Below, piece after piece: positions 1 through 64,000 of a stretch of DNA of 64,000 bases. A program made the translations under genes and the position numbers. Under the pieces are notes generated by a model. The model saw nothing but the letters and a program-made list of their open reading frames with translations. It searched no databases and had not been told where the DNA came from. This DNA is from Anagrus nilaparvatae (lineage: Eukaryota > Arthropoda > Insecta > Hymenoptera > Mymaridae). The stretch's first letter is position 1. Each line of letters opens with the position of its first letter. Location: NCBI GenBank assembly GCA_022575985.1, contig JAKSXM010000007.1, positions 3,474,501 to 3,538,500 on the forward strand, written 5' to 3'.

Positions 1-78
1 GTTGAAAATTTTTGTGTTTTTATTTTAATAAAAAATTTCAGAAAGTAAATTTGAAATGAACTCTTTAAAACTTTTTAG

Positions 79-502
79 GGGAGCAGAACATCAAAAGGCT
101 ATACCTAGAACTGAAGTGGATGGACCAGGATCATTTTCAAGAGGAACTCCGACACCTCTTCCAACGATTCGAAGTTATGAGGATACTTTGATGGTATACT
201 CCACAATTCCAGGATTTTGCTCTTACCGTGACAAATTTAATGGATCATGGTTTATCCAAATCTTCTGTGATGTAATGATGCACTACGCACGTGAAAAGCA
301 TCTAGAAGATATACTAAAAATTGTAATTTATCTATTAAGTGAAGTATTTTTAATCATCTGTGCATTTATTTAATTAAAGTTTTATTAATTACAGGTAGAT
401 TTTCGGATCCAAAATTTACGAACGGCTTATGAAGACTGCCAAACCCTTCAGATTATAAATGAAGGATTCAATAAATTTTGCTTCATAAACCCTGGAATTT
501 AA
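79..502 (+). CDS. Caspase, C-terminal part only (5' end outside window)
   Basis: Last two exons of a cysteine protease of the caspase family. Exon 79-322 follows an acceptor ending at 78, and exon 395-502 ends in TAA; the 72-base intron 323-394 is GT-AG. The first exon opens with the codon that completes the active-site pentapeptide (Arg-Gly), so the catalytic Cys exon lies off the left edge. It then carries the inter-subunit linker with an Asp in a VDGPG context (a possible processing site) and the small-subunit signatures YSTIPG and GSWFIQ. The last exon has the conserved C-terminal block ending CFINPGI. Exon boundaries and phases match the last two exons of the Gag-caspase at 17116-22258, so the two are paralogues. 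This copy has a linker four residues shorter. Whether it also carries a CARD or Gag N-terminus cannot be seen. Caspases act in apoptosis or, in insects, also in immune signalling. Confidence 0.9.
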
Positions 503-611
503 AACTTACTGGAACTTTAAGGTTGAATCAGGTGTATAGAAATAGCATTTTTTGAGTGAAAATTTCTGGAGATCAAAACTTCTGGAATGTTAAATATTTT
601 TAGCCATTAAT

Positions 612-1020
612 CATGGTATGTATCCCTTAAAATTTAAAAAAAAAATTTGAAAATTTATTGACTACAGACGGAGATATTAGCCCTTGAAATTTCATTAATT
701 TTTGAGGTACTTAATTAATCAAGACTTTTTTATAAATAATCTAATTTTTAAAATCTTTGAATATAATATTTAGGACATTATTAAGCATCGATTCGCTAAA
801 AAAAATGTTGATTTTTAACAATAATGTGAAATATATTTCAAGTTTTTTGATTTTTGGCCTAACCTAAATTTTTCAAAAAATCAATTTATTCGCGGCGAAA
901 CGTAGAAAATCAACATTTTTTTAGTGAATCGATGCTAAATAATGTCCTAAATATTATACTCAAAGATTTTTAAAATCAGATTATTTATAAAAAAGTTTAT
1001 TTTAAGGGATACATAACATG
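612..1020. repeat. Imperfect palindrome (hairpin/MITE-like element)
   Basis: The two halves are reverse complements. The left end reads CATGGTATGTATCCCTTAAA and the right end, on the opposite strand, CATGTTATGTATCCCTTAAA. Inner blocks around 770-820 and 880-955 match (the stretch containing AGCATCGATTC). The loop is around 830-870. No coding capacity. It resembles a non-autonomous inverted-repeat transposon; no target duplication could be fixed. Confidence 0.75.
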
Positions 1021-1059
1021 ATCAATGTCTAATAGTATATTAAGTATCAAGGGCGTAAA

Positions 1060-1250
1060 AGTTTCGGCACTAGCGTGAGCACTAACACGAGTGCTCGGCG
1101 AAGCCGGGCACGAGTGATATGTGTTCACGCTCGTGTCTAAAGTATTTTGCCCATGGTGCTTACACTATTTTTTGCCCACCTAGGCGTAGAACGAGTTCAA
1201 AAAATTCTTTACACGCGAGTTTTACGCCCGGGAGGGCAAAAAAATATTAA
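1060..1250. repeat. CpG-richer patch with short inverted motifs
   Basis: A patch of clearly higher G+C than its surroundings. It contains GTGCTCGGCGAAGCCGGGCAC, which can fold on itself, and repeated GTGAGCACTAACACGAG-like words. The motif cgaagccg also occurs inside the repeats at 2299-2520 and 34132-34440, so this may be a diverged member of the same family. No open gene is supported. Confidence 0.35.
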
Positions 1251-2058
1251 ACATTCCAGAAGTTTCGACCTCCAGAAATTTTTACCCAAAAAATGCTATT
1301 TCTATCCACCTGATTCAACCTTAAAAGCTCCTCTACTTCAACATAGCATATTTAATCCTATAATCTCGCCTATATTCGTAAATTGCATGTCTAAAATATT
1401 CAAGCAGACACTAAAATAATTACCTCAAGAATAAAAATGGACCATTATAGGTTTATATAGAATTTTTTCTACATTTGTTATCTAATATTTATATTGGATA
1501 AGATAATTTAAAAACGTTGTTTTAGTATTTGCTTGAATCTAAGCATTTAATATTATATGTATATCATATCATATCAGATACTGATTAATATTGTAGAGCG
1601 AAGCTCTGACTTGAACCGAGAAAATTATCAGATCTTGTTGACACGATTGATCAGATATACTTCATACTGGAAAATTAATCGTATAGATGAACGAACTGTA
1701 TAGATTTTTATTACATTCCAATATTTCTAAAATCATTTTTGAACGCGTATCAAATTGTTTGCTTCGCTCTACCCGTTTTTAACGGAATCTAGTCCATAAG
1801 TACGCCAAAAATTGTGATAAATTTATTAATTTATAATAATTTATAATAGTAAATTTACTGCAAATTTTAGTAATTTTAGATATACTTTGTAAGAGGTAGT
1901 TTTTGATAACTAATATTTTCATATCATGTTGAAAGTTGAAAGACATGTTGAAAGACTTAACAAATGTTATAATCAATGATTTTTTATAAAATATATATAA
2001 ATTGTTTCCTTCAATATGAAAAATAAATTTTCGTAACTATATAATATAATTATTAATT

Positions 2059-2176
2059 TTAACCTCCAGGCGGCCGCTATGACACCTTTTGTCGCACATC
2101 TATAGTCAAAGTATTCAAATAGGTATGGTCAAATTATATTTTTTTTATATTTAAAATCCCGGCCTCCTGGAGGTTA
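2059..2176. repeat. Short MITE-like element with terminal inverted repeats
   Basis: Ends are TTAACCTCCAGGCGGCC on the left and, on the opposite strand, TTAACCTCCAGGAGGCCGG on the right, spaced 118 bases apart. Too short to code. Likely a deletion-derived DNA transposon. Confidence 0.7.
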
Positions 2177-2298
2177 AACAAAACTTGAAAAATAGTTTTC
2201 TATTTTTCTATTTTCAAATATGTTCTATTTTCTTTGTCGAAACGACAAAAAATATTTGTAACTGTCTTGTTTTTCTTATGCATGTTATATTTACCAAA

Positions 2299-2520
2299 TA
2301 GTATATTTACGGCTCGTGTCCAGAAAAGTAAAGAATGACCCAAATCGCACGTAAAGTACCTTCCGAGGCGAAGCCGAGGGTGAAATATTGATTATTTCAT
2401 GCCCCTTAATGGGGCATTCTTTATTTATGGACAAGTGCGGTATAAAATTTTTCTGCGGCAGTAGCGAGAAATTTCGATTTTCTCCGGCCAGGAAATCGTA
2501 CTTTTGTGGCTACTGTCCAG
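2299..2520. repeat. Interspersed repeat with CCGAGGCGAAGCCGAGG core
   Basis: Contains the self-complementary CpG-rich core TTCCGAGGCGAAGCCGAGG flanked by GTCCAGAAAA words at both ends (about 2318 and 2515). A related sequence lies in the opposite orientation at 34132-34440, with the same core and the same CCAGAAAAATAAAGA-like flank. A weaker third partial match is at 22340-22400. Non-coding. Confidence 0.6.
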
Positions 2521-3129
2521 AAAAATTAGTTTATAATTAATATGTGATACTATTTATAAAAAATATGTTATAAACTGTACAAAAATAGTATTAAAACGGA
2601 CAAAAATTGTTTTAGTGTTCGAAATTTGATTACTATAAACATCGCATAACAATCAGATTTTTTGATCACATGTTTTAAATATTGAAATGATAAGAAATTT
2701 CCTATTTGATTCGACTTAAGAGCATATTTATTTAAATTATTTTTGCTTCCAGATATACTGGATAACTCTACAATATGGTCTAATTTTAATAATTTAAATT
2801 TGCTTTTTTTAATGAAACGAAAACTTATTTTAAAATGAACGAAATTTAATTTAATCGAAAACCCCCTCTGGTACTGTAACCTAAAACGTACAATATTGAC
2901 TAAAATCATATTTAGATAAATTTTAAATAATTAAAATTTCAATTGCATGAGTAACTTTTCATATAACTTAATAAAAATCAAAAAACAAAAAAAAAGTAGT
3001 AACAGTAGTATTTAAAAAAGAGGCAAAAACTGAAGTTTATATTTTTCATAAACAGTACCATTTCATTTTAAGTTTATGCAAATAGCATACTTAAATTTCC
3101 AAATTCAATAAATTTTAAATAAATTTTAT

Positions 3130-3540
3130 AATTAATTAGCTAAGTTAGTGAGAAATGGTAAAGATATGTACCTATACCGTGTTGCCTATTGTCCAAAATT
3201 AGCATATGATATTTAAAATTTACGAATTTGTCGTATAATTTAAATAATTGCAAGAGAATTTGCAACAATGTATACAATTATAAATGAAGAATATAAAGTG
3301 CCTTGCCAATATTACAAGTCAATGTATTAAAGACTTGATTTTAAATTAAAATTAAGTAAGAATATTTAGGATTTTATATAATCCTAAATTAAGATTTTTT
3401 TATAAACTTTTATAATCTTTTATACATTTTTTAATAATAAAGATATACAAATTTTTTTTTTGAAATCAAATTATTTCATTTAAAACCTTTAAAACTTTTC
3501 TGACTGCCTATTTTATGAAAAAAATTTAAAAGAAAACATT
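3130..3540. repeat. Duplicated 3' flank of the caspase genes, copy 1
   Basis: This stretch (starting near TTAATTAGCTAAGTTAGTGAG, with TGTTGCCTATTGTCCAAAA and TATAAATGAAGAATATAAAGTGCC) matches 23010-23680, the region downstream of the Gag-caspase gene. Copy 2 is interrupted by a hairpin element at 23183-23443. It supports a segmental duplication that included the caspase 3' ends. Confidence 0.75.
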
Positions 3541-3589
3541 TTTTTTTTAATTTTTATAATTAGTTGTATAGAGGACATGTACAGGTGTA

Positions 3590-3920
3590 GAAAATGCAGT
3601 CGGTCCATGGCTGACAGGTAATCTCAGGATTGGTATGTATGAATCAAAAAAATCAAAAAGATTTTTAATAAGTGATGTGTTTCACAGGGCAATTCACCTA
3701 AAATAGAAAAATGATCCGAAAAATAAAAAAATGAGCCAACCGAAAAAAAAAGATTTAAAATTAGACGTTGTTTTGAGCCTAATACGCTTGGTAAAGGCAT
3801 AAATTAAATTAATTTTTTTATAACTTTATTATGAATTGACCTGTAATATACTCCAATAAAGATAACCATAACTAAAGTTTTCTCCAATCCAGAGATTAGC
3901 TGTCAGCCAGTCGAAATGCG
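3590..3920. repeat. MITE-like element with about 40-base inverted ends
   Basis: The left end has GCAGTCGGTCCATGGCTGAC followed by AGGTAATCTCAGGATTGG. The right end on the opposite strand reads GCATTTCGACTGGCTGACAG followed by CTAATCTCTGGATTGG. The interior is AT-rich and non-coding. Confidence 0.7.
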
Positions 3921-4559
3921 GATTATCTACTTTGCTTTCATCTATAAGTATAAATAATTATGCAAATAATTTTTGTTGTTTTTTTCAAAATTTTATTATA
4001 ATGTAGAAAAAATTATAAGGTCATACATAATAAATAAGCAGCTAAGAAAAAAAATGCCATTTCAAAACAAGCGCTTAAAAATGCCATTTCTTAAAACAAT
4101 ATAATTCAGAAATGCAAATTTATTAACTGTAAGTATATAAAAATAAATATATTTAGAGCTGTAGGTACTATGCAACGAGATTTTTAAAATTTTGATAAAG
4201 TTTAAATTTAATTTTTAAAAAATATACTATAAGAGTTATTATAAAATACTTTTTTTATTTATTTTATACGTAAATAATAAAATAATTTATTTTATTTTTT
4301 TTTATTTTTTTGGCCACCTTTTTTATAAACTGCGGCTAAATAAACCCATTTTTCAAAATCGGATTTCAGGGATACTATAAGCATGGTATTGGCAAAATTT
4401 TTTTTTTCGTGAATTTTATATCATATTCTGCAGGCATTGAACTAGGGATAAGAATTTTGAGCCACTTTTTATTGATTTTTTGGGATAAAGAGTATCAAAA
4501 TATTAGTCATTTTTCGTACATTTTCTTATTTACGTGCCAATTTTTTAATTTTCATTAAA

Positions 4560-5290
4560 ATTTCTTCTTCTTCAATGCCTTTTTAATTCAGATCACTCGG
4601 GGCAGAAAAATCATGGGCGCGGTTTTGGGCCTTATTTTTTTTACGTGCTTACTTCGCTGCCATTTTTAAAATACTTAGTAATTTGAACTGACGCTCCGTC
4701 GAAAGTAAGGCTTTGCACATTGATATTACTTTTGTGCAACCTAGTTAGTAAAAAACTTATATTAATTGAGCTTTTTCTTCAGCATTTAAGTCAAGGACTA
4801 AATAATGAGCAGCAGGTGCTTTAAATGTTCCATTCATGCATACTATAGTATAAAAACTTAAGCTTTTTTGGTTGGGGCATTACATTTAAATTTGGCTGTA
4901 AAAAATTACATTTCGTACATATAGATTTCGTTCATTTTCACCTTTAGCTACAATTTTTTTACTTTTTGGTGTTTTTTTACGATTGTGGTTAGATAATGAG
5001 CTACCTTAATCAGTACTAGCTGTCCATCAATGAAGCCTAGAATTCCACTAAACATCTGAATTAATGTACATTTCATAATATGTTACATTAAAGAACAGTT
5101 TTTTACCAGCTTCCCAATTGATTTTTACAATATCGCAAAGCAAATAACTTCCGCACATTTTCCTTAAAGCTTCGTAAGGTGGCTTGGAGTGAAATCTTAT
5201 AATATTTGAAAATATTTTTAAAGCCTCCAGATACATTGAAGTTTTTGATTTTTGGTTTTTCGTTCGCGTGATTAAGTCAAGATTAATTCC
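4560..5290 (-). pseudogene. Possible decayed transposon ORF
   Basis: Reading the minus strand gives several short protein-like stretches in shifting frames. The longest is 5236-5048 (62 codons), with a Cys/Trp-containing segment (KMCGSYLLCDIVKINWEAG) that looks more like real protein than random AT-rich translation. Stops and frame changes break it everywhere. I cannot name the family. It lies immediately left of the 1 kb palindrome. Low confidence. Confidence 0.25.
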
Positions 5291-5346
5291 TGTAAATAAA
5301 GTGGCAAACGCTGTAAGAATAAATATATATATATGTATTTAGACTG

Positions 5347-6347
5347 TCAAGGGGAGTTCAATACATTTGGAACACCGAATTACACCAAATGGTTATGGAT
5401 GAGTTTGTTATGTTGAAAAAACATGCCGACTACCCTCCGTTCCTTCCAATGGGCCTTCTGAGCCTAGAAATGCAGGGCTCAATGTTATAAAATAGGATTT
5501 TTTGGTAATTTTCAAAGAAACGCCAAAACCTCGCAAATTAACCAAAACTCTTCTGATTGGTCTCATTTTTTTGGTTTAAGTATCACCTTTCATACGCCGT
5601 AAACCGTAATTTATTATCACTAATTCTCTTATCACTATAGCCAATTAACCAAACAGTCATTTTTAGCTAAAAATGACCAATTTTTAAAATGTTGCCAAAT
5701 TTGTAATTTCTGACGAAAACGGGTTTTATAGGTCTGAAAAAATTTGTACAAGCTTCAAATTTCCAAAAATTTTTTGCTCGTCTCATTTCCTTGATTTGTT
5801 TTTAAGAAATGGCTCTTCAAAGTTAGCATTAAAAATGAGCTTTTTTAAAAAATCGTAAAATTGGGACTGTGACTTCAAATTATCATATCTGGTTAAAAAA
5901 TAATTGCAAAAGGTAAAGTCAAAAAGTTTTGGAAACTTGAAGCTTGTACAAATTTTTTCAGACCTATAAAACCCATTTTCGTCAGAAATTACAAATTTGG
6001 CAGCATTTTAAAAATTGGTCATTTTTAGCTAAAAATGACCGTTGCGTTAATTGGCTATAGTGATGAAAGAATTAGTGATAATAAATTGCGGTTTACGGCG
6101 TATGAAAGGTGATACTTAAACCAAAAAAATGAGACCATCTAGAAGAGTTTTGGTTAACTTGCGAGGTTTTGGCGTTTCTTTGAAAATTACCAAAAAATCC
6201 TATTTTATAACATTGAGCCCTGCGTTTCTAGGCCCAGAAGGCCCATTGGAAGGAACGGAGGGTAATCGGCATGTTTTTTCAACATAACAAACTCATCCAA
6301 AACCATTTGGTGTAATTCGGTGTTCCAAATGTATTGAACTCCCCTTG
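5347..6347. repeat. 1 kb foldback palindrome
   Basis: Nearly the whole 1001 bases are a single imperfect inverted repeat centred near 5847. It starts CAAGGGGAGTTCAATACATT and, on the opposite strand, the right end also starts CAAGGGGAGTTCAATACATT. Arms are about 480 bases with few mismatches (for example GGTTATGGATGAG versus GGTTTTGGATGAG). No transposase is encoded. It resembles foldback or long-TIR MITE elements; transcribed, it would form a long dsRNA hairpin. Confidence 0.85.
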
Positions 6348-8241
6348 TGTATCTTATTTTTCATTTTTCGATATTTTTTGGCTCCCCCCATTTTTTCGAA
6401 TATTTTGGTCATAAAAAACCCCCAGCTCCAAGGATTTTGATTTTCGATTTTTTTAACCCGTGCCGCCGAGTACTTGAAGTTTCCCATTTAAATAACATGG
6501 GTATTTGTGTTGTTGCTATTAAATCAAGTCCCAAAAACAGATTTAGCTTTTTTACTTCAAAATTGATTATTTTTTACAGTATTCTAATGAAAAATGACAA
6601 ATAATTTAAATAATATTATATTACTACTTTGAATCAGTCGGTAAAAAAATCGAAACTCGCCATTTTGCGCATGAAATAAAACCAACTCTGGTTGTGAGCC
6701 AGGGTGTCGACCCGACTTTAAATTTAAAAACTTACTGCGCATGCTAAGAGTGTTGCATGGTTCTGGGATTTCTGTACCAATGACGTATATAATATATATG
6801 TATATGTAAGTAAATATACTATTATGAGTAATAGGCCCGATCTTGAATGAATACTATCTCGACCATAAAGACACTATAACTTGCTATAGCTGAATATCTT
6901 TAAACTCGACTGTTTGTTTATAACATGGTATACTATATATTTTTTATTTTTAAAAAATACATACAAAAAATTTAATTTTTTTTAAAATGTATACAAAAAC
7001 AAAAATGTTTTTTTTTTTCTAATGTATTCAAAATTACATTAAAAAAAAATGCTAACATCACATAAAAAAATGAAAATGTTATTTTCTTCTTATTTTTTTA
7101 AAAATGCCTTGAAAATGCATTAAAAAAAAAAGAAATTAGAATAATCAACTACCTTTAACCTATCAACCAAAGAAACAATTTTCTGAAAAGAAAGTAGTGT
7201 TTTTTCAAAAACTTTTTTTTCAAAAACTTTTTTTTCAAAAACTTTTTTTTCAAAAACGCCTTTTTTCATATAAACTCACAAATAAATGAGTTTTAAACTT
7301 TGAAAAACATGTTTTTTAGTTTTTCAAAACTAAAAGTTTTACCAAAATTAAAAAAAATTATTGTACATAAAATAATATAAAGAATCATTTTTTTATTACC
7401 GACCCACTTAAAGAAATCTTTATATTCTTAGAAAAATTGATGATTTTTTTTAATGACTTTTTCTTAGGTATTTATGGTGTTATAAAAAAAAAAATTTAAA
7501 TCTATATGTACAATGAATATTATATACTGTAGCCGTATTTCAATGATGTACTAAGTCAAAATTATTAGTGAAATTATTTTTCTCAATTGTTATTTTCAAT
7601 TCCTTTTTGCGTAATAGGTACGCAAATATCATTTGAAAAAAATTTTCTATATCATTTTTATAACTAATTTTATTTTCTGAATTTATTTCTAAATGAGTAC
7701 ATGATTAAGGTATGGTGAGGATATTATTTATCAGAATAATATTTTTGATATTTGATATTGAAGCGCGCAATAAAATGAGTCTGGAACTTTTAAAAATAAA
7801 TTTATTTTTTATGTGTTAAGAGAAAATTTTAATTCAATAAAATTTTATGTATTATTTTTTTTTAATTTTTATAGCTTTATTATTTTAAAAAAAGACTTAT
7901 TAACACGGGGGAAGTTGATTTTAGTTAGAAATTAGCTATCGCTTCAACAAGACGTGTGTCTAGAATAAAATTTAATAATCAAAATTTTTTAAATTAATAT
8001 TAAATATTTAGTGTTAAAGTTCATACAATTGTATTCTTTTTTTGGGAATTTAATCGGGCATAGATGAAGCTTCCGGGTACTAAATAATAATTAAAATAAT
8101 TGCAAATTTTACAAAATAGTATTTTACAAAATATTATCAGCGTCAAATTAATTCTAACGTGATTAATTTAATTATATGTTTACGTTTTGTTTTATTGAAT
8201 ATCAATAAAAATATATTAATAAATAAACTAATAATATTAAA

Positions 8242-11200
8242 ATGCCTGTGTGTGCAATAAAAGGGTGCAAAAATAATCCTGGTAGTAGCAAAGGCCTGAG
8301 TTTCTTCAGGTATCCAAAAGGAGAAAAAGAAATATTAGAACAATGGCTCAAAAACTCTAAATGTGATATTAATATTAATAATGGTAAGTAAAGAATTATT
8401 TTATTTTTTTATTATTTAATTATTTACACTAAGAAAAAAGTTTCGTCAGGATAACTAAATTTTGGTTACTATCACCAAATATTAGAGTATCTATAACCAA
8501 ATATTTTGTTGATCAATTCTTAACCAAATTATTTAGTCAAAATTACCAAATATTCAGTAGAAATATAACCAAAATAATTTTTTAAGAAATACTATTAGGT
8601 TATACAAATAAAATATAATTTAAAGTTGTAAAAAAAAAATAATAAATTATTTGAAATATCCTAAAATAATTGTAAATAATAAAAAATTTTAGTAAAAATT
8701 ATCAACACAACAAAATGTAAATTTACATATATTTTAATTTTAAGTTTATATTATCATTATAGATATTAAAATATTACGAGACAAATTATAACATCAAAAA
8801 TTGTTTGCCCGCCTGGGCGTGAAAATTTTTGTGAAATTATCTGAGCTACCCCAAATTTTCAAAATAACTTTTTAGATAAATAAAATTTTTAAAAAATAGG
8901 TAAAAAATCTGGTTGCCGGGGAAAAATCACTCCAGAAGAAAAAAAACCTTTTCTTTTTCCGAGGAAATTTAGCCAAATTATCGTCAATTTAAGATTTTAC
9001 TCAAATTTTTCTTAAAAAAGATTGAAGTTCTATATTGAAAAATACCTGTTTCTGAACTTTAAACATGCATTACTCGTTTGATTTCCATCGTAAATTAATA
9101 TTTTTTTTTTTTTTGAATCGATGTATTTTTCCCTGGCAATTCATTTTTTCATTAAAAAAAATCATTTTTATGTACCAAATTTCAAGGTTTAGGTCAAAAG
9201 CCTTTGAAAACTGTAAGTAGCAAAATTTACTTAACAGAGTTTTTGACCTAAAAATTGAAATTTTGTCAATGAAAATGATTTCTTTCTTGAAGAAATGAAT
9301 ACTCAGGGAAAAATTTATTGATTAAAAAAAAAATTTTTTATTTTACGATGAAAATCAAGCTAGTAATGCATATTTTAAATTTCGAAATAGGCTTATTTCG
9401 ATAGAATTTTAATCATTTTTAAGACAAATTTCTATAAAAAAAATTTTTTATTTTACGATGAAAATCAAGCGAGAATGCATGTTTAAAGTTCACAAACAGG
9501 CTTTTTTCGATATGAAACTTCAATCTTTTTAAGACAAATTTGAGTAAAATCTTAAATTGACTATAACTTGGCTAAATTTCATCGGAAAAAGAAAAGTTTT
9601 TTTTTCTTCTGGAGTGATTTTCCCCTGGCAACCAGATTTTTTACCTATTTTTTAAAAATTTTATTTACCTAAAAAGTTATTTTGAAAAATTGGGGTTCTT
9701 ACAAAAGTATACTTGTGAATATTTTCAAAAATTCTTAATAATTAATTTGTTAACTGAAAATACAATGTTATGGTATTAATCTTGTTTGTTTTTAGAAATT
9801 TTCCTATTACATTATCGTGGCATAACCTTAAAATTTTAAATTTATAAGCGCACAACAAAAATAATAGTTTAATTATAATTTTTTATTTAAAATTTTAAAA
9901 ATCCTAAAATTTTATGAAATTTAATAATTTTTCAAAAAATTAGCCACTACATTGAAAAAGATTTACTTTTTTAAGTTTTGTTGGTAAAATCTACTTAATA
10001 TTTGGTATAATCTACTGAATTTTTTGGTTCTGATAAATATATTTATCAAATTTTTTTATTTTTTACCTGGAAATAATTTCTTAATTTTACAAATTTCAAA
10101 CTATTTGCATAACTTAAAAATTTTTGTAAAAGATAAATATTTTTTAATTTTATAATTTTGTTAACAGCTCGAGCTTGCTCCGTACATTTTCTTCAAAAAA
10201 GCTTTGAAGAAGCTAAAAATTCACCGTATTCACAATTTTGTAGAAATCGTGGCTATGTTGTAAAATTAAAGTTAAAAAAAAATGCTATTCCTTCCGAGCT
10301 TATTGATGAAATTGTTATTGATGAAAATCCTCCTTTATCAACTTTAAATATTAACCAAGATATTAACTTATCCACTCCAATTCCTTTATTAAGAACAGGT
10401 ATAATAAATTGCAATGTTAATAGTAACATGTCAAAAGATAATTTTATCTCTTCCAAATTTGAAAATGCTCAGTCTGTCTCTAATTCTCCCATGTCAAATT
10501 TAAATATTAACTCATCTCCTCAAATTCCTATAAGATGTGAGACTAAAAGTTCAAAGAAAAAATTGAAGGAAAATGTTGCCCCTTCTCATTATCATAATAT
10601 CCAGTCTGTAAAAACTTCGTTATCTCCAAAAAAAAAAAAAATAAAGTTAATTAATAAACCTAATGTAGCTCATGCACTTTATAACATAGTTGCTCAAAAT
10701 TCTCATTTAGTGGATGGTCAACAAAATCCATCTGGTGAAATGGCATTTGGTAATGAAAATGACTTATCTAGAAATATGCAGAATAGGTTTGTGAAAATTT
10801 TTCAAATTAATTTTATTATATATGCTTTTTTGTGGGTTAATTTTTTATGAATCATTTTTAGCGAATCTCTTGCCGAAAGCGTAAAAGACAAGGATCTTTT
10901 GCAAAACAAAAAAAAAAAACAAAATTATGAACCAGAAATTTTATTTAGTGAAATGGTAAACAAATTTAACCGAATAACTGCAAATAAAAATCAGGCACAT
11001 GAGTAAGTTTATAAAAACTATAAATATGAGTAAATTATAAGAAAAAAATTTTATTTACTTTTTTTTTTAGTTATAGCACACATTTAAAAGATATGGAGAA
11101 AATTAATAAGATGTTTAATGAAAAATTAAAAATTTTAGAAGATACAAATAAACAATTACTAGGCGAAAATAAAAAATTAAAAAATGTTAATAAAATATTA

Positions 11201-13336
11201 CGTGATAAATTAAATAAGCAGCCAGCCTTAAAAACTAAAAGAGAAAAAAGGTTACAAAAAAAAATAATAGAAGCCAGAGTATACGAAGTACTAAGACCTG
11301 TTTTCACAGGAGGGCAAATAAAAAAATTACTTCACCCAGGCCAAAATCGTGTTATATGGTCTCCAGATGATATTGCTGCAGCAATAGCTATTAGAAGCGT
11401 TAGCCCAAAAGGATATAAGTTTTTAAGAAGAAAAAATTACCCTTTGCCTGCAATGTCAACATTGAGAAAATATGCTGCTAATGTGGAGCTAGATCAAGGA
11501 GTTCTTGAAGAAGTTATGCGAGTGATGAAATTTAAAAGTAAGAATAAAACAAAAAGAGAAAAACTATGTACACTTTGTTTTGATGAAATTCACTTGTCAG
11601 GTGAAATTGAAATTGATAAAAAAACTGAGCAAAGAGTAGGTCCTGCAAGAACTGCCCAGGTAGGCATGGTGCGAGGATTAGCATCTAGTTGGAAGCAGCC
11701 AGTTTACTATCAGTACGATCAGAATTTAACAAAGCAAATCGTTGAAAATGTTATTACACGATTGTATGACGCTGGATACACGGTTGTGTCTATAACCACT
11801 GATATGGGTACCTCAAATGTAGGTGTCTGGAACGATTTTAATGTTGGATTTGATCATGGTAATCAATCTTACTTTATTCATCCTGCAGATCCTTCATTAA
11901 AAGTTTTCGTTTTCGCTGATCCTCCACATTTGCTAAAATTGTTTAGGAATCATTTTTTCGATTCTGGATTCTATGTTGACAACGAGCATTTAAAAAAAGA
12001 AGTTTTAGAAGAGTTATTAACATTCAGTGACAAAAAGGATTATAAATTAAATCACAATTTGAAACAGGAACATCTTGATGTAAAATTCAGTGAACGTCAA
12101 AGGGTATCTCCAGCTTGCAAAGTTTTTTCAAATAATATTTCAGATGCAGTCAGTTATCTTGCTACGATGGGTGCCATGAAAAGTGATAATTGCATGCAAG
12201 TTTCAAAATTACTGAAGCTTGTAAATGACTGGTTTGACGTTTTTAATAGTAAAATATTTGCAGATTTACCATATGGCCTAAATTTGACGAACCAAAATAA
12301 GATTTTAAATGACATGACAACTTACATTGAAAAGTTAAGAGTAGGAAATCACTTGAGCTTAATTCCTTTTCAAAAAGGAGTCATTTTATCAAACAAATCT
12401 TTGCAAGGTTTGCACACTTATTTGAAAGAAAAATATCCTCAAGAAATGATAAACGATCATAAACAAACATATATTTTTACTAATAGGCTAAATCAAGATG
12501 TGCTTGAGAATTTTTTTGGATATATAAGGAGTATGGGAGCCTTAAATGTAAGACCATCGGCTTTGCAATTCAAATATAGGTTGAGATGGTACCTTCTTGC
12601 AAAACATAGCCAAGATTTGATCGTGAATAATCACAACAGCGAGGAAGATGCAGATGAAAGTTTTGTTACAATTTCTGATGGCGTTGGAAACCCAAATTTA
12701 CAAGATGATGATGAGGATTACGTTGACGTAGAAAAAGACTCGGAAAATGATGAATATGTGACTGACATTATGGGTACATGTTTTGACACAGAAACGGAAA
12801 TAATTAATCAAGTAGCAGAGGATGTGGACGAGGATGAGGAAAACGAAGAAGAGGAAAACCAGATCTTTGATTGTACTGACAGTGACCTTATGCAGAAAAT
12901 CCAGGACATTATACAAGAAGAAGCACTTATTTATGTTGCTGGATACGTTGCGTATCGTTTCCGAAATAAATATCCTTTTCTAGGAACAGCAACAAAAAAT
13001 ATAGCAATAAGTAACATACCCCCATGGGTATGTCATGTTTCTAGAGGAAACTTGAAATATCCATTAGATGCTTTGATAGAAGTTGGTAAAATACTTGAAA
13101 CTGAATTTCAAAATTTTCATGGTAACTTCTTATCCAATAAACCTGGAATATTTCAAAAAGTTGCTGACTTAGTTGAAAATAGGCTAACTCATCCTAGTAT
13201 TGTTCCTCGGGAAGTTATTTTATGTTTTGTGCGAACTCGAACTTATATTAGACTGAGGGAAATAAATTCAAAACGAAAAGAACTCAAAGATGAACGAAAA
13301 AAAAAAAGAAAAAACAATAATAAAAAATTTCAGTAA
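8242..13336 (+). CDS. P-element-type transposase with THAP domain (THAP9-like), 4 exons
   Basis: Exons 8242-8383, 10168-10786, 10862-11002 and 11071-13336 join in frame (3168 bases, 1055 residues), each junction with GT-AG sites. The N-terminus is a THAP zinc-finger DNA-binding domain split by intron 1: Cys4 and Cys9 in exon 1, Cys51 and His54 (CSVHF) in exon 2, then the LKKNAIPS motif. A low-complexity linker and a coiled coil (about 305-345) follow. The catalytic core has Asp472 (CFDEIHLSG), Asp545 (TTDMGTSN) and Glu780 (VLENFFGYIR), with P-family blocks GLASSWKQPVYY and ADPPHLLKLFRN. An acidic stretch and a Lys-rich tail close the protein. The start was chosen because THAP begins at the first residues. 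AATAAA lies at 13407. It is longer than Drosophila P transposase (751 aa). I found no terminal inverted repeats, so it may be an immobile or domesticated copy. Confidence 0.92.
8846..9697. repeat. Palindromic element inside intron 1 of the P transposase
   Basis: Left arm begins GAGCTACCCCAAATTTTCAA; the right arm ends with the near-complement around 9680-9697 (TTTGAAAAATTGGGGTTC). Arms contain TCTGGTTGCCGGGGAAAAAT and the matching block near 9620. The same core sequence forms the middle of the larger palindrome at 13.6-15.9 kb, so the two belong to one family. AT-rich arms with ACCAAATATT words may extend it outward to about 8430-10060. Non-coding. Confidence 0.8.
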
Positions 13337-13599
13337 ATTATTTTAATATTAACCTTGCTCTATTAATTGAAATTAAAATATTAGGATGAATTCATTCTTA
13401 CATTGAAATAAAATGAATGTTACGAAGAATATATAAATATTATTATCAATTGTTACAGATAAAATTAAATATTTTTAATTTTATTTTAAAATTAAAACAA
13501 ATTAAATTAATTTTACAGACATAAGTTATGTAAAGTATTGTAAATATTATTGAAAATAATATGAAAAAAATTATAATATACAACTGTAATGAATATGTT

Positions 13600-15900
13600 T
13601 TTTTTCAGAAGTACATTTTTTTTATGAATAAAAAAATTACAAGACTATTCTTACTATACATTGTTAAAAATACCCTATGTTAAATATACGAAATTATCGT
13701 AAAATTACGAATTTGTCGTAATTTTACTAAAAAAATGTTATATTTATTAAAAAAATCGTTAATTTACAATCGTTAGGAAATTTACAACAAATTCATGATT
13801 TTACGATTTTTTTCGTAAATATAAGAGAGGATCGTAAATTTACGAATTTTCGATGTATATTTATTAAAGTGGTTAATAAAAAATTAATCCAACTATAGAC
13901 GTATTATCGGCTTATATTTATGTACGTTTACTTCTGAAAAGTCTTAAATTTACAAAAGAAATTGTAAATTTACTGAAAAAATTGTAAAACGAAACAATTG
14001 TGTATTTGTGCATTTCTACGAGAAAGTACTTTTCATGAGCATCAAAAATGAATGAAAAAAAATTTACGAGTCCGCGCCTGCCGCCATGATTTTCTGGTAG
14101 TTTGAAAACTATAGAATGCAAAAAAAAGCGTGAACACGAAATCGGCAATGGATACCAAAAAGATTTTGTCACTTTTATGTCAAAAACCGTGTTTTTCGTA
14201 TCTGAGCTACCCCAAATTTTCAAAATAACTTTTTAGGTAAATAAAATTTTTTAAAAATAGGTAAAAAATCTGGTTGCCGGGGAAAAATCACTCCAGAAGA
14301 AAAAAAAAACCTTTTCTTTTTCCAAAGAAATCTAGCCAAGTTATCGTCAATTTAAGATTTTACTCAAAGTCTTAAAAAATATTAAAGTTCTATATTGAAA
14401 AATACCTGTTTCTGAACTTTAAACATGCATTACTCGTTTGATTTCCATCGTAAATTAATATTTTTTTTTTTTTTGAATCGATGTATTTTTCCCTGGCAAT
14501 TCATTTTTTCATTAAAAAAAATCATTTTTATGTACCAAATTTCAAGGTTTAGGTCAAAAGCCTTTGAAAACTGTAAGTAGCAAAATTTACTTAACAGAGT
14601 TTTTGACCTAAAAATTGAAATTTTGTCAATGAAAATGATTTTTTTCTTGAAGAAATGAGTAGTCAGGGAAAAATTAATTTATTAAAAAAAAAAATTTTTT
14701 ATTTTACGATGAAAATCAAGCTAGTAATGCATATTTTAAGTTCCGAAATAGGCTTATTTCAATAGAATTTTAATCATTTTTAAGACAAATTTCAGCAATA
14801 ATATGCATTACTAGCTTGATTTTCATCGTAAAATATTAAATTTTTTGTTAAAATCTATTAACTTTTCCCTGAATATTCATTTCTTCAAGAAACAAATCAT
14901 TTTTATTGACCAAATTTCAATTTTTAGGTCAAAAACTGTGTTAAGTAAATTTTGCTACTTACAGTATTCAAAGGCTTTTGACCTAAAACTTGAAATTTGG
15001 TATATAAAAATGATTTTTTTTAATGAAAAAATGAATTGCCAGGGAAAAATACATCGATTTAAAAAAAAAAAAAATTATTAATTTACGATGAAAATCAAAC
15101 GAGTAATGCATGTTTAAAGTTCAGAAACAGGTATTTTTCAATATAGAACTTTAATATTTTTTAAGACTTTGAGTAAAATCTTAAATTGACGATAACTTGG
15201 CTAAATTTCATCAGAAAAAGAAAAGTTTTTTTTTTCTGGAGTGATTTTTCCCTGGCAATCAGATTTTGTACCTATTTTTTAAAAAATTTATTTACCTAAT
15301 AAGCTATTTTGAAAATTTGGGGTAGCTCAGATACGAAAAACATGGTTTTTGACATAAAAGTGACAAAATCTTTTTGGTATCCATTGCCGATTTCGTCTTC
15401 ACGCTTTTTTTTGCATTCTATAGTTTTCAAACTACCAGAAAATCATGGCGGCAGGCGCGGCCTCGTAAATTTTTTTTCATTCATTTTTGATGCTCATGAA
15501 AAGTACTTTCTCGTAGAAATGCACATTTAAGATCGATCGTAAAATCGCGATTTATTTAGTTAATTTACGAATTTTTTTTAGTAAATTTACAATTTTTTTT
15601 GTAAAAAGATTTTTGTACATAAATATAAGTACATCTGTAGATATAATATATGGTGTATGGTTGGATTAATTTTTTATTAACCACTTTAATAATTATACAT
15701 CAAAAATTAGTAAATTCACGATCCTCTCGTATATTTACGAAAATAAATCGTAAAATCACGAATTTGTTTTAAAATCACTAATGATTGTAAATTTACGATA
15801 ATTTCGTATATTTAACATAGGGTATTTTTAACAGTCTATAATAAGAATAATCTTGTAATTTTTTACATAAAAAATATGTACTTTTAAAAAAAAGCATTTT
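13600..15900. mobile_element. 2.3 kb foldback palindrome
   Basis: A very large imperfect inverted repeat centred near 14750. Outer arms carry TTGTTAAAAATACCCTATGT near 13660 and its complement near 15830. Middle arms hold a higher-GC block (14065-14180 and 15350-15470) that reads as the same short frame on both strands simply because it is inverted. Inner arms match the element at 8846-9697. Arms are rich in CGTAAATTTACGA words. No transposase is seen, so this is a non-autonomous element. A further fragment with the terminal GGGTATTTTTAACAGTGTA lies at about 15900-15980. Confidence 0.85.
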
Positions 15901-15979
15901 TTTTTTTGTAAGTTTACTAATTTTTTGTTAATTTACGAAAATGTTGTATAATTACCAAAGGGTATTTTTAACAGTGTAC

Positions 15980-17115
15980 TTATTTAAGAAAAGAAAAAAT
16001 AAATTATTTTATACTCAGTGTTTTGAATTTTATTTTCCTGAAGAATTTTATTTTTATTAATTAAAAGTTATTTATTTTGAATATAAATGAAAAAAAAATT
16101 ATTATTTAGATATTTATTTATTAAAAATTTTATATACTTAAACCAATAAATTTTAATTATCAAAAAAAAAAATAATATTAAAAATTTTATAATAATTTTT
16201 TATTATTAAAAAAATAATTTTTAATTTTAAAATTGAATGCATAAGAATAAATTATAAAAATTATTGCATTCAATAACGGACATAAAAAAAAAAAAAAAAA
16301 AAAAAAAATAAATTACTCTGACAAGAATCGAACTCTTCTTAAAAATCTCTTGCTGCTGCATGGAGTATATTTATATGGATATTAATTTTTCAATATAATA
16401 CATGTATTACACATACTAATATAAATACGTCATTGGTACAGATCCGATCTAAAACGACGAAAAAACGACGAACCCCGATTGAACTCTGCGTCATGCTAAA
16501 CCTTGTCTACTATTTTTAACCATGAGTGGGAGATAAGTATTTTTTCTCTTTTCCTCTCGTTGCTTTTATCCTTTTCTATTTGCACGCCGCTGCGATGAAT
16601 CACTGCATGCCAATTGTGGCCGAGAGATTTCGAGATGTTGAATATTCCGTATAAAAATATTTCTCGCGTTTTTCTTTTTACTTTTGCCAGAATTTCTCTC
16701 ATCATTTAATATTTTTGTAATTTTAAAGTAACTAATTTTAAAGTCTTTTTTTTCTTGAATACAGAACATTTCAAGTAAAGTACAGTGCAAGAAGCATTAT
16801 TGTACACGCAATTAAACTCGCATTTCTCTGGATATTTCATTCTTCTCTGATAAAATCTGAGTAACATATCTCGAATGCGAAATATAGTCTGTTTTTTATA
16901 ATATAGGAAGTGCATCTTTAGTATACTTTATGGTGTTGAGTAAACAACTTTGCTTATTTTTATAAATAAAAGGCAGTGTTCAAAAAGGAATTTATAATCA
17001 TATATTATACATTAATAATAAATAAACAAGTGCCTCAAAGAAAAATCGTTAATTTCTACTTATTAATTATAAATTAATTTTAAAGTGAAACAAATAGAAA
17101 TCATAATCAATAATA
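15980..17115. other. Upstream region of the Gag-caspase gene
   Basis: AT-rich, with a run of about 24 A at 16281-16306. A block at 16440-16910 of more balanced composition holds only overlapping minus-strand frames that I do not believe. TATAAATAAAAGG at 16961 is a good TATA candidate about 150 bases before the ATG at 17116. A TGTTGAGTAAACAA word at 16933 resembles the start of copia-type LTRs, but no matching second LTR was found. Confidence 0.45.
16955..17115 (+). promoter_or_regulatory. Putative promoter and 5' UTR of the Gag-caspase gene
   Basis: TTTTTATAAATAAAAGGCAG gives a TATA box at 16961-16967. Transcription would then begin near 16990, leaving a short AT-rich 5' UTR without upstream ATGs before the start in AATAATAATGTC, a good insect start context. 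It is unclear whether this is a host promoter or the remains of an LTR promoter. Confidence 0.4.
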
Positions 17116-20100
17116 ATGTCAACTCCAATTTTTAATCATGTTATCTCAATAACTGAAGAAAATTATTTTGCGTGGAAAAATCATGTAATGTCTCTTTTGG
17201 TCGAAAAAAATTTAATAGATGTTATAAACCTTGAAGAATTCCCAGAAGATGCAAACTGGAAGACAAGAAATAACTTAGCTAGATGTTTGATTATGGCTAA
17301 CCTAGCAGATTCACATATTAGTTATGCTAGTGGTGAAGATATTTCAGCAAAGGAAATATTTAGAAAATTGGATTCAATCTATGAATGCAATAAGTGCCCC
17401 AGTCAATGGGAAATTGAAAGAAAGATTTTAGCTTTACGAGCAGATACTGATATATCTATGGTAAGTCGTTTAGAGAAATTTAATAATCTAATCACTCTGG
17501 CCAAAGCAAATGGTAAAGATATAGATGAGACTGATTTAATCACTAAATTCTTAAACTGTCTTCCAACAAGTTATTCTAAATTTATCATAGATATTATTGG
17601 AAAAATGGTAAACAAACCAGAAATTAACTTTGCTTTTGTAAAGCGTCAGCTTCTTCTAGAATATGATAGCAAACTAAACGAAATGGACGATAACATTAGC
17701 ATTAATATGTTACCATCTATTGCTAACAACGAATTATTTACATCAATAAATTGTAATAAATGCATCGAAAATAAGAAAGGTAAATACTAAAATTTTACAG
17801 AATTATCTCAGTCTTTTTCTACCAAATTACTTTATATTCATTTTTCATCCCATTCGTAATTTTTTTTCAAAAATCATTTTCCAGCTCAAGAATCAATAAA
17901 TGAAGATATTTGTAAAAAAATTGATTCTTTAATATCTAAGGAAGATTATTTGTCAACTATTGAAATGGATCCTGTATGGCTAAGATTATTTGAGCATAAC
18001 GTTTTCAATGCTGATGATAAAAAGATTTTGAATTTGGTGGTGAATATTTATTTATGTTTATTTAAATATATTAATATATATATTTTCATACCATATGCAA
18101 TATTTCAGGAAAATTTTTCAAATTGGGAATCTAGAAAAAAAATTTTCTTAGCAATAAAGTCCAAAGGACTAAATGTATATATACTTTTTATGCACATTTT
18201 GTATGAAGTAAATCATGAAAGAATCGTGGCAACATTTGATAACGTTTCTCAAGAAGATGAAAAAAGTATTGAAAATAAATTAATAAAGTAAGCAAAAAAA
18301 ATTAATTTATTTTATTAAGGGAGTTGACGCGTGGAGGAAAGAAGATATATTTTTTTTCGGACTTCTTTCTTCCTCTCACGAGTTTCGTATAAGAAATTCC
18401 AAAATGTTTTTGTTTATATTTCTGTAAATAAACTCCTAAGAACTCTGAAATTTTTTCAGTGTGTTTTTATAATAATAAATTATATTTTAACCAAATATTA
18501 TCAAAATCTGTTTTGTAAATTTTGTACAATACGTACTTATTTATATTACATACTTATTCACCGTAAGAGATTTTAAGAGCTCCAAACAAAAAATTTACAA
18601 AACAGATTTTGATAATATTTAGTTAAAATATAATTTATTATTATAAAAACACACTGAAAAAATTTCAGAGTTCTTAGGAGTTTATTTACAGAAATATAAA
18701 CAAAAACATTTTGGAATTTCTTATACGAAACTCGTGAGAGGAAGAAAGAAGTCCGAAAAAAAATATATCTTCTTTCCTCCACGCGTCAACTCCCTTAAAG
18801 CAAATTTATTACTATATATGACACCCCTCCTCAACAAAATTAAAGTTTACCTAAAATTATATATACTTTTTACAGTCAAAAAATTTTTGTAATGTAAAAA
18901 AACAATTGAAACGACTAAAACACACAAATTTTTGCCTTTCTTTTTTAATCTTATAAACCAAACAAATACACATTTAATATCAATGTATTTAATCATTTTA
19001 CATTTTTTTAATAGCCTAATGCTTCTAAATTCTGAAATAGTCTGCTTAAGTAATTTCTGAAGCATACGTAGTTCAAAGAAATTTTGTCTCCAGAATCAGA
19101 TTCTACGGAAAGTTTCCTATCTAGACCTAATAGAAAAAAATTTTCATGTTAATCTGAGTAGTTTACAGAAAAAATAAGAAGAATTACCTCTCATTTTTCT
19201 TACTTTTTTTATAAGAGACTAAAACACAAAAATGGTTGCCGAAAATCGAGATTTCGCTCTAGGAGGCTTAAAATTGGACTAGTGGTCTATTTTTGGTAGT
19301 ACAGTCGTCCCTACTTATACGCGGGGGTTCGGTTCCAAAAAAGTACCGAGTATACGAAGACAAACTTCTTATGGGAAAATGAGGGTTACGTTCTCAAATT
19401 TTCAAATGAAATACAAAAATATTTTCTGAAATCTCACTGTTTTATTGGCATAAGTACATATGTATATCTATTTCTTTTGCAAAAAATCAGTTATACGTGT
19501 TTGTTTAATTTTTCGACAATAATCCTTGTGAAGATCCTCTTAAATTTTGAGAGCTAAATCACATGAATTTTTGAATCTCAAGCTACGAGTCATCACTGGA
19601 TCTTGACTGAGAGCCTCGTCAATCGCACTTTGAACCAGATGAATGATTTTTACTATAGATTTAGAGTGAAAATTTCTCTCTAAGTCTTCTTGAGGTTGTG
19701 GCAAAGTTGTTTTTTCCTGGTCAACCAATATAACCATTTGCTCTACATCCTCGGTGCTCAACGTTTCTGATTCCGACATGACGATTTCCAAAACTTAAGA
19801 AGATTTATAATTTTGACTTTGTCGGCAATATTGAGAACTTTTCTGCATTTCTTATTTATCGGAGAATTTTTTTTCGATGGAGCCATGACTTTTTGATGAT
19901 TTCAATTTAGTGCGACAGAGACTGTTTTATTTACGAGCGAAATATTGGTTATGTTTTCTCAAATAAAAAAAAAAAAAAAATTGAATAAATACGTTTGATT
20001 TTACGAATCCGCGTAAATCGAGGGAAAATCCGCGTAAAAGTAGGGATAGGAAAAAAGCATCAAACCGCGTAAAGCGAAATCCGCGTATAATGAGGGACAA

Positions 20101-22258
20101 AAAAGTACCGCGTATACTTTATAAAGTACGCCTGTACTTTAAGAAAAAAACTTTGGAGTAGTTTCGAAGGCCCGACTTTCAGTTTCACTCTCACTTCATT
20201 TAAATTTACCCAATATAATTATATTACTTTAAACTATCATTATAATAAATATAAAAAAACTCCAATCAGATCTGGTTTAGACTACAAATTAAAAAAAAAA
20301 ATAATAAAACAAAAAATTTTAACGATCTTTTATGGCCATGAGATCGTATACATTAAAAATTGCGTAAAATAAACGAAAAATATAGTAAAATTTAGGGTTG
20401 CTGAATAAGGGACAAAAATGTATCCTATTTTTTCTTATGATTTTTTTTTCACTTTTTTGATGATAAAAAAGTGCTTTCTCGTCGAGTATGGTAAGGAAAG
20501 TTGAAATTTAGAGCCAATAAAAATTAATGAAAAAAGATTCAGAACCCAAAAAAACCGTATTACATCAAAAATAAATAAATTATCCAAAGAACTAGATTTA
20601 ATACCAATTAATAAAATTAATAACAAATTTAGTAGCACATTTAAATGTTAATATTTTTCTACAAATATTTAGACACCTTATTTTTTCAACAAATGAAAAC
20701 TTTTTTTCGATTATCCAACTAAAAATTCAATATTTTGATTTTTTGAACAACCCTAATACTTCATATCTACTTATCATTAAACATATTAAACTTTAGCAAG
20801 TCAACTCAAAAGGGCATTCAGAAGCTTTGAACTGTATTTTTTAAGAGATGCTGTTTCTGGACTTAAACTTGCAAGTTCGATTTTTTTGGCTACCCGATTT
20901 CGATTAATTGTTGTTGACGCATAGAAAAGTCCCTCAAGTAGTTTTTTATTGGCATTTAAGGTAAAATTTAATTTTGCTGAGGAGGGGAGTGTATACAGTA
21001 AACATATTAGAAAAATTTTGTATTTCTAAAATCTTTCAGTAATGATGATTATTATACTAAAGTAAATACGTCGAATGAAAAACTCAAAATTAAAGTCAAA
21101 AAATCATTAAAGTATATGAAATCTCCTGACGACAATATTCAAACATATGCTATGAAAAGTAGGCCACGAGGCTTAGTTTTAATTATATCAAATATAAAAT
21201 TTACTAATTTAAGTAAAAGAGAAGGTGCTGATAATGATTCAGAAAATTTAAAAGATTTATTTCAACAAATGGGCTTCGAAGTTTTCGAATTTTTTAATTT
21301 AAAAACTGACGTAAGTAAATAACGAAGCATTTTTTAAATTATAGAAAGTGTTAATGAAAATAAATATCTTTTTTAGGAAATAATTAGCGAAGTCAAAAGA
21401 TTTTCAGAATTGCCAAAGTTGAAGCATGTCGATTCCGTATTTACAATAATTTCAACTCATGGATTTGGAGAAAAGGGCATGCTAAAAACAGAACTTAAAG
21501 GATGTGATTGGAGTGAACATAATACTAATCACGTTTATTGCTCAGATATTGTTGACTTTTTTAGTCCTGCAAAATGTCCAGGATTGATAGGAAAGCCAAA
21601 AATATTTATGTTTCAGGCTTGCAGGTAAAAGAATTATTAATATATTTCCATTAACAGTATGACAATTTACAAAATCAATTGTAATAATGAAATGTTTTAT
21701 TAATTTTGACTAAAAAAATAGTTATTTATGAAACAAGTGATATAAAGTTATAATAATATGACAAATGCGAAGGTTTACAACTTTTACGCACACTGTTAAA
21801 TAAAAGATTTTTTAAAACTTTTTAGGGGCAAAATTCATCAAAACACTATTTATAGAACCGATGTTAGATCTGAGATGGATGGATCAGGACCGTTCCCAAA
21901 AGAAACTCCAAAATCCCCTCTAAATATTCGAAGTTATGAAGATACTTTATTAGTTTATTCAACAATTCCCGGGCATTGCTCTTATCGCGATAATATCAAT
22001 GGAAGTTGGTTTATCCAAATCTTCTGTGAAGTAATGATGAACCACGCACGTGAAAAGAATTTAGAAGACCAATTTAAAATGGTGATTTGTTTATCAACTA
22101 AAGTTTATTTAATCATCTGTGTATTGTAATTAAAGTTTTATTAATTACAGGTAGATTTTAGGATGAAAATTGTACAAACGCATTATGGCAATTGCCAAAC
22201 CCTTCAAATAATAAATGAAGGGTTTAATAAATACTGCTTTATAAACCCTGGAATTTAG
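17116..22258 (+). CDS. Gag-CARD-caspase fusion (copia-type Gag joined to an initiator-type caspase), 7 exons
   Basis: Exons 17116-17779, 17885-18039, 18109-18287, 21040-21310, 21377-21624, 21826-22081 and 22151-22258 (TAG) join without a stop: 1881 bases, 626 residues, all junctions GT-AG and phase-consistent. Residues 1-221 are a copia/UBN2-type Gag (NYFAWKNHVMSLL; a WEIERKILAL helix; FLNCLPTSYSKFI), ending in a vestige of a zinc knuckle (CNKC only). Residues 222-333 read as a CARD (KKIDSLISKEDYLSTIE; RKKIFLAIKSKG). Residues about 345-626 are the caspase: RPRGLVLIIS, His451-Gly452 in STHG, Cys505 in QACRG, an Asp-bearing linker near 518-524, then YSTIPG and GSWFIQ. CARD plus caspase is the initiator (Dronc/caspase-9) architecture. 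No protease, integrase or RT follows the Gag. Its 3' exons match the caspase at 79-502. Gag-caspase joining is inferred from splice frame, not transcripts. Confidence 0.85.
18315..18798. mobile_element. Hairpin MITE with TTAA flanks in intron 3 of the Gag-caspase
   Basis: Near-perfect inverted repeat. Left end TTAAGGGAGTTGACGCG at 18315; right end CGCGTCAACTCCCTTAA finishing at 18798. Arms run about 215 bases with a loop near 18525-18585. The short frame seen on both strands is the same sequence inverted, not a gene. TTAA on both sides is the target duplication of piggyBac-type elements, so a piggyBac-like non-autonomous element is the best guess. Confidence 0.85.
19085..20175. repeat. Older interspersed repeat split by a pogo-like element
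   Basis: The flanks 19085-19301 and 20135-20175 together match 53570-53800 (words TACTTTTTTTATAAGAG, AAAACACAAAAAT, TTTTTAGTAGTAC then TTTAGAAACGATTTAAAGACCCGA) and, inverted, 56550-56700. The match resumes exactly on the far side of the inserted element, with TA at both junctions. It therefore serves as an empty site for the insertion. Confidence 0.75.
19302..20134 (-). mobile_element. Pogo/Tigger-like DNA transposon, internally deleted
   Basis: Ends CAGTCGTCCCTACTTATACG and, inverted, CAGGCGTACTTTATAAAGTA, followed by the typical Tigger words CGCGGGGGTTCGGTTCC and CGCGTATAATGAGGGAC, with TA on both sides. The minus strand 19791-19540 keeps an 83-codon frame resembling the extreme C-terminal tail of pogo-type transposases (helical, SAIDEALSQDPVMTRSLRF). 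The DDE core and DNA-binding region are missing, so it cannot transpose itself. It lies in intron 3 of the Gag-caspase. Confidence 0.75.
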
Positions 22259-22597
22259 AATATTAAAGATTTTTTTACTCTCATATAAGATAATAATATA
22301 TTTAATCATAAAATATTCAACGCTGCGTGACCGCAAAGACGTATTTTCTCACCACAGTCGCAGAAAAATTTTATACGACCCTCGGCCAAGTTAACGTGTG
22401 ACCAGTTGTACAATAATGTAAAACGGAAGAGCGAAGAGCTGAAAGTCATCGATCAATCCTGGGTCATTTTAGCAAACTTGTAGTCCCTCTCTTTATTAAT
22501 AATTACTAAAAACGTGCGTGAAGCGCTGTCGTTTAACATAAAGATTAAAAGTACTATAATAACTGAACAAATGAAAAATCTTTGTCCGTTTCGACTC

Positions 22598-22843
22598 TGC
22601 AAGAAAACAGGGCGAGTCTCATCAGTGTAATCTCTGGGGTGGAATTTTTGTTTTTCACCGCGCGCACTAATCTAGTTTTTGTTTTCCGTTATATAGTATT
22701 TTGATGTAGTTTTCTGTCATGCCAACTTCATTTAAAAAACATTAAGTCGGTATCACAAAAAACCATAAAATATAGAAAATGGAAAACAAGATTAAGGTTA
22801 GTGCGTGCAGTGAAAAACAAAAATTCCACCCCTGTTTTCTGCT
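22598..22843. repeat. Imperfect palindrome (MITE-like)
   Basis: GGGGTGGAATTTTTGTTTTT followed by CACCGCGCGCACTAA on the left matches the complement of the right side (TTAGTGCGTGCAGTG then AAAAACAAAAATTCCACCCC). AGAAAACAGG words lie at both ends. Non-coding. Confidence 0.7.
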
Positions 22844-23009
22844 TTTTAAATATGAACAACAAAAAAACAAAAAAAATCTTTAATAATTTACAAAAACAAA
22901 AAAAGACTTACATTTTTTAATCACATCAAAAAGAGATCATTAGTATTTATACTATTTTCTCATTATTATTATTGATTTTCCAAGTTTAATCAAATTTAAA
23001 CAAATATTT

Positions 23010-23680
23010 TTAATTACTTAGCTAATTTAGTGTGAAATGGTAAATATGTGCCTATACCTTGTTGCCTATTGTCCAAAAAAAGCATATGATATTTGAAATC
23101 AACGAATTTTCCCTCAAAATATGAGTTTTTCGTAATTTTAATGATAGCAAGAAAATTTGCAACAAAGTATACGCGCTAAAAATAGTCCTGTCGCCAGCAA
23201 TGCTATTTAATGCCTTAAAATTCCATAAAAGCTCCATGGAAAAAAATGAGTTATTTTTGTTTTTTGAACCACTAAACACGAATCCGGGGTCTATTTCGCA
23301 AAATTGAACACGAATTTGGCAAAATAGGCCCGGATTCGTATTTAGCGGGTCAAAAAACATAAATACCACCCATTTTTTTCATGGAGCTTTTATAGTATTT
23401 TAGGATTTTATGACATAAAATAGCATTACTGGCGACAGGACTATAAATGAAGAATATAAAGTGCCATTATTACAAGTCAATATATTAAAGACTTGATTTT
23501 ATAATTATAATCATTGTATTTTATAAATGTTTTTAATTTAATACTTTTTTATAACTTTTTATAATCGTTTAAATTTTTTAATAATAAAGATATACGTATT
23601 TTTTTTAATGACATTTTTTCATTTAAAATTTAAAAGCCTTAAAATTTTTCTAACTGTCTATTTTATATTTTTATATAAAA
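23010..23680. repeat. Duplicated 3' flank of the caspase genes, copy 2
   Basis: Matches 3130-3540 in order and orientation, except that a 261-base hairpin element (23183-23443) has inserted just before TATAAATGAAGAATATAAAG. The equivalent site in copy 1 lacks the element. It sits about 750 bases after the Gag-caspase stop; copy 1 lies about 2.6 kb after its caspase stop. Confidence 0.75.
23183..23443. mobile_element. Hairpin MITE inserted in the duplicated flank
   Basis: Starts TAGTCCTGTCGCCAG and ends CTGGCGACAGGACTA. AGCTCCATGG and CCATGGAGCT-type words flank the inner loop. Absent from the homologous sequence near 3290, so the insertion is younger than the flank duplication. The target duplication is probably TA. 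Confidence 0.8.
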
Positions 23681-23984
23681 TATTAGTTCTATTAAGTTTA
23701 ATTAAATCTGAATTGGAGTTGAATCATAACTTGTAAACTATCTGATATATAATTTTTTGTTATGAGCCATTGTGAAATTATTTATATTTCCCAAGGCCAA
23801 ATGATTCTAAGGACCTAAACTTGGATTATTCTAAGCCACATTTGAATCCCCCCCCCTTCTCAAAAAATATTTTTGCACAGTCTATATTTAAATAAATTTT
23901 AATAATATATATTTATAGTCTTTATATGTATATAGTCAAGGCACCAGCAATGTTAAATGCATCCAAAAATTTTATTAGCACGAG

Positions 23985-24400
23985 AATGGATCCTTCTCAG
24001 TGAAAAGTTTGTATTTTTGTTCACTGAAAATGGTTGTGAAGGTTTCATCCATTTTCGGATGGCCAATTTTGAGTAATGAACGCTATATCATAAAAAAATT
24101 GCCAAAAATTAGCAAGATAGGTAAATTCTTGAAAAGAATTGCTAATTGAGCCTATTTTTGATACCCAGTAAGGTTTTTGGGGTCGCTGATCACAATTTTG
24201 AAGACAAATTTTTAAAAATCAAAATGGCGAGGCTCAATTAGCAATTGTTTTCAAAAATTTACTTACCTTGCTATATTTTTGACGACTTTTTATCATATAG
24301 CGTTCATCACTCCAAACTGGCCATCCGAAAATGGATAAAACCTTCCAATTCGGTTTCAGTGGCCAAAAATACATACGTTTCACTAAGGTGGATCCATTCT
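23985..24400. repeat. Imperfect palindrome
   Basis: Left arm has AGAATGGATCC, CATTTTCGGATGGCCA and GCTATATCAT; the right arm has their complements in reverse order (GGTGGATCCATTCTT near 24389). The centre lies near 24190. Non-coding. Confidence 0.7.
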
Positions 24401-24750
24401 TCGAATAATTTTAATTTAGGGACTTGCAATAATTCAGGTTAAGGGACTTAGAATATTTTCGATTTAGTGACCTAAAATAATACGCGTTTAGGGAATCAGA
24501 ATCGTTTGGATTTAGAATTTTAACAGATAGTAAAGGTGATAATTTGTAATTTGTAATTATAATTTGTGTCTATGCTCAGCCGTAAGTAAATATGTTCCAT
24601 GCATTTTGGTTGTGTTTACACAAACCGGTTATAATCTTTTTACGTAAGTATGTAACCATCTTTACATTTATAAAATATCATTTGCCACCCTGTTTTGAAG
24701 CAAAAGACAAAGCGTCTATCAATCGGTTGCACCGTTACTAGTGGGTTAAA

Positions 24751-26862
24751 TTATTCTGAAATAGTGTCTAAAATCCATTTGACATAAAAGGCCACTTTTG
24801 TGTAAACACCTGGAAAACCTTTTGTACCACAAATTCTTTTTCCAAAACTAACAATTCCATATTGCACATATCGCATTCTACCTTGATAAAAAATAGGTGC
24901 TTGTAATGGTCCACCACTGTCACCATTACAAGCATCTTTATTAGCTTCACCACCAGCACAAATTTGTCTATTATTAATAACAACACAAGGTTGATCTTCA
25001 AATGCTAGAATACAATCATTTAAAGATACTAATGGTAAGTAATGTTTTTGTAAAATATTTTTGAAAGTTATGCCTGATTCTGATGCACCCCAACCAGTCA
25101 TTACAAAATTTTTTTGATGCATGTATGATGCAGTTCCTAATGGTAAGCAGATTGGTCGAATATTTGTATTTTGATTATTTTGAAAAATTATTTTTTCCTT
25201 TAATCTGTAATATAATAAACTAAATTTTTAATCCTGGACAAAAAAATAAGTATTTTAAGAAAGCTTTGTTACCTTATAAGTGCAATATCATTTTGAAAAT
25301 TTGTAGAATTGTAATCAGGATGAACATGGGTATTTTCAATTTCATAATCTTGAAAATCAGCACATTGATAATCGTATCCATTATCAGACGTTTCACAATT
25401 TTTTTCTGCTGAAAGATCATAAACCCCAACTCTGACTTCCATTAACTTGAAAGCTGAAAATAAAACATTTATTTGGTTTTTTTAAAGAAATAAAAGTATT
25501 CAAATAATTTTGTAATAAACTAACATTTTGAAAAATTTATACAATGTGCTGCGGTCATGATATATTTTTCATTGATAATTGTTCCACTAGCTAAAAATAC
25601 CATTTCATTGTAGTCAATGTATTGATAAGTTAACAAAGTCATCCATGGAAATTCATAAATTTTAAAGGATTGGTTGATTGGACCACATAATTTGCTGTTA
25701 ATTAAATGTAAATTAGGATGCGCAAATATTGGTTTTAAATCAGTGTTAAAATTTCTGTTTTCAATTCCATTTGTTTTTTCTAAATCATTTTGTACATTTT
25801 TAACTGAAATAAATGCATATTATTAGATTTAATCCATAAAATCTGTGGCGGACAAAACAAGTCACCTAATTTTTATCATTGCGTCCTTCGAAAAATACAT
25901 CTTAAGAACAAGCGCTTTTTTCAAAGCTTATTTTGCAGACAAAACTTACTGCTCAGATAAAAAAGCTTATATCATTCAAAAATCTAACTTTCAAGCCAAG
26001 GGTTTTCAAGTTTACTAAATTTAAAAATGAATATAAAAAAAATCTAACATTTAATTTACACTGAAAAAACAAATTTCACTTTTGGCTAACGGAATTTTTT
26101 TTTGCTCAAACGATTGCAAATGACCTGAAATATAAAGAAAATTCAAAAAAAAAAAAATAACATTTTACATATCTAGGGCACAAAAAAAGCCCATTTTTCA
26201 CCCTATGGAGACAGCGTTTTTGCCCATTATATACTAAACTATGATTTAAATTATGAAATAAAATATTGGAAAAAAATTTTTTTTATAATTTTCTTTACGT
26301 TTACTGTCATTTACAATCGTTTAAGCAAGAAAAAAAATTCCGCTATCCACAAACGGAATTCTGCTAGTCGCAAGTTCAATATTTTTGCTAGCGGAAAACG
26401 GATTTATTTTTCAATGCTAAGAGCTAAAAACCCTACAAAAAGGGATTTAAATGGGCGAAAACTTCAATGTGACATGTTGATTTTTGAATTTAGCAACCTC
26501 GAAAATCCCGGCCCAGGCTATAAATTTTGAACAAAAATTAATAATAAGCTTTTTGTCAAAGAGGGACGTTTTTGTCCACGGAATTGGCCTAAAAATGCTT
26601 TTTTTTATCTTAAACTCTTAATATGTTTTTTATCAAGGTTCGGAAGTTAAAGTTGACTGTAAAACAGATATATCGATAAGTTTTTTACATTCAAAATTTT
26701 TGGAAATTAAAGCTGCTAGGTATCAAGTGACACGTTTTGCCTGCCCCAACTAGGTTCAGATAATTTTATTACAGATTTGTAAATATACTAACATGAGAAT
26801 ATTTTTGATGTAATCAAGGTCATGAAAATAACTGCAAAAATTTGTAGTGCTAGTGAGGACAT
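24751..26862 (-). CDS. Secreted S1 (trypsin-like) serine protease without a standard activation site, 4 exons
   Basis: Minus-strand exons 26862-26793, 25803-25525, 25453-25273 and 25204-24751 join in frame (984 bases, 327 residues) with GT-AG junctions. Residues 1-23 form a signal peptide, so the product is secreted. The triad is intact: His110 (TAAHC), Asp172 (NDIALIR), Ser273 (GDSGGPL). Asp267, six residues before the Ser, predicts trypsin-like specificity. The extra Cys pair near 136-147 and the EFPWM block are typical of arthropod CLIP-family proteases, yet no CLIP domain is present. Where R-IVGG/IVNG should stand there is PINQSFKIYEFPWM, lacking a basic residue and the IVxG N-terminus. 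The Cys that normally precedes GGSLI is Ala95. Activity is therefore doubtful. It could be a venom or immune protease homologue. Intron 1 contains a palindrome at 26059-26416. Confidence 0.88.
26059..26416. repeat. Palindromic MITE in intron 1 of the protease
   Basis: Begins CACTGAAAAAACAAATTTCA. The right side holds the complements CGTTTAAGCAAGAAAAAAAA and GCTAGCGGAAAACGG, ending near ATTTTTCAATG. The centre lies near 26230. Non-coding. Confidence 0.65.
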
Positions 26863-27723
26863 ATAAAATTCTTCCTGATTTTAAGTCTGATACAGTGTAA
26901 AGTCATTCTGAAAGGTAAAGTTTTACTTACGTTAAAATGATTCAATCATAAGTTTCGTAAATGTTTTTTAACTATATACAAATAATAATTTTAAAGAAAT
27001 TAGCTTAATTATGTATAACTGAAGGCTCAAATAACAAAGAAATTGTTGAAAGCAAACTTTATTTATAAAAATTCTTAAGAATTTAAAATAAGGATAACTT
27101 TTGGCGCGCAGACTTTCAAGAAAACTCGATGCCATCTAGTATTTCTTGATGGAATTTCCAATGCAAAATCTTAAAGAAATATCTTCTTTATCGGCTATAA
27201 TAACTTCGTTTAAAAAAAAATATTTAAAAAAATTAAATAATTAATTTTAATTTCAAAAAAAAATTTGACATGAGCTTTTACTAAGAGCTTTTGATTTCTA
27301 AAATAATGAAAAATTGTATTACAAAAAAAAAAAATTTTGAATCGTCAAAAAGCAAAAAATTTTTATTTCCAATAAAAAATAAAATATTTTTCATTTTGCA
27401 AAAAAATAATAAAAATTTTCAAAACAATGACAATAAAATTCTGCGTAAATAAATTACCTATATGGCCAAGTCCATAAAAAAGCATCACCTTAATAAAAAA
27501 ACAAAAAGGAATGCATGCAATTTAAAAAAAAAGAATGTAAAATCTTTGAAAAAAAGGAGTCTGGGAAGTGGTTTATCTGCTTTTTCTGCGTGTATTTTAT
27601 TCACGCGCGCTTATGGAGTAGTATTACAAACCGGCAATAAAGAAAAATAGTAGTATAACAAAAATTCTTAACTTCAAGTCACTCAGTTGGCTTGTCGACA
27701 CCGTCCTCGACGCACGATCGCGA

Positions 27724-28013
27724 TATAAATTTTTATATTCTTTATAAACATATCTATCAGTAAAGTAATTTTTTTTCCCGTTCACTTTCGCACTTGACCC
27801 TACAGTCGTTTGCTTATATTTATATCTCGTTATCGAACTGTGAATTTATGAATTATTAAAAAAAAGTTTCATCACAAATTATTTATTTAACGTGTTTATT
27901 TAAAAAAAGTTTTTATGTGTTGATCATTTTTGTGTGTTTATTATTATTATTGTTCAAATATTTGTTATTGTGATAAGTTTATTTAAGAATTTAAATATTA
28001 TTGTAAAAGCAAG
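27724..28013 (+). promoter_or_regulatory. Candidate promoter and non-coding first exon
   Basis: A locally GC-richer patch (GTCGACACCGTCCTCGACGC near 27693) precedes TATAAATTTTT at 27724. An insect initiator-like TCAGT lies at 27757, about 33 bases further on. The following 250 bases have no long frame and end in a strong donor, AAGCAAG followed by GTAAGTTT at 28014. This is the layout of an untranslated first exon, but no acceptor or coding exon downstream could be tied to it. Confidence 0.3.
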
Positions 28014-31000
28014 GTAAGTTTAAAAAATTTTAAAAATTACGCTACATGCGCGCTTTTATTTGTCAATAATAAAAAATTAAATTTTTTTACATCGCATGTT
28101 AAAAACAATTTACGGATATTAAGCATGTGTAATTTGTAATAATTTACTAAATTGCATAAAAAACTTACCTTTTATAGATAAAATAATTTTTTTTTAAAAA
28201 CGAGAGAAATTTTTTCCTGGTTATATTTTACTGTTATTTGCTGCTCACATTAAAATTATTATTTCCTATACGAATTAAATTTAAAAAATGATTGAATTTA
28301 AATCTGACGTTACACTTTTATTTTAAAATTATTGTCGTATTAGCATAAAAACTTAAATTTCAAAACAAGTGCTGATGACACTAAAAAGTCATTGATCTCG
28401 AAAATTTTGTTTACTACTTTTTCTAATAAACCGTTTCGAGTAATTATTAAATTACAAAAATTTTTATGGCTTGTGATTATTGACCCAAATAAAATACTTT
28501 ATTTATTTATTATATAAGTAATTACAACTAAACAAATAATAAAATTCTTTAAAAAAATTTCTTTTTTTTGCGAAATAATTGTTTACAAGAATTTTACCAT
28601 GTAAATATTTGAACGTGTAAGAGAGAAAATTTTATTTTAAAAAATTAGAAATCTACGATTAAATAATTTAAAAGTCTAGTAGATTGTACAACAAGTGCGT
28701 AATTAGCGATTGTAAAAATTTTTTTATCAAATTTTTATGACATTGATATAAATTTATTTCCTTTTTAGTATTTTTAAATGTAATCGAGCAAGGTCTTTTG
28801 TATTATTTGTGTTAATTAAATTAAAATGCTCGTTTAGTGTAAGAATAAACTTACAAACGAGATTTTTTTTGGAAAATTAAAAATTTTTTTAATTTTATAG
28901 AAATATGAATAGAATTAAATAATTAGGCCTCAAAAATTTACGTAAGAAAAAATGTTATCAATAAGATTTTCCAGTTGGCTAAACACAGTCGTTAAATTCT
29001 GGCTACCACTGATAAATCATCGAATTCTCAATCAATGAGTAATCAACAAATATTTAATTATTCTAATTTTACTATCAAAGTATAAATTAACTTCAACTTT
29101 CGTTTAATATTTTTTTGCTGTATTTATGTAACCACGATTTTTACATAATTTTACACCTCAATTTTCAATACCTGCCATTATAAAACACACAACTTTGAAG
29201 AATAATAAGAATCAAGTGCCAGGTATTATATCAGCTTATTTACTTTTTGAAAAAGATATAAACAACTGAAAGATAATAATCTTAAAGGATAGCTAGTCTT
29301 TTTTGCATTTTCTTTACATTTTTTATAATCGTTTGTACTTTGAGTTTTCTCACGCACGTTATTCTGCTAATGTTGAATTTATGATGTATTTTCATTTACG
29401 CTTTTTAAAATTATGCACTTGTAACTTGGAAATTTTTTGTTTGTTTTTAATAGGCGTATTTAGTATAAGGGAAAATAAAATGCGATGCAAATGGTAAAAA
29501 TTCTTACTGAAAATCAGACAATCACGATCTTGCACATTCTTGAGCCTTTTTATTTTTTTCTGTTTGATAGTTTTTCTCGTTTTTCTATATTTCCATCTAA
29601 AAAGTTAGAAATTATTGCAAAACGTTTCACTTACAACTCGCTTACAAAATTAAACTCATACACAGAATCATATTTTCAAGGGCAAATTGACTGCAATTTT
29701 AAAATCAAAGATTATAAAACTGGTCTTTAAATCACAATAGAACCAGGCTGAAAATTGATTTTATCAAAGTTTTTATTCTTTACCATTCCATTTTATTTTC
29801 TATTTACGGTACGAAATTATAACAGTTTTACATTCAACTCGTAAATGGATTAATCCCTAAGGCTCTTTAAAACTCGATATCACAGTTATCTAGATGTATC
29901 TTAAAATTCCAGTAAAAAGGTAAATTATCGAGAGAACTAGCCATTAGCAGAAAAAGTAACAATAACAGTTAACTAGACTGAATTCTTATTTCAAAATGAA
30001 ACAATAATTTTCTTTACGACTGTACAGCGAACAAAGATAGCACGTATCATAAAAGGAAACATTGTTACAGAATTGTTCTGTCTTCCGGTGCAGCTGTATT
30101 TATGAGCCTGATGCTGTTGATCACTAAAATTATTATGTATCGAGAGACATTAGGGAGAAGTTTTAAAAAAAATTATGAATGTGTTTATCTTGATATAAAT
30201 ATAGATTATATTTAACTGATGTAATCGGATGTAAGTCTTATCAGTTTATAAAAATTTTTAACTCATGTGTTTATAAACTGATAAGGGTGTTTTTTTACGA
30301 TTTTATGTTTTTTGAAAAAGTTGATGATAAATTTTTAAACAAAATTCAAAATTGATCTTTGCTTTGTTGAATTGAATTATCCTGTTATGAATGAAAATTT
30401 CAGTGGAAAAACCTGGTAATTTTAGATAAAAAATCAGTTTTTAACGGATTATTCATGAAGATAAGATGTTTATCTATTCTTAAGCCTTTTAATGATTAAT
30501 GATCAAAAATTAGTTATCATCTTTTTCTTACTTCAGATAATTTTTTTCATTTTCTTATCTATAATTAAATCGTTAAATAATATCAATATTGAATACACTT
30601 AAAAAATCTATAACTGTACACTGGAAAAAAATTCTGTGCTGGTACCTGGCAGATTTATTCTTTTAAATAATCAACTAAAATAAAATCACTTTCAAAATAA
30701 GTGAAACTCGAACTAAAAAAAACCATCTCTGTTCACCTCGTTAATAAAATTGAAACAATAAAAAAAATAAATATCGAGATATAATAAATTATTATTTTCT
30801 ATCAACAAAAAAATTGTCTAAGACTCATCTCACAGTTCAATTTATTTTAATTTATTTTTCATACAAGATTTAAAATATCGATATAATTTTTTTTCTATTT
30901 TTGCACGCGAGAATTAAATTCACGAGTTTTTCCAAGCACAATTTTTTATTATAGTAAATATAAAGATCAGAGAATTGTAAATAAATACTCGTGAACATAA

Positions 31001-34000
31001 GTTTGCAAACAAGTTCGCAGATGAAAATAATAATTTATGAAAAAAACGTGTTCATATAAATTTTTCCAATAACCATTTTGATCAATCAAGTATAACCAAA
31101 AAAATTATATAATATCATATCTTAATTTATATGTTTTGCAATTTTCTTCGATATGATAATCAAAAGTATAAAAAATGCTGTTTCTTTTATTTGAATATAA
31201 AATTTATGCATATAAAAAATATACATAAATTGCAATAATAAATATTAACCACAAAGACAGGATATGCGGTCTCCTGTTACTTTTTTTTTATTTTATTTGA
31301 AGAGAAAGAACGAATGTCCATTGCCATGTAAGAAGTAGCATATTTGAATTTCAATAAATAGCTGTACCCGATATCTGTTTATGGATATTTTGATAAATAA
31401 ATTTTATAAACGAAATATGTTTATTTATGTGCCATTTTTTTCAAATTATTAGTTAGACTCGACGTAGTGGGTATTTGTAAACAATTTTGCGATATAATTT
31501 TTTTGCTTTTTTTAATGTTGGTTATTGGAGGCACGTATATCGTTTTTGTTGAATAATTTTTTAGTTTTGTGTGAAAATTATCGCTGAAAAGCGTTGTACA
31601 AATATTTCAATTTCTGATGCACGAATTTTTGACGAATTTTTAGGCAATTTATTTGAATTATTTACTAAGCTTTTACTGTTTACAAAATAAAATACTAAAT
31701 TTACTAAAATATTTTTGCAAAATTAACTAAAATTTCAGTAAGTCTTGAAATTTTTCCAATACAATCTTGACAATCCCTGCACAACGAACTCAATAAATAG
31801 GCCCAATAATAGTTTTCCCAATTACTCAGATTAACCCATATAGAATTTTAATATGCCTTATAATATCAGAGAAAATGACATTTTTCATGTCTGACATTAA
31901 TCTATCTGATATACACGTCTTTAAGACAGTATAAAAATAGTCCCGCTTGAAAATATCACTTGCCAAAAAGAAAGAAACCCTTTGCATGACTTGAAACTTT
32001 CTTATGTTGCAAGACTATATCAGAGATTTGTAATTCTCTAATATATATATGACGTCAAAGATGTCTTTTATGATAAAAAAATTTTTTTCGAAAATTAGTC
32101 TGAATTATGAACTTTCGTTATTTATGGCATAAAAAATGGCATCATTTTTAAATAAAAAGTTAAGTGGAAGAAATTGAAGTAAAATTGAAGGGTTCAAGAT
32201 TATTTTTAAAGAAACATAACAGTAAAAAAATGTTTTTAGTCAATTTTTCAAACAAGTTTTTGAAGTAATTACAGGCAGTTTGAAGTAGAAATTCTTTAAT
32301 TATTACTTTTGAAACCACGTACGAAAAAAATGTATTTGTGAAAATTGAAATTAAAATCGTAACATATCATTACAGTAAAATTCAACAAGCTCATAAATTA
32401 CCTTTAATAAAATTTTTAAAAAATACAGCTAAAGTCTTCGAAATAGAGCAATGATCATTATAATAAATTACTAAAGAATTTTTACAGCGATATTTATTTA
32501 AAACTTAATGAATTTTATAGCCAGTTAAAAAAAAATCAAAAATTATTCATTAAAAATAACTTGCTATACCTTCAAACTACCAACTTTACAGCTTTCCCTT
32601 ATACACACATACGAGTTTTTCCATACAAGAATTTTGCACATACGCTGAGCGCGTGTAAAACACCTACTTTCTTCTTTTCGATATTACATTTAAAAGAATT
32701 CGGAAATTTAACATTTTTTAAAAAAGAGATACGAGTTAAAAACCGGTTTTTTAAATTTTGCTGATTTCGTATACGTGCTGTTATTATTATTATTGTAAAT
32801 GATGACGAAATTTGCTGTAAATTGTGGGGTATAGCAGAAAATTATTGTTGTAGAAATTGGCATGCTGATATTTTAAATTGATGTTTGAGAATGTTTCGTT
32901 ATTCTTTGAAAATTTATGATAATCAGCTGAAGTATTTATCAGTACTTTATCAGTATCTTTTAATTAAACAAAAATAAATAAATTATTAATAAAACTGTAT
33001 CACTGGCTTTTTTATACCGTAACACAAACAGTAATCGATTAATGTTTGTTGACTATTTTTTGGTAATTAGCTTCAAAATACAGTGTAAGTAATATTCAAT
33101 ACACTGAAAAGTCGCGTCACAAAAATTTAGTTAAATTCCAGCCAACAAATAAATTAAATAAAAACAGTACATAATTTTATTTTAATAATCGCATTTATTA
33201 ATAAAATTTAGGGCAAACTGAAAGTGATGCATTATTTTAATTACAAGTATTATTCACATACTCTAGAAATATTCTTTGTTTATTACATTTTACTTTTATT
33301 ATTTAAAAAAAAAACACACAGATAAATTCATTGTCTTATCTCTAAAAAAACGATAAAGGTTCTATCTCTCCCTCTCTACTCTAACGAGAAAGTGCAATTC
33401 ATTAAATAAAATTATTGTTATTATTAATTTTTCTTTGATATTTCATAAACAAAAGAGTTTTTTTTTTATTATTTATTGTTAATTATTTTTATTATTTATT
33501 ATAACCTATAAAAAACTAAAATAACAATAAATTCTCACGATATAAATTATGAAAATTTTACATATAAAGTGAAAATTTTATTTTTACTTTTTTTTAATAT
33601 TTTTTAGTTTGACACACCTTTTTAATTAATTAACAATAATATTATTTTAATTTTAGAAATCTTATAATTTATGTAAAGTATTTAGCTTTTTAGTATGTTA
33701 ATTAAATATGCGTATATTATGATGATGATATGCCTAAAGCTAAGTTTTATTATTGTTTTTTTTTTAATTTTTTTATTAATGAAAAAAATAACAACTTTCA
33801 TTTTTTTTTTTAAAGAGAAATATTGATGAAATCATTGATATGTGGGATTGAGTCGAATGAGAATCTTTTTTTTGTGTTTATATTTTTTGGGCTTTTAAAA
33901 ATATAGGTAATTGTTTTTTTTTTTTTTTAAAAGTATCTTGACTTTCAAAAATAATGAAGTTTGTGCTACAAAAATAAGGATATGATTTAATGGTTCTTTA

Positions 34001-34131
34001 CGATGCTTTGAAAAAAACTCTTTTGCTTAAAAAAATTTTATTATTTTTCGAAAATTACATATTTTTTGTTAAAAATTTATTAATTTTGTACAAATAAAGA
34101 GTATATTTCGACCCATAACCATAAAAATAAA

Positions 34132-34440
34132 GTAAAGGCTCAGGGTCATATGCAATTTTTCTGCGTCAATGAAAAGAAAAAATATCTTTTCTGGACAGTT
34201 GCAAGGAAATTACATTTTCTCGCCACTTACCCAGAAAAAATTGTATACGTCCTTTGACCATATAAAAAAAGAATGGCTCAAATTGCAGTTTACCACCCTC
34301 GGCTTCGCCTCGGAAAATAATTTACGTGCCATGATTTTAGCCGCTCTTTATTTTTCTGGCCATGGATCGTAATAAACTACTGCTGGACGCACGGTGGTAG
34401 CTAAAAAATACGTGCTTTATGGCCACTGACCAGAAGAAAT
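34132..34440. repeat. Interspersed repeat with CCTCGGCTTCGCCTCGG core
   Basis: Inverted relative of 2299-2520. It shares CACCCTCGGCTTCGCCTCGG, a TTTACGTGC word and CTTTATTTTTCTGG. It also contains two CTTTTCTGGACAGTTGC/ATTTTCTCGCCACTTACCC-like segments. The 67-codon frame across it is an accident of the repeat. Confidence 0.55.
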
Positions 34441-37400
34441 GATTAATTTCTTAAAAAACTAAATATCCCAAACAATAAGTGAACCATTTCACTCAAGAAG
34501 CATAAAAAAATATTTGAAATAATTTCTCAAACAATAAATCATTCATTCCATTATCTTCAAAAACATTACATAATAAAAGTCTTCTTGAAAGTCTTCATTT
34601 AATGTCTTTAACTAAACTAAATGAAAAATAATTAAACTGAACTAGATAATAAAAAAAAAAAAAATAATTCTTTTCAATACAAATACAAATTTTTATGTTT
34701 TTTTTTTCACTGCTTATTGTCTATAATAGGTATATATTGAAAAGCAAAAGTAGGTCTAAAAATATTATATAAATACCGTTTCTTAACTCTCATAAATAAT
34801 AATAGGAAAAATCATAAAACGCCTATATAAGTAATAATCAATCGATCAGAAAAAAAAAGACACATAAAAGAATTATTACTTAAATCCATCGAGTCACGTT
34901 TGATCAACCAGCCCAAGAGCAATAGGCCATCTACCCACGCCCTTATTTTTCTTATTATACCTATAAAGCAGGTGAAGAGTTATAAAGAATAATTATATTA
35001 TATTACTATTGGTCACACCCGTGATTTTTCTTCGTGTCTGTAATTACGTAACTTTTTGTTATAACAAGTGAATAAATTATAACAAATTTATGTTATTATT
35101 TAATATTATACACTAATTTAGAGAAATTGATAATATAGTAAAATAATTATTATTTATTATTTAATTTAAGATTGTGCTAAACATGTTTTTATTTTGCAAA
35201 ATTCAAGTTTGTAAATTTTAATTTGTCCTAGGAAATATACTAATTTTTGAGTTAATTACAATATTCATCCGGTAGATGGCTACAGCTTGTAAAGTAAATT
35301 CGTAAATGAAATGAATTTTAAAACCTATAAATTTAGTATAAACTTTCGCAGATACAAATGTTAAATGTTACGATATATTATTTATTACGTTAATATATGC
35401 TTTTATAATTTATTAAAAAATTTTAAATGATTAAAAGGTTTTTAATGTTTGCTTCAATCAGCTAACTATAGGCTATACTTGATAAGATAAATTAAGTTTT
35501 AAAGTTATGAAAAAATTGTCTCATGTATTTTTCTTTTTGTATTCGAACTGTTGCCTTGATTTTCTATTCTGTTTTGATTCTGTTCTTTTGATACAAGATT
35601 AAAACGATAAGTAAACAGTTGAATTAGACGTGCAATAAAGGTTATAAAGCACCTTATGGTGTTGTTTAAGTATCATCACTTAATAAATGAATTGTTTTAA
35701 ATTGTCAAAATACAAGGCTTCCTAAAATTATTAAAATTTATTAAACTTTTCACATTTGATAAAGCTGTGAAATGAATAGAGAATCTGGGCCCGGGAGTAT
35801 TCTTTTTTTACAAAAATTATAAAATAAAATATTCTGCAACAAAAAGTATAAATGTACTCAACTTTACGCGAATCATTAGTCCCGAGAGTGAAAATGTAAA
35901 ATCAAACATAATCACGTTTATGTACGGTTAAATTACTTATTACAGCTAGTTAAAAAAAAATTTACAGTTTTCAGGTTAGCGCGCAAACATTCTTGCGTTT
36001 TTTATTTAAACATTTTTTACATATTTTTCAAAAAATATACGTTACATTCGCATCTTAACCTACATTTTTTTAAAATAGTTAGCGTAATATCATATTATGA
36101 AGCTACACATATGACAAACAAACAAACAACAAAACATTTATTGTTAAGTATGTATCACTTAGAGAAAGAAAAAAGCAGAATATAATTTTTTTTCCGCATT
36201 TACGCGGGAAACGGGTCATTTCCGTTAATTACGTTTAGTTCGCATGCTTCTTTAATTTTAACAAATTAGATTTTTTTTAATATATATGCGTTTAAAAAGT
36301 CATTTTTTGTTTGTTTGTTTAATTGTTTTGTTGATTTTTTAATGTGAAAAATTAGTTATGATATACCTACACCTACTTTTTTTATTATTATTATTCAATT
36401 ATTTTCTAAGAAAATTTTATTTATGCAGGTTAATAATGCTATTTTTTTTGTTTCTTTTTTGTTGCTTTCACTAATTTTATTATATTGACAGTCTAATTAT
36501 GCCATTCTTCTTTGTTTTTTAGTTAATTTGCTTTGCTTTTTTTTGCTATTGTAGTTAATAATTTTAATAAATTTGTTATTTAATAAGCTGTAAAGAAGAG
36601 AAGAAAGTAAAAAAGAAATTTTTTTTAATTTTCGAATTCCTGTTTACTGTCAAACAAAAATGAGTGGGTGTTCGTAAACCTTAAAAATTAAGTTTGCTCT
36701 AGAATGCATAAGCCTTAAAATTACTGGATAATCTCTCTATAGTTTATTTAATTACCTTTGACCGTCACACTAAAGTGCATAAGGTCATTAATTTGTCCTC
36801 ACTCAGACAATTACAATAATTTTAAAATCAATTTAAAAATTGACACACTTTTGTAAATTGCGAGGACATTCGTAAAACAATGAATTTGTTAATTGGATTA
36901 TTTCAAACTGACAATAGAGTTAAAAAAATAATTCAATTTTTTTAGTTGGTAATTTTATAAATTGGAATGTCATTCACGGTTGATTTTGTGATTAATTCAA
37001 AAAAATTCTGTATTTTATTTAAAAAAATTAGCATAAATTGGGAAAAAATTTGTAAAAAATATGAATCTTAAATTAAAAACTGCACTTTCAATATACAAAA
37101 AAAATAAATACAGTACCAATAGATAATTTTTCGGCGAAATAAGGCTAAAAAATAGGTGTCTTATAATTAAATTTTGACATTTTTGTTTTTATTTTATCAA
37201 TATTTACTAGAATTACGACTGCTCTTAATTCAAATTCATCTGAATATGCGTCAACGTCTCACAAAAAATAAATAAAAACCAATATGTCATTAAAAAAATG
37301 ATGTTTTTTTAGAACACAGCATTAACAGCTAATTCTTTTATGATTTAAAAATTATAAATCAGCTATTAACCTTTTTTTTAAAAAATAATTCAGACATCAA

Positions 37401-37447
37401 TAAGCCTTTATTTTTTAATTTATTTTATTTTTATATTATACTCATAT

Positions 37448-37963
37448 AAATACGTCCTGTGTGGATAAAAGTAGGTGGATTTAAGTTTGTTGGCCTCCTG
37501 AAATGGAATCTGGAGTCTGTTTTTGCCAAAAAGTGGTAGTTTGGCTATTATTGATAAAGTTGGCCTTAAACAAAGAGCTGAAACTCACAATTTTTAAATT
37601 TTAGGAAAGACGTAAGCAATTTTGACGTAATTTGTTCTATCAAATCCAAATTGTTTATTTTTGGAGTAATCGGCTTAATAGTTTAGACAATTTATATTTG
37701 TTTATAAATTGTTCAAATAAAAAATTCAGATTCAAATATGATATAGGTATTGACACATGTTTTTCAACCTGCAAATTACAAATGTTTACTTTATTTTTCC
37801 AAAAAATGAAAATTGTTAGTTTTAGCCCATAAATAATGGCAAATTTTTCAATAATTTGTTAATGGTAACAACTTTTTTTATGTATGAGTGGACCCCAGAT
37901 TCGATTTTAGGAAGCCAAAAAATATAAAGTTCACCCACTTTTATCCACGCAGGACGTATTTCC
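37448..37963. mobile_element. MITE with about 80-base terminal inverted repeats
   Basis: Left end TACGTCCTGTGTGGATAAAA then GTAGGTGG. The right end on the opposite strand is TACGTCCTGCGTGGATAAAA then GTGGGTG. Also paired are GGCCTCCTGAAATGGAATCT and the complement of AGATTCGATTTTAGGAAGCC. The interior is AT-rich with no transposase. Confidence 0.8.
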
Positions 37964-39375
37964 ATGAAAACTGCATTCGGCGGCATGACTAGTTATGGAT
38001 ATTTTTTTATTAATAAAAAAACTGTATAACTTAAATTTTATTTTACAAATAAACGAGATTTACTAAGAAAGTAAATGAAAACCAAATTATTTTTCAATCA
38101 TTTTTTTTCGATTTTAACTATATTTTAATAAAAATTGAAGTTATAGGTAACTTTTACTACAAACTACTACCCTATTATTTCAATTTCTATATTTCAATTT
38201 ATTTAAATTAGAAAATATAGATGCTGCATTTATTACCTTGCTTGTATACTTTTTTCTATAGAAATAAATCCAATTTTTTTAAATGAAAAACAGAGAAACC
38301 TTAATAAAAAAGTTAATTTTAGATATCTCATTATTTGCTTTATGTCCCCAAAACTCTCCTCTTCTCAAAATATATTTTTTTAAAATACATAAATGGCACA
38401 CATCTCTTATCCCTAACAAAAAAAGACGAAGTGAATCAGTTTCCGGTTGACTTGAACGTGCCGAAAGTAAGATTGCTGAGGGAAAGAATAAAAAAACACA
38501 GAGAGGAGAATACAAAAATAAAAATCAATTTTGAATCTTTATGTGAGTCAGCATTGAGCATTTTTTTCGCATGTATATTTAGAAGATAAGTCGTGTAGTT
38601 TACACGTGTTTATTTTTAATTATTCAGCTCACTTAACAATAATTAAATATTATTTTTACAGAGTCTATTTTTTGAAAATATTATTTTTTTTTCTGTCATT
38701 TCCAAGCTGACATACCCACGTATAAAGATTCTCCCTCTGCATAGAAAGGCTTCCTTTATATCGAATGTAATTGATATGGATTTTGTGATATAAAGAAAAT
38801 GTCTGAAATCGCTATTTCAAATAAATTCAATACTTTCAAGTGAATACAGTATGTAAATCGAGAAGAGATTAATTAAATAGACAAGAATATGATATTTAGA
38901 GAGAAAGTGATATTATAATAAACAGAATTATTTTATTTATTTTCACTTTTTTAAAATTTCAATTAATTTATGTCAAGTATGGATTAAAATTTTAATAATT
39001 ATTGTTATATAACTACTGCTTAGAAATTTTATTTTTTATTAGAAATTAGTATTCAAATGTGATATTTTTAATAAAAATATTCTTTTTTGTACTTCAAAAA
39101 TTTGAAAATTTAATATTTGAATATATTTTATTAGGGTAATCAGTAAAATTAACAAATATAGTACAAATTTATAAAATACAATTTTAAAAAGATCTTATAT
39201 TATAGTAATTTTATTTTAAAAAATCTTTAATTTTTACAATAATATTTATTATTTTGCTAAGAAGCTTTGCTGTGATTAATATTGTATAAGAACGGCAATT
39301 ATTTATTTTTTTAAATTCTAAATAAGTAAAAGAAAATTTTACAATTTAGAAGAAAAATAATTGGTTATCTATTAG

Positions 39376-40306
39376 TTAATTACGTTGGAAAATCCAAACT
39401 AAAATTTTACGACCAGGATTTTCGGGGGTTACTTTGAAGACAACGACATTTGGTCTTCTCATATTATGTCTTGAAAGCTCCATAATATATTCCCCCAAAT
39501 CCAATGACCTAAAGAATGTTGACACTACGTTCTCTTCTTCCAATACTTTAATCATTTTATAATCCACCTCATTCCCCACTTTTTTAAAAATTGTAATTTT
39601 GGAATATTCAACTTCAATCTCCTCCTTTTCTTTATTAATCGTCTTAAATTCAACATCCCTCTAAAAGAAAAAAAAATTATTATAAAAATTATTTATCAAA
39701 TTTCAAGTCAAAATTAATAAATAATCTCTAAAAGAAATAATGCTTTGAGTATTTGCTTAACAAACAGAAAAAAAAATCAGAAAATAATCCCTTCACTGAT
39801 TTGTAGACATCAAGTTTGACACATAATTGTTTTTTACTCACACTAGCGCTGAAATTTTATATTATACACGCTAGTTACTTAATATACTATTTTTTCGAAA
39901 AAAGAATTGGTAAAAACAAGCAAAACGCGCGGCTGCCAAACGCATCTGTTTAGTTACTGAAAAAGTATCAAAACGCGCAGGGAATGTATTAAATAATTTC
40001 AAATAAGATAAAACCTATAAAGAAAAGCCTTTAAAATTTTACTCAGAAGCTACGCGCCACATGTGTTGATTAATGAGAAAAGGTTTCCAAAGTCTATCAA
40101 ATTTTGTTTAAATTTATCTCTATTAAAGTTACACAAAATAACGAAATTAAAAAAAAAAATACAATTTATTATAGTAATTTTATAAGCTCAAAATTTGTAA
40201 ATCAGAAAATAATTAACTTTGATAAAAATTTTATACTTACTTTAATACCAAAAGCGCAATTAAGTAAATAGAATAAAGTAATAATTAAAACAATTTTTTT
40301 GTTCAT
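39376..40306 (-). CDS. Small secreted protein, 116 aa, 2 exons
   Basis: Minus-strand exon 1 (40306-40241) encodes MNKKIVLIITLFYLLNCAFG plus two residues, a clear signal peptide, and ends in GTAAGT. Exon 2 (39660-39376) follows a TTTTCTTTTAG acceptor, and the join is phase 0. The mature part, about 97 residues, is rich in Lys and Glu, has no Cys, and shows alternating hydrophobic stretches (VEYSKITIFKKVG, NVVVFKVTPENPGRKILVWIF) suggestive of a small beta-rich fold. I do not recognise the family. The frame stays open over the whole 285-base exon, unusual for this AT-rich region, and its amino-acid use is protein-like. Small lineage-specific secreted proteins are common among insect salivary or venom products; that is only a possibility here. 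Confidence 0.75.
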
Positions 40307-43300
40307 ATTGAAATTTTTTGAAAACTACCAATATATTAGTTAATAAATTTTTAAAACAAGACTGTTCAGAACTTAAAAATTCCTGCCAATTTATACAAAA
40401 ATTTTTTTTAATGAATAAATTAACTTCATATCTAATCTATAAATAAATGAAAAAATAATTAGATAAAAAATTAATTAATATTTTTTTATGGGTATTTTTT
40501 TTAAATATAATAGTTTTTATAGATAAATAATGAAAAATATACATTAATAAAACAATCGAATGGCAAATATTTCGAAATTAAGTATATTATTTTTGAACAA
40601 ATATTTCCATCGTATGATGTTTTTTTAGATATTAAATTCAATTATTTTTATTTTTTTATGTTAATTAAATAATAGAATTAATTTTAAAAATAAGTTTAAC
40701 TAACAATAAGTAAATTTAGGTAAAACTAAACTAATATACATTTTGATATATCGGTAATTCATATCTACTTTTACCTAAGTCTGAGGTCTATGTCATGAGT
40801 TTAAAAAAAACCGATTGCACTGTGTTTTGTATATGTAAAAGTATGGTTATTATCCAGTTTTCAAGACTCTAGGTGTCCTGGTTGCAATTTGGCAGCTGTT
40901 TTTCCAATTTTCATTTTTTTTGCATTCTCAGCCACCCGTTTCTTTTTTATTTTCTGAACGCCCTAAATAAACCTAAAAAATATTTTATGTATATAGATAG
41001 GTAGTAAAATTTTCCACCTGATCCAAATCTGGCCATACTTTTTCGGAAAAATCACAGGATAAGCTGAAAAATTGGAAAAGCTAAAGGAAACTTTCAATTA
41101 CAAATTTCTCAAAAAGTGTCGCTTTTTAAAATTTTTTTAAAATGTTTTTTCCCATAGATTTTGTGGTATAAATAAAGTCTTTTTATATCATATTTGAATT
41201 TTAAGTTAGTTAGTTTTTTCAAAAACTAATTTTTGAGAAATTTACATTAAAAACAATCGTATATTTTCATTTTTTTCCGGCTTTTCCTGAGGTTTTTCCG
41301 AAAAAAAAGGCCAGATTCAGATCAGGCGGATAATTTTCTAAATTACTTCTATACAGAAAATATTTTTTAGACTTATTTAGGGCGGTCAGAAAATAAAAAA
41401 ATAATCGGATGGCTATAAGAATGCGAAAAAAATGAAAATTGGAAAAACAGATACCAAATCTTAGCCAGGATACCTGGATCCTTGAAAATTAGGCAATAAC
41501 CATATTTTTAAATACCAATCACAGTGCAATTGGTATTTTTTAAATTAAAGACATTGACCTCAAACTTGGGTAAAAATAGCTAAAAACTACCAATACATTT
41601 TTGTATAAATATATAAATTTTGATAAAATACCGTTTGTTGAACAACAGGAGAAAATAAAGGATTCAAATTTCGCATGCAGTACGCTTGCTCGTGTTTACA
41701 ACTGCGTCGAAACTCAAAGCTTATTTTTTCCCCTTGTTTAATAAATAGCTATTATTTCATATGTTAATAAAAATTTACTAACTTTTTTAAAGAAGATGAT
41801 ATTACAAAATTTTTTCTATTTAATTAGCGTGTAGGTTGATTATTATAAAATATTTATTATACTCAATGATAAATTAAATAATTATGTTTAGAAAAATTCC
41901 ATAATGTCATATTTATATATAATAATAAAAATAAATGCTGAACTCTTCTGAAAGGAAACTTATTGTCATCACCATACTGTTAAATTAATATACAATTGTA
42001 TTACAAGAAGGTTAAATTTTTAATACTACATAATTTGAATAAAATGCGTGTGCGTAAATGACCTGTAACATGTAATAAATATTTTAAGAATTTCTCATCA
42101 GCAAAAAAAATAATAATAACTGCATTGTTTAAGAATTTGATTTTATTACATAATAAACTTTTTTTAAAGATCAAATTACGCTTATGTTTTGCCTGAATTT
42201 CGTTTAAATTTACCTCGGAATTTGCGAGTAAATTTCATAAGAACTAGGGTTAAACTTTTGATCGACTTGTTTTTGAGTGATATTGTAGCAGGGAAATCTG
42301 GGAGTTAATACGGGAGCTTAGATTCTAAAGTAAAAATATTATCATTCCAAAAATATAAACAATTTTAGAACTTACTATTATCCAAGAGGACAATGCATGA
42401 TTTCGCATCATAACTTCCGCGATACTCTAATTTTAAAAACCAGGCCCTGAAACCAATTTTTTGCATTCTTAAAAGATGTTAATTTAGAATTTTAAGGGGA
42501 AAGTCAATGCAGGGGCATAAATAACAATTATTTTAGTGTTCTATTAATCAAACTCACAAATTTTTTATCCAATAATAAAAAATGAGCAGATTTTAATACA
42601 AAACAACGTCAAGGCTAAATAACGCATGTGTATAAAAATGATAAGACTAAATTAATAGCCTCAATAAAAACATAAATTGACACAAGACAATAATTCTATA
42701 AACAATAAAATTTTCGTCCAAGGTTTTTCACAATAGCAATTCAGCCTCGTCGTGAATCGTAATTTAAAAAAATTTCTTTATTAAATTACTTCAAGTAAAA
42801 CAATTTTCCTTTAAAGAAATAAAAAAACAATAAGAAAAAAAGAACGGTAGAATCGAGAAGAATAAAAAAAAAAAAAAAGAATCTTTAACGGAAAATGCAT
42901 TAATGCGTTAACCTCACGAAAGAATATATTTATAAATAAACGAACCGAATCCGTAGTTATATTATTTATACTTTCTCAGGCGTTTTAAGCTCCATATTAA
43001 TATTGAAATGCCTATAAAGTATAATTTTCCTTTTTATAAACTCATTATACCTGATCGATTTAAACGTTATGTAAACATACGCTTTGTAATTAGCTTCTTT
43101 CTGTTAACATTTAATGCTAATTTGTTATTTTATGTGAAGGGGTTCTCGTAAAAGGTTTGGATTTCAATTTTGAAGCCTCAGTTTTTAAAAAATTGTTGGT
43201 AAGTTTTTGGGAAATTAAGAGGAACAGAACCTAACTTGGGACTGAATTTTGTTTTTTTTTTTAATCGGTCGCAGTTGATTTGAAACGTGAAGAAAATATA

Positions 43301-45605
43301 AAAATAATAAATTTTTGTTCACTTTGGATAAACAGAGTTGAATTTATTAGGCTTTTGTAATCGTTTGGGCAAGAAAAAAAATCTAAACATTAAGTGTAGG
43401 TGTGAGGTTTTTATGATTAAATAATTATTGCAAAAGATGAATATGAATATTTAACAGTAAAAAATTTTGTAATTAACATTAAAAATACAAAAATTATCCA
43501 AATACTTGTGCGAATATTTATTATAAATATTAATGCAAAAATCAACGTCTATCAAAGAAAAAAAGTAAAATTTTTTAATTACTGTGTAAACTACAATTAA
43601 AAAAAAGAAAATTTCTTCAATAATTACAATAAAATTTTTAAAAAAAAGTCTAAAATCTATAAATATTCATTGATTTTAAATCCAAACAAAAAATTTCCCA
43701 TATACTTCAAAAAAATAATTGTTTTCTTTAAAAAAAAAACAAGGAATACATAATAATGTAATAAAAAAAAACGCATCGTGATGTGAGAAAGTGGGTGAAA
43801 GCAGCAGTCTGTGTAGTATCAAGTCTCTTTTTTATATTCATAAGCGATTTTTTTTAATGTTAAGGTGAACTCGCATTCATATAGACATTAAATTTAATCA
43901 TCCTTGTTTTATTGTCAATGTCATTTTTATAATTTTTTGACATTTTATTATTGTTGATATATGAAAGAAATTATTTTATAAACTTTCACGTAAGAGAAAA
44001 AAAAAGACGTTTAGATAAAAATAATATTAATTTTTTATGTGTTATTTGCATATGTTTGTACTTTCTAAATGATAAATTAAACATTTTTTTTTCATATTAA
44101 AAATTAATCAAATTTAGAGAGGACGCGAAATTGACTTTTATATAAATTACTGGCAGTTGGATTAATAATTTTTCAAATTTTTATTTCTTTTCAAAAAATA
44201 CAAAAAACTTTTTTTTAAACTAATTTTCTCAAAAAATTATTTACAATTATTGATTTTTGAAAAATACTTTGAAAAAATTAAATAAGACGAAATTTTTTTT
44301 GCAACCTGTTTGTAAATGGTTCAAGAATTCATTAGGAAATATATCTCGTATAACATATTTTTGCTTATCTGTTGAAAAATTTAAAGCACGCCTAACGGTC
44401 GATAACTGATAACTTTAAATAACTAAGTTAGTAAATGATAGTACTTAAAAATTAATTACTCTTATCAATTGATAAATATGGTACATTAGAACATTTCATC
44501 GAGTATTCGAAGAAATTATCAGAAGTTCAGTTATAATTGTAGTTACCCAAGAAAAATACATAAAATCACCTTGCAAAAAATTGCTTAAACTTAATTTAGC
44601 ACCCATAATTTAAAAGTTATTCGCAATTTTTCACGAAATATCGAATAAACTAGAGTAAAACATTTATGTTTATGTGCAAGAGTTTAAAATTTATGAATGA
44701 AAAAACACGTAATATTTAAAAATTGCTCAAGAAATATTACAATTATATGAAAAATTATCTAAAAAAAAATCACGAATAATCCATAAATCACAAAATACTC
44801 CAATTCTGTGTCTTACACACAAGCAAAACCTTACCATAAGCAGTAACAATAACAATAATACCGTTAGATTAAATAAATTTAACTCCAGAGTCTAGAGACA
44901 ATAGAACTCACGGAATAATCATTACTACATATAAAATTGTTTAAAAACATTTTTAATACCTATAAAATCTATAACCAACACACAATATATAAAATCAATG
45001 GTCATTTATATTTTTCAACAAAAAAAAAGTACAATTGTTAAGCATGTAGTACGCAAGAAATCACGATTTCAATAATAATTTACTACTTTGAATAAAATAT
45101 GTGAAAGCAAACGGTATATTTGGCCATTTTTTGCTGTATTGTAATTTATTATTAATATTCATGTTTTTGCATTTTAAGTACCTTAGAAAAATGCAAAAAT
45201 GATATTTAATATTTATACTACTGATAAATAGTTTATCTTGTCAACAAAATTTAACTATTAAATTAATCAGATTAATTCATGCAAAAAAAATTGACTAGTC
45301 ATGTTATTTATGGGTTTTTATTTTGAAAAATTTTATGCAAATAGATGCCTTCCTTTTTATAGTTGTAAATCACTCACTTACTACCGTTACGATCCTTTTT
45401 TTTGTGCAATCATTGAAACTACTTGTTCGAGAATATTCTTAGCAATCTGAAGAAGCTGGAATCCTGAGATTAAATTTTCAATTTTTTCGCTTTTGTAGCA
45501 TTTTAGAAGAGGAATTGTATACAACTTTCATGCTTTATCGCACTCTGTTAGATTGCTCTGGTTGAATTCTGCTTGAGTTAGTGCAGAGTTAGTGATTCTC
45601 AAGAA
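40307..45605. other. AT-rich intergenic region with one long palindrome
   Basis: Apart from the inverted-repeat element at 40745-41605 and scattered homopolymer tracts I see no gene, RNA or other structure. A short word at about 43350 (TAATCGTTTGGGCAAGAAAA) matches part of the element at 26059-26416 and may be a fragment of it. Confidence 0.5.
40745..41605. repeat. 860-base imperfect palindrome
   Basis: Arms pair from about 40745 with 41605 inward to a centre near 41170. Matched blocks include CTTTTACCTAAGTCTGAGGT with the complement of ACCTCAAACTTGGGTAAAAA, CCAATTTTCATTTTTTTTGC with GCGAAAAAAATGAAAATTGG, and TGATCCAAATCTGGCC with GGCCAGATTCAGATCA. Mismatches are frequent, so this is an old hairpin-type element. 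Non-coding. Confidence 0.8.
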
Positions 45606-47392
45606 TTGTTTTTTTTCCAATAAAAAGATCAAAAAATATTAAAAATGACTTATATACCAATTCAACTGCAAGAAATCTATATAAATTAGGGTGATTCACA
45701 AAAAAGTGCTCAAGGTTATAAAATGACTCCATGCCAATTTTCAGCTCATTTAAGAACGATTTAGGAGTCGACCATATCCAAGGTAGCTCTCAAAAAATGG
45801 TACAAGGATTTCTAAATTCAAAATTAAAATAATAATTTTGAATTTTTTTTAGATTTTGTTTTTGTTAACTATTTTTTAAAAAGTTTTTATTAATTGACGG
45901 TTATCGGAGAATGAGGTACTTGATTAGTTGATTGTTTTTGGTTTTTTATTTAAGTATTTTGGCTTTTTGCTAAATAATTTTAAATTTTGAAAATTTAGGA
46001 AATACAAAAGACATCATATTTCAGAAAGAGTTCCAGTCAAGAAGCTGAATCAGGCTTATTCAACGAAATTTGTAAAAAATAATTTACTCAAATTTGAAAT
46101 GGAACAAAAAAATGAATACTCAAAGGATATTTTATTCGGGAATTTAATTTTTTAAAGAACTACGTACAGTTAAAAACATTCACTACGAATTTTAAAATTA
46201 AATTTTGGCAGGATTCCAGCAAATGATATATTTCCAATCATCAATTGAAAAATTATATTGTTGCTTTAAAAAACGCTGTCAAATTATTGGCATTACGGCT
46301 CTTCAAGCAATAACAAAATATATCTAAGAAAGTATAAAAACATAAAATAACTAAACAGATCTGTTCTTTGATATTCTCATTTGAAAATCCTATGGAAAAA
46401 ATTAGGTTTGACATCCAAAAAGAAAAAAAAAATCTATAGGTAAAATTTTTTTCTTTTTTTAACACAAAAATTCACTTGACTTAATTTTTTTTGAACTTTT
46501 TTCTTTTAAACTTATTACGCAATTAAATTTTTTTTTTTTTAAATAATTAAATCAAAAAATAAAATAAATTTATTTTGATAAAATTTAAAAAATTAAAAAT
46601 TTTTATTTTTATTTTTATATGTGGGAAATGAAATGAAATTGGATTAAATTCTTTGGTCCTTAAATAAAAAGATATTCCTGGGCATAGAATCAACGGGGGT
46701 ATTCAAGACCTCCTAGAACCCCATTAATTTTCTGTCCAGGAGGTTTTAACAATAACACAATTAAGTTTATTAAAAATACAAACAACAAAATTATTCTGCA
46801 AATACATTTTTCAAATACAAGTTCAATGTTAATTTTAATTTTTTAAACTTATTATTTTTGAATACAAAAATCCACTGACTTGAATAAAATCACGCAATAA
46901 AATAATTTCATCAAACTTACTGACCTTTTTTTTTTAAGCTGAGCTTTCATTTTATGAATATTAATTTTCTAACCTGGTTTTGCTATTATTTTGAAATTGT
47001 TCAGGCACTTTATTTTCGACAAAAATAGTAAAACCACAGTAAAACCAAAGTAATTCTAAAAATAATACAAGCAGAAAAAAACTGCTCCTACAATCATAAT
47101 AGCAAAAAGTTAAAGTACAACAGGCAAAGATCGTTTAATTTGACTTTATGTCCATATTATCAAATGAATCTTAGCCAAATCTTCGCAAAGTTATTTTTAA
47201 TAGAGAGTATTTACCATAATTTAACAATAAAATTTTATAAAAAACATTAATGACATTAAAATATAAAATGCTAATACACAAAAAGATTACAATTTCATTA
47301 TTTTACATGTCTAGGGCGAAAAAGCCTATTTTCTACACTATAAAAAGTAACTTCCTTCTAAGATTAACAAAAAAAAAATTAATTTTTTCGTT

Positions 47393-49255
47393 TCAAACTT
47401 CAAAAACCATTTTTTTACAAGGCTGAACTTTAATTTTACGAATCTTTACTTTCCTGGGATTTGTCAGAATATTTTTCAGTTTCTTTATCCAATCAATCTT
47501 AGACAAGTAGTAAAACCAAAGCAATTCTAGAAATAATGCAAGCAGGGAAAGAATTATTCCCACTAACATTACAGCAAAAAGAACATAAGGCAAAGCGCTT
47601 TCTCCATCATCATCAAAATCATTATTCTCGATTCGCTTCTCAATTTTATTAGCGCGGTCGTAATCAGATCGCCACTTTAAATCCAGTCCGACTTCAGATA
47701 TTCTCAAATGAGTTTTAGCAAACTTATTTCTAAATGCAGAATTGTCTGGAAAAGCAAAAACATTTAAGAATTCGTAAAGAACTAACTCACTTACTTTATA
47801 TTTTATTCCATCAAAATGAAGTTTATTCCTATTCAAAATATCTTCAGCATGCATCTCAAAAGTAATCAAAACATTATTGACATCAACAAATTCTTTAAAA
47901 GAGTAAACTTTAGCTATCTCAGCAATCCTTAAGACTTTTCCTGTTAAAACTTTTTTTAACATATTTATAAAACCTCGATGCTCAGTAAATAAAACGGTAA
48001 TATTTTTTTCAAGTATATCTTCGAAAGTTTCAACCACAGCTACTTCTTTAGTTTCGAATTTTATATTAGTTAAATCGGAAACAATTTCGAAAACAAAAAA
48101 GAAGTGGGCTATAAATAGAGTCAAGAACATCACTTTGGATTTTAAAGAATTCCGAAAATTTATATCAACTCCAATTCCTAATAAAAAACTGTAAAGCTTA
48201 AAAACTGACCATTCTTTGATAGAAAATTTCAAAAAGTAAAAAGACAAAAGTAACAAAATTATTACTCCACTAAAGAAAAGTGAAAATTTTAACAAATCCT
48301 TCATAAAGCTTACATTCTCTTCTTGAATTACCGGAACCAGAACTATCAATTTTTCTGTTTTTATAGTATAAGAATAAATCATATTGTAATTAATAAAGTA
48401 ATACATTGGAGCAATATGAGTTTGTAATTTATATTTTTCTATCAAAATATCAATTTTGTCAAATTCCGTAGGAATAAATTGGACAGTTACATTAAGCGCT
48501 TCAATGAAATATTCCCAAGATTTTAAATTCGATATGAATGAATAATAATTCAGAAGCAGAGAATAATTTAGAGTATAATTCCTATAGTAATCTGGCCAAT
48601 AACCTTCTTGCACTCCAGTTCTCATGATGTATCCAACCATTTTATCGAATTTATTTGGAAAATATTTAATTATTTTATTGTTTTCATACTTTGCTACCGC
48701 AGTTGTATCGTGAAAAAAATTATGGTTAATAACTTTTAAACTTTTTCGAGGTGCGCATTCTAAAATAACAAAATTAATGAAATTGAGTTCCTTTGCCCAT
48801 GAAAAAATCTTTTGAATTAAATCAGGTGAGTTTTGATAACGATTAAGTATTAGAGCAATTTTAGTTTCCGTCAAGTAAAATAAAGAGTTAAATATGAATC
48901 TAAATGCATATATTAATTTCCTGACGAACCGATCGTTTTTGTCTTCCGATAAGACAATTATATGCAATGGAGAACTAATATTTTTATGATAATCAACAAC
49001 ATCATCTACAAATTTTAAGAATGGCACAGGTCGATTAAGATTAATTGTAACAGTTGTAACTTGGCTCAGCAGATTCTCGTAAATCAGTTGATAGCTGCAA
49101 TGGTTAATGGTCTTACTTCCATTTTTGAAATCAGAGTATAAAGTCACTCGTTCTGGCTTCAGTTCTTCTAGAATCTGGCTTGTTATGATTTTAATGGGAC
49201 TTGATTGAATAATTTCCAAAAGTTGTAAAATGCAAGTTAAACGGATTATCCTCAT
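47393..49255 (-). CDS. Divergent ionotropic receptor (IR), copy A
   Basis: Intronless, 620 residues, starting at the ATG at 49255 with an N-terminal signal peptide (MRIIRLTCILQLL). Insect IRs are variant ionotropic-glutamate-receptor-like cation channels on chemosensory neurons; divergent ones are usually taste or odour receptors. A large extracellular N-terminal region (about 20-320) precedes TM1 (about 325-345, FSLFFSGVIILLLLSFYFL), TM2 (about 375-392), a second ligand-binding lobe ending in the typical HLRISEVGLDLKW block, and TM3 (about 552-580, VLFAVMLVGIILSLLALFLE) with a short basic cytoplasmic tail. The pore-loop region is degenerate, as in many divergent IRs. Its closest relative here is the copy at 58952-60814. 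The frame is intact. The subfamily cannot be named from the sequence alone. Confidence 0.85.
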   Translation of the reverse strand: MRIIRLTCILQLLEIIQSSPIKIITSQILEELKPERVTLYSDFKNGSKTINHCSYQLIYENLLSQVTTVTINLNRPVPFLKFVDDVVDYHKNISSPLHIIVLSEDKNDRFVRKLIYAFRFIFNSLFYLTETKIALILNRYQNSPDLIQKIFSWAKELNFINFVILECAPRKSLKVINHNFFHDTTAVAKYENNKIIKYFPNKFDKMVGYIMRTGVQEGYWPDYYRNYTLNYSLLLNYYSFISNLKSWEYFIEALNVTVQFIPTEFDKIDILIEKYKLQTHIAPMYYFINYNMIYSYTIKTEKLIVLVPVIQEENVSFMKDLLKFSLFFSGVIILLLLSFYFLKFSIKEWSVFKLYSFLLGIGVDINFRNSLKSKVMFLTLFIAHFFFVFEIVSDLTNIKFETKEVAVVETFEDILEKNITVLFTEHRGFINMLKKVLTGKVLRIAEIAKVYSFKEFVDVNNVLITFEMHAEDILNRNKLHFDGIKYKVSELVLYEFLNVFAFPDNSAFRNKFAKTHLRISEVGLDLKWRSDYDRANKIEKRIENNDFDDDGESALPYVLFAVMLVGIILSLLALFLELLWFYYLSKIDWIKKLKNILTNPRKVKIRKIKVQPCKKMVFEV

Positions 49256-49574
49256 TATTTGAACGATCTGCGCAAAAAAGAGAACAAAATTTTAAAAAAA
49301 TCAACCATATAAGAATGTATAGATTTCTTTGATATTTATCATGCTTTTAGTAATAAAAAAATTATCTACATGGACCAAAAGTACATTTATTTTTATCAAT
49401 GCTTTAGAGGTCTGAGCTCTCGTTTTTAGATAAAATAACTTGCTCATTTTCATAATATTTTTTATGTGATTAAATTTTTATATAAAAAAATTGTACGAAT
49501 TATTTTCATCTTATATTATTATTGTTAGAATTTATTAGGCGCAGGCGCGGCCAATTAAATTTTAGTATTAATAA

Positions 49575-50070
49575 TATATCTATGTAATAAATTCTTAGAT
49601 ATATTCTTAGATATCTATGTAATAAATCCAAATCACCTTTGAATTATTTTAACCATGATTACAGTGATGCCTCTGTGAGATTTAATATATACACGATTGA
49701 ATCTCATCTCAGGGTTAATGACATCATCTTTACCTATAAGATACTGCATAATTTAGTAAATTGCTCACAGCTAAAGGATAAATTTGTTTATCGCAACTTG
49801 CCTTATCCATTACGAGACTCTCGCCGCCTACTCGAACATCAATCTCGTAATGATTACAATTTTTACTCTCTCATTAATCGCTGTATAAGACTTTGGAATA
49901 CCATTCCTTCAAACATTCAAAACTGTGATAATCTCAATTCCTTCAAATCAAAAATTAAATCTATGTATCTAAAATCTTACTAATTTTTTTACTTAGATTT
50001 TGCAAATATATTGTAATTTTTATTATAACTGGAACGATAATTTATATTGTATTTTATTAATTTTAAAAAT
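49575..50070 (+). pseudogene. 3' fragment of a non-LTR (LINE) retrotransposon
   Basis: The frame 49639-49983 (114 codons) resembles the C-terminal tail after the reverse transcriptase of jockey/CR1-type elements (RRLLEHQSRNDYNFYSLINR and RLWNTIPSNIQ are typical of that tail). The RT core is missing, as in a 5'-truncated insertion. The homologous place in unit B (around 61130-61165) lacks it, so the insertion is specific to unit A. Confidence 0.7.
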
Positions 50071-50783
50071 TATTATAGATTTTGGAAACGGTGCTTATGA
50101 GGAATTGAAACGTTAATAAAATAGACAACCTTTATTGCTCGAAAAAAAAACGTCATCAGGTTTTTTCATTAGACTACATTTTTTGAATTTTGTATTTATT
50201 TTTGTAATATTCATGAATTAAACAAATTTATTTTAAATGTTTTATTTACAAGGGGACTCTACTCACAATAAAACATTCTTGTCCAGGTATTTCCTGTCGG
50301 AATAGTAAATTTCTCCTAAACAAAAAATTATTTTAATCAACTGATTACATTATTATAAAATATAAATTGTCTAGTGCCTAAGAAGCTGCTAAATAAAAGT
50401 AACATTTCTTTTATTGTTTGTGAGTGATTTTATATTTGGATAATGAAATATTGCTAATAAATTTACTATCCTGCTAGTAAATACATCAACAGCAATTTTT
50501 AGAGTGCAGATTAAAAAAAACCAAAGGACTAAAAAGTATAATTGTCAGTTGAACTCATTAGATGCCCTCTGTTAATACTAAAGAGTCTTCTGACTCCACT
50601 AGTTTACACATTAAATGATTAATTTTTTTGGGATATCCACCTTAAACTGTATGGAACTAAAAAATTACGCACTGACCTTCTGTTTTCCAAAATATTTTAA
50701 TTATGTCTTTTACTAGCCATTTTCAAAATAAAATAATTTTAATTTATCCTATTTTGGAAATGGCTCATTTGGAAAAGATTCTT

Positions 50784-51200
50784 ACTTTAGGTAAGATTCG
50801 CCATTCACTGGTCATTACTGTCATTGGCCATCCGTGTCAGTTTTCCGAATTCCGAGAACTGGATTTTTTGGAAACAGACACACACAAAAATTTTGTAGAA
50901 AAATTCAATTCCGAATTGGTAAAATCAGAATACATCAAAGTATAAATTAAGATGAATTCCGAAATTTATTTTATAAAACTTAGTATTTTATGTATATTTA
51001 TGTTATTTTATAAATAATTATTTCTGATATTTTATCAAATTTGCATTGGTATTTAAGAATTTTGATGTTTCTGTTTTTCAACACTTCTAGTATTTATTAT
51101 TCTGCATAAAAAAACTGTTATACGTGATTTTCGGGGTTCGGAAAACTGCCACGGATTGACAGCGAAAGTAATGACCAGTGAATGGCGCCCTAGGTAAGAT
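50784..51200. repeat. Inverted repeat within unit A
   Basis: The left arm 50784-50862 (CGCCATTCACTGGTCATTAC, then CCGTGTCAGTTTTCCGAA) pairs with the right arm 51129-51200 (TTCGGAAAACTGCCACGG, then GTAATGACCAGTGAATGGCG). The loop is about 265 bases. It is conserved in unit B at 61996-62410. A frame of 80 codons (50703-50945) runs through the left arm; in B the corresponding frame is 102 codons (61921-62229). Differences include an in-frame 6-base gap. I cannot tell whether it is translated. Confidence 0.6.
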
Positions 51201-52356
51201 TTCTAATTTAAAATATTTAAAAAAAGTTTATATTTGCGATTACTAACTTCCCAGAGAAGTCTTTGAAATGACCCGTAAAAAAACAATTTAAAAGTTTTAA
51301 TTTTTGCAACTTGGTAATTTTAGGCTTAAAATAATTAATACAGTGAATAAATTAATGATAAAAAATTGTGCTTTACGGAGATTGAAAAATTGGAGAAATG
51401 AGAAGTAAAAATCAAATGATACTTGCCTGTTGTAGAAGAAAATTTTACAAATATTTAGATATAGAAAAATTAAACTTTTCTTTTCCGCCAAGTGTATTCA
51501 CAATATTCAAGCATTTGCTAGTATTTAATAAATCACTGAAAAACTTTCAAGCACATCTGAACAAAACTGGTAACTAATTCGTTTTTTATTTTAAAATATT
51601 GTACTTGTCCTAATGAAAGTGAGTAAGAATTAACGTTGCTTTGACCACGAACTTCAACAACACAAATTAAACGATGAATATTTACTGTAAAAAAAGAAAA
51701 TTATTCTTTGACTCACAAAAACACGGAATAGTAAATAAAATTTAGAAAAAAAATTTTTATAATTAACAATTGACCTTTTGCCATTTTACATTTAGTTGTA
51801 AAAAACAATAATTTGAAATAAAAAGGGCACGTGTGCCCATGACTTTTATAGTTAATCATTTTTCACTTTAAAAATAAAAATAATATTTATAGTTAAAAGT
51901 TAATTTCATTTATTTGAAAAAATTAACAATTTTAAATATAAAAAATAAAATGAGCAATTCAGCATTACAATTTTAGCAGAAATTTGAAAATTGGTCATTT
52001 TGGGCCTAAAATGGACATTTGCTTTATTAACTACTATGTCGATGAGAGCGATTTGCGGCGAATAATAGGTAGTACTTATACAAAAAAATTAGACCAAACG
52101 TAAGTATTTTGGTCAAAATGTAATATGACAGCGTTATTTGGCGTTAAATATTTCGTGTTTCACACCAATTTTTGGTGTTAACCAGCCACTTGAGGGCTAC
52201 CCTGGGTTTGTTCGACCCCTAAAACGTTCTTAAATGAGCTGAAAATTGGCATGGAGTCATTTTATAGCCTAAACCTTAACATACTTCAGGAAGAGCATTT
52301 TTTGAGCACTTTTTTGTGAATCAACCTAATTTATATAGATTTCTTGTACTTGAATA

Positions 52357-52755
52357 CACTGTAAAAAGTAACTTTCTCATATTAACGAAAAAATTAGAAG
52401 ATTTTCGAAAAATTAGTAAATTTTCGAAAAAAAATCGTAAATTTACTAAATTTAGTATATTAACTAAAAATTAGAGTATTCTCGATTTTTTTTTGTGAAT
52501 TCGCAAGAAAAATTGATAATTAACAATTTTTTTTAGAAAATTTACAAGTAAATTTCCGAAAAATAAATGTGAATTTACAACTTTTTTCGTAAAATCACAA
52601 AAAAAAATCGAGAATTCTCGAATTTTTCGATAATATACTAAATTTAGTAAATTTGCGATTTTTATCGAATATTTACAAAATTTTTTGAAAATTCACTAGA
52701 TTTTCGAAAAAATTATATTTTTTTTGTAAATCTAAGAAAGTTATTTTTTACAGTG
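52357..52755. mobile_element. MITE in right arm of unit A
   Basis: Begins CACTGTAAAAAGTAACTTTC and ends with GAAAGTTATTTTTTACAGTG. Internal arms are built of TTTTCGAAAAATTAGTAAAT-type words and are self-complementary throughout. The inverted left arms of both units lack it, giving empty sites. An almost identical copy sits at the same place in unit B. Confidence 0.8.
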
Positions 52756-53189
52756 TAGGTACATAAGTCATTTTTAATATTTTTTGATCCTTTTATTGAA
52801 AAAAATAGTTTTATAAATTATTACAACTATTTATTTATTTATTTATTTAATATTTTAACATCAAACGATGCTAAAATTGAACGGATTTATTTGACCCTTT
52901 GCATAGTATTACAATAATATTTAAATACAACATAGTTATTAGTTATTTGTCATTTATTCATTTATTCTTATCACAGTCTAAAATTTTTATTACATACGTA
53001 AAATACACTGAATTTAATAATGTCAAATATAAAATTTATAGTTATGAGATTTAATTTATTTAATTAATAAGTTAATTAGTAAGAGAATCAGAGAAAATGA
53101 ATTAAATTAATACTTCGTGTTATATATCATTTTTTTTAAGACTGGATTTTAAGGCCTGTCTATCGTTTAGAAGGCTTTGTGTATCTTCA

Positions 53190-53800
53190 GGAAGATTGTT
53201 CCAAACAAAACTATTCCTTTAAATTCCACCGTTTTAATACAAAAACTCCTAAAAACAAGAAAAGATATATCGTTGTGTAAAATTTTCCGCGGAATTCAAA
53301 TTTTCGGTCAGATTTTTAATTGGTCACGTGACTTGGCGGGAAATTTGAAATTGGCAAAAAATGAAGTTTTAAAGCTGCTGATCTAGTGCTTTCAAAACGC
53401 AATAACCCAGTGGTTTCTCTTATTCATCATAAAATTAGGATTTTTTATTAATACACTTTTGAGAAATTCAAATTTAAAAAAAACAGGGTTTTAGCGATAT
53501 TCTTGCGATTACATCCGCATTCGCAGCTCAAAAAACTTTTTTAATCCCAGAATTGGATTCTCTGGGAAATTTCCTATCCGAATCTACGACTAAAAAATTT
53601 TTCATGTGAATGTTTGTTTTTTACAGAAAAAATAAGAAACATTTTCTCTCATATTTTTTACTTTTTTTATAAGAGTCCAAAACACAAAAATACCCGCCAA
53701 AAATCGATGACTGAATCTTATAAGCTAAAAATTGAGGTGGAGGCTTATTTTTAGTAGTACTTTTGGGAAAAAATACTTTAGAAACGATTTAAAGACCCGA
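53190..53800. repeat. Interspersed repeat, left member of an inverted pair
   Basis: Matches 56550-57075 in inverted orientation (AACTATTCCTTTAAATT, AACGCAATAACCCAGTGGTT, and TTATAAGAGTCCAAAACACA all recur as complements). Part of it also matches the caspase intron repeat 19085-20175. Together with the unit edges it makes a large palindromic arrangement around 53.8-56.5 kb. The frame 53177-53386 is an accident of the repeat. Confidence 0.75.
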
Positions 53801-56550
53801 CCATGCATCTTATCCCGGTTTGGTTTAAATTGAGCCATATATAAGTAACCTGGGAAAAAATTGTATATCACATCTAACATATAAGAATTCTAGACTTAAA
53901 GTTTATTTTGATTAAGAGTTTTAATGTATTTGCAGAATCTTATAAATTTACCAAAGATTTACGGTTAAAAAACGGTGAAAAAAATTTTTATTTTTCTGAG
54001 TAATTTATATTTTTACTATTTATTACTTGGTTCTCCTTGTTGTTAACTGGTTTTTGCCATTATCTAATTATCTTTGAATCACAATATTATGTTTATATTT
54101 CTATTTCAATTGGAATTAAGCAAATCTCAAGTTAGATAAAATATTAAATTTACCTTCAATCACTTATACTTTTCTCAAGCTTAAAATAGTTGAATAAAAT
54201 AATCTATCGGCAGTTGGAACTGGTAATACATACTTAGTTAATTTAGAATAATTTATCTAGTTATTATCATCTACACTAAAAAAAATCCACTTGCTGCAAA
54301 CATATTTTTTTTTAGTGTACTATTATTGTGGCCTAAATTAATTTTCAAACGATAACATTTACATTTAACAAGCTGTATAATCAAAATTAATTTTTAAAGA
54401 AATTATTTTAACGCTAAACGTTAGCTAATATACACGTGTGACTTGTGATCATTAAATTTTCTTTCATAAAAATGTTTAAAATAATATTATTAATTTTTAT
54501 TTTTGCATCTCTTAATTATTTTACTTCAGCTAATGGTTCGTATACTACAATAGGTGAAAGGGTAATTATAATCATTTTTTTACTAAAAAGAAAAAAGCTT
54601 GACAGGATTTTAAAGAAAATATATAGTTTTTATCTAACGTATTTTTCAAAAAAAATTTAAAATTTACTTACCAGTTATTTTGTTTTTCTCAATGAAAAGA
54701 ATGCTGTCCTCACGAAACTGATCACTACACAGCACCATGGTGTTTTAGAGGAACGAGTAATATAATTTACATTTAAATAAATTTTGACTTTTGTTACGAT
54801 TGTATCTAATAATTTGATTGAAATAAATAATAAGCAATGTAATATATATAAGAGTACTTTTTGCTACAATAACTAAATACTATAATAATCATTATTGATA
54901 TTATTTTATGTATAATTTTTACTATAGAATTCGTTTCAAGAACTCAAATCCAAAAATAAATTTAATGAAACTTTCACAGAAACAAAACTCGAAACATTTT
55001 GAAAACAGTCAGTAAAAAATATATGCATGGGAAAAAAATAATCTTAAAGATAAAAAAAAATTTAATGTACACACAAGAACATTTAAGCGAATATTTAAGC
55101 AGCTGCCTCTTAGCAAAAATTATATTACCCTCATAATAGAGTCTTGTCAACCGTGTGGGGTCTTTAACATTGGCAAGTAAGTAACCGTTCTAAAATAGGA
55201 AGCATCAAAAAATTTTGCAAAGGAAAAAAAAATGACAAGTAAAAAAGTGACATTAAAATTGTTACTTTTGTTATTAAAAATAAGACGTACATCCCATAGT
55301 GTTAATAAACCGTTATATTCAAATTACTTAATTCATAGGATATTGTGTAATTTAAAAATCGTAAAACATAATTACAAAGATAAATATTTATTAAAATTAT
55401 GACTCTGAATAAATTAGCAAAACAAGTATTTTTTTAAAAAAATGCTAAATGTCACAAAAAAAAGATAATAAAAATTACTCAACATTGTTAAAATTGGTAT
55501 ACAATAAATAATTGTGTTGTACGAGCTAATTAATTGGAAATAAATTACTCACAATAGAATTTTTTACAATAAAAAAGACAAAACGAAACTATTCAATTTT
55601 TTGAAAAATATAATAAAAGAATATATTTTTTTTACGTAATAAATGTTTAATTAACAAGTTTTTTTTTTATTATTTAAAATTATTTGCTTGATTGTTGATG
55701 TAATGATTGTTTGATTTTAAAATTAACTATTTTTTTTTAAATTCTTTTAATAAAAATTCAAATCAGTGTTTTTATCATCTATAAATTTCCATATTCAAGT
55801 ATTCGAGATAAAAGCATTTTTCTTCAGGTGCATGATAATCTGTTGAGCCTATGAACTTTAATAAAAATTCAAGGTAAATTTATAAAAAAATATCCTTCTT
55901 TTATATCCTTTAATGTTTATGTTTATAATTTAACTAAAAAATAAACGAATGAAAATACGCAAAAAACTCATATGGTCCAAATTTAGACACTCAAAGTGCG
56001 AAAATAGCAAAGATTTCCCATTCAGTGGTTGTTTTTGCTAATTGAAGGGTGAAATATTAATTTTTCATTAAAAAATCCCCCAAATTCTTGATCAGCAACT
56101 CAAAAAACCCGTGTAGATCAGTTCTTGACCCTTAAAGTGTGAAAGTAGCAATGGCACCCCTTTTAAGGGTGTTTTTGATAATTTAAGGATAAAATATTAA
56201 TTTTTTATAAAAAGAATCCCCCAAATTCCTGATCAACGACCCAAAAAACCCTTATGGGCCAAACCTAGACACTAAAAATGCCAGCGCATAAAAAATACCT
56301 CTTTGTTTCTGCAAATTTAAGGGTGTTCCGCAAATATCTTATGGAATGGATACAGATTTTCGTGATCAGCGACCCAAAAAACCTAAAGTAGACGAAATCT
56401 CATGACAACTAGTAAGTAAATAACCTAAACCGCGATTTGACTGAAGTATAAGTTTTCAAAGTTGTGACCTAAAAATTTGAAATCAATAACTTAGAAAACT
56501 TATTTCTACCATATGGCTTAATAATCGATCCAAATCGGTTCCAAATTATA
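53800..56550. other. Spacer between the inverted arms
   Basis: AT-rich. It holds the small secreted-peptide candidate (54472-54760) and a patch at about 55960-56420 with four diverged tandem-like copies of a phrase built of AATCCCCCAAATTC..GATCA.CGACCCAAAAAACC. Nothing else is recognised. Confidence 0.45.
54472..54773 (+). CDS. Possible small secreted peptide, 2 exons (tentative)
   Basis: The ATG at 54472 opens a strong signal peptide (MFKIILLIFIFASLNYFTSA) followed by a few polar residues and donor-like sites at 54554 (GTGAAA) and 54562 (GTAATT). An acceptor-like TTTTTCTCAATGAAAAG ends near 54700. Joining from the first donor gives a short mature part with three Cys, two of them adjacent, plus a Trp and a His; joining from the second gives a Cys-free tail. 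Both end at stops before 54780. The signal peptide is convincing, the second exon is not. An odd Cys number argues against a simple disulfide toxin. If real, it would be a tiny secreted peptide of unknown role. Confidence 0.35.
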
Positions 56551-57075
56551 TTTTCCTGAAAGTACTACACATAATAAGCCTGCACGTCAATTTTTAGCTT
56601 ATAAGGTTCAGTCCTCGATTTTTGGCGTCTATTTTTGTGTTTTGGACTCTTATAAAAAAAGTAAGAAAAAGGAGAGAAAATTTTTCTTAGTTTTTCTGTA
56701 AAAAACAAATACTCACATTTCTCGTAGAATCCAAGTTTTTGGAGCTGCGCATGCGGGAGAAATCGCTAAAATATCGCTAAAACCTCTTTTTTTTTAATTT
56801 AAATTTCTCAAAAGTATATAAATAAAAAATCCTCTAGTAGGTTTCAAAATACTTCTGAAACTTCAAATGTTATGGTGCAAAAGAGAAACCACTGGGTTAT
56901 TGCGTTTTGAGAGCTCTGGATCAGAATATAGCAGCATTAAGAGTTCAAATTTCCCGCTAAGTCACGAGACCAATTGAAAAACTGACAAAAAACTTAAATT
57001 CCGAATTTTACATAAGGATTTATTTTTTTATGTTTTTAGGAGTTTTCGTATCAAAACGGCATAATTTAAAGGAAT
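56550..57075. repeat. Interspersed repeat, right member of the inverted pair
   Basis: Reverse complement of 53190-53800 at clearly less than full identity. It is directly continuous with the left edge of unit B, just as 53190-53800 lies outside the right edge of unit A, so the repeat and the unit edge may be one longer arm. Confidence 0.75.
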
Positions 57076-58951
57076 AGTTGTAATAAATTAAAAATTATTT
57101 TTTTCCAATAAAAAGATCAAAAAATATTAAAAATGACTTATATACCAATTCAACTACAAGAAATCTATATAAATTAGCGTGATTCATAAAAAAAGTGTTG
57201 CAAAAATGCTCTTCCTGAAGTATGTTAAGTTTAGGCTATAAAATGACTCCATGCCAATTTTCAGCTCATTTAAGAACGTTTTAGGAGTCGACCAAATCCA
57301 GGGTAGCCCTCAAAAAATGGTACAAGGATTTCTCAATTAAAAATAAAAATAATAATTTAATTTTTTTTAGATTTTGTTTTTTGTTAACTATTTTTTAAAA
57401 AGTTTTTGATTAGTTGATTGTTTTTGGTTTATTATTTAAGTATTTTGGCGTTTTGTTAAATAATTTTAAATTTTGAAAATTTAGGAACTACAAAAGACAT
57501 CATATTACAAAAAGAGGTTCCAGTCAAGAAGCTGAATCAGGCTTATTCAACGAAATTTGTAGAAAATAATTTATTCAAATTTGAATTGGAAGAAAAAAAT
57601 GAATACTCAAAGGATATTTTATTTTAAATCTTTAATTTTTTAAAGAACTACGTACAGTTAAAAACATTCACTACGAATTTTAAAATTAAATTTTGGCGGA
57701 AATTCCAGCAAATTATATATTTCCAATCATCAATTGAAAAATTATATTGTTGCTTTAAAAAACGCTGTCAAATTATTGGCTTCAAGCTATATCAAAATAT
57801 ATTTAAAAGAGTATAAAAACATAAAAACAACGAAAATTATCTTTTCTTCGATATTGTCATTTGAAAATCCCATGGAAAAAATTAGGTTTGACATCCAAAA
57901 AGAAAAAAAAAACTAATGTTATAAAAAATAATATTATTTTTGGACGGATTAAATTTGTGTTTATTTGCAAAAAAAAATCTATAGGTAAAATTTTTTCCTT
58001 TTTTTAACACAAAAATTCACTTGAATTAATTTTTTATGAACTTTTTTCTTTTAAACTTATAACGTAGTTAAATTTTTTTTTTTTTAAAGTAATTAAATCA
58101 AAAACTAAAATAAATTTATTTTGTTAAAATTTAAAAAATTTAAAATTAACATTTTTATTTTTATATATGGGAAATAAAATTAAATTGGATAAAATTCTTT
58201 GGTCCTTAAATAAAAAGATTTTCCTGAACATAGAATCAACTGGGGTTTGAATACCAATACCAATACTAAGAGGTCTTGAATGACCTCTTAGAACCCCATT
58301 AATTTTCTGTCCAGGAGGTTTTAACAATAACACGTTATAATTTATTAAAAATACAAACAACAAAATTATTCTGCAAATACATTTTTCAAATACAAGTTTA
58401 ATGTTCATTTTAATTTTTTTAAACGTTTTTATTTTTAAACACAAAAATCCAGTGACTTGAATAAAATAGCGCAATAAAATAATTTCATCAACTTTCCTGA
58501 ACTTTTTTTTTTAAAGCTGAGCTTTCATTTGATGAATATTATTTTTCTAACGTGGTTTTCCTATTATTTTGAAATTGTTCAGGCAGTTTATTTTCAACGA
58601 GTATAGTAAAACCAAAACAATTCTAAAAATAATACAAGCAGAAAAAAACTGCTCCTACAATCATAATAGCAAAAAGTACAAAAGGCAAAGATCGTTTAAT
58701 TCGACTTTATCTCCATATTATCAAATGAATCTTAGCAAAGTTATTTTTAAATAGAGAGTATTTACAATAATTTAACAACAAAATTTTATAAAAAATAAAA
58801 AACATTAATGACATTAAATTTATAAAATACTAATACACAAAAAGATTACAATTTCATTGTTTTAAATATCTGGGGCAAAAATGCCTATTTTCTACACTAT
58901 AAAAAGTAACTTCCTTCTAAGATTAACAAAAAAAAAATTAATTTTTTCGTT

Positions 58952-60814
58952 TCAAACTTCAAAAACCATTTTTTTACAAGTCTGAACTTTAATTTTACGA
59001 ATCTTTACTTTCCTCTGACTTTTCAGAATTTCTTTCAGTTTCTTTATCCACTCTATCTTAGACAAGTAGTAAAACCAAAGTAATTCTAAAAATAATGCAA
59101 GCAGGGAAAGAATTATTCCCACTAACATTACAGCAAAAAGAACAATAGGCAAAGCGCTTTCTCCATCATCATCAAAATCATTATTCTCGATTCGCTTCTC
59201 AATTTTATTAGCGCGGTCGTAATCAGATCGCCACTTTAAATCCAGTCCGACTTCAGATATTCTCAAATGAATTTTAGCAAACTTACTTTTAAATGGAGAA
59301 TTCATTGGAAAATATAAAACATTTAACATTTCGTAAAAAACTAACTCACTTGCTTTATATTTTATTCCATCAAATTTCTGTTTACTTAAATTCATAAAAT
59401 TTTCAGCATAATCTTCTATAATAATCACAACTTTATTGATACCAAGAACATCTTCAAAAGAGATAGGTTTAGCAATTTCAGCAATCCTTAAAACTTTTCC
59501 TGTTAAAACTCTTTTTAAATAATATAAAAATATGGGATTTTCAGCAAATAAAACGGTAATATTTTTTTCAAGGATATCTTCGAAAGTTTCAACCACAGCT
59601 ACTTCTTTATTTTCGAATTTTATATTCGTTAAATCGGAAACAATTTCGGAAAGAAAATAAAAGGAGGCGACAAATAGAGTAAAGAACATCACTTTGGATT
59701 TTAAGTTACGACGAAAATTTATATCAACTCCAAATCCTAATAAAAAACTGTAAACCTTAAAAACTGACCATTCTTTGATAGAAAATTTCAAAAAGTAAAA
59801 AGACAAAAGAAACAAAATTATTACTCCACTGAAGAAAAGTGAGAATTTTAACAAATCCTTCATGAAGCTTACATCCTCTTCGTTAATTATCGGAACCATA
59901 AAAATAAATTTTTCTGTTTTCATAAAATAAGACTCAATTAAATTGTAATCAATAAGGCTATAAGTTGAAGCAATATGAGTTTGTAATTTATATTTTGCTA
60001 TCAACATATTAACTATGTCACCTTCCGTAGGAATAAATTGGACAGTTACATTAAGCGCTGCAATGAAATATTCCCAAGATTTTAACATCGATATCATTGA
60101 ATACATACTTTCATAGTGAGAATAATTTAGAGTATAATTCCTATAGTAATCTGGCCAAGCGCTTTTTAACACTCCAGTTCTCATGATATATCCAAGCATT
60201 TTATCGAATTTATTAGGAAAATATTTAATTATTGCATTGGTTTCATATTTTGCTACCGCAGTTGTGTCATGAAAAAAATTATGATTAAAAACTCTTAAAC
60301 TTTCTCGAGGTGCGCATTCTAAAATAACAAAATTAATGAAATTCCATTCATTTGCCAATGAAAAAATCTTTTGAATTAAATCAGATGAGTTTTGATAACG
60401 ATTTAGTATTAGAGCAATTTTAGTTTCCGTCAAGTAAAATAAAGGTTCTAATATTAATCTAAATGCATTATATAATTTCAAAAATAACTCATCCTTTTTG
60501 TCTTCCGATAAGACAATTAAATGCAACGGAGAACTAATATTTTTATGATAATCAACAACGCCTCGTTTCCATTTCATGAATGGTAGAGGTTGATTAAGAT
60601 TAACTGTAACAGTTGGAACTTGGCTGAGCAGATCCTCGTAAATCAGTTGATAGCTGCAGTGGTTTATCCTGGTGGTTGCATTCTTGAAATCAGAATATAA
60701 GGTCACTCGATCTGGCTTCAGTTCGTCTAGAATCTGGCTTGTTATGATTTTAATGGGACTTGATTGAATAACTCCCAAAAGTTGTAAAATGCAAGTTAGA
60801 CGGATTATCCTCAT
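58952..60814 (-). CDS. Divergent ionotropic receptor (IR), copy B
   Basis: Intronless and 620 residues when started at the ATG at 60814; the open frame runs 18 bases further upstream only through a GTG codon, and copy A starts at the equivalent ATG. Architecture as in copy A: signal peptide, extracellular ligand-binding region, TM1 about 325-345, TM2 about 375-392, second lobe, TM3 about 552-580, basic tail. The ends of the protein are near-identical to A, but clusters of replacements lie in the extracellular regions (for example around 107-120, 230-250, 290-310 and 430-500). Many codon differences in the stretches I compared change the amino acid. The frame is intact, so both copies appear functional. 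Confidence 0.85.
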   Translation of the reverse strand: MRIIRLTCILQLLGVIQSSPIKIITSQILDELKPDRVTLYSDFKNATTRINHCSYQLIYEDLLSQVPTVTVNLNQPLPFMKWKRGVVDYHKNISSPLHLIVLSEDKKDELFLKLYNAFRLILEPLFYLTETKIALILNRYQNSSDLIQKIFSLANEWNFINFVILECAPRESLRVFNHNFFHDTTAVAKYETNAIIKYFPNKFDKMLGYIMRTGVLKSAWPDYYRNYTLNYSHYESMYSMISMLKSWEYFIAALNVTVQFIPTEGDIVNMLIAKYKLQTHIASTYSLIDYNLIESYFMKTEKFIFMVPIINEEDVSFMKDLLKFSLFFSGVIILFLLSFYFLKFSIKEWSVFKVYSFLLGFGVDINFRRNLKSKVMFFTLFVASFYFLSEIVSDLTNIKFENKEVAVVETFEDILEKNITVLFAENPIFLYYLKRVLTGKVLRIAEIAKPISFEDVLGINKVVIIIEDYAENFMNLSKQKFDGIKYKASELVFYEMLNVLYFPMNSPFKSKFAKIHLRISEVGLDLKWRSDYDRANKIEKRIENNDFDDDGESALPIVLFAVMLVGIILSLLALFLELLWFYYLSKIEWIKKLKEILKSQRKVKIRKIKVQTCKKMVFEV

Positions 60815-61995
60815 TATTTGAACGATCTGCACAAAAAAGAGAACAAAATTTTTAAAAAATCAACCATACAAGAATGTATATATTTCTTTGATATTTATCA
60901 TAAATTTAGTAATAAAAAAATTATCTACATGGACCAAAAGTACATTTATTTTTATCTATGCTTTAGAGGTCTGAGCTCTCGTTTTTAGATAAAATAACTT
61001 GCTCATTTTCAAAATATTTTTTTTGTGATTAAGTTTTTATATAAAAAAATTGTACGAATCATTTTCATCTTATATTATTATTATTAGAATTTATTAGGCG
61101 CAGGCGTGGCCAATTAAATTTTAGTGTTAATAATATATACATAATTATCAACTATAACTTATTTTTATAAATTATTATAGATTTTGAAAACGCTGCTTAT
61201 GAGGAATTGAAACGTTAATAGACAACATTTATTACTCAAAAAAAAAGTCATCAGGTTTTTTCATTAGATTACATTTTTTTGAATTTTGTATTTATTTTTC
61301 TAATATTCATGAATTAAACAAATTTATTTTAAATGTTTTATTTACAAGGGGACTCAACTCACAATAAAACATTCTTATCCAGGTATTTACTATCGGAATA
61401 GTAAATTTCTCCTGAACAAAAATTATTTTAATCAACAGATTGCATTATTATGAAATATAAATTGTCTAGTGCCTAAAAAGCTGCTAAATAAAAGTAGCAG
61501 TTAATTTATTGTTTCTGAGTGATTTTATAATTGGATAATGAAATCTGGATATTAAATTTACTATCCTGATAGTAAATACATCAACAAGAATTTTTAGAGT
61601 GCAGAAAAAAAACCAAAGGACTAAAAAGTATAATTATCAGTTGATCTCATCAGATGCCCCCTGCTAATACTAAAGAGTCTTCTGACTCCACTAGTTTACA
61701 CATTAAATGATTAATATTTTTGGGATATATCTCGAAGAATGTTGCCACCTTGCAGTTGTACCAAAATGCGTCTCGTTGCAGCAGATTTTTTTTACAAAAA
61801 TTTTAAAAAAAAAATCAATTTTTAAATTATTGACCAAATAAAAATTTTTGATAAAAATAATAAACTATGTGGAACTAAAAAATTACGCACTGACCTTCTG
61901 TTTTCCAAAATATTTTAATTATGTCTTTTACTAGCCATTTTCAAAATAGAATAATTTTAAATTATCCTATTTTAGCTCATTTGGAAAAGATTCTT

Positions 61996-62410
61996 ACTTT
62001 AGGTAAGTTTCGCCATTCACTGGTCATTACTGTCATTGGCCATCCGTGTCAGTTTTCCGAATTCCGAGAACTGGAATTTTTGGAAACAGACACACAAAAA
62101 AATTTTGTAGAAAAATTCAATTCTGAATTTGTAAAATCAGAATACATCAAAGTATTAATTAAGATGAATGCCGAAATTTATTTTATAAAACTTAGTATTT
62201 TATGTGTATTTATGTTATTTTATAAATAATTATTTCTGATAATTTATCAAATCTGCATTGGTATTTAAGAATTTTGATGTTTCTGTTTTTCAACACTTCT
62301 AGTATTTATTATTCTGCATAAAAAAACTGTTATACGTGATTTTCGGGGTTCGGAAAACTGCCACGGATTGACAGCGAAAGTAATGACCAGTGAATGGCGC
62401 CCTAGGTAAG
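61996..62410. repeat. Inverted repeat within unit B
   Basis: Counterpart of 50784-51200: arms 61996-62074 and 62338-62410 with the same CCATTCACTGGTCATTAC and complementary GTAATGACCAGTGAATGG cores. The right arm and everything after it is almost unchanged from unit A. Confidence 0.6.
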
Positions 62411-63570
62411 ATTTCTAATTTAAAATATTTAAAAAAAGTTTATATTTGCGATTACTAACTTCCCAGAGAAGTCTTTGAAATGACCCGTAAAAAAACAATT
62501 TAAAAGTTTTAATTTTTGCAACTTGGTAATTTTAGGCTTAAAATAATTAATACAGTGAATAAATTAATGATAAAAAATTGTGCTTTACGGAGATTGAAAA
62601 ATTGGAGAAATGAGAAGTAAAAATCAAATGATACTTGCCTGTTGTAGAAGAAAATTTTACAAATATTTAGATATAGAAAAATTAAACTTTTCTTTTCCGC
62701 CAAGTGTATTCACAATATTCAAGCATTTGCTAGTATTTAATAAATCACTGAAAAACTTTCAAGCACATCTGAACAAAACTGGTAACTAATTCGTTTTTTA
62801 TTTTAAAATATTGTACTTGTCCTAATGAAAGTGAGTAAGAATTAACGTTGCTTTGACCACGAACTTCAACAACACAAATTAAACGATGAATATTTATTGT
62901 AAAAAAAAGAAAATTATTCTTTGAATCATGAAAACACGGAATAGTAAAAAAAATGTAGAAAAAAAAATATTTATAATTAACAATTGACCTTTTGCCATTT
63001 TACATTTAGTTGTAAAAAACAATAATTTGAAATAAAAAGGGCACGTGTGCCCATGACTTTTATAGTTAATCATTTTTCACTTTAAAAATAAAAATAATAT
63101 TTATAGTTAAAAGTTAATTTCATTTATTTGAAAAAATTAACAATTTTAAATATAAAAAATAAAATGAGCAATTCAGCATTACAATTTTAGCAGAAATTTG
63201 AAAATTGGTCATTTTGGGCCTAAAATGGACATTTGCTTTATTAACTACTATGGCGATGAGAGCGATTTGCGGCGAATAATAGGTAGTACTTATACAAAAA
63301 AATTAGACCAAACGTAAGTATTTTGGTCAAAATGTAATATGACAGCGTTATTTGGCGTTAAATATTTCGTGTTTCACACCAATTTTTGGTGTTAACCAGC
63401 CACTTGAGGGCTACCCTGGGTTTGTTCGACCCCTAAAACGTTCTCAAATGAGCTGAAAATTGGCATGGAGTCATTTTATAGCCTAAACCTTAACATACTT
63501 CAGGAAGAGCATTTTTTGAGCACTTTTTTGTGAATCAACCTAATTTATATAGATTTCTTGTACTTGAATA

Positions 63571-63969
63571 CACTGTAAAAAGTAACTTTCTCATATTAAC
63601 GAAAAAATTAGAAGATTTTCGAAAAATTAGTAAATTTTCGAAAAAAAATCGTAAATTTACTAAATTTAGTATATTAACTAAAAATTAGAGTATTCTCGAT
63701 TTTTTTTTGTGAATTCGCAAGAAAAATTGATAATTAACAATTTTTTTTAGAAAATTTACAAGTAAATTTCCGAAAAATAAATGTGAATTTACAACTTTTT
63801 TCGTAAAATCACAAAAAAAAATCGAGAATTCTCGAATTTTTCGATAATATACTAAATTTAGTAAATTTGCGATTTTTATCGAATATTTACAAAATTTTTT
63901 GAAAATTCACTAGATTTTCGAAAAAATTATATTTTTTTTGTAAATCTAAGAAAGTTATTTTTTACAGTG
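63571..63969. mobile_element. MITE in right arm of unit B
   Basis: Same element, same position and practically the same sequence as 52357-52755, so it was present before the units duplicated or was copied by conversion. Confidence 0.8.
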
Positions 63970-64000
63970 TAGGTACATAAGTCATTTTTAATATTTTTTG

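Follow-up and report, generated by a model that had tools for sequence, protein, structure and literature searches.

A predicted fusion of a copia-type Gag capsid exon with a CARD-caspase gene in Anagrus nilaparvatae

Gene structure of the locus

The window (the whole 64,000-nucleotide stretch of contig JAKSXM010000007.1 that was analysed) carries on its forward strand seven exons of a predicted gene in which a copia-type Gag capsid precedes a CARD and a caspase. The end of a tandem copy, L009, lies at the start of the window. The features are as follows:

79-322 and 395-502, + strand: last two caspase exons of the tandem copy L009 (its preceding caspase exons and its Gag relic are outside the window, upstream)
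17116-17779, + strand: exon 1, copia-type Gag capsid, 221 codons from ATG plus 1 nt, stop-free, with PF14223 and Copia VLP protein matches
17780-17884, + strand: predicted intron 1, 105 nt, phase 1, GTAAAT...TTTTCCAG
17885-18039, + strand: exon 2, first part of the CARD, aligned to Athalia P0001 and the genome paralogue L003
17896-17898, + strand: ATA codon (Ile226), opposite the L003 start ATG and Athalia P0001 Met1
18109-18287, + strand: exon 3, remainder of the CARD plus linker, placed by the joined frame and by alignment to P0001 and L003
18288-21039, + strand: predicted intron 3, repeat-bearing, with a 209-nt perfect inverted repeat and others
21040-21310, + strand: exon 4, start of the caspase large subunit (PF00656)
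21377-21624, + strand: exon 5, caspase with catalytic His451 (THG) and Cys505 (QACRG)
21826-22081, + strand: exon 6, inter-subunit linker and small subunit (GSWF) (PF00656)
22151-22258, + strand: exon 7, end of the small subunit, stop TAG at 22256-22258, placed by the joined frame and the Dronc structure match

Joined, the exons come to 1881 nt (626 codons plus TAG), with no internal stops and with matching phases. This agrees with the earlier note on this DNA, which had read all seven as one unbroken 626-codon frame and had seen that the phase of the exon 1 donor fits the acceptor at 17885. The observation that Gag capsid, CARD and caspase exons stand in one open frame, with predicted splicing, is confirmed. 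Read on into intron 1, the Gag frame meets a stop at 17788-17790, 9 nt past the donor, and retention of this intron would give a Gag-only protein of 224 residues instead of the predicted fusion. An AATAAA is found at 17895.

Splice donors and alternative first exons

The donor AAG/GTAAAT at 17779 scores 2.73 (2.7295), and the remaining donors of the gene, including that at the end of exon 2 (18039), score 1.7 to 3.6. A score as high as that at 17779 is reached by 74 of the 2573 GTs on the same strand of the whole window, and arithmetic from these counts puts the chance of finding a phase-matching donor of this quality within some 110 nt downstream of the capsid domain at about 4%. Two donors within the Gag exon outscore it: the one at 17332 (GTG/GTGAAG, 2.84) is in phase with exon 2, so that splicing there would preserve the frame but leave no more than roughly the first third of Gag, and the one at 17460 (ATG/GTAAGT, 5.66 against 2.73) is out of phase, giving a frameshifted join. 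Outside the Gag exon, phase-matching donors of at least 2.73 that are reachable from an ATG number three in the 10 kb upstream and none within 5 kb. Alternative first exons outside Gag within 5 kb number two if scores from 1.7 up are admitted, or three if scores from 0 up are.

The Gag exon corresponds to the capsid part of a copia Gag

Exon 1 matches PF14223 over model positions 4-168 of 172 (E 2e-15; 57.1 bits against a curated cut-off of 27) and, over residues 14-207, the Drosophila Copia VLP protein 8vvw, a self-assembling capsid (E 9e-22; 57 of 190 aligned residues identical). Its capsid is homologous over about 190 residues to copia Gag, both that of the Drosophila VLP protein and that of copia elements in the same genome. 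Unlike copia elements, the window locus has no match to a zinc knuckle, protease, integrase or reverse transcriptase, and no LTR pair, in the stretches scanned. The zf-CCHC knuckle is absent among the Pfam matches of the joined protein up to E 10, so that what had been described as a full copia/UBN2-type Gag is better described as the capsid only. The noted absence of pol held up, with no Pfam match at E 0.1 in the six frames of 13400-17117 and 17780-21041. No LTR pair was found in 15000-25000 (repeats of at least 40 nt) or in 15500-19500 (at least 22 nt). A complete or mobile copia element is ruled out by these missing protease, integrase and RT matches and LTR pair in the stretches scanned. 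The copia primer-binding-site word of element L041 has two matches in the window at three mismatches, neither close to the Gag exon.

Scoring 150 of 258 candidates in the genome gave 108 Gag matches. The best full-length ones, apart from the window Gag itself, show 42-47% identity to it, and Gag is therefore not a fresh insertion. Closer matches among the same 150 scored candidates are partial: the tandem relic at 54% over 91 residues, and others at 50% over 142 and 48% over 121. With no other full-length Gag above 47% among those scored, and with Gag carried by both tandem copies, recent insertion is ruled out. Two further candidates were rejected. A second domesticated Gag on contig C147 (L012) has a short frame of 226 residues, yet is located in a broken copia element. 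The other was a self-cleavage site separating Gag from the CARD, suggested by the likeness of NEMD (188-191) to SEMD (521-524); EMD is, however, found again at 248, and residue 189 is not the same in the relic. Protein searches recovered no relatives of the joined protein among 7995 sequences scored and none of the Gag among 217 candidates, and scans of viral contigs gave no relatives.

The CARD and caspase exons

The caspase part of the joined protein matches PF00656 with E 2.7e-43, and its best solved-structure matches are to Dronc (3j9k, E 6.1e-38; 2fp3, E 7.6e-36). The reading of the last four exons as a caspase with its His and Cys in place is upheld, as catalytic His451 (THG) and Cys505 (QACRG) are both present. 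Judged by homology, the caspase part appears Dronc-like and initiator-type, being closest to Dronc; 55 of 2060 candidates in a protein search with this part were related.

The CARD of the predicted fusion is diverged, and internal rather than N-terminal. The Pfam CARD model has no match in the joined protein, and the score of the stretch against a 17-row CARD profile is marginal. Against residues 1-83 of P0001, a CARD-caspase of Athalia rosae, the stretch aligns with a score of 100, where shuffles average 28 and 0 of 2000 score as high. The assignment of exons 2 and 3 to a CARD is backed by this alignment, though missed by the Pfam model. AlphaFold models had pLDDT values of 59.5 and 41.7, too poor for use, and the input of the CARD model included translated intron 2; a fold search gave no match below E 2.

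The order CARD then caspase is common to the window gene, to Dronc (Caspase Nc), to P0001 (the best full-length match; 34% identity, query coverage 99%) and to the paralogue L003 on contig C234 of the same genome (190 of 394 residues identical). In P0001 and L003 the CARD carries the initial Met, whereas the window gene has a 221-residue Gag ahead of it: L003 begins with ATG at its CARD exon, the codon opposite in the window is ATA, and the surrounding DNA is alike. Because the CARD exon has ATA opposite the start codon of its paralogue, the Gag exon is the likely, predicted start of the window gene. The earlier note had considered that in relatives the caspase might start at its own CARD exon, with the Gag being a recent insertion carrying stops. 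The first half of this is found in L003 and P0001; the second is not, the Gag being neither recent nor stop-ridden.

Age of the Gag-caspase pairing and evidence for selection on the Gag exon

The tandem copy L009, with its dying Gag, offers an internal comparison within the same genome. It has a decayed Gag relic upstream of its own caspase exons, the two loci have weak flank similarity, and the donor word GTAAATA(C/T)TAA follows Gag in both, while the CARD exon has no match in L009. The caspase tree places the window gene and L009 together as sisters (support 92/95, short of the tool's starred mark of 95/80). The caspase is under constraint: omega between the two is 0.34, with no stops in either, and caspase omega values span 0.28-0.34. 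Since the relic stands before the L009 caspase exons, the pairing of Gag with caspase appears to predate the tandem duplication, across which caspase dS is 0.59.

The neutral branch to the window copy is estimated at 0.26 substitutions per site. In neutral simulations of substitutions only (indels not counted), the ATG and open Gag frame were kept in 78 of 4000 runs at 0.1 and 8 of 4000 at 0.175, and in 0 of 4000 at both 0.29 and 0.36. It is supported that the Gag ORF has been kept longer than neutral decay allows, and selection on the Gag exon is likewise supported from this survival. Rate tests used an 84-codon reliable block, outside which the N-terminal half of the relic lies. Pairwise Gag dN/dS between window and relic is 0.59 (bootstrap 0.30-1.23), and a branch fit to 82 of the 84 Gag codons plus 282 caspase codons, with three outgroups on saturated branches, gives a Gag branch omega of 0.24-0.25 (p 0.24-0.25 against 1); neither value is significantly below 1. 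In the same fit the relic Gag has an omega of about 0.3 (p 0.05-0.07 against 1). The relic thus spent part of its past under constraint, which makes it an imperfect neutral reference. At the 29 residues that differ between window and relic, outgroup copia Gags favour the window in 11, the relic in 7, both in 2 and neither in 9, a weak skew. A longer codon alignment of Gag and relic (145 columns, 5 relic stop columns dropped; dN 0.41, dS 0.50, omega 0.82) was discarded, its N-terminal half being misaligned.

The earlier argument from a preserved frame to selection is carried by ORF survival (0 of 4000 at 0.29) and not by the Gag dN/dS. The wider proposal that a domesticated Gag became the N-terminal module of an initiator caspase gains from the ATA codon, the tandem relic, ORF survival and the 42-47% identities; it is narrowed to the capsid, and lacks a significant dN/dS.

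Proposed origin and mechanism

We consider it plausible, although still short of probable, that the unbroken Gag exon and the Dronc-like CARD-caspase are spliced as predicted and that the caspase is switched on when Gag co-assembles into a retrotransposon capsid. An old copia fragment would have landed upstream of a duplicated Dronc-like gene, where its ORF became joined by splicing to the acceptor ahead of the CARD exon and supplied the start codon in place of the gene's own. Copia Gag that lacks its NC part does not assemble by itself but does so together with RNA-carrying intact Gag (PMC11835246). Like it, the knuckle-less Gag of the fusion would form no shells alone and would join the RNA-filled shells of intact Gag, and many copies in one lattice would bring caspase domains together. 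As such bringing together activates initiator caspases, cells rich in copia capsids might be killed, or the particles damaged. A capsid-sensing role is put forward here as a hypothesis. Its fuller form, a copia capsid protein without its RNA-binding end set on an initiator caspase, such that the growing lattice of active retrotransposons is the platform that triggers cell death, is possible but rather doubtful. In yeast, Drt2, a protein derived from Gag, restricts Ty1' and is associated with the particles or assembly complexes of that element (PMC10951436).

Somewhat unlikely, in our assessment, is a real fusion in which Gag acts as a general scaffold that oligomerises the caspase, or serves some role other than death, with no sensing of copia capsids. 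The evidence for the fusion itself (single frame, donor counts, ATA, ORF survival) is common to this and to capsid sensing; Gag capsid domains self-associate, and with a diverged CARD another oligomeriser could replace apoptosome recruitment. The missing knuckle, together with the reported inability of NC-less Copia Gag to assemble alone (PMC11835246), makes autonomous scaffolding less likely than the joining of other shells. It is unlikely that the Gag exon forms a domesticated gene by itself, closed by the stop at 17788-17790, with the caspase using another, unrecognised first exon. That stop 9 nt past the donor, the AATAAA at 17895 and the two to three weaker alternative first exons within 5 kb upstream would suit such a gene, but the gap between Gag donor and CARD exon is just 105 nt, the donor and its phase are suitable, no ATG like that of the paralogue is present in the CARD exon, and the donor word also follows the Gag relic of the tandem copy.

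Improbable, too, is that the whole gene is a decaying duplicate in which Gag is a passive relic free of stops by luck. The tandem copy does have a broken Gag and no CARD exon match, and the Gag dN/dS tests are not significant; against this, all seven exons are open, the catalytic residues are present, caspase omega is 0.28-0.34, and in none of the 4000 simulations did a neutral Gag ORF of roughly the same age survive. Catalytic residues and caspase exons with omega below 1 also speak against a plain dominant-negative restriction factor like Drt2 or Ty1 p22, whose Gag poisons particle assembly while caspase activity is incidental. This we hold to be very improbable, even though the Ty1 group has known Gag-derived restriction factors (PMC10951436, PMC4599808).

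Comparison with known systems

Sensing of capsids is already known, and so is activation of caspases through induced clustering. In host-transposase fusions and TRIMCyp, coding sequence from a mobile element or an inserted piece has likewise been joined in frame with a host gene, giving a new domain order; we know of no host-transposon fusion that pairs a capsid with a caspase. Among the papers listed by our literature search, none describes a single gene joining a retrotransposon capsid to a CARD-caspase, and the earlier note likewise knew of none with this order. For host-transposon fusion genes, F-box genes are the subject of PMC12062965.

The window gene resembles the host-kept Gags Arc (PMC11835246), the PNMA family and Drosophila Gagr (PMC11011659, PMC7231272) in being a Gag retained by the host. 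Unlike the window gene, none of these is fused to a caspase. To our knowledge, they are of metavirus type and not copia type. In yeast Drt2 and Ty1 p22, a Gag piece enters or disturbs particles made by related elements, as proposed here (PMC10951436, PMC4599808); these are Gag pieces alone, with no death-protease effector, unlike the window gene.

If spliced and active as predicted, the gene would encode a sensor of retroelements, made from the parasite's own capsid and equipped with a killing enzyme, and would be a case of a host gene ceding its start codon to a transposon exon.

A seven-exon frame joining a Gag to a caspase

The window (C62:3474501-3538500 of the 488.7-Mb genome, C62 being its contig; GC 25.9%, zero N) holds the gene together with the following other genes and elements:

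11030-13333, plus strand: P-element-like transposase, an open 768-residue frame (PF21787, PF21788, PF21789, PF12596), upstream of the Gag exon
24754-25819, minus strand: trypsin-like serine protease exons (PF00089)
47396-49291 and 58955-60859, minus strand: a pair of similar frames, 632 and 635 residues long, with no Pfam match, putative insect ionotropic receptors

Joined in silico, the seven exons give the single 626-codon frame that the earlier note had described, followed by a stop, and the phases agree if exon 2 is taken to end at 18039. Exon 1 had been called a full copia Gag. Its copia-type capsid is well supported, by PF14223 (E 2e-15, Pfam search) and by the Drosophila Copia VLP protein (E 9e-22, 57 of 190 aligned residues identical), but the Pfam search found no zinc knuckle in the joined protein. 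The identification of exons 4-7 as a caspase was borne out (Pfam match, E 2.7e-43; THG and QACRG both present), and the nearest relatives with solved structures are Dronc. The best full-length match points to an insect, probably a hymenopteran. A 209-nt perfect inverted repeat with a 66-nt spacer and TTAA at both ends lies at 18315-18798, 27 nt past exon 3; it looks like a recent palindromic transposon, and the hairpin that it forms in the pre-mRNA might influence how intron 3 is removed.

The CARD assigned to exons 2-3 is not recognised by the Pfam CARD model, but the stretch does align with the N-termini of other CARD-caspases. Against residues 1-83 of P0001, an Athalia rosae protein with an annotated CARD, the pairwise score is 100, with a shuffle mean of 28 and none of 2000 shuffles as high, and the N-terminus of L003, a paralogue on contig C234, aligns as well. 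With a profile of 17 CARD-caspases, exons 2-3 score barely over the top of 500 shuffles, and only with the Athalia row included. A single-sequence fold model of the stretch (translated intron 2 included) was of poor quality, and a fold search with that model returned no match below E 2. From the alignments, exons 2-3 are taken as a diverged CARD.

The start codon and predicted splicing of the Gag exon

In L003 an ATG runs directly into the CARD. The aligned window codon, 17896-17898, is ATA, and this is also where Met1 of P0001 falls in its alignment, so the start that these two proteins use is missing from the window CARD exon. The DNA around the aligned start is similar in the window and L003 (CAATGAAT vs CAATAAAT), with a common run, GTAAAAAAATTGATT, further downstream. 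The Gag exon offers an ATG-led first exon in phase with the CARD exon. Outside the Gag, alternative ATG-led first exons with a donor score of at least 2.73 number three in the 10 kb upstream, all of them more than 5 kb away; lowering the required score to 1.7 or to 0 brings in two or three, respectively, closer than 5 kb.

The donor at 17779, described earlier as clean, matches exon 2 in phase, but on the donor weights used its score of 2.7295 is exceeded by two donor-like sites inside the Gag exon. One, at 17332 (2.84), is in phase with exon 2 and would retain roughly the N-terminal third of the Gag; the other, at 17460 (5.66), is out of phase. The sequence GTAAATA(C/T)TAA at 17780 is also retained behind the Gag relic of a tandem copy, and use of 17779 is therefore favoured. 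As the frame reads, retention of intron 1 would yield a Gag-only protein.

A tandem copy with a decayed Gag

A second caspase gene ends at window position 502, and its earlier exons and Gag relic lie upstream, in locus L009. The caspase tree pairs the two genes on C62 (92/95) and joins L003 to them next (86/90), both forks falling under the tool's 95/80 mark. The Gag was thus already next to the caspase when the tandem duplication took place. Over 272 alignment columns the relic and the window Gag match at 77%, and across the N-terminal part and flank the similarity is weaker. It carries deletions and frame breaks, and its alignment to the window Gag shows neither a start codon nor a clear match across the first residues. 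No match to the CARD exon was found in the tandem copy, and unrelated DNA occupies the place where that region should be (L009 7790-9120). The caspase exons are open, and between the caspase parts of the two genes dS is 0.59 and dN 0.20, with stops absent from both. The tandem copy may use another start, or it may be dying.

The exon 6 donor of the tandem copy is poor (ATT followed by GTAATT, score -4.2). On C234, a second Dronc-like caspase adjoins L003 (L042 6018-8308), with no CARD match in that locus; its last frame extends well beyond the usual caspase end and contains paired cysteines reminiscent of a zinc finger.

Possible selection on the Gag

With 150 of 258 candidates scored, the genome search yielded at least 108 Gag matches; among these the best full-length Gags other than that of the window were 42-47% identical, many of them within long copia frames, and the closer matches were a few partial ones at 48-50% and the relic at 54%. 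One broken copia element (L041 4480-5864) has its leader and first gag part tandemly duplicated.

The direct rate test on the window Gag is weak: pairwise omega against the relic is 0.59 (bootstrap 0.30-1.23, 84 codons), and omega on the window branch is 0.24-0.25 (p 0.24-0.25; 82 codons, with three outgroup copies on saturated branches). In the same fit the relic has an omega of about 0.3 (p 0.05-0.07 against 1), which argues that it was constrained over part of its past. Polarised residue changes favoured the window copy in 11 cases, the relic in 7, both in 2 and neither in 9. Survival of the frame is the stronger argument that the Gag was kept by selection. The joint estimate of the neutral branch length to the window copy is 0.26, and after simulated neutral decay without indels an open frame with its ATG remained in 0/4000 runs at 0.29, 8/4000 at 0.175 and 78/4000 at 0.1. 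The argument presumes that the Gag was intact at duplication and that the caspase-based branch is valid for it, and a smaller true divergence would weaken it, as the figure at 0.1 indicates.

Novelty and a possible role

Among the titles and abstract openings listed for open-licence papers we found no Gag-caspase fusion, and the main text of a screen of proteins for transposon-domain fusions (PMC12062965) contains no mention of caspase, CARD or gag. Precedents exist separately for domesticated Gags, for CARD-caspases and for transposon-host fusions.

Initiator caspases are activated by clustering. According to one study, assembly of Drosophila Copia Gag requires the NC zinc finger and RNA, and Gag without NC still enters shells formed by intact Gag with RNA (PMC11835246). 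The window Gag, unlike that of Drosophila Copia, is without the NC zinc-finger part, and a caspase borne on it would be packed densely only when intact copia Gag assembles. The Gag-derived restriction factors Drt2 (PMC10951436) and p22 (PMC4599808) are among the nearest functional precedents for such a role. The predicted outcome is that high copia activity would lead to cell death, or at minimum to proteolysis.
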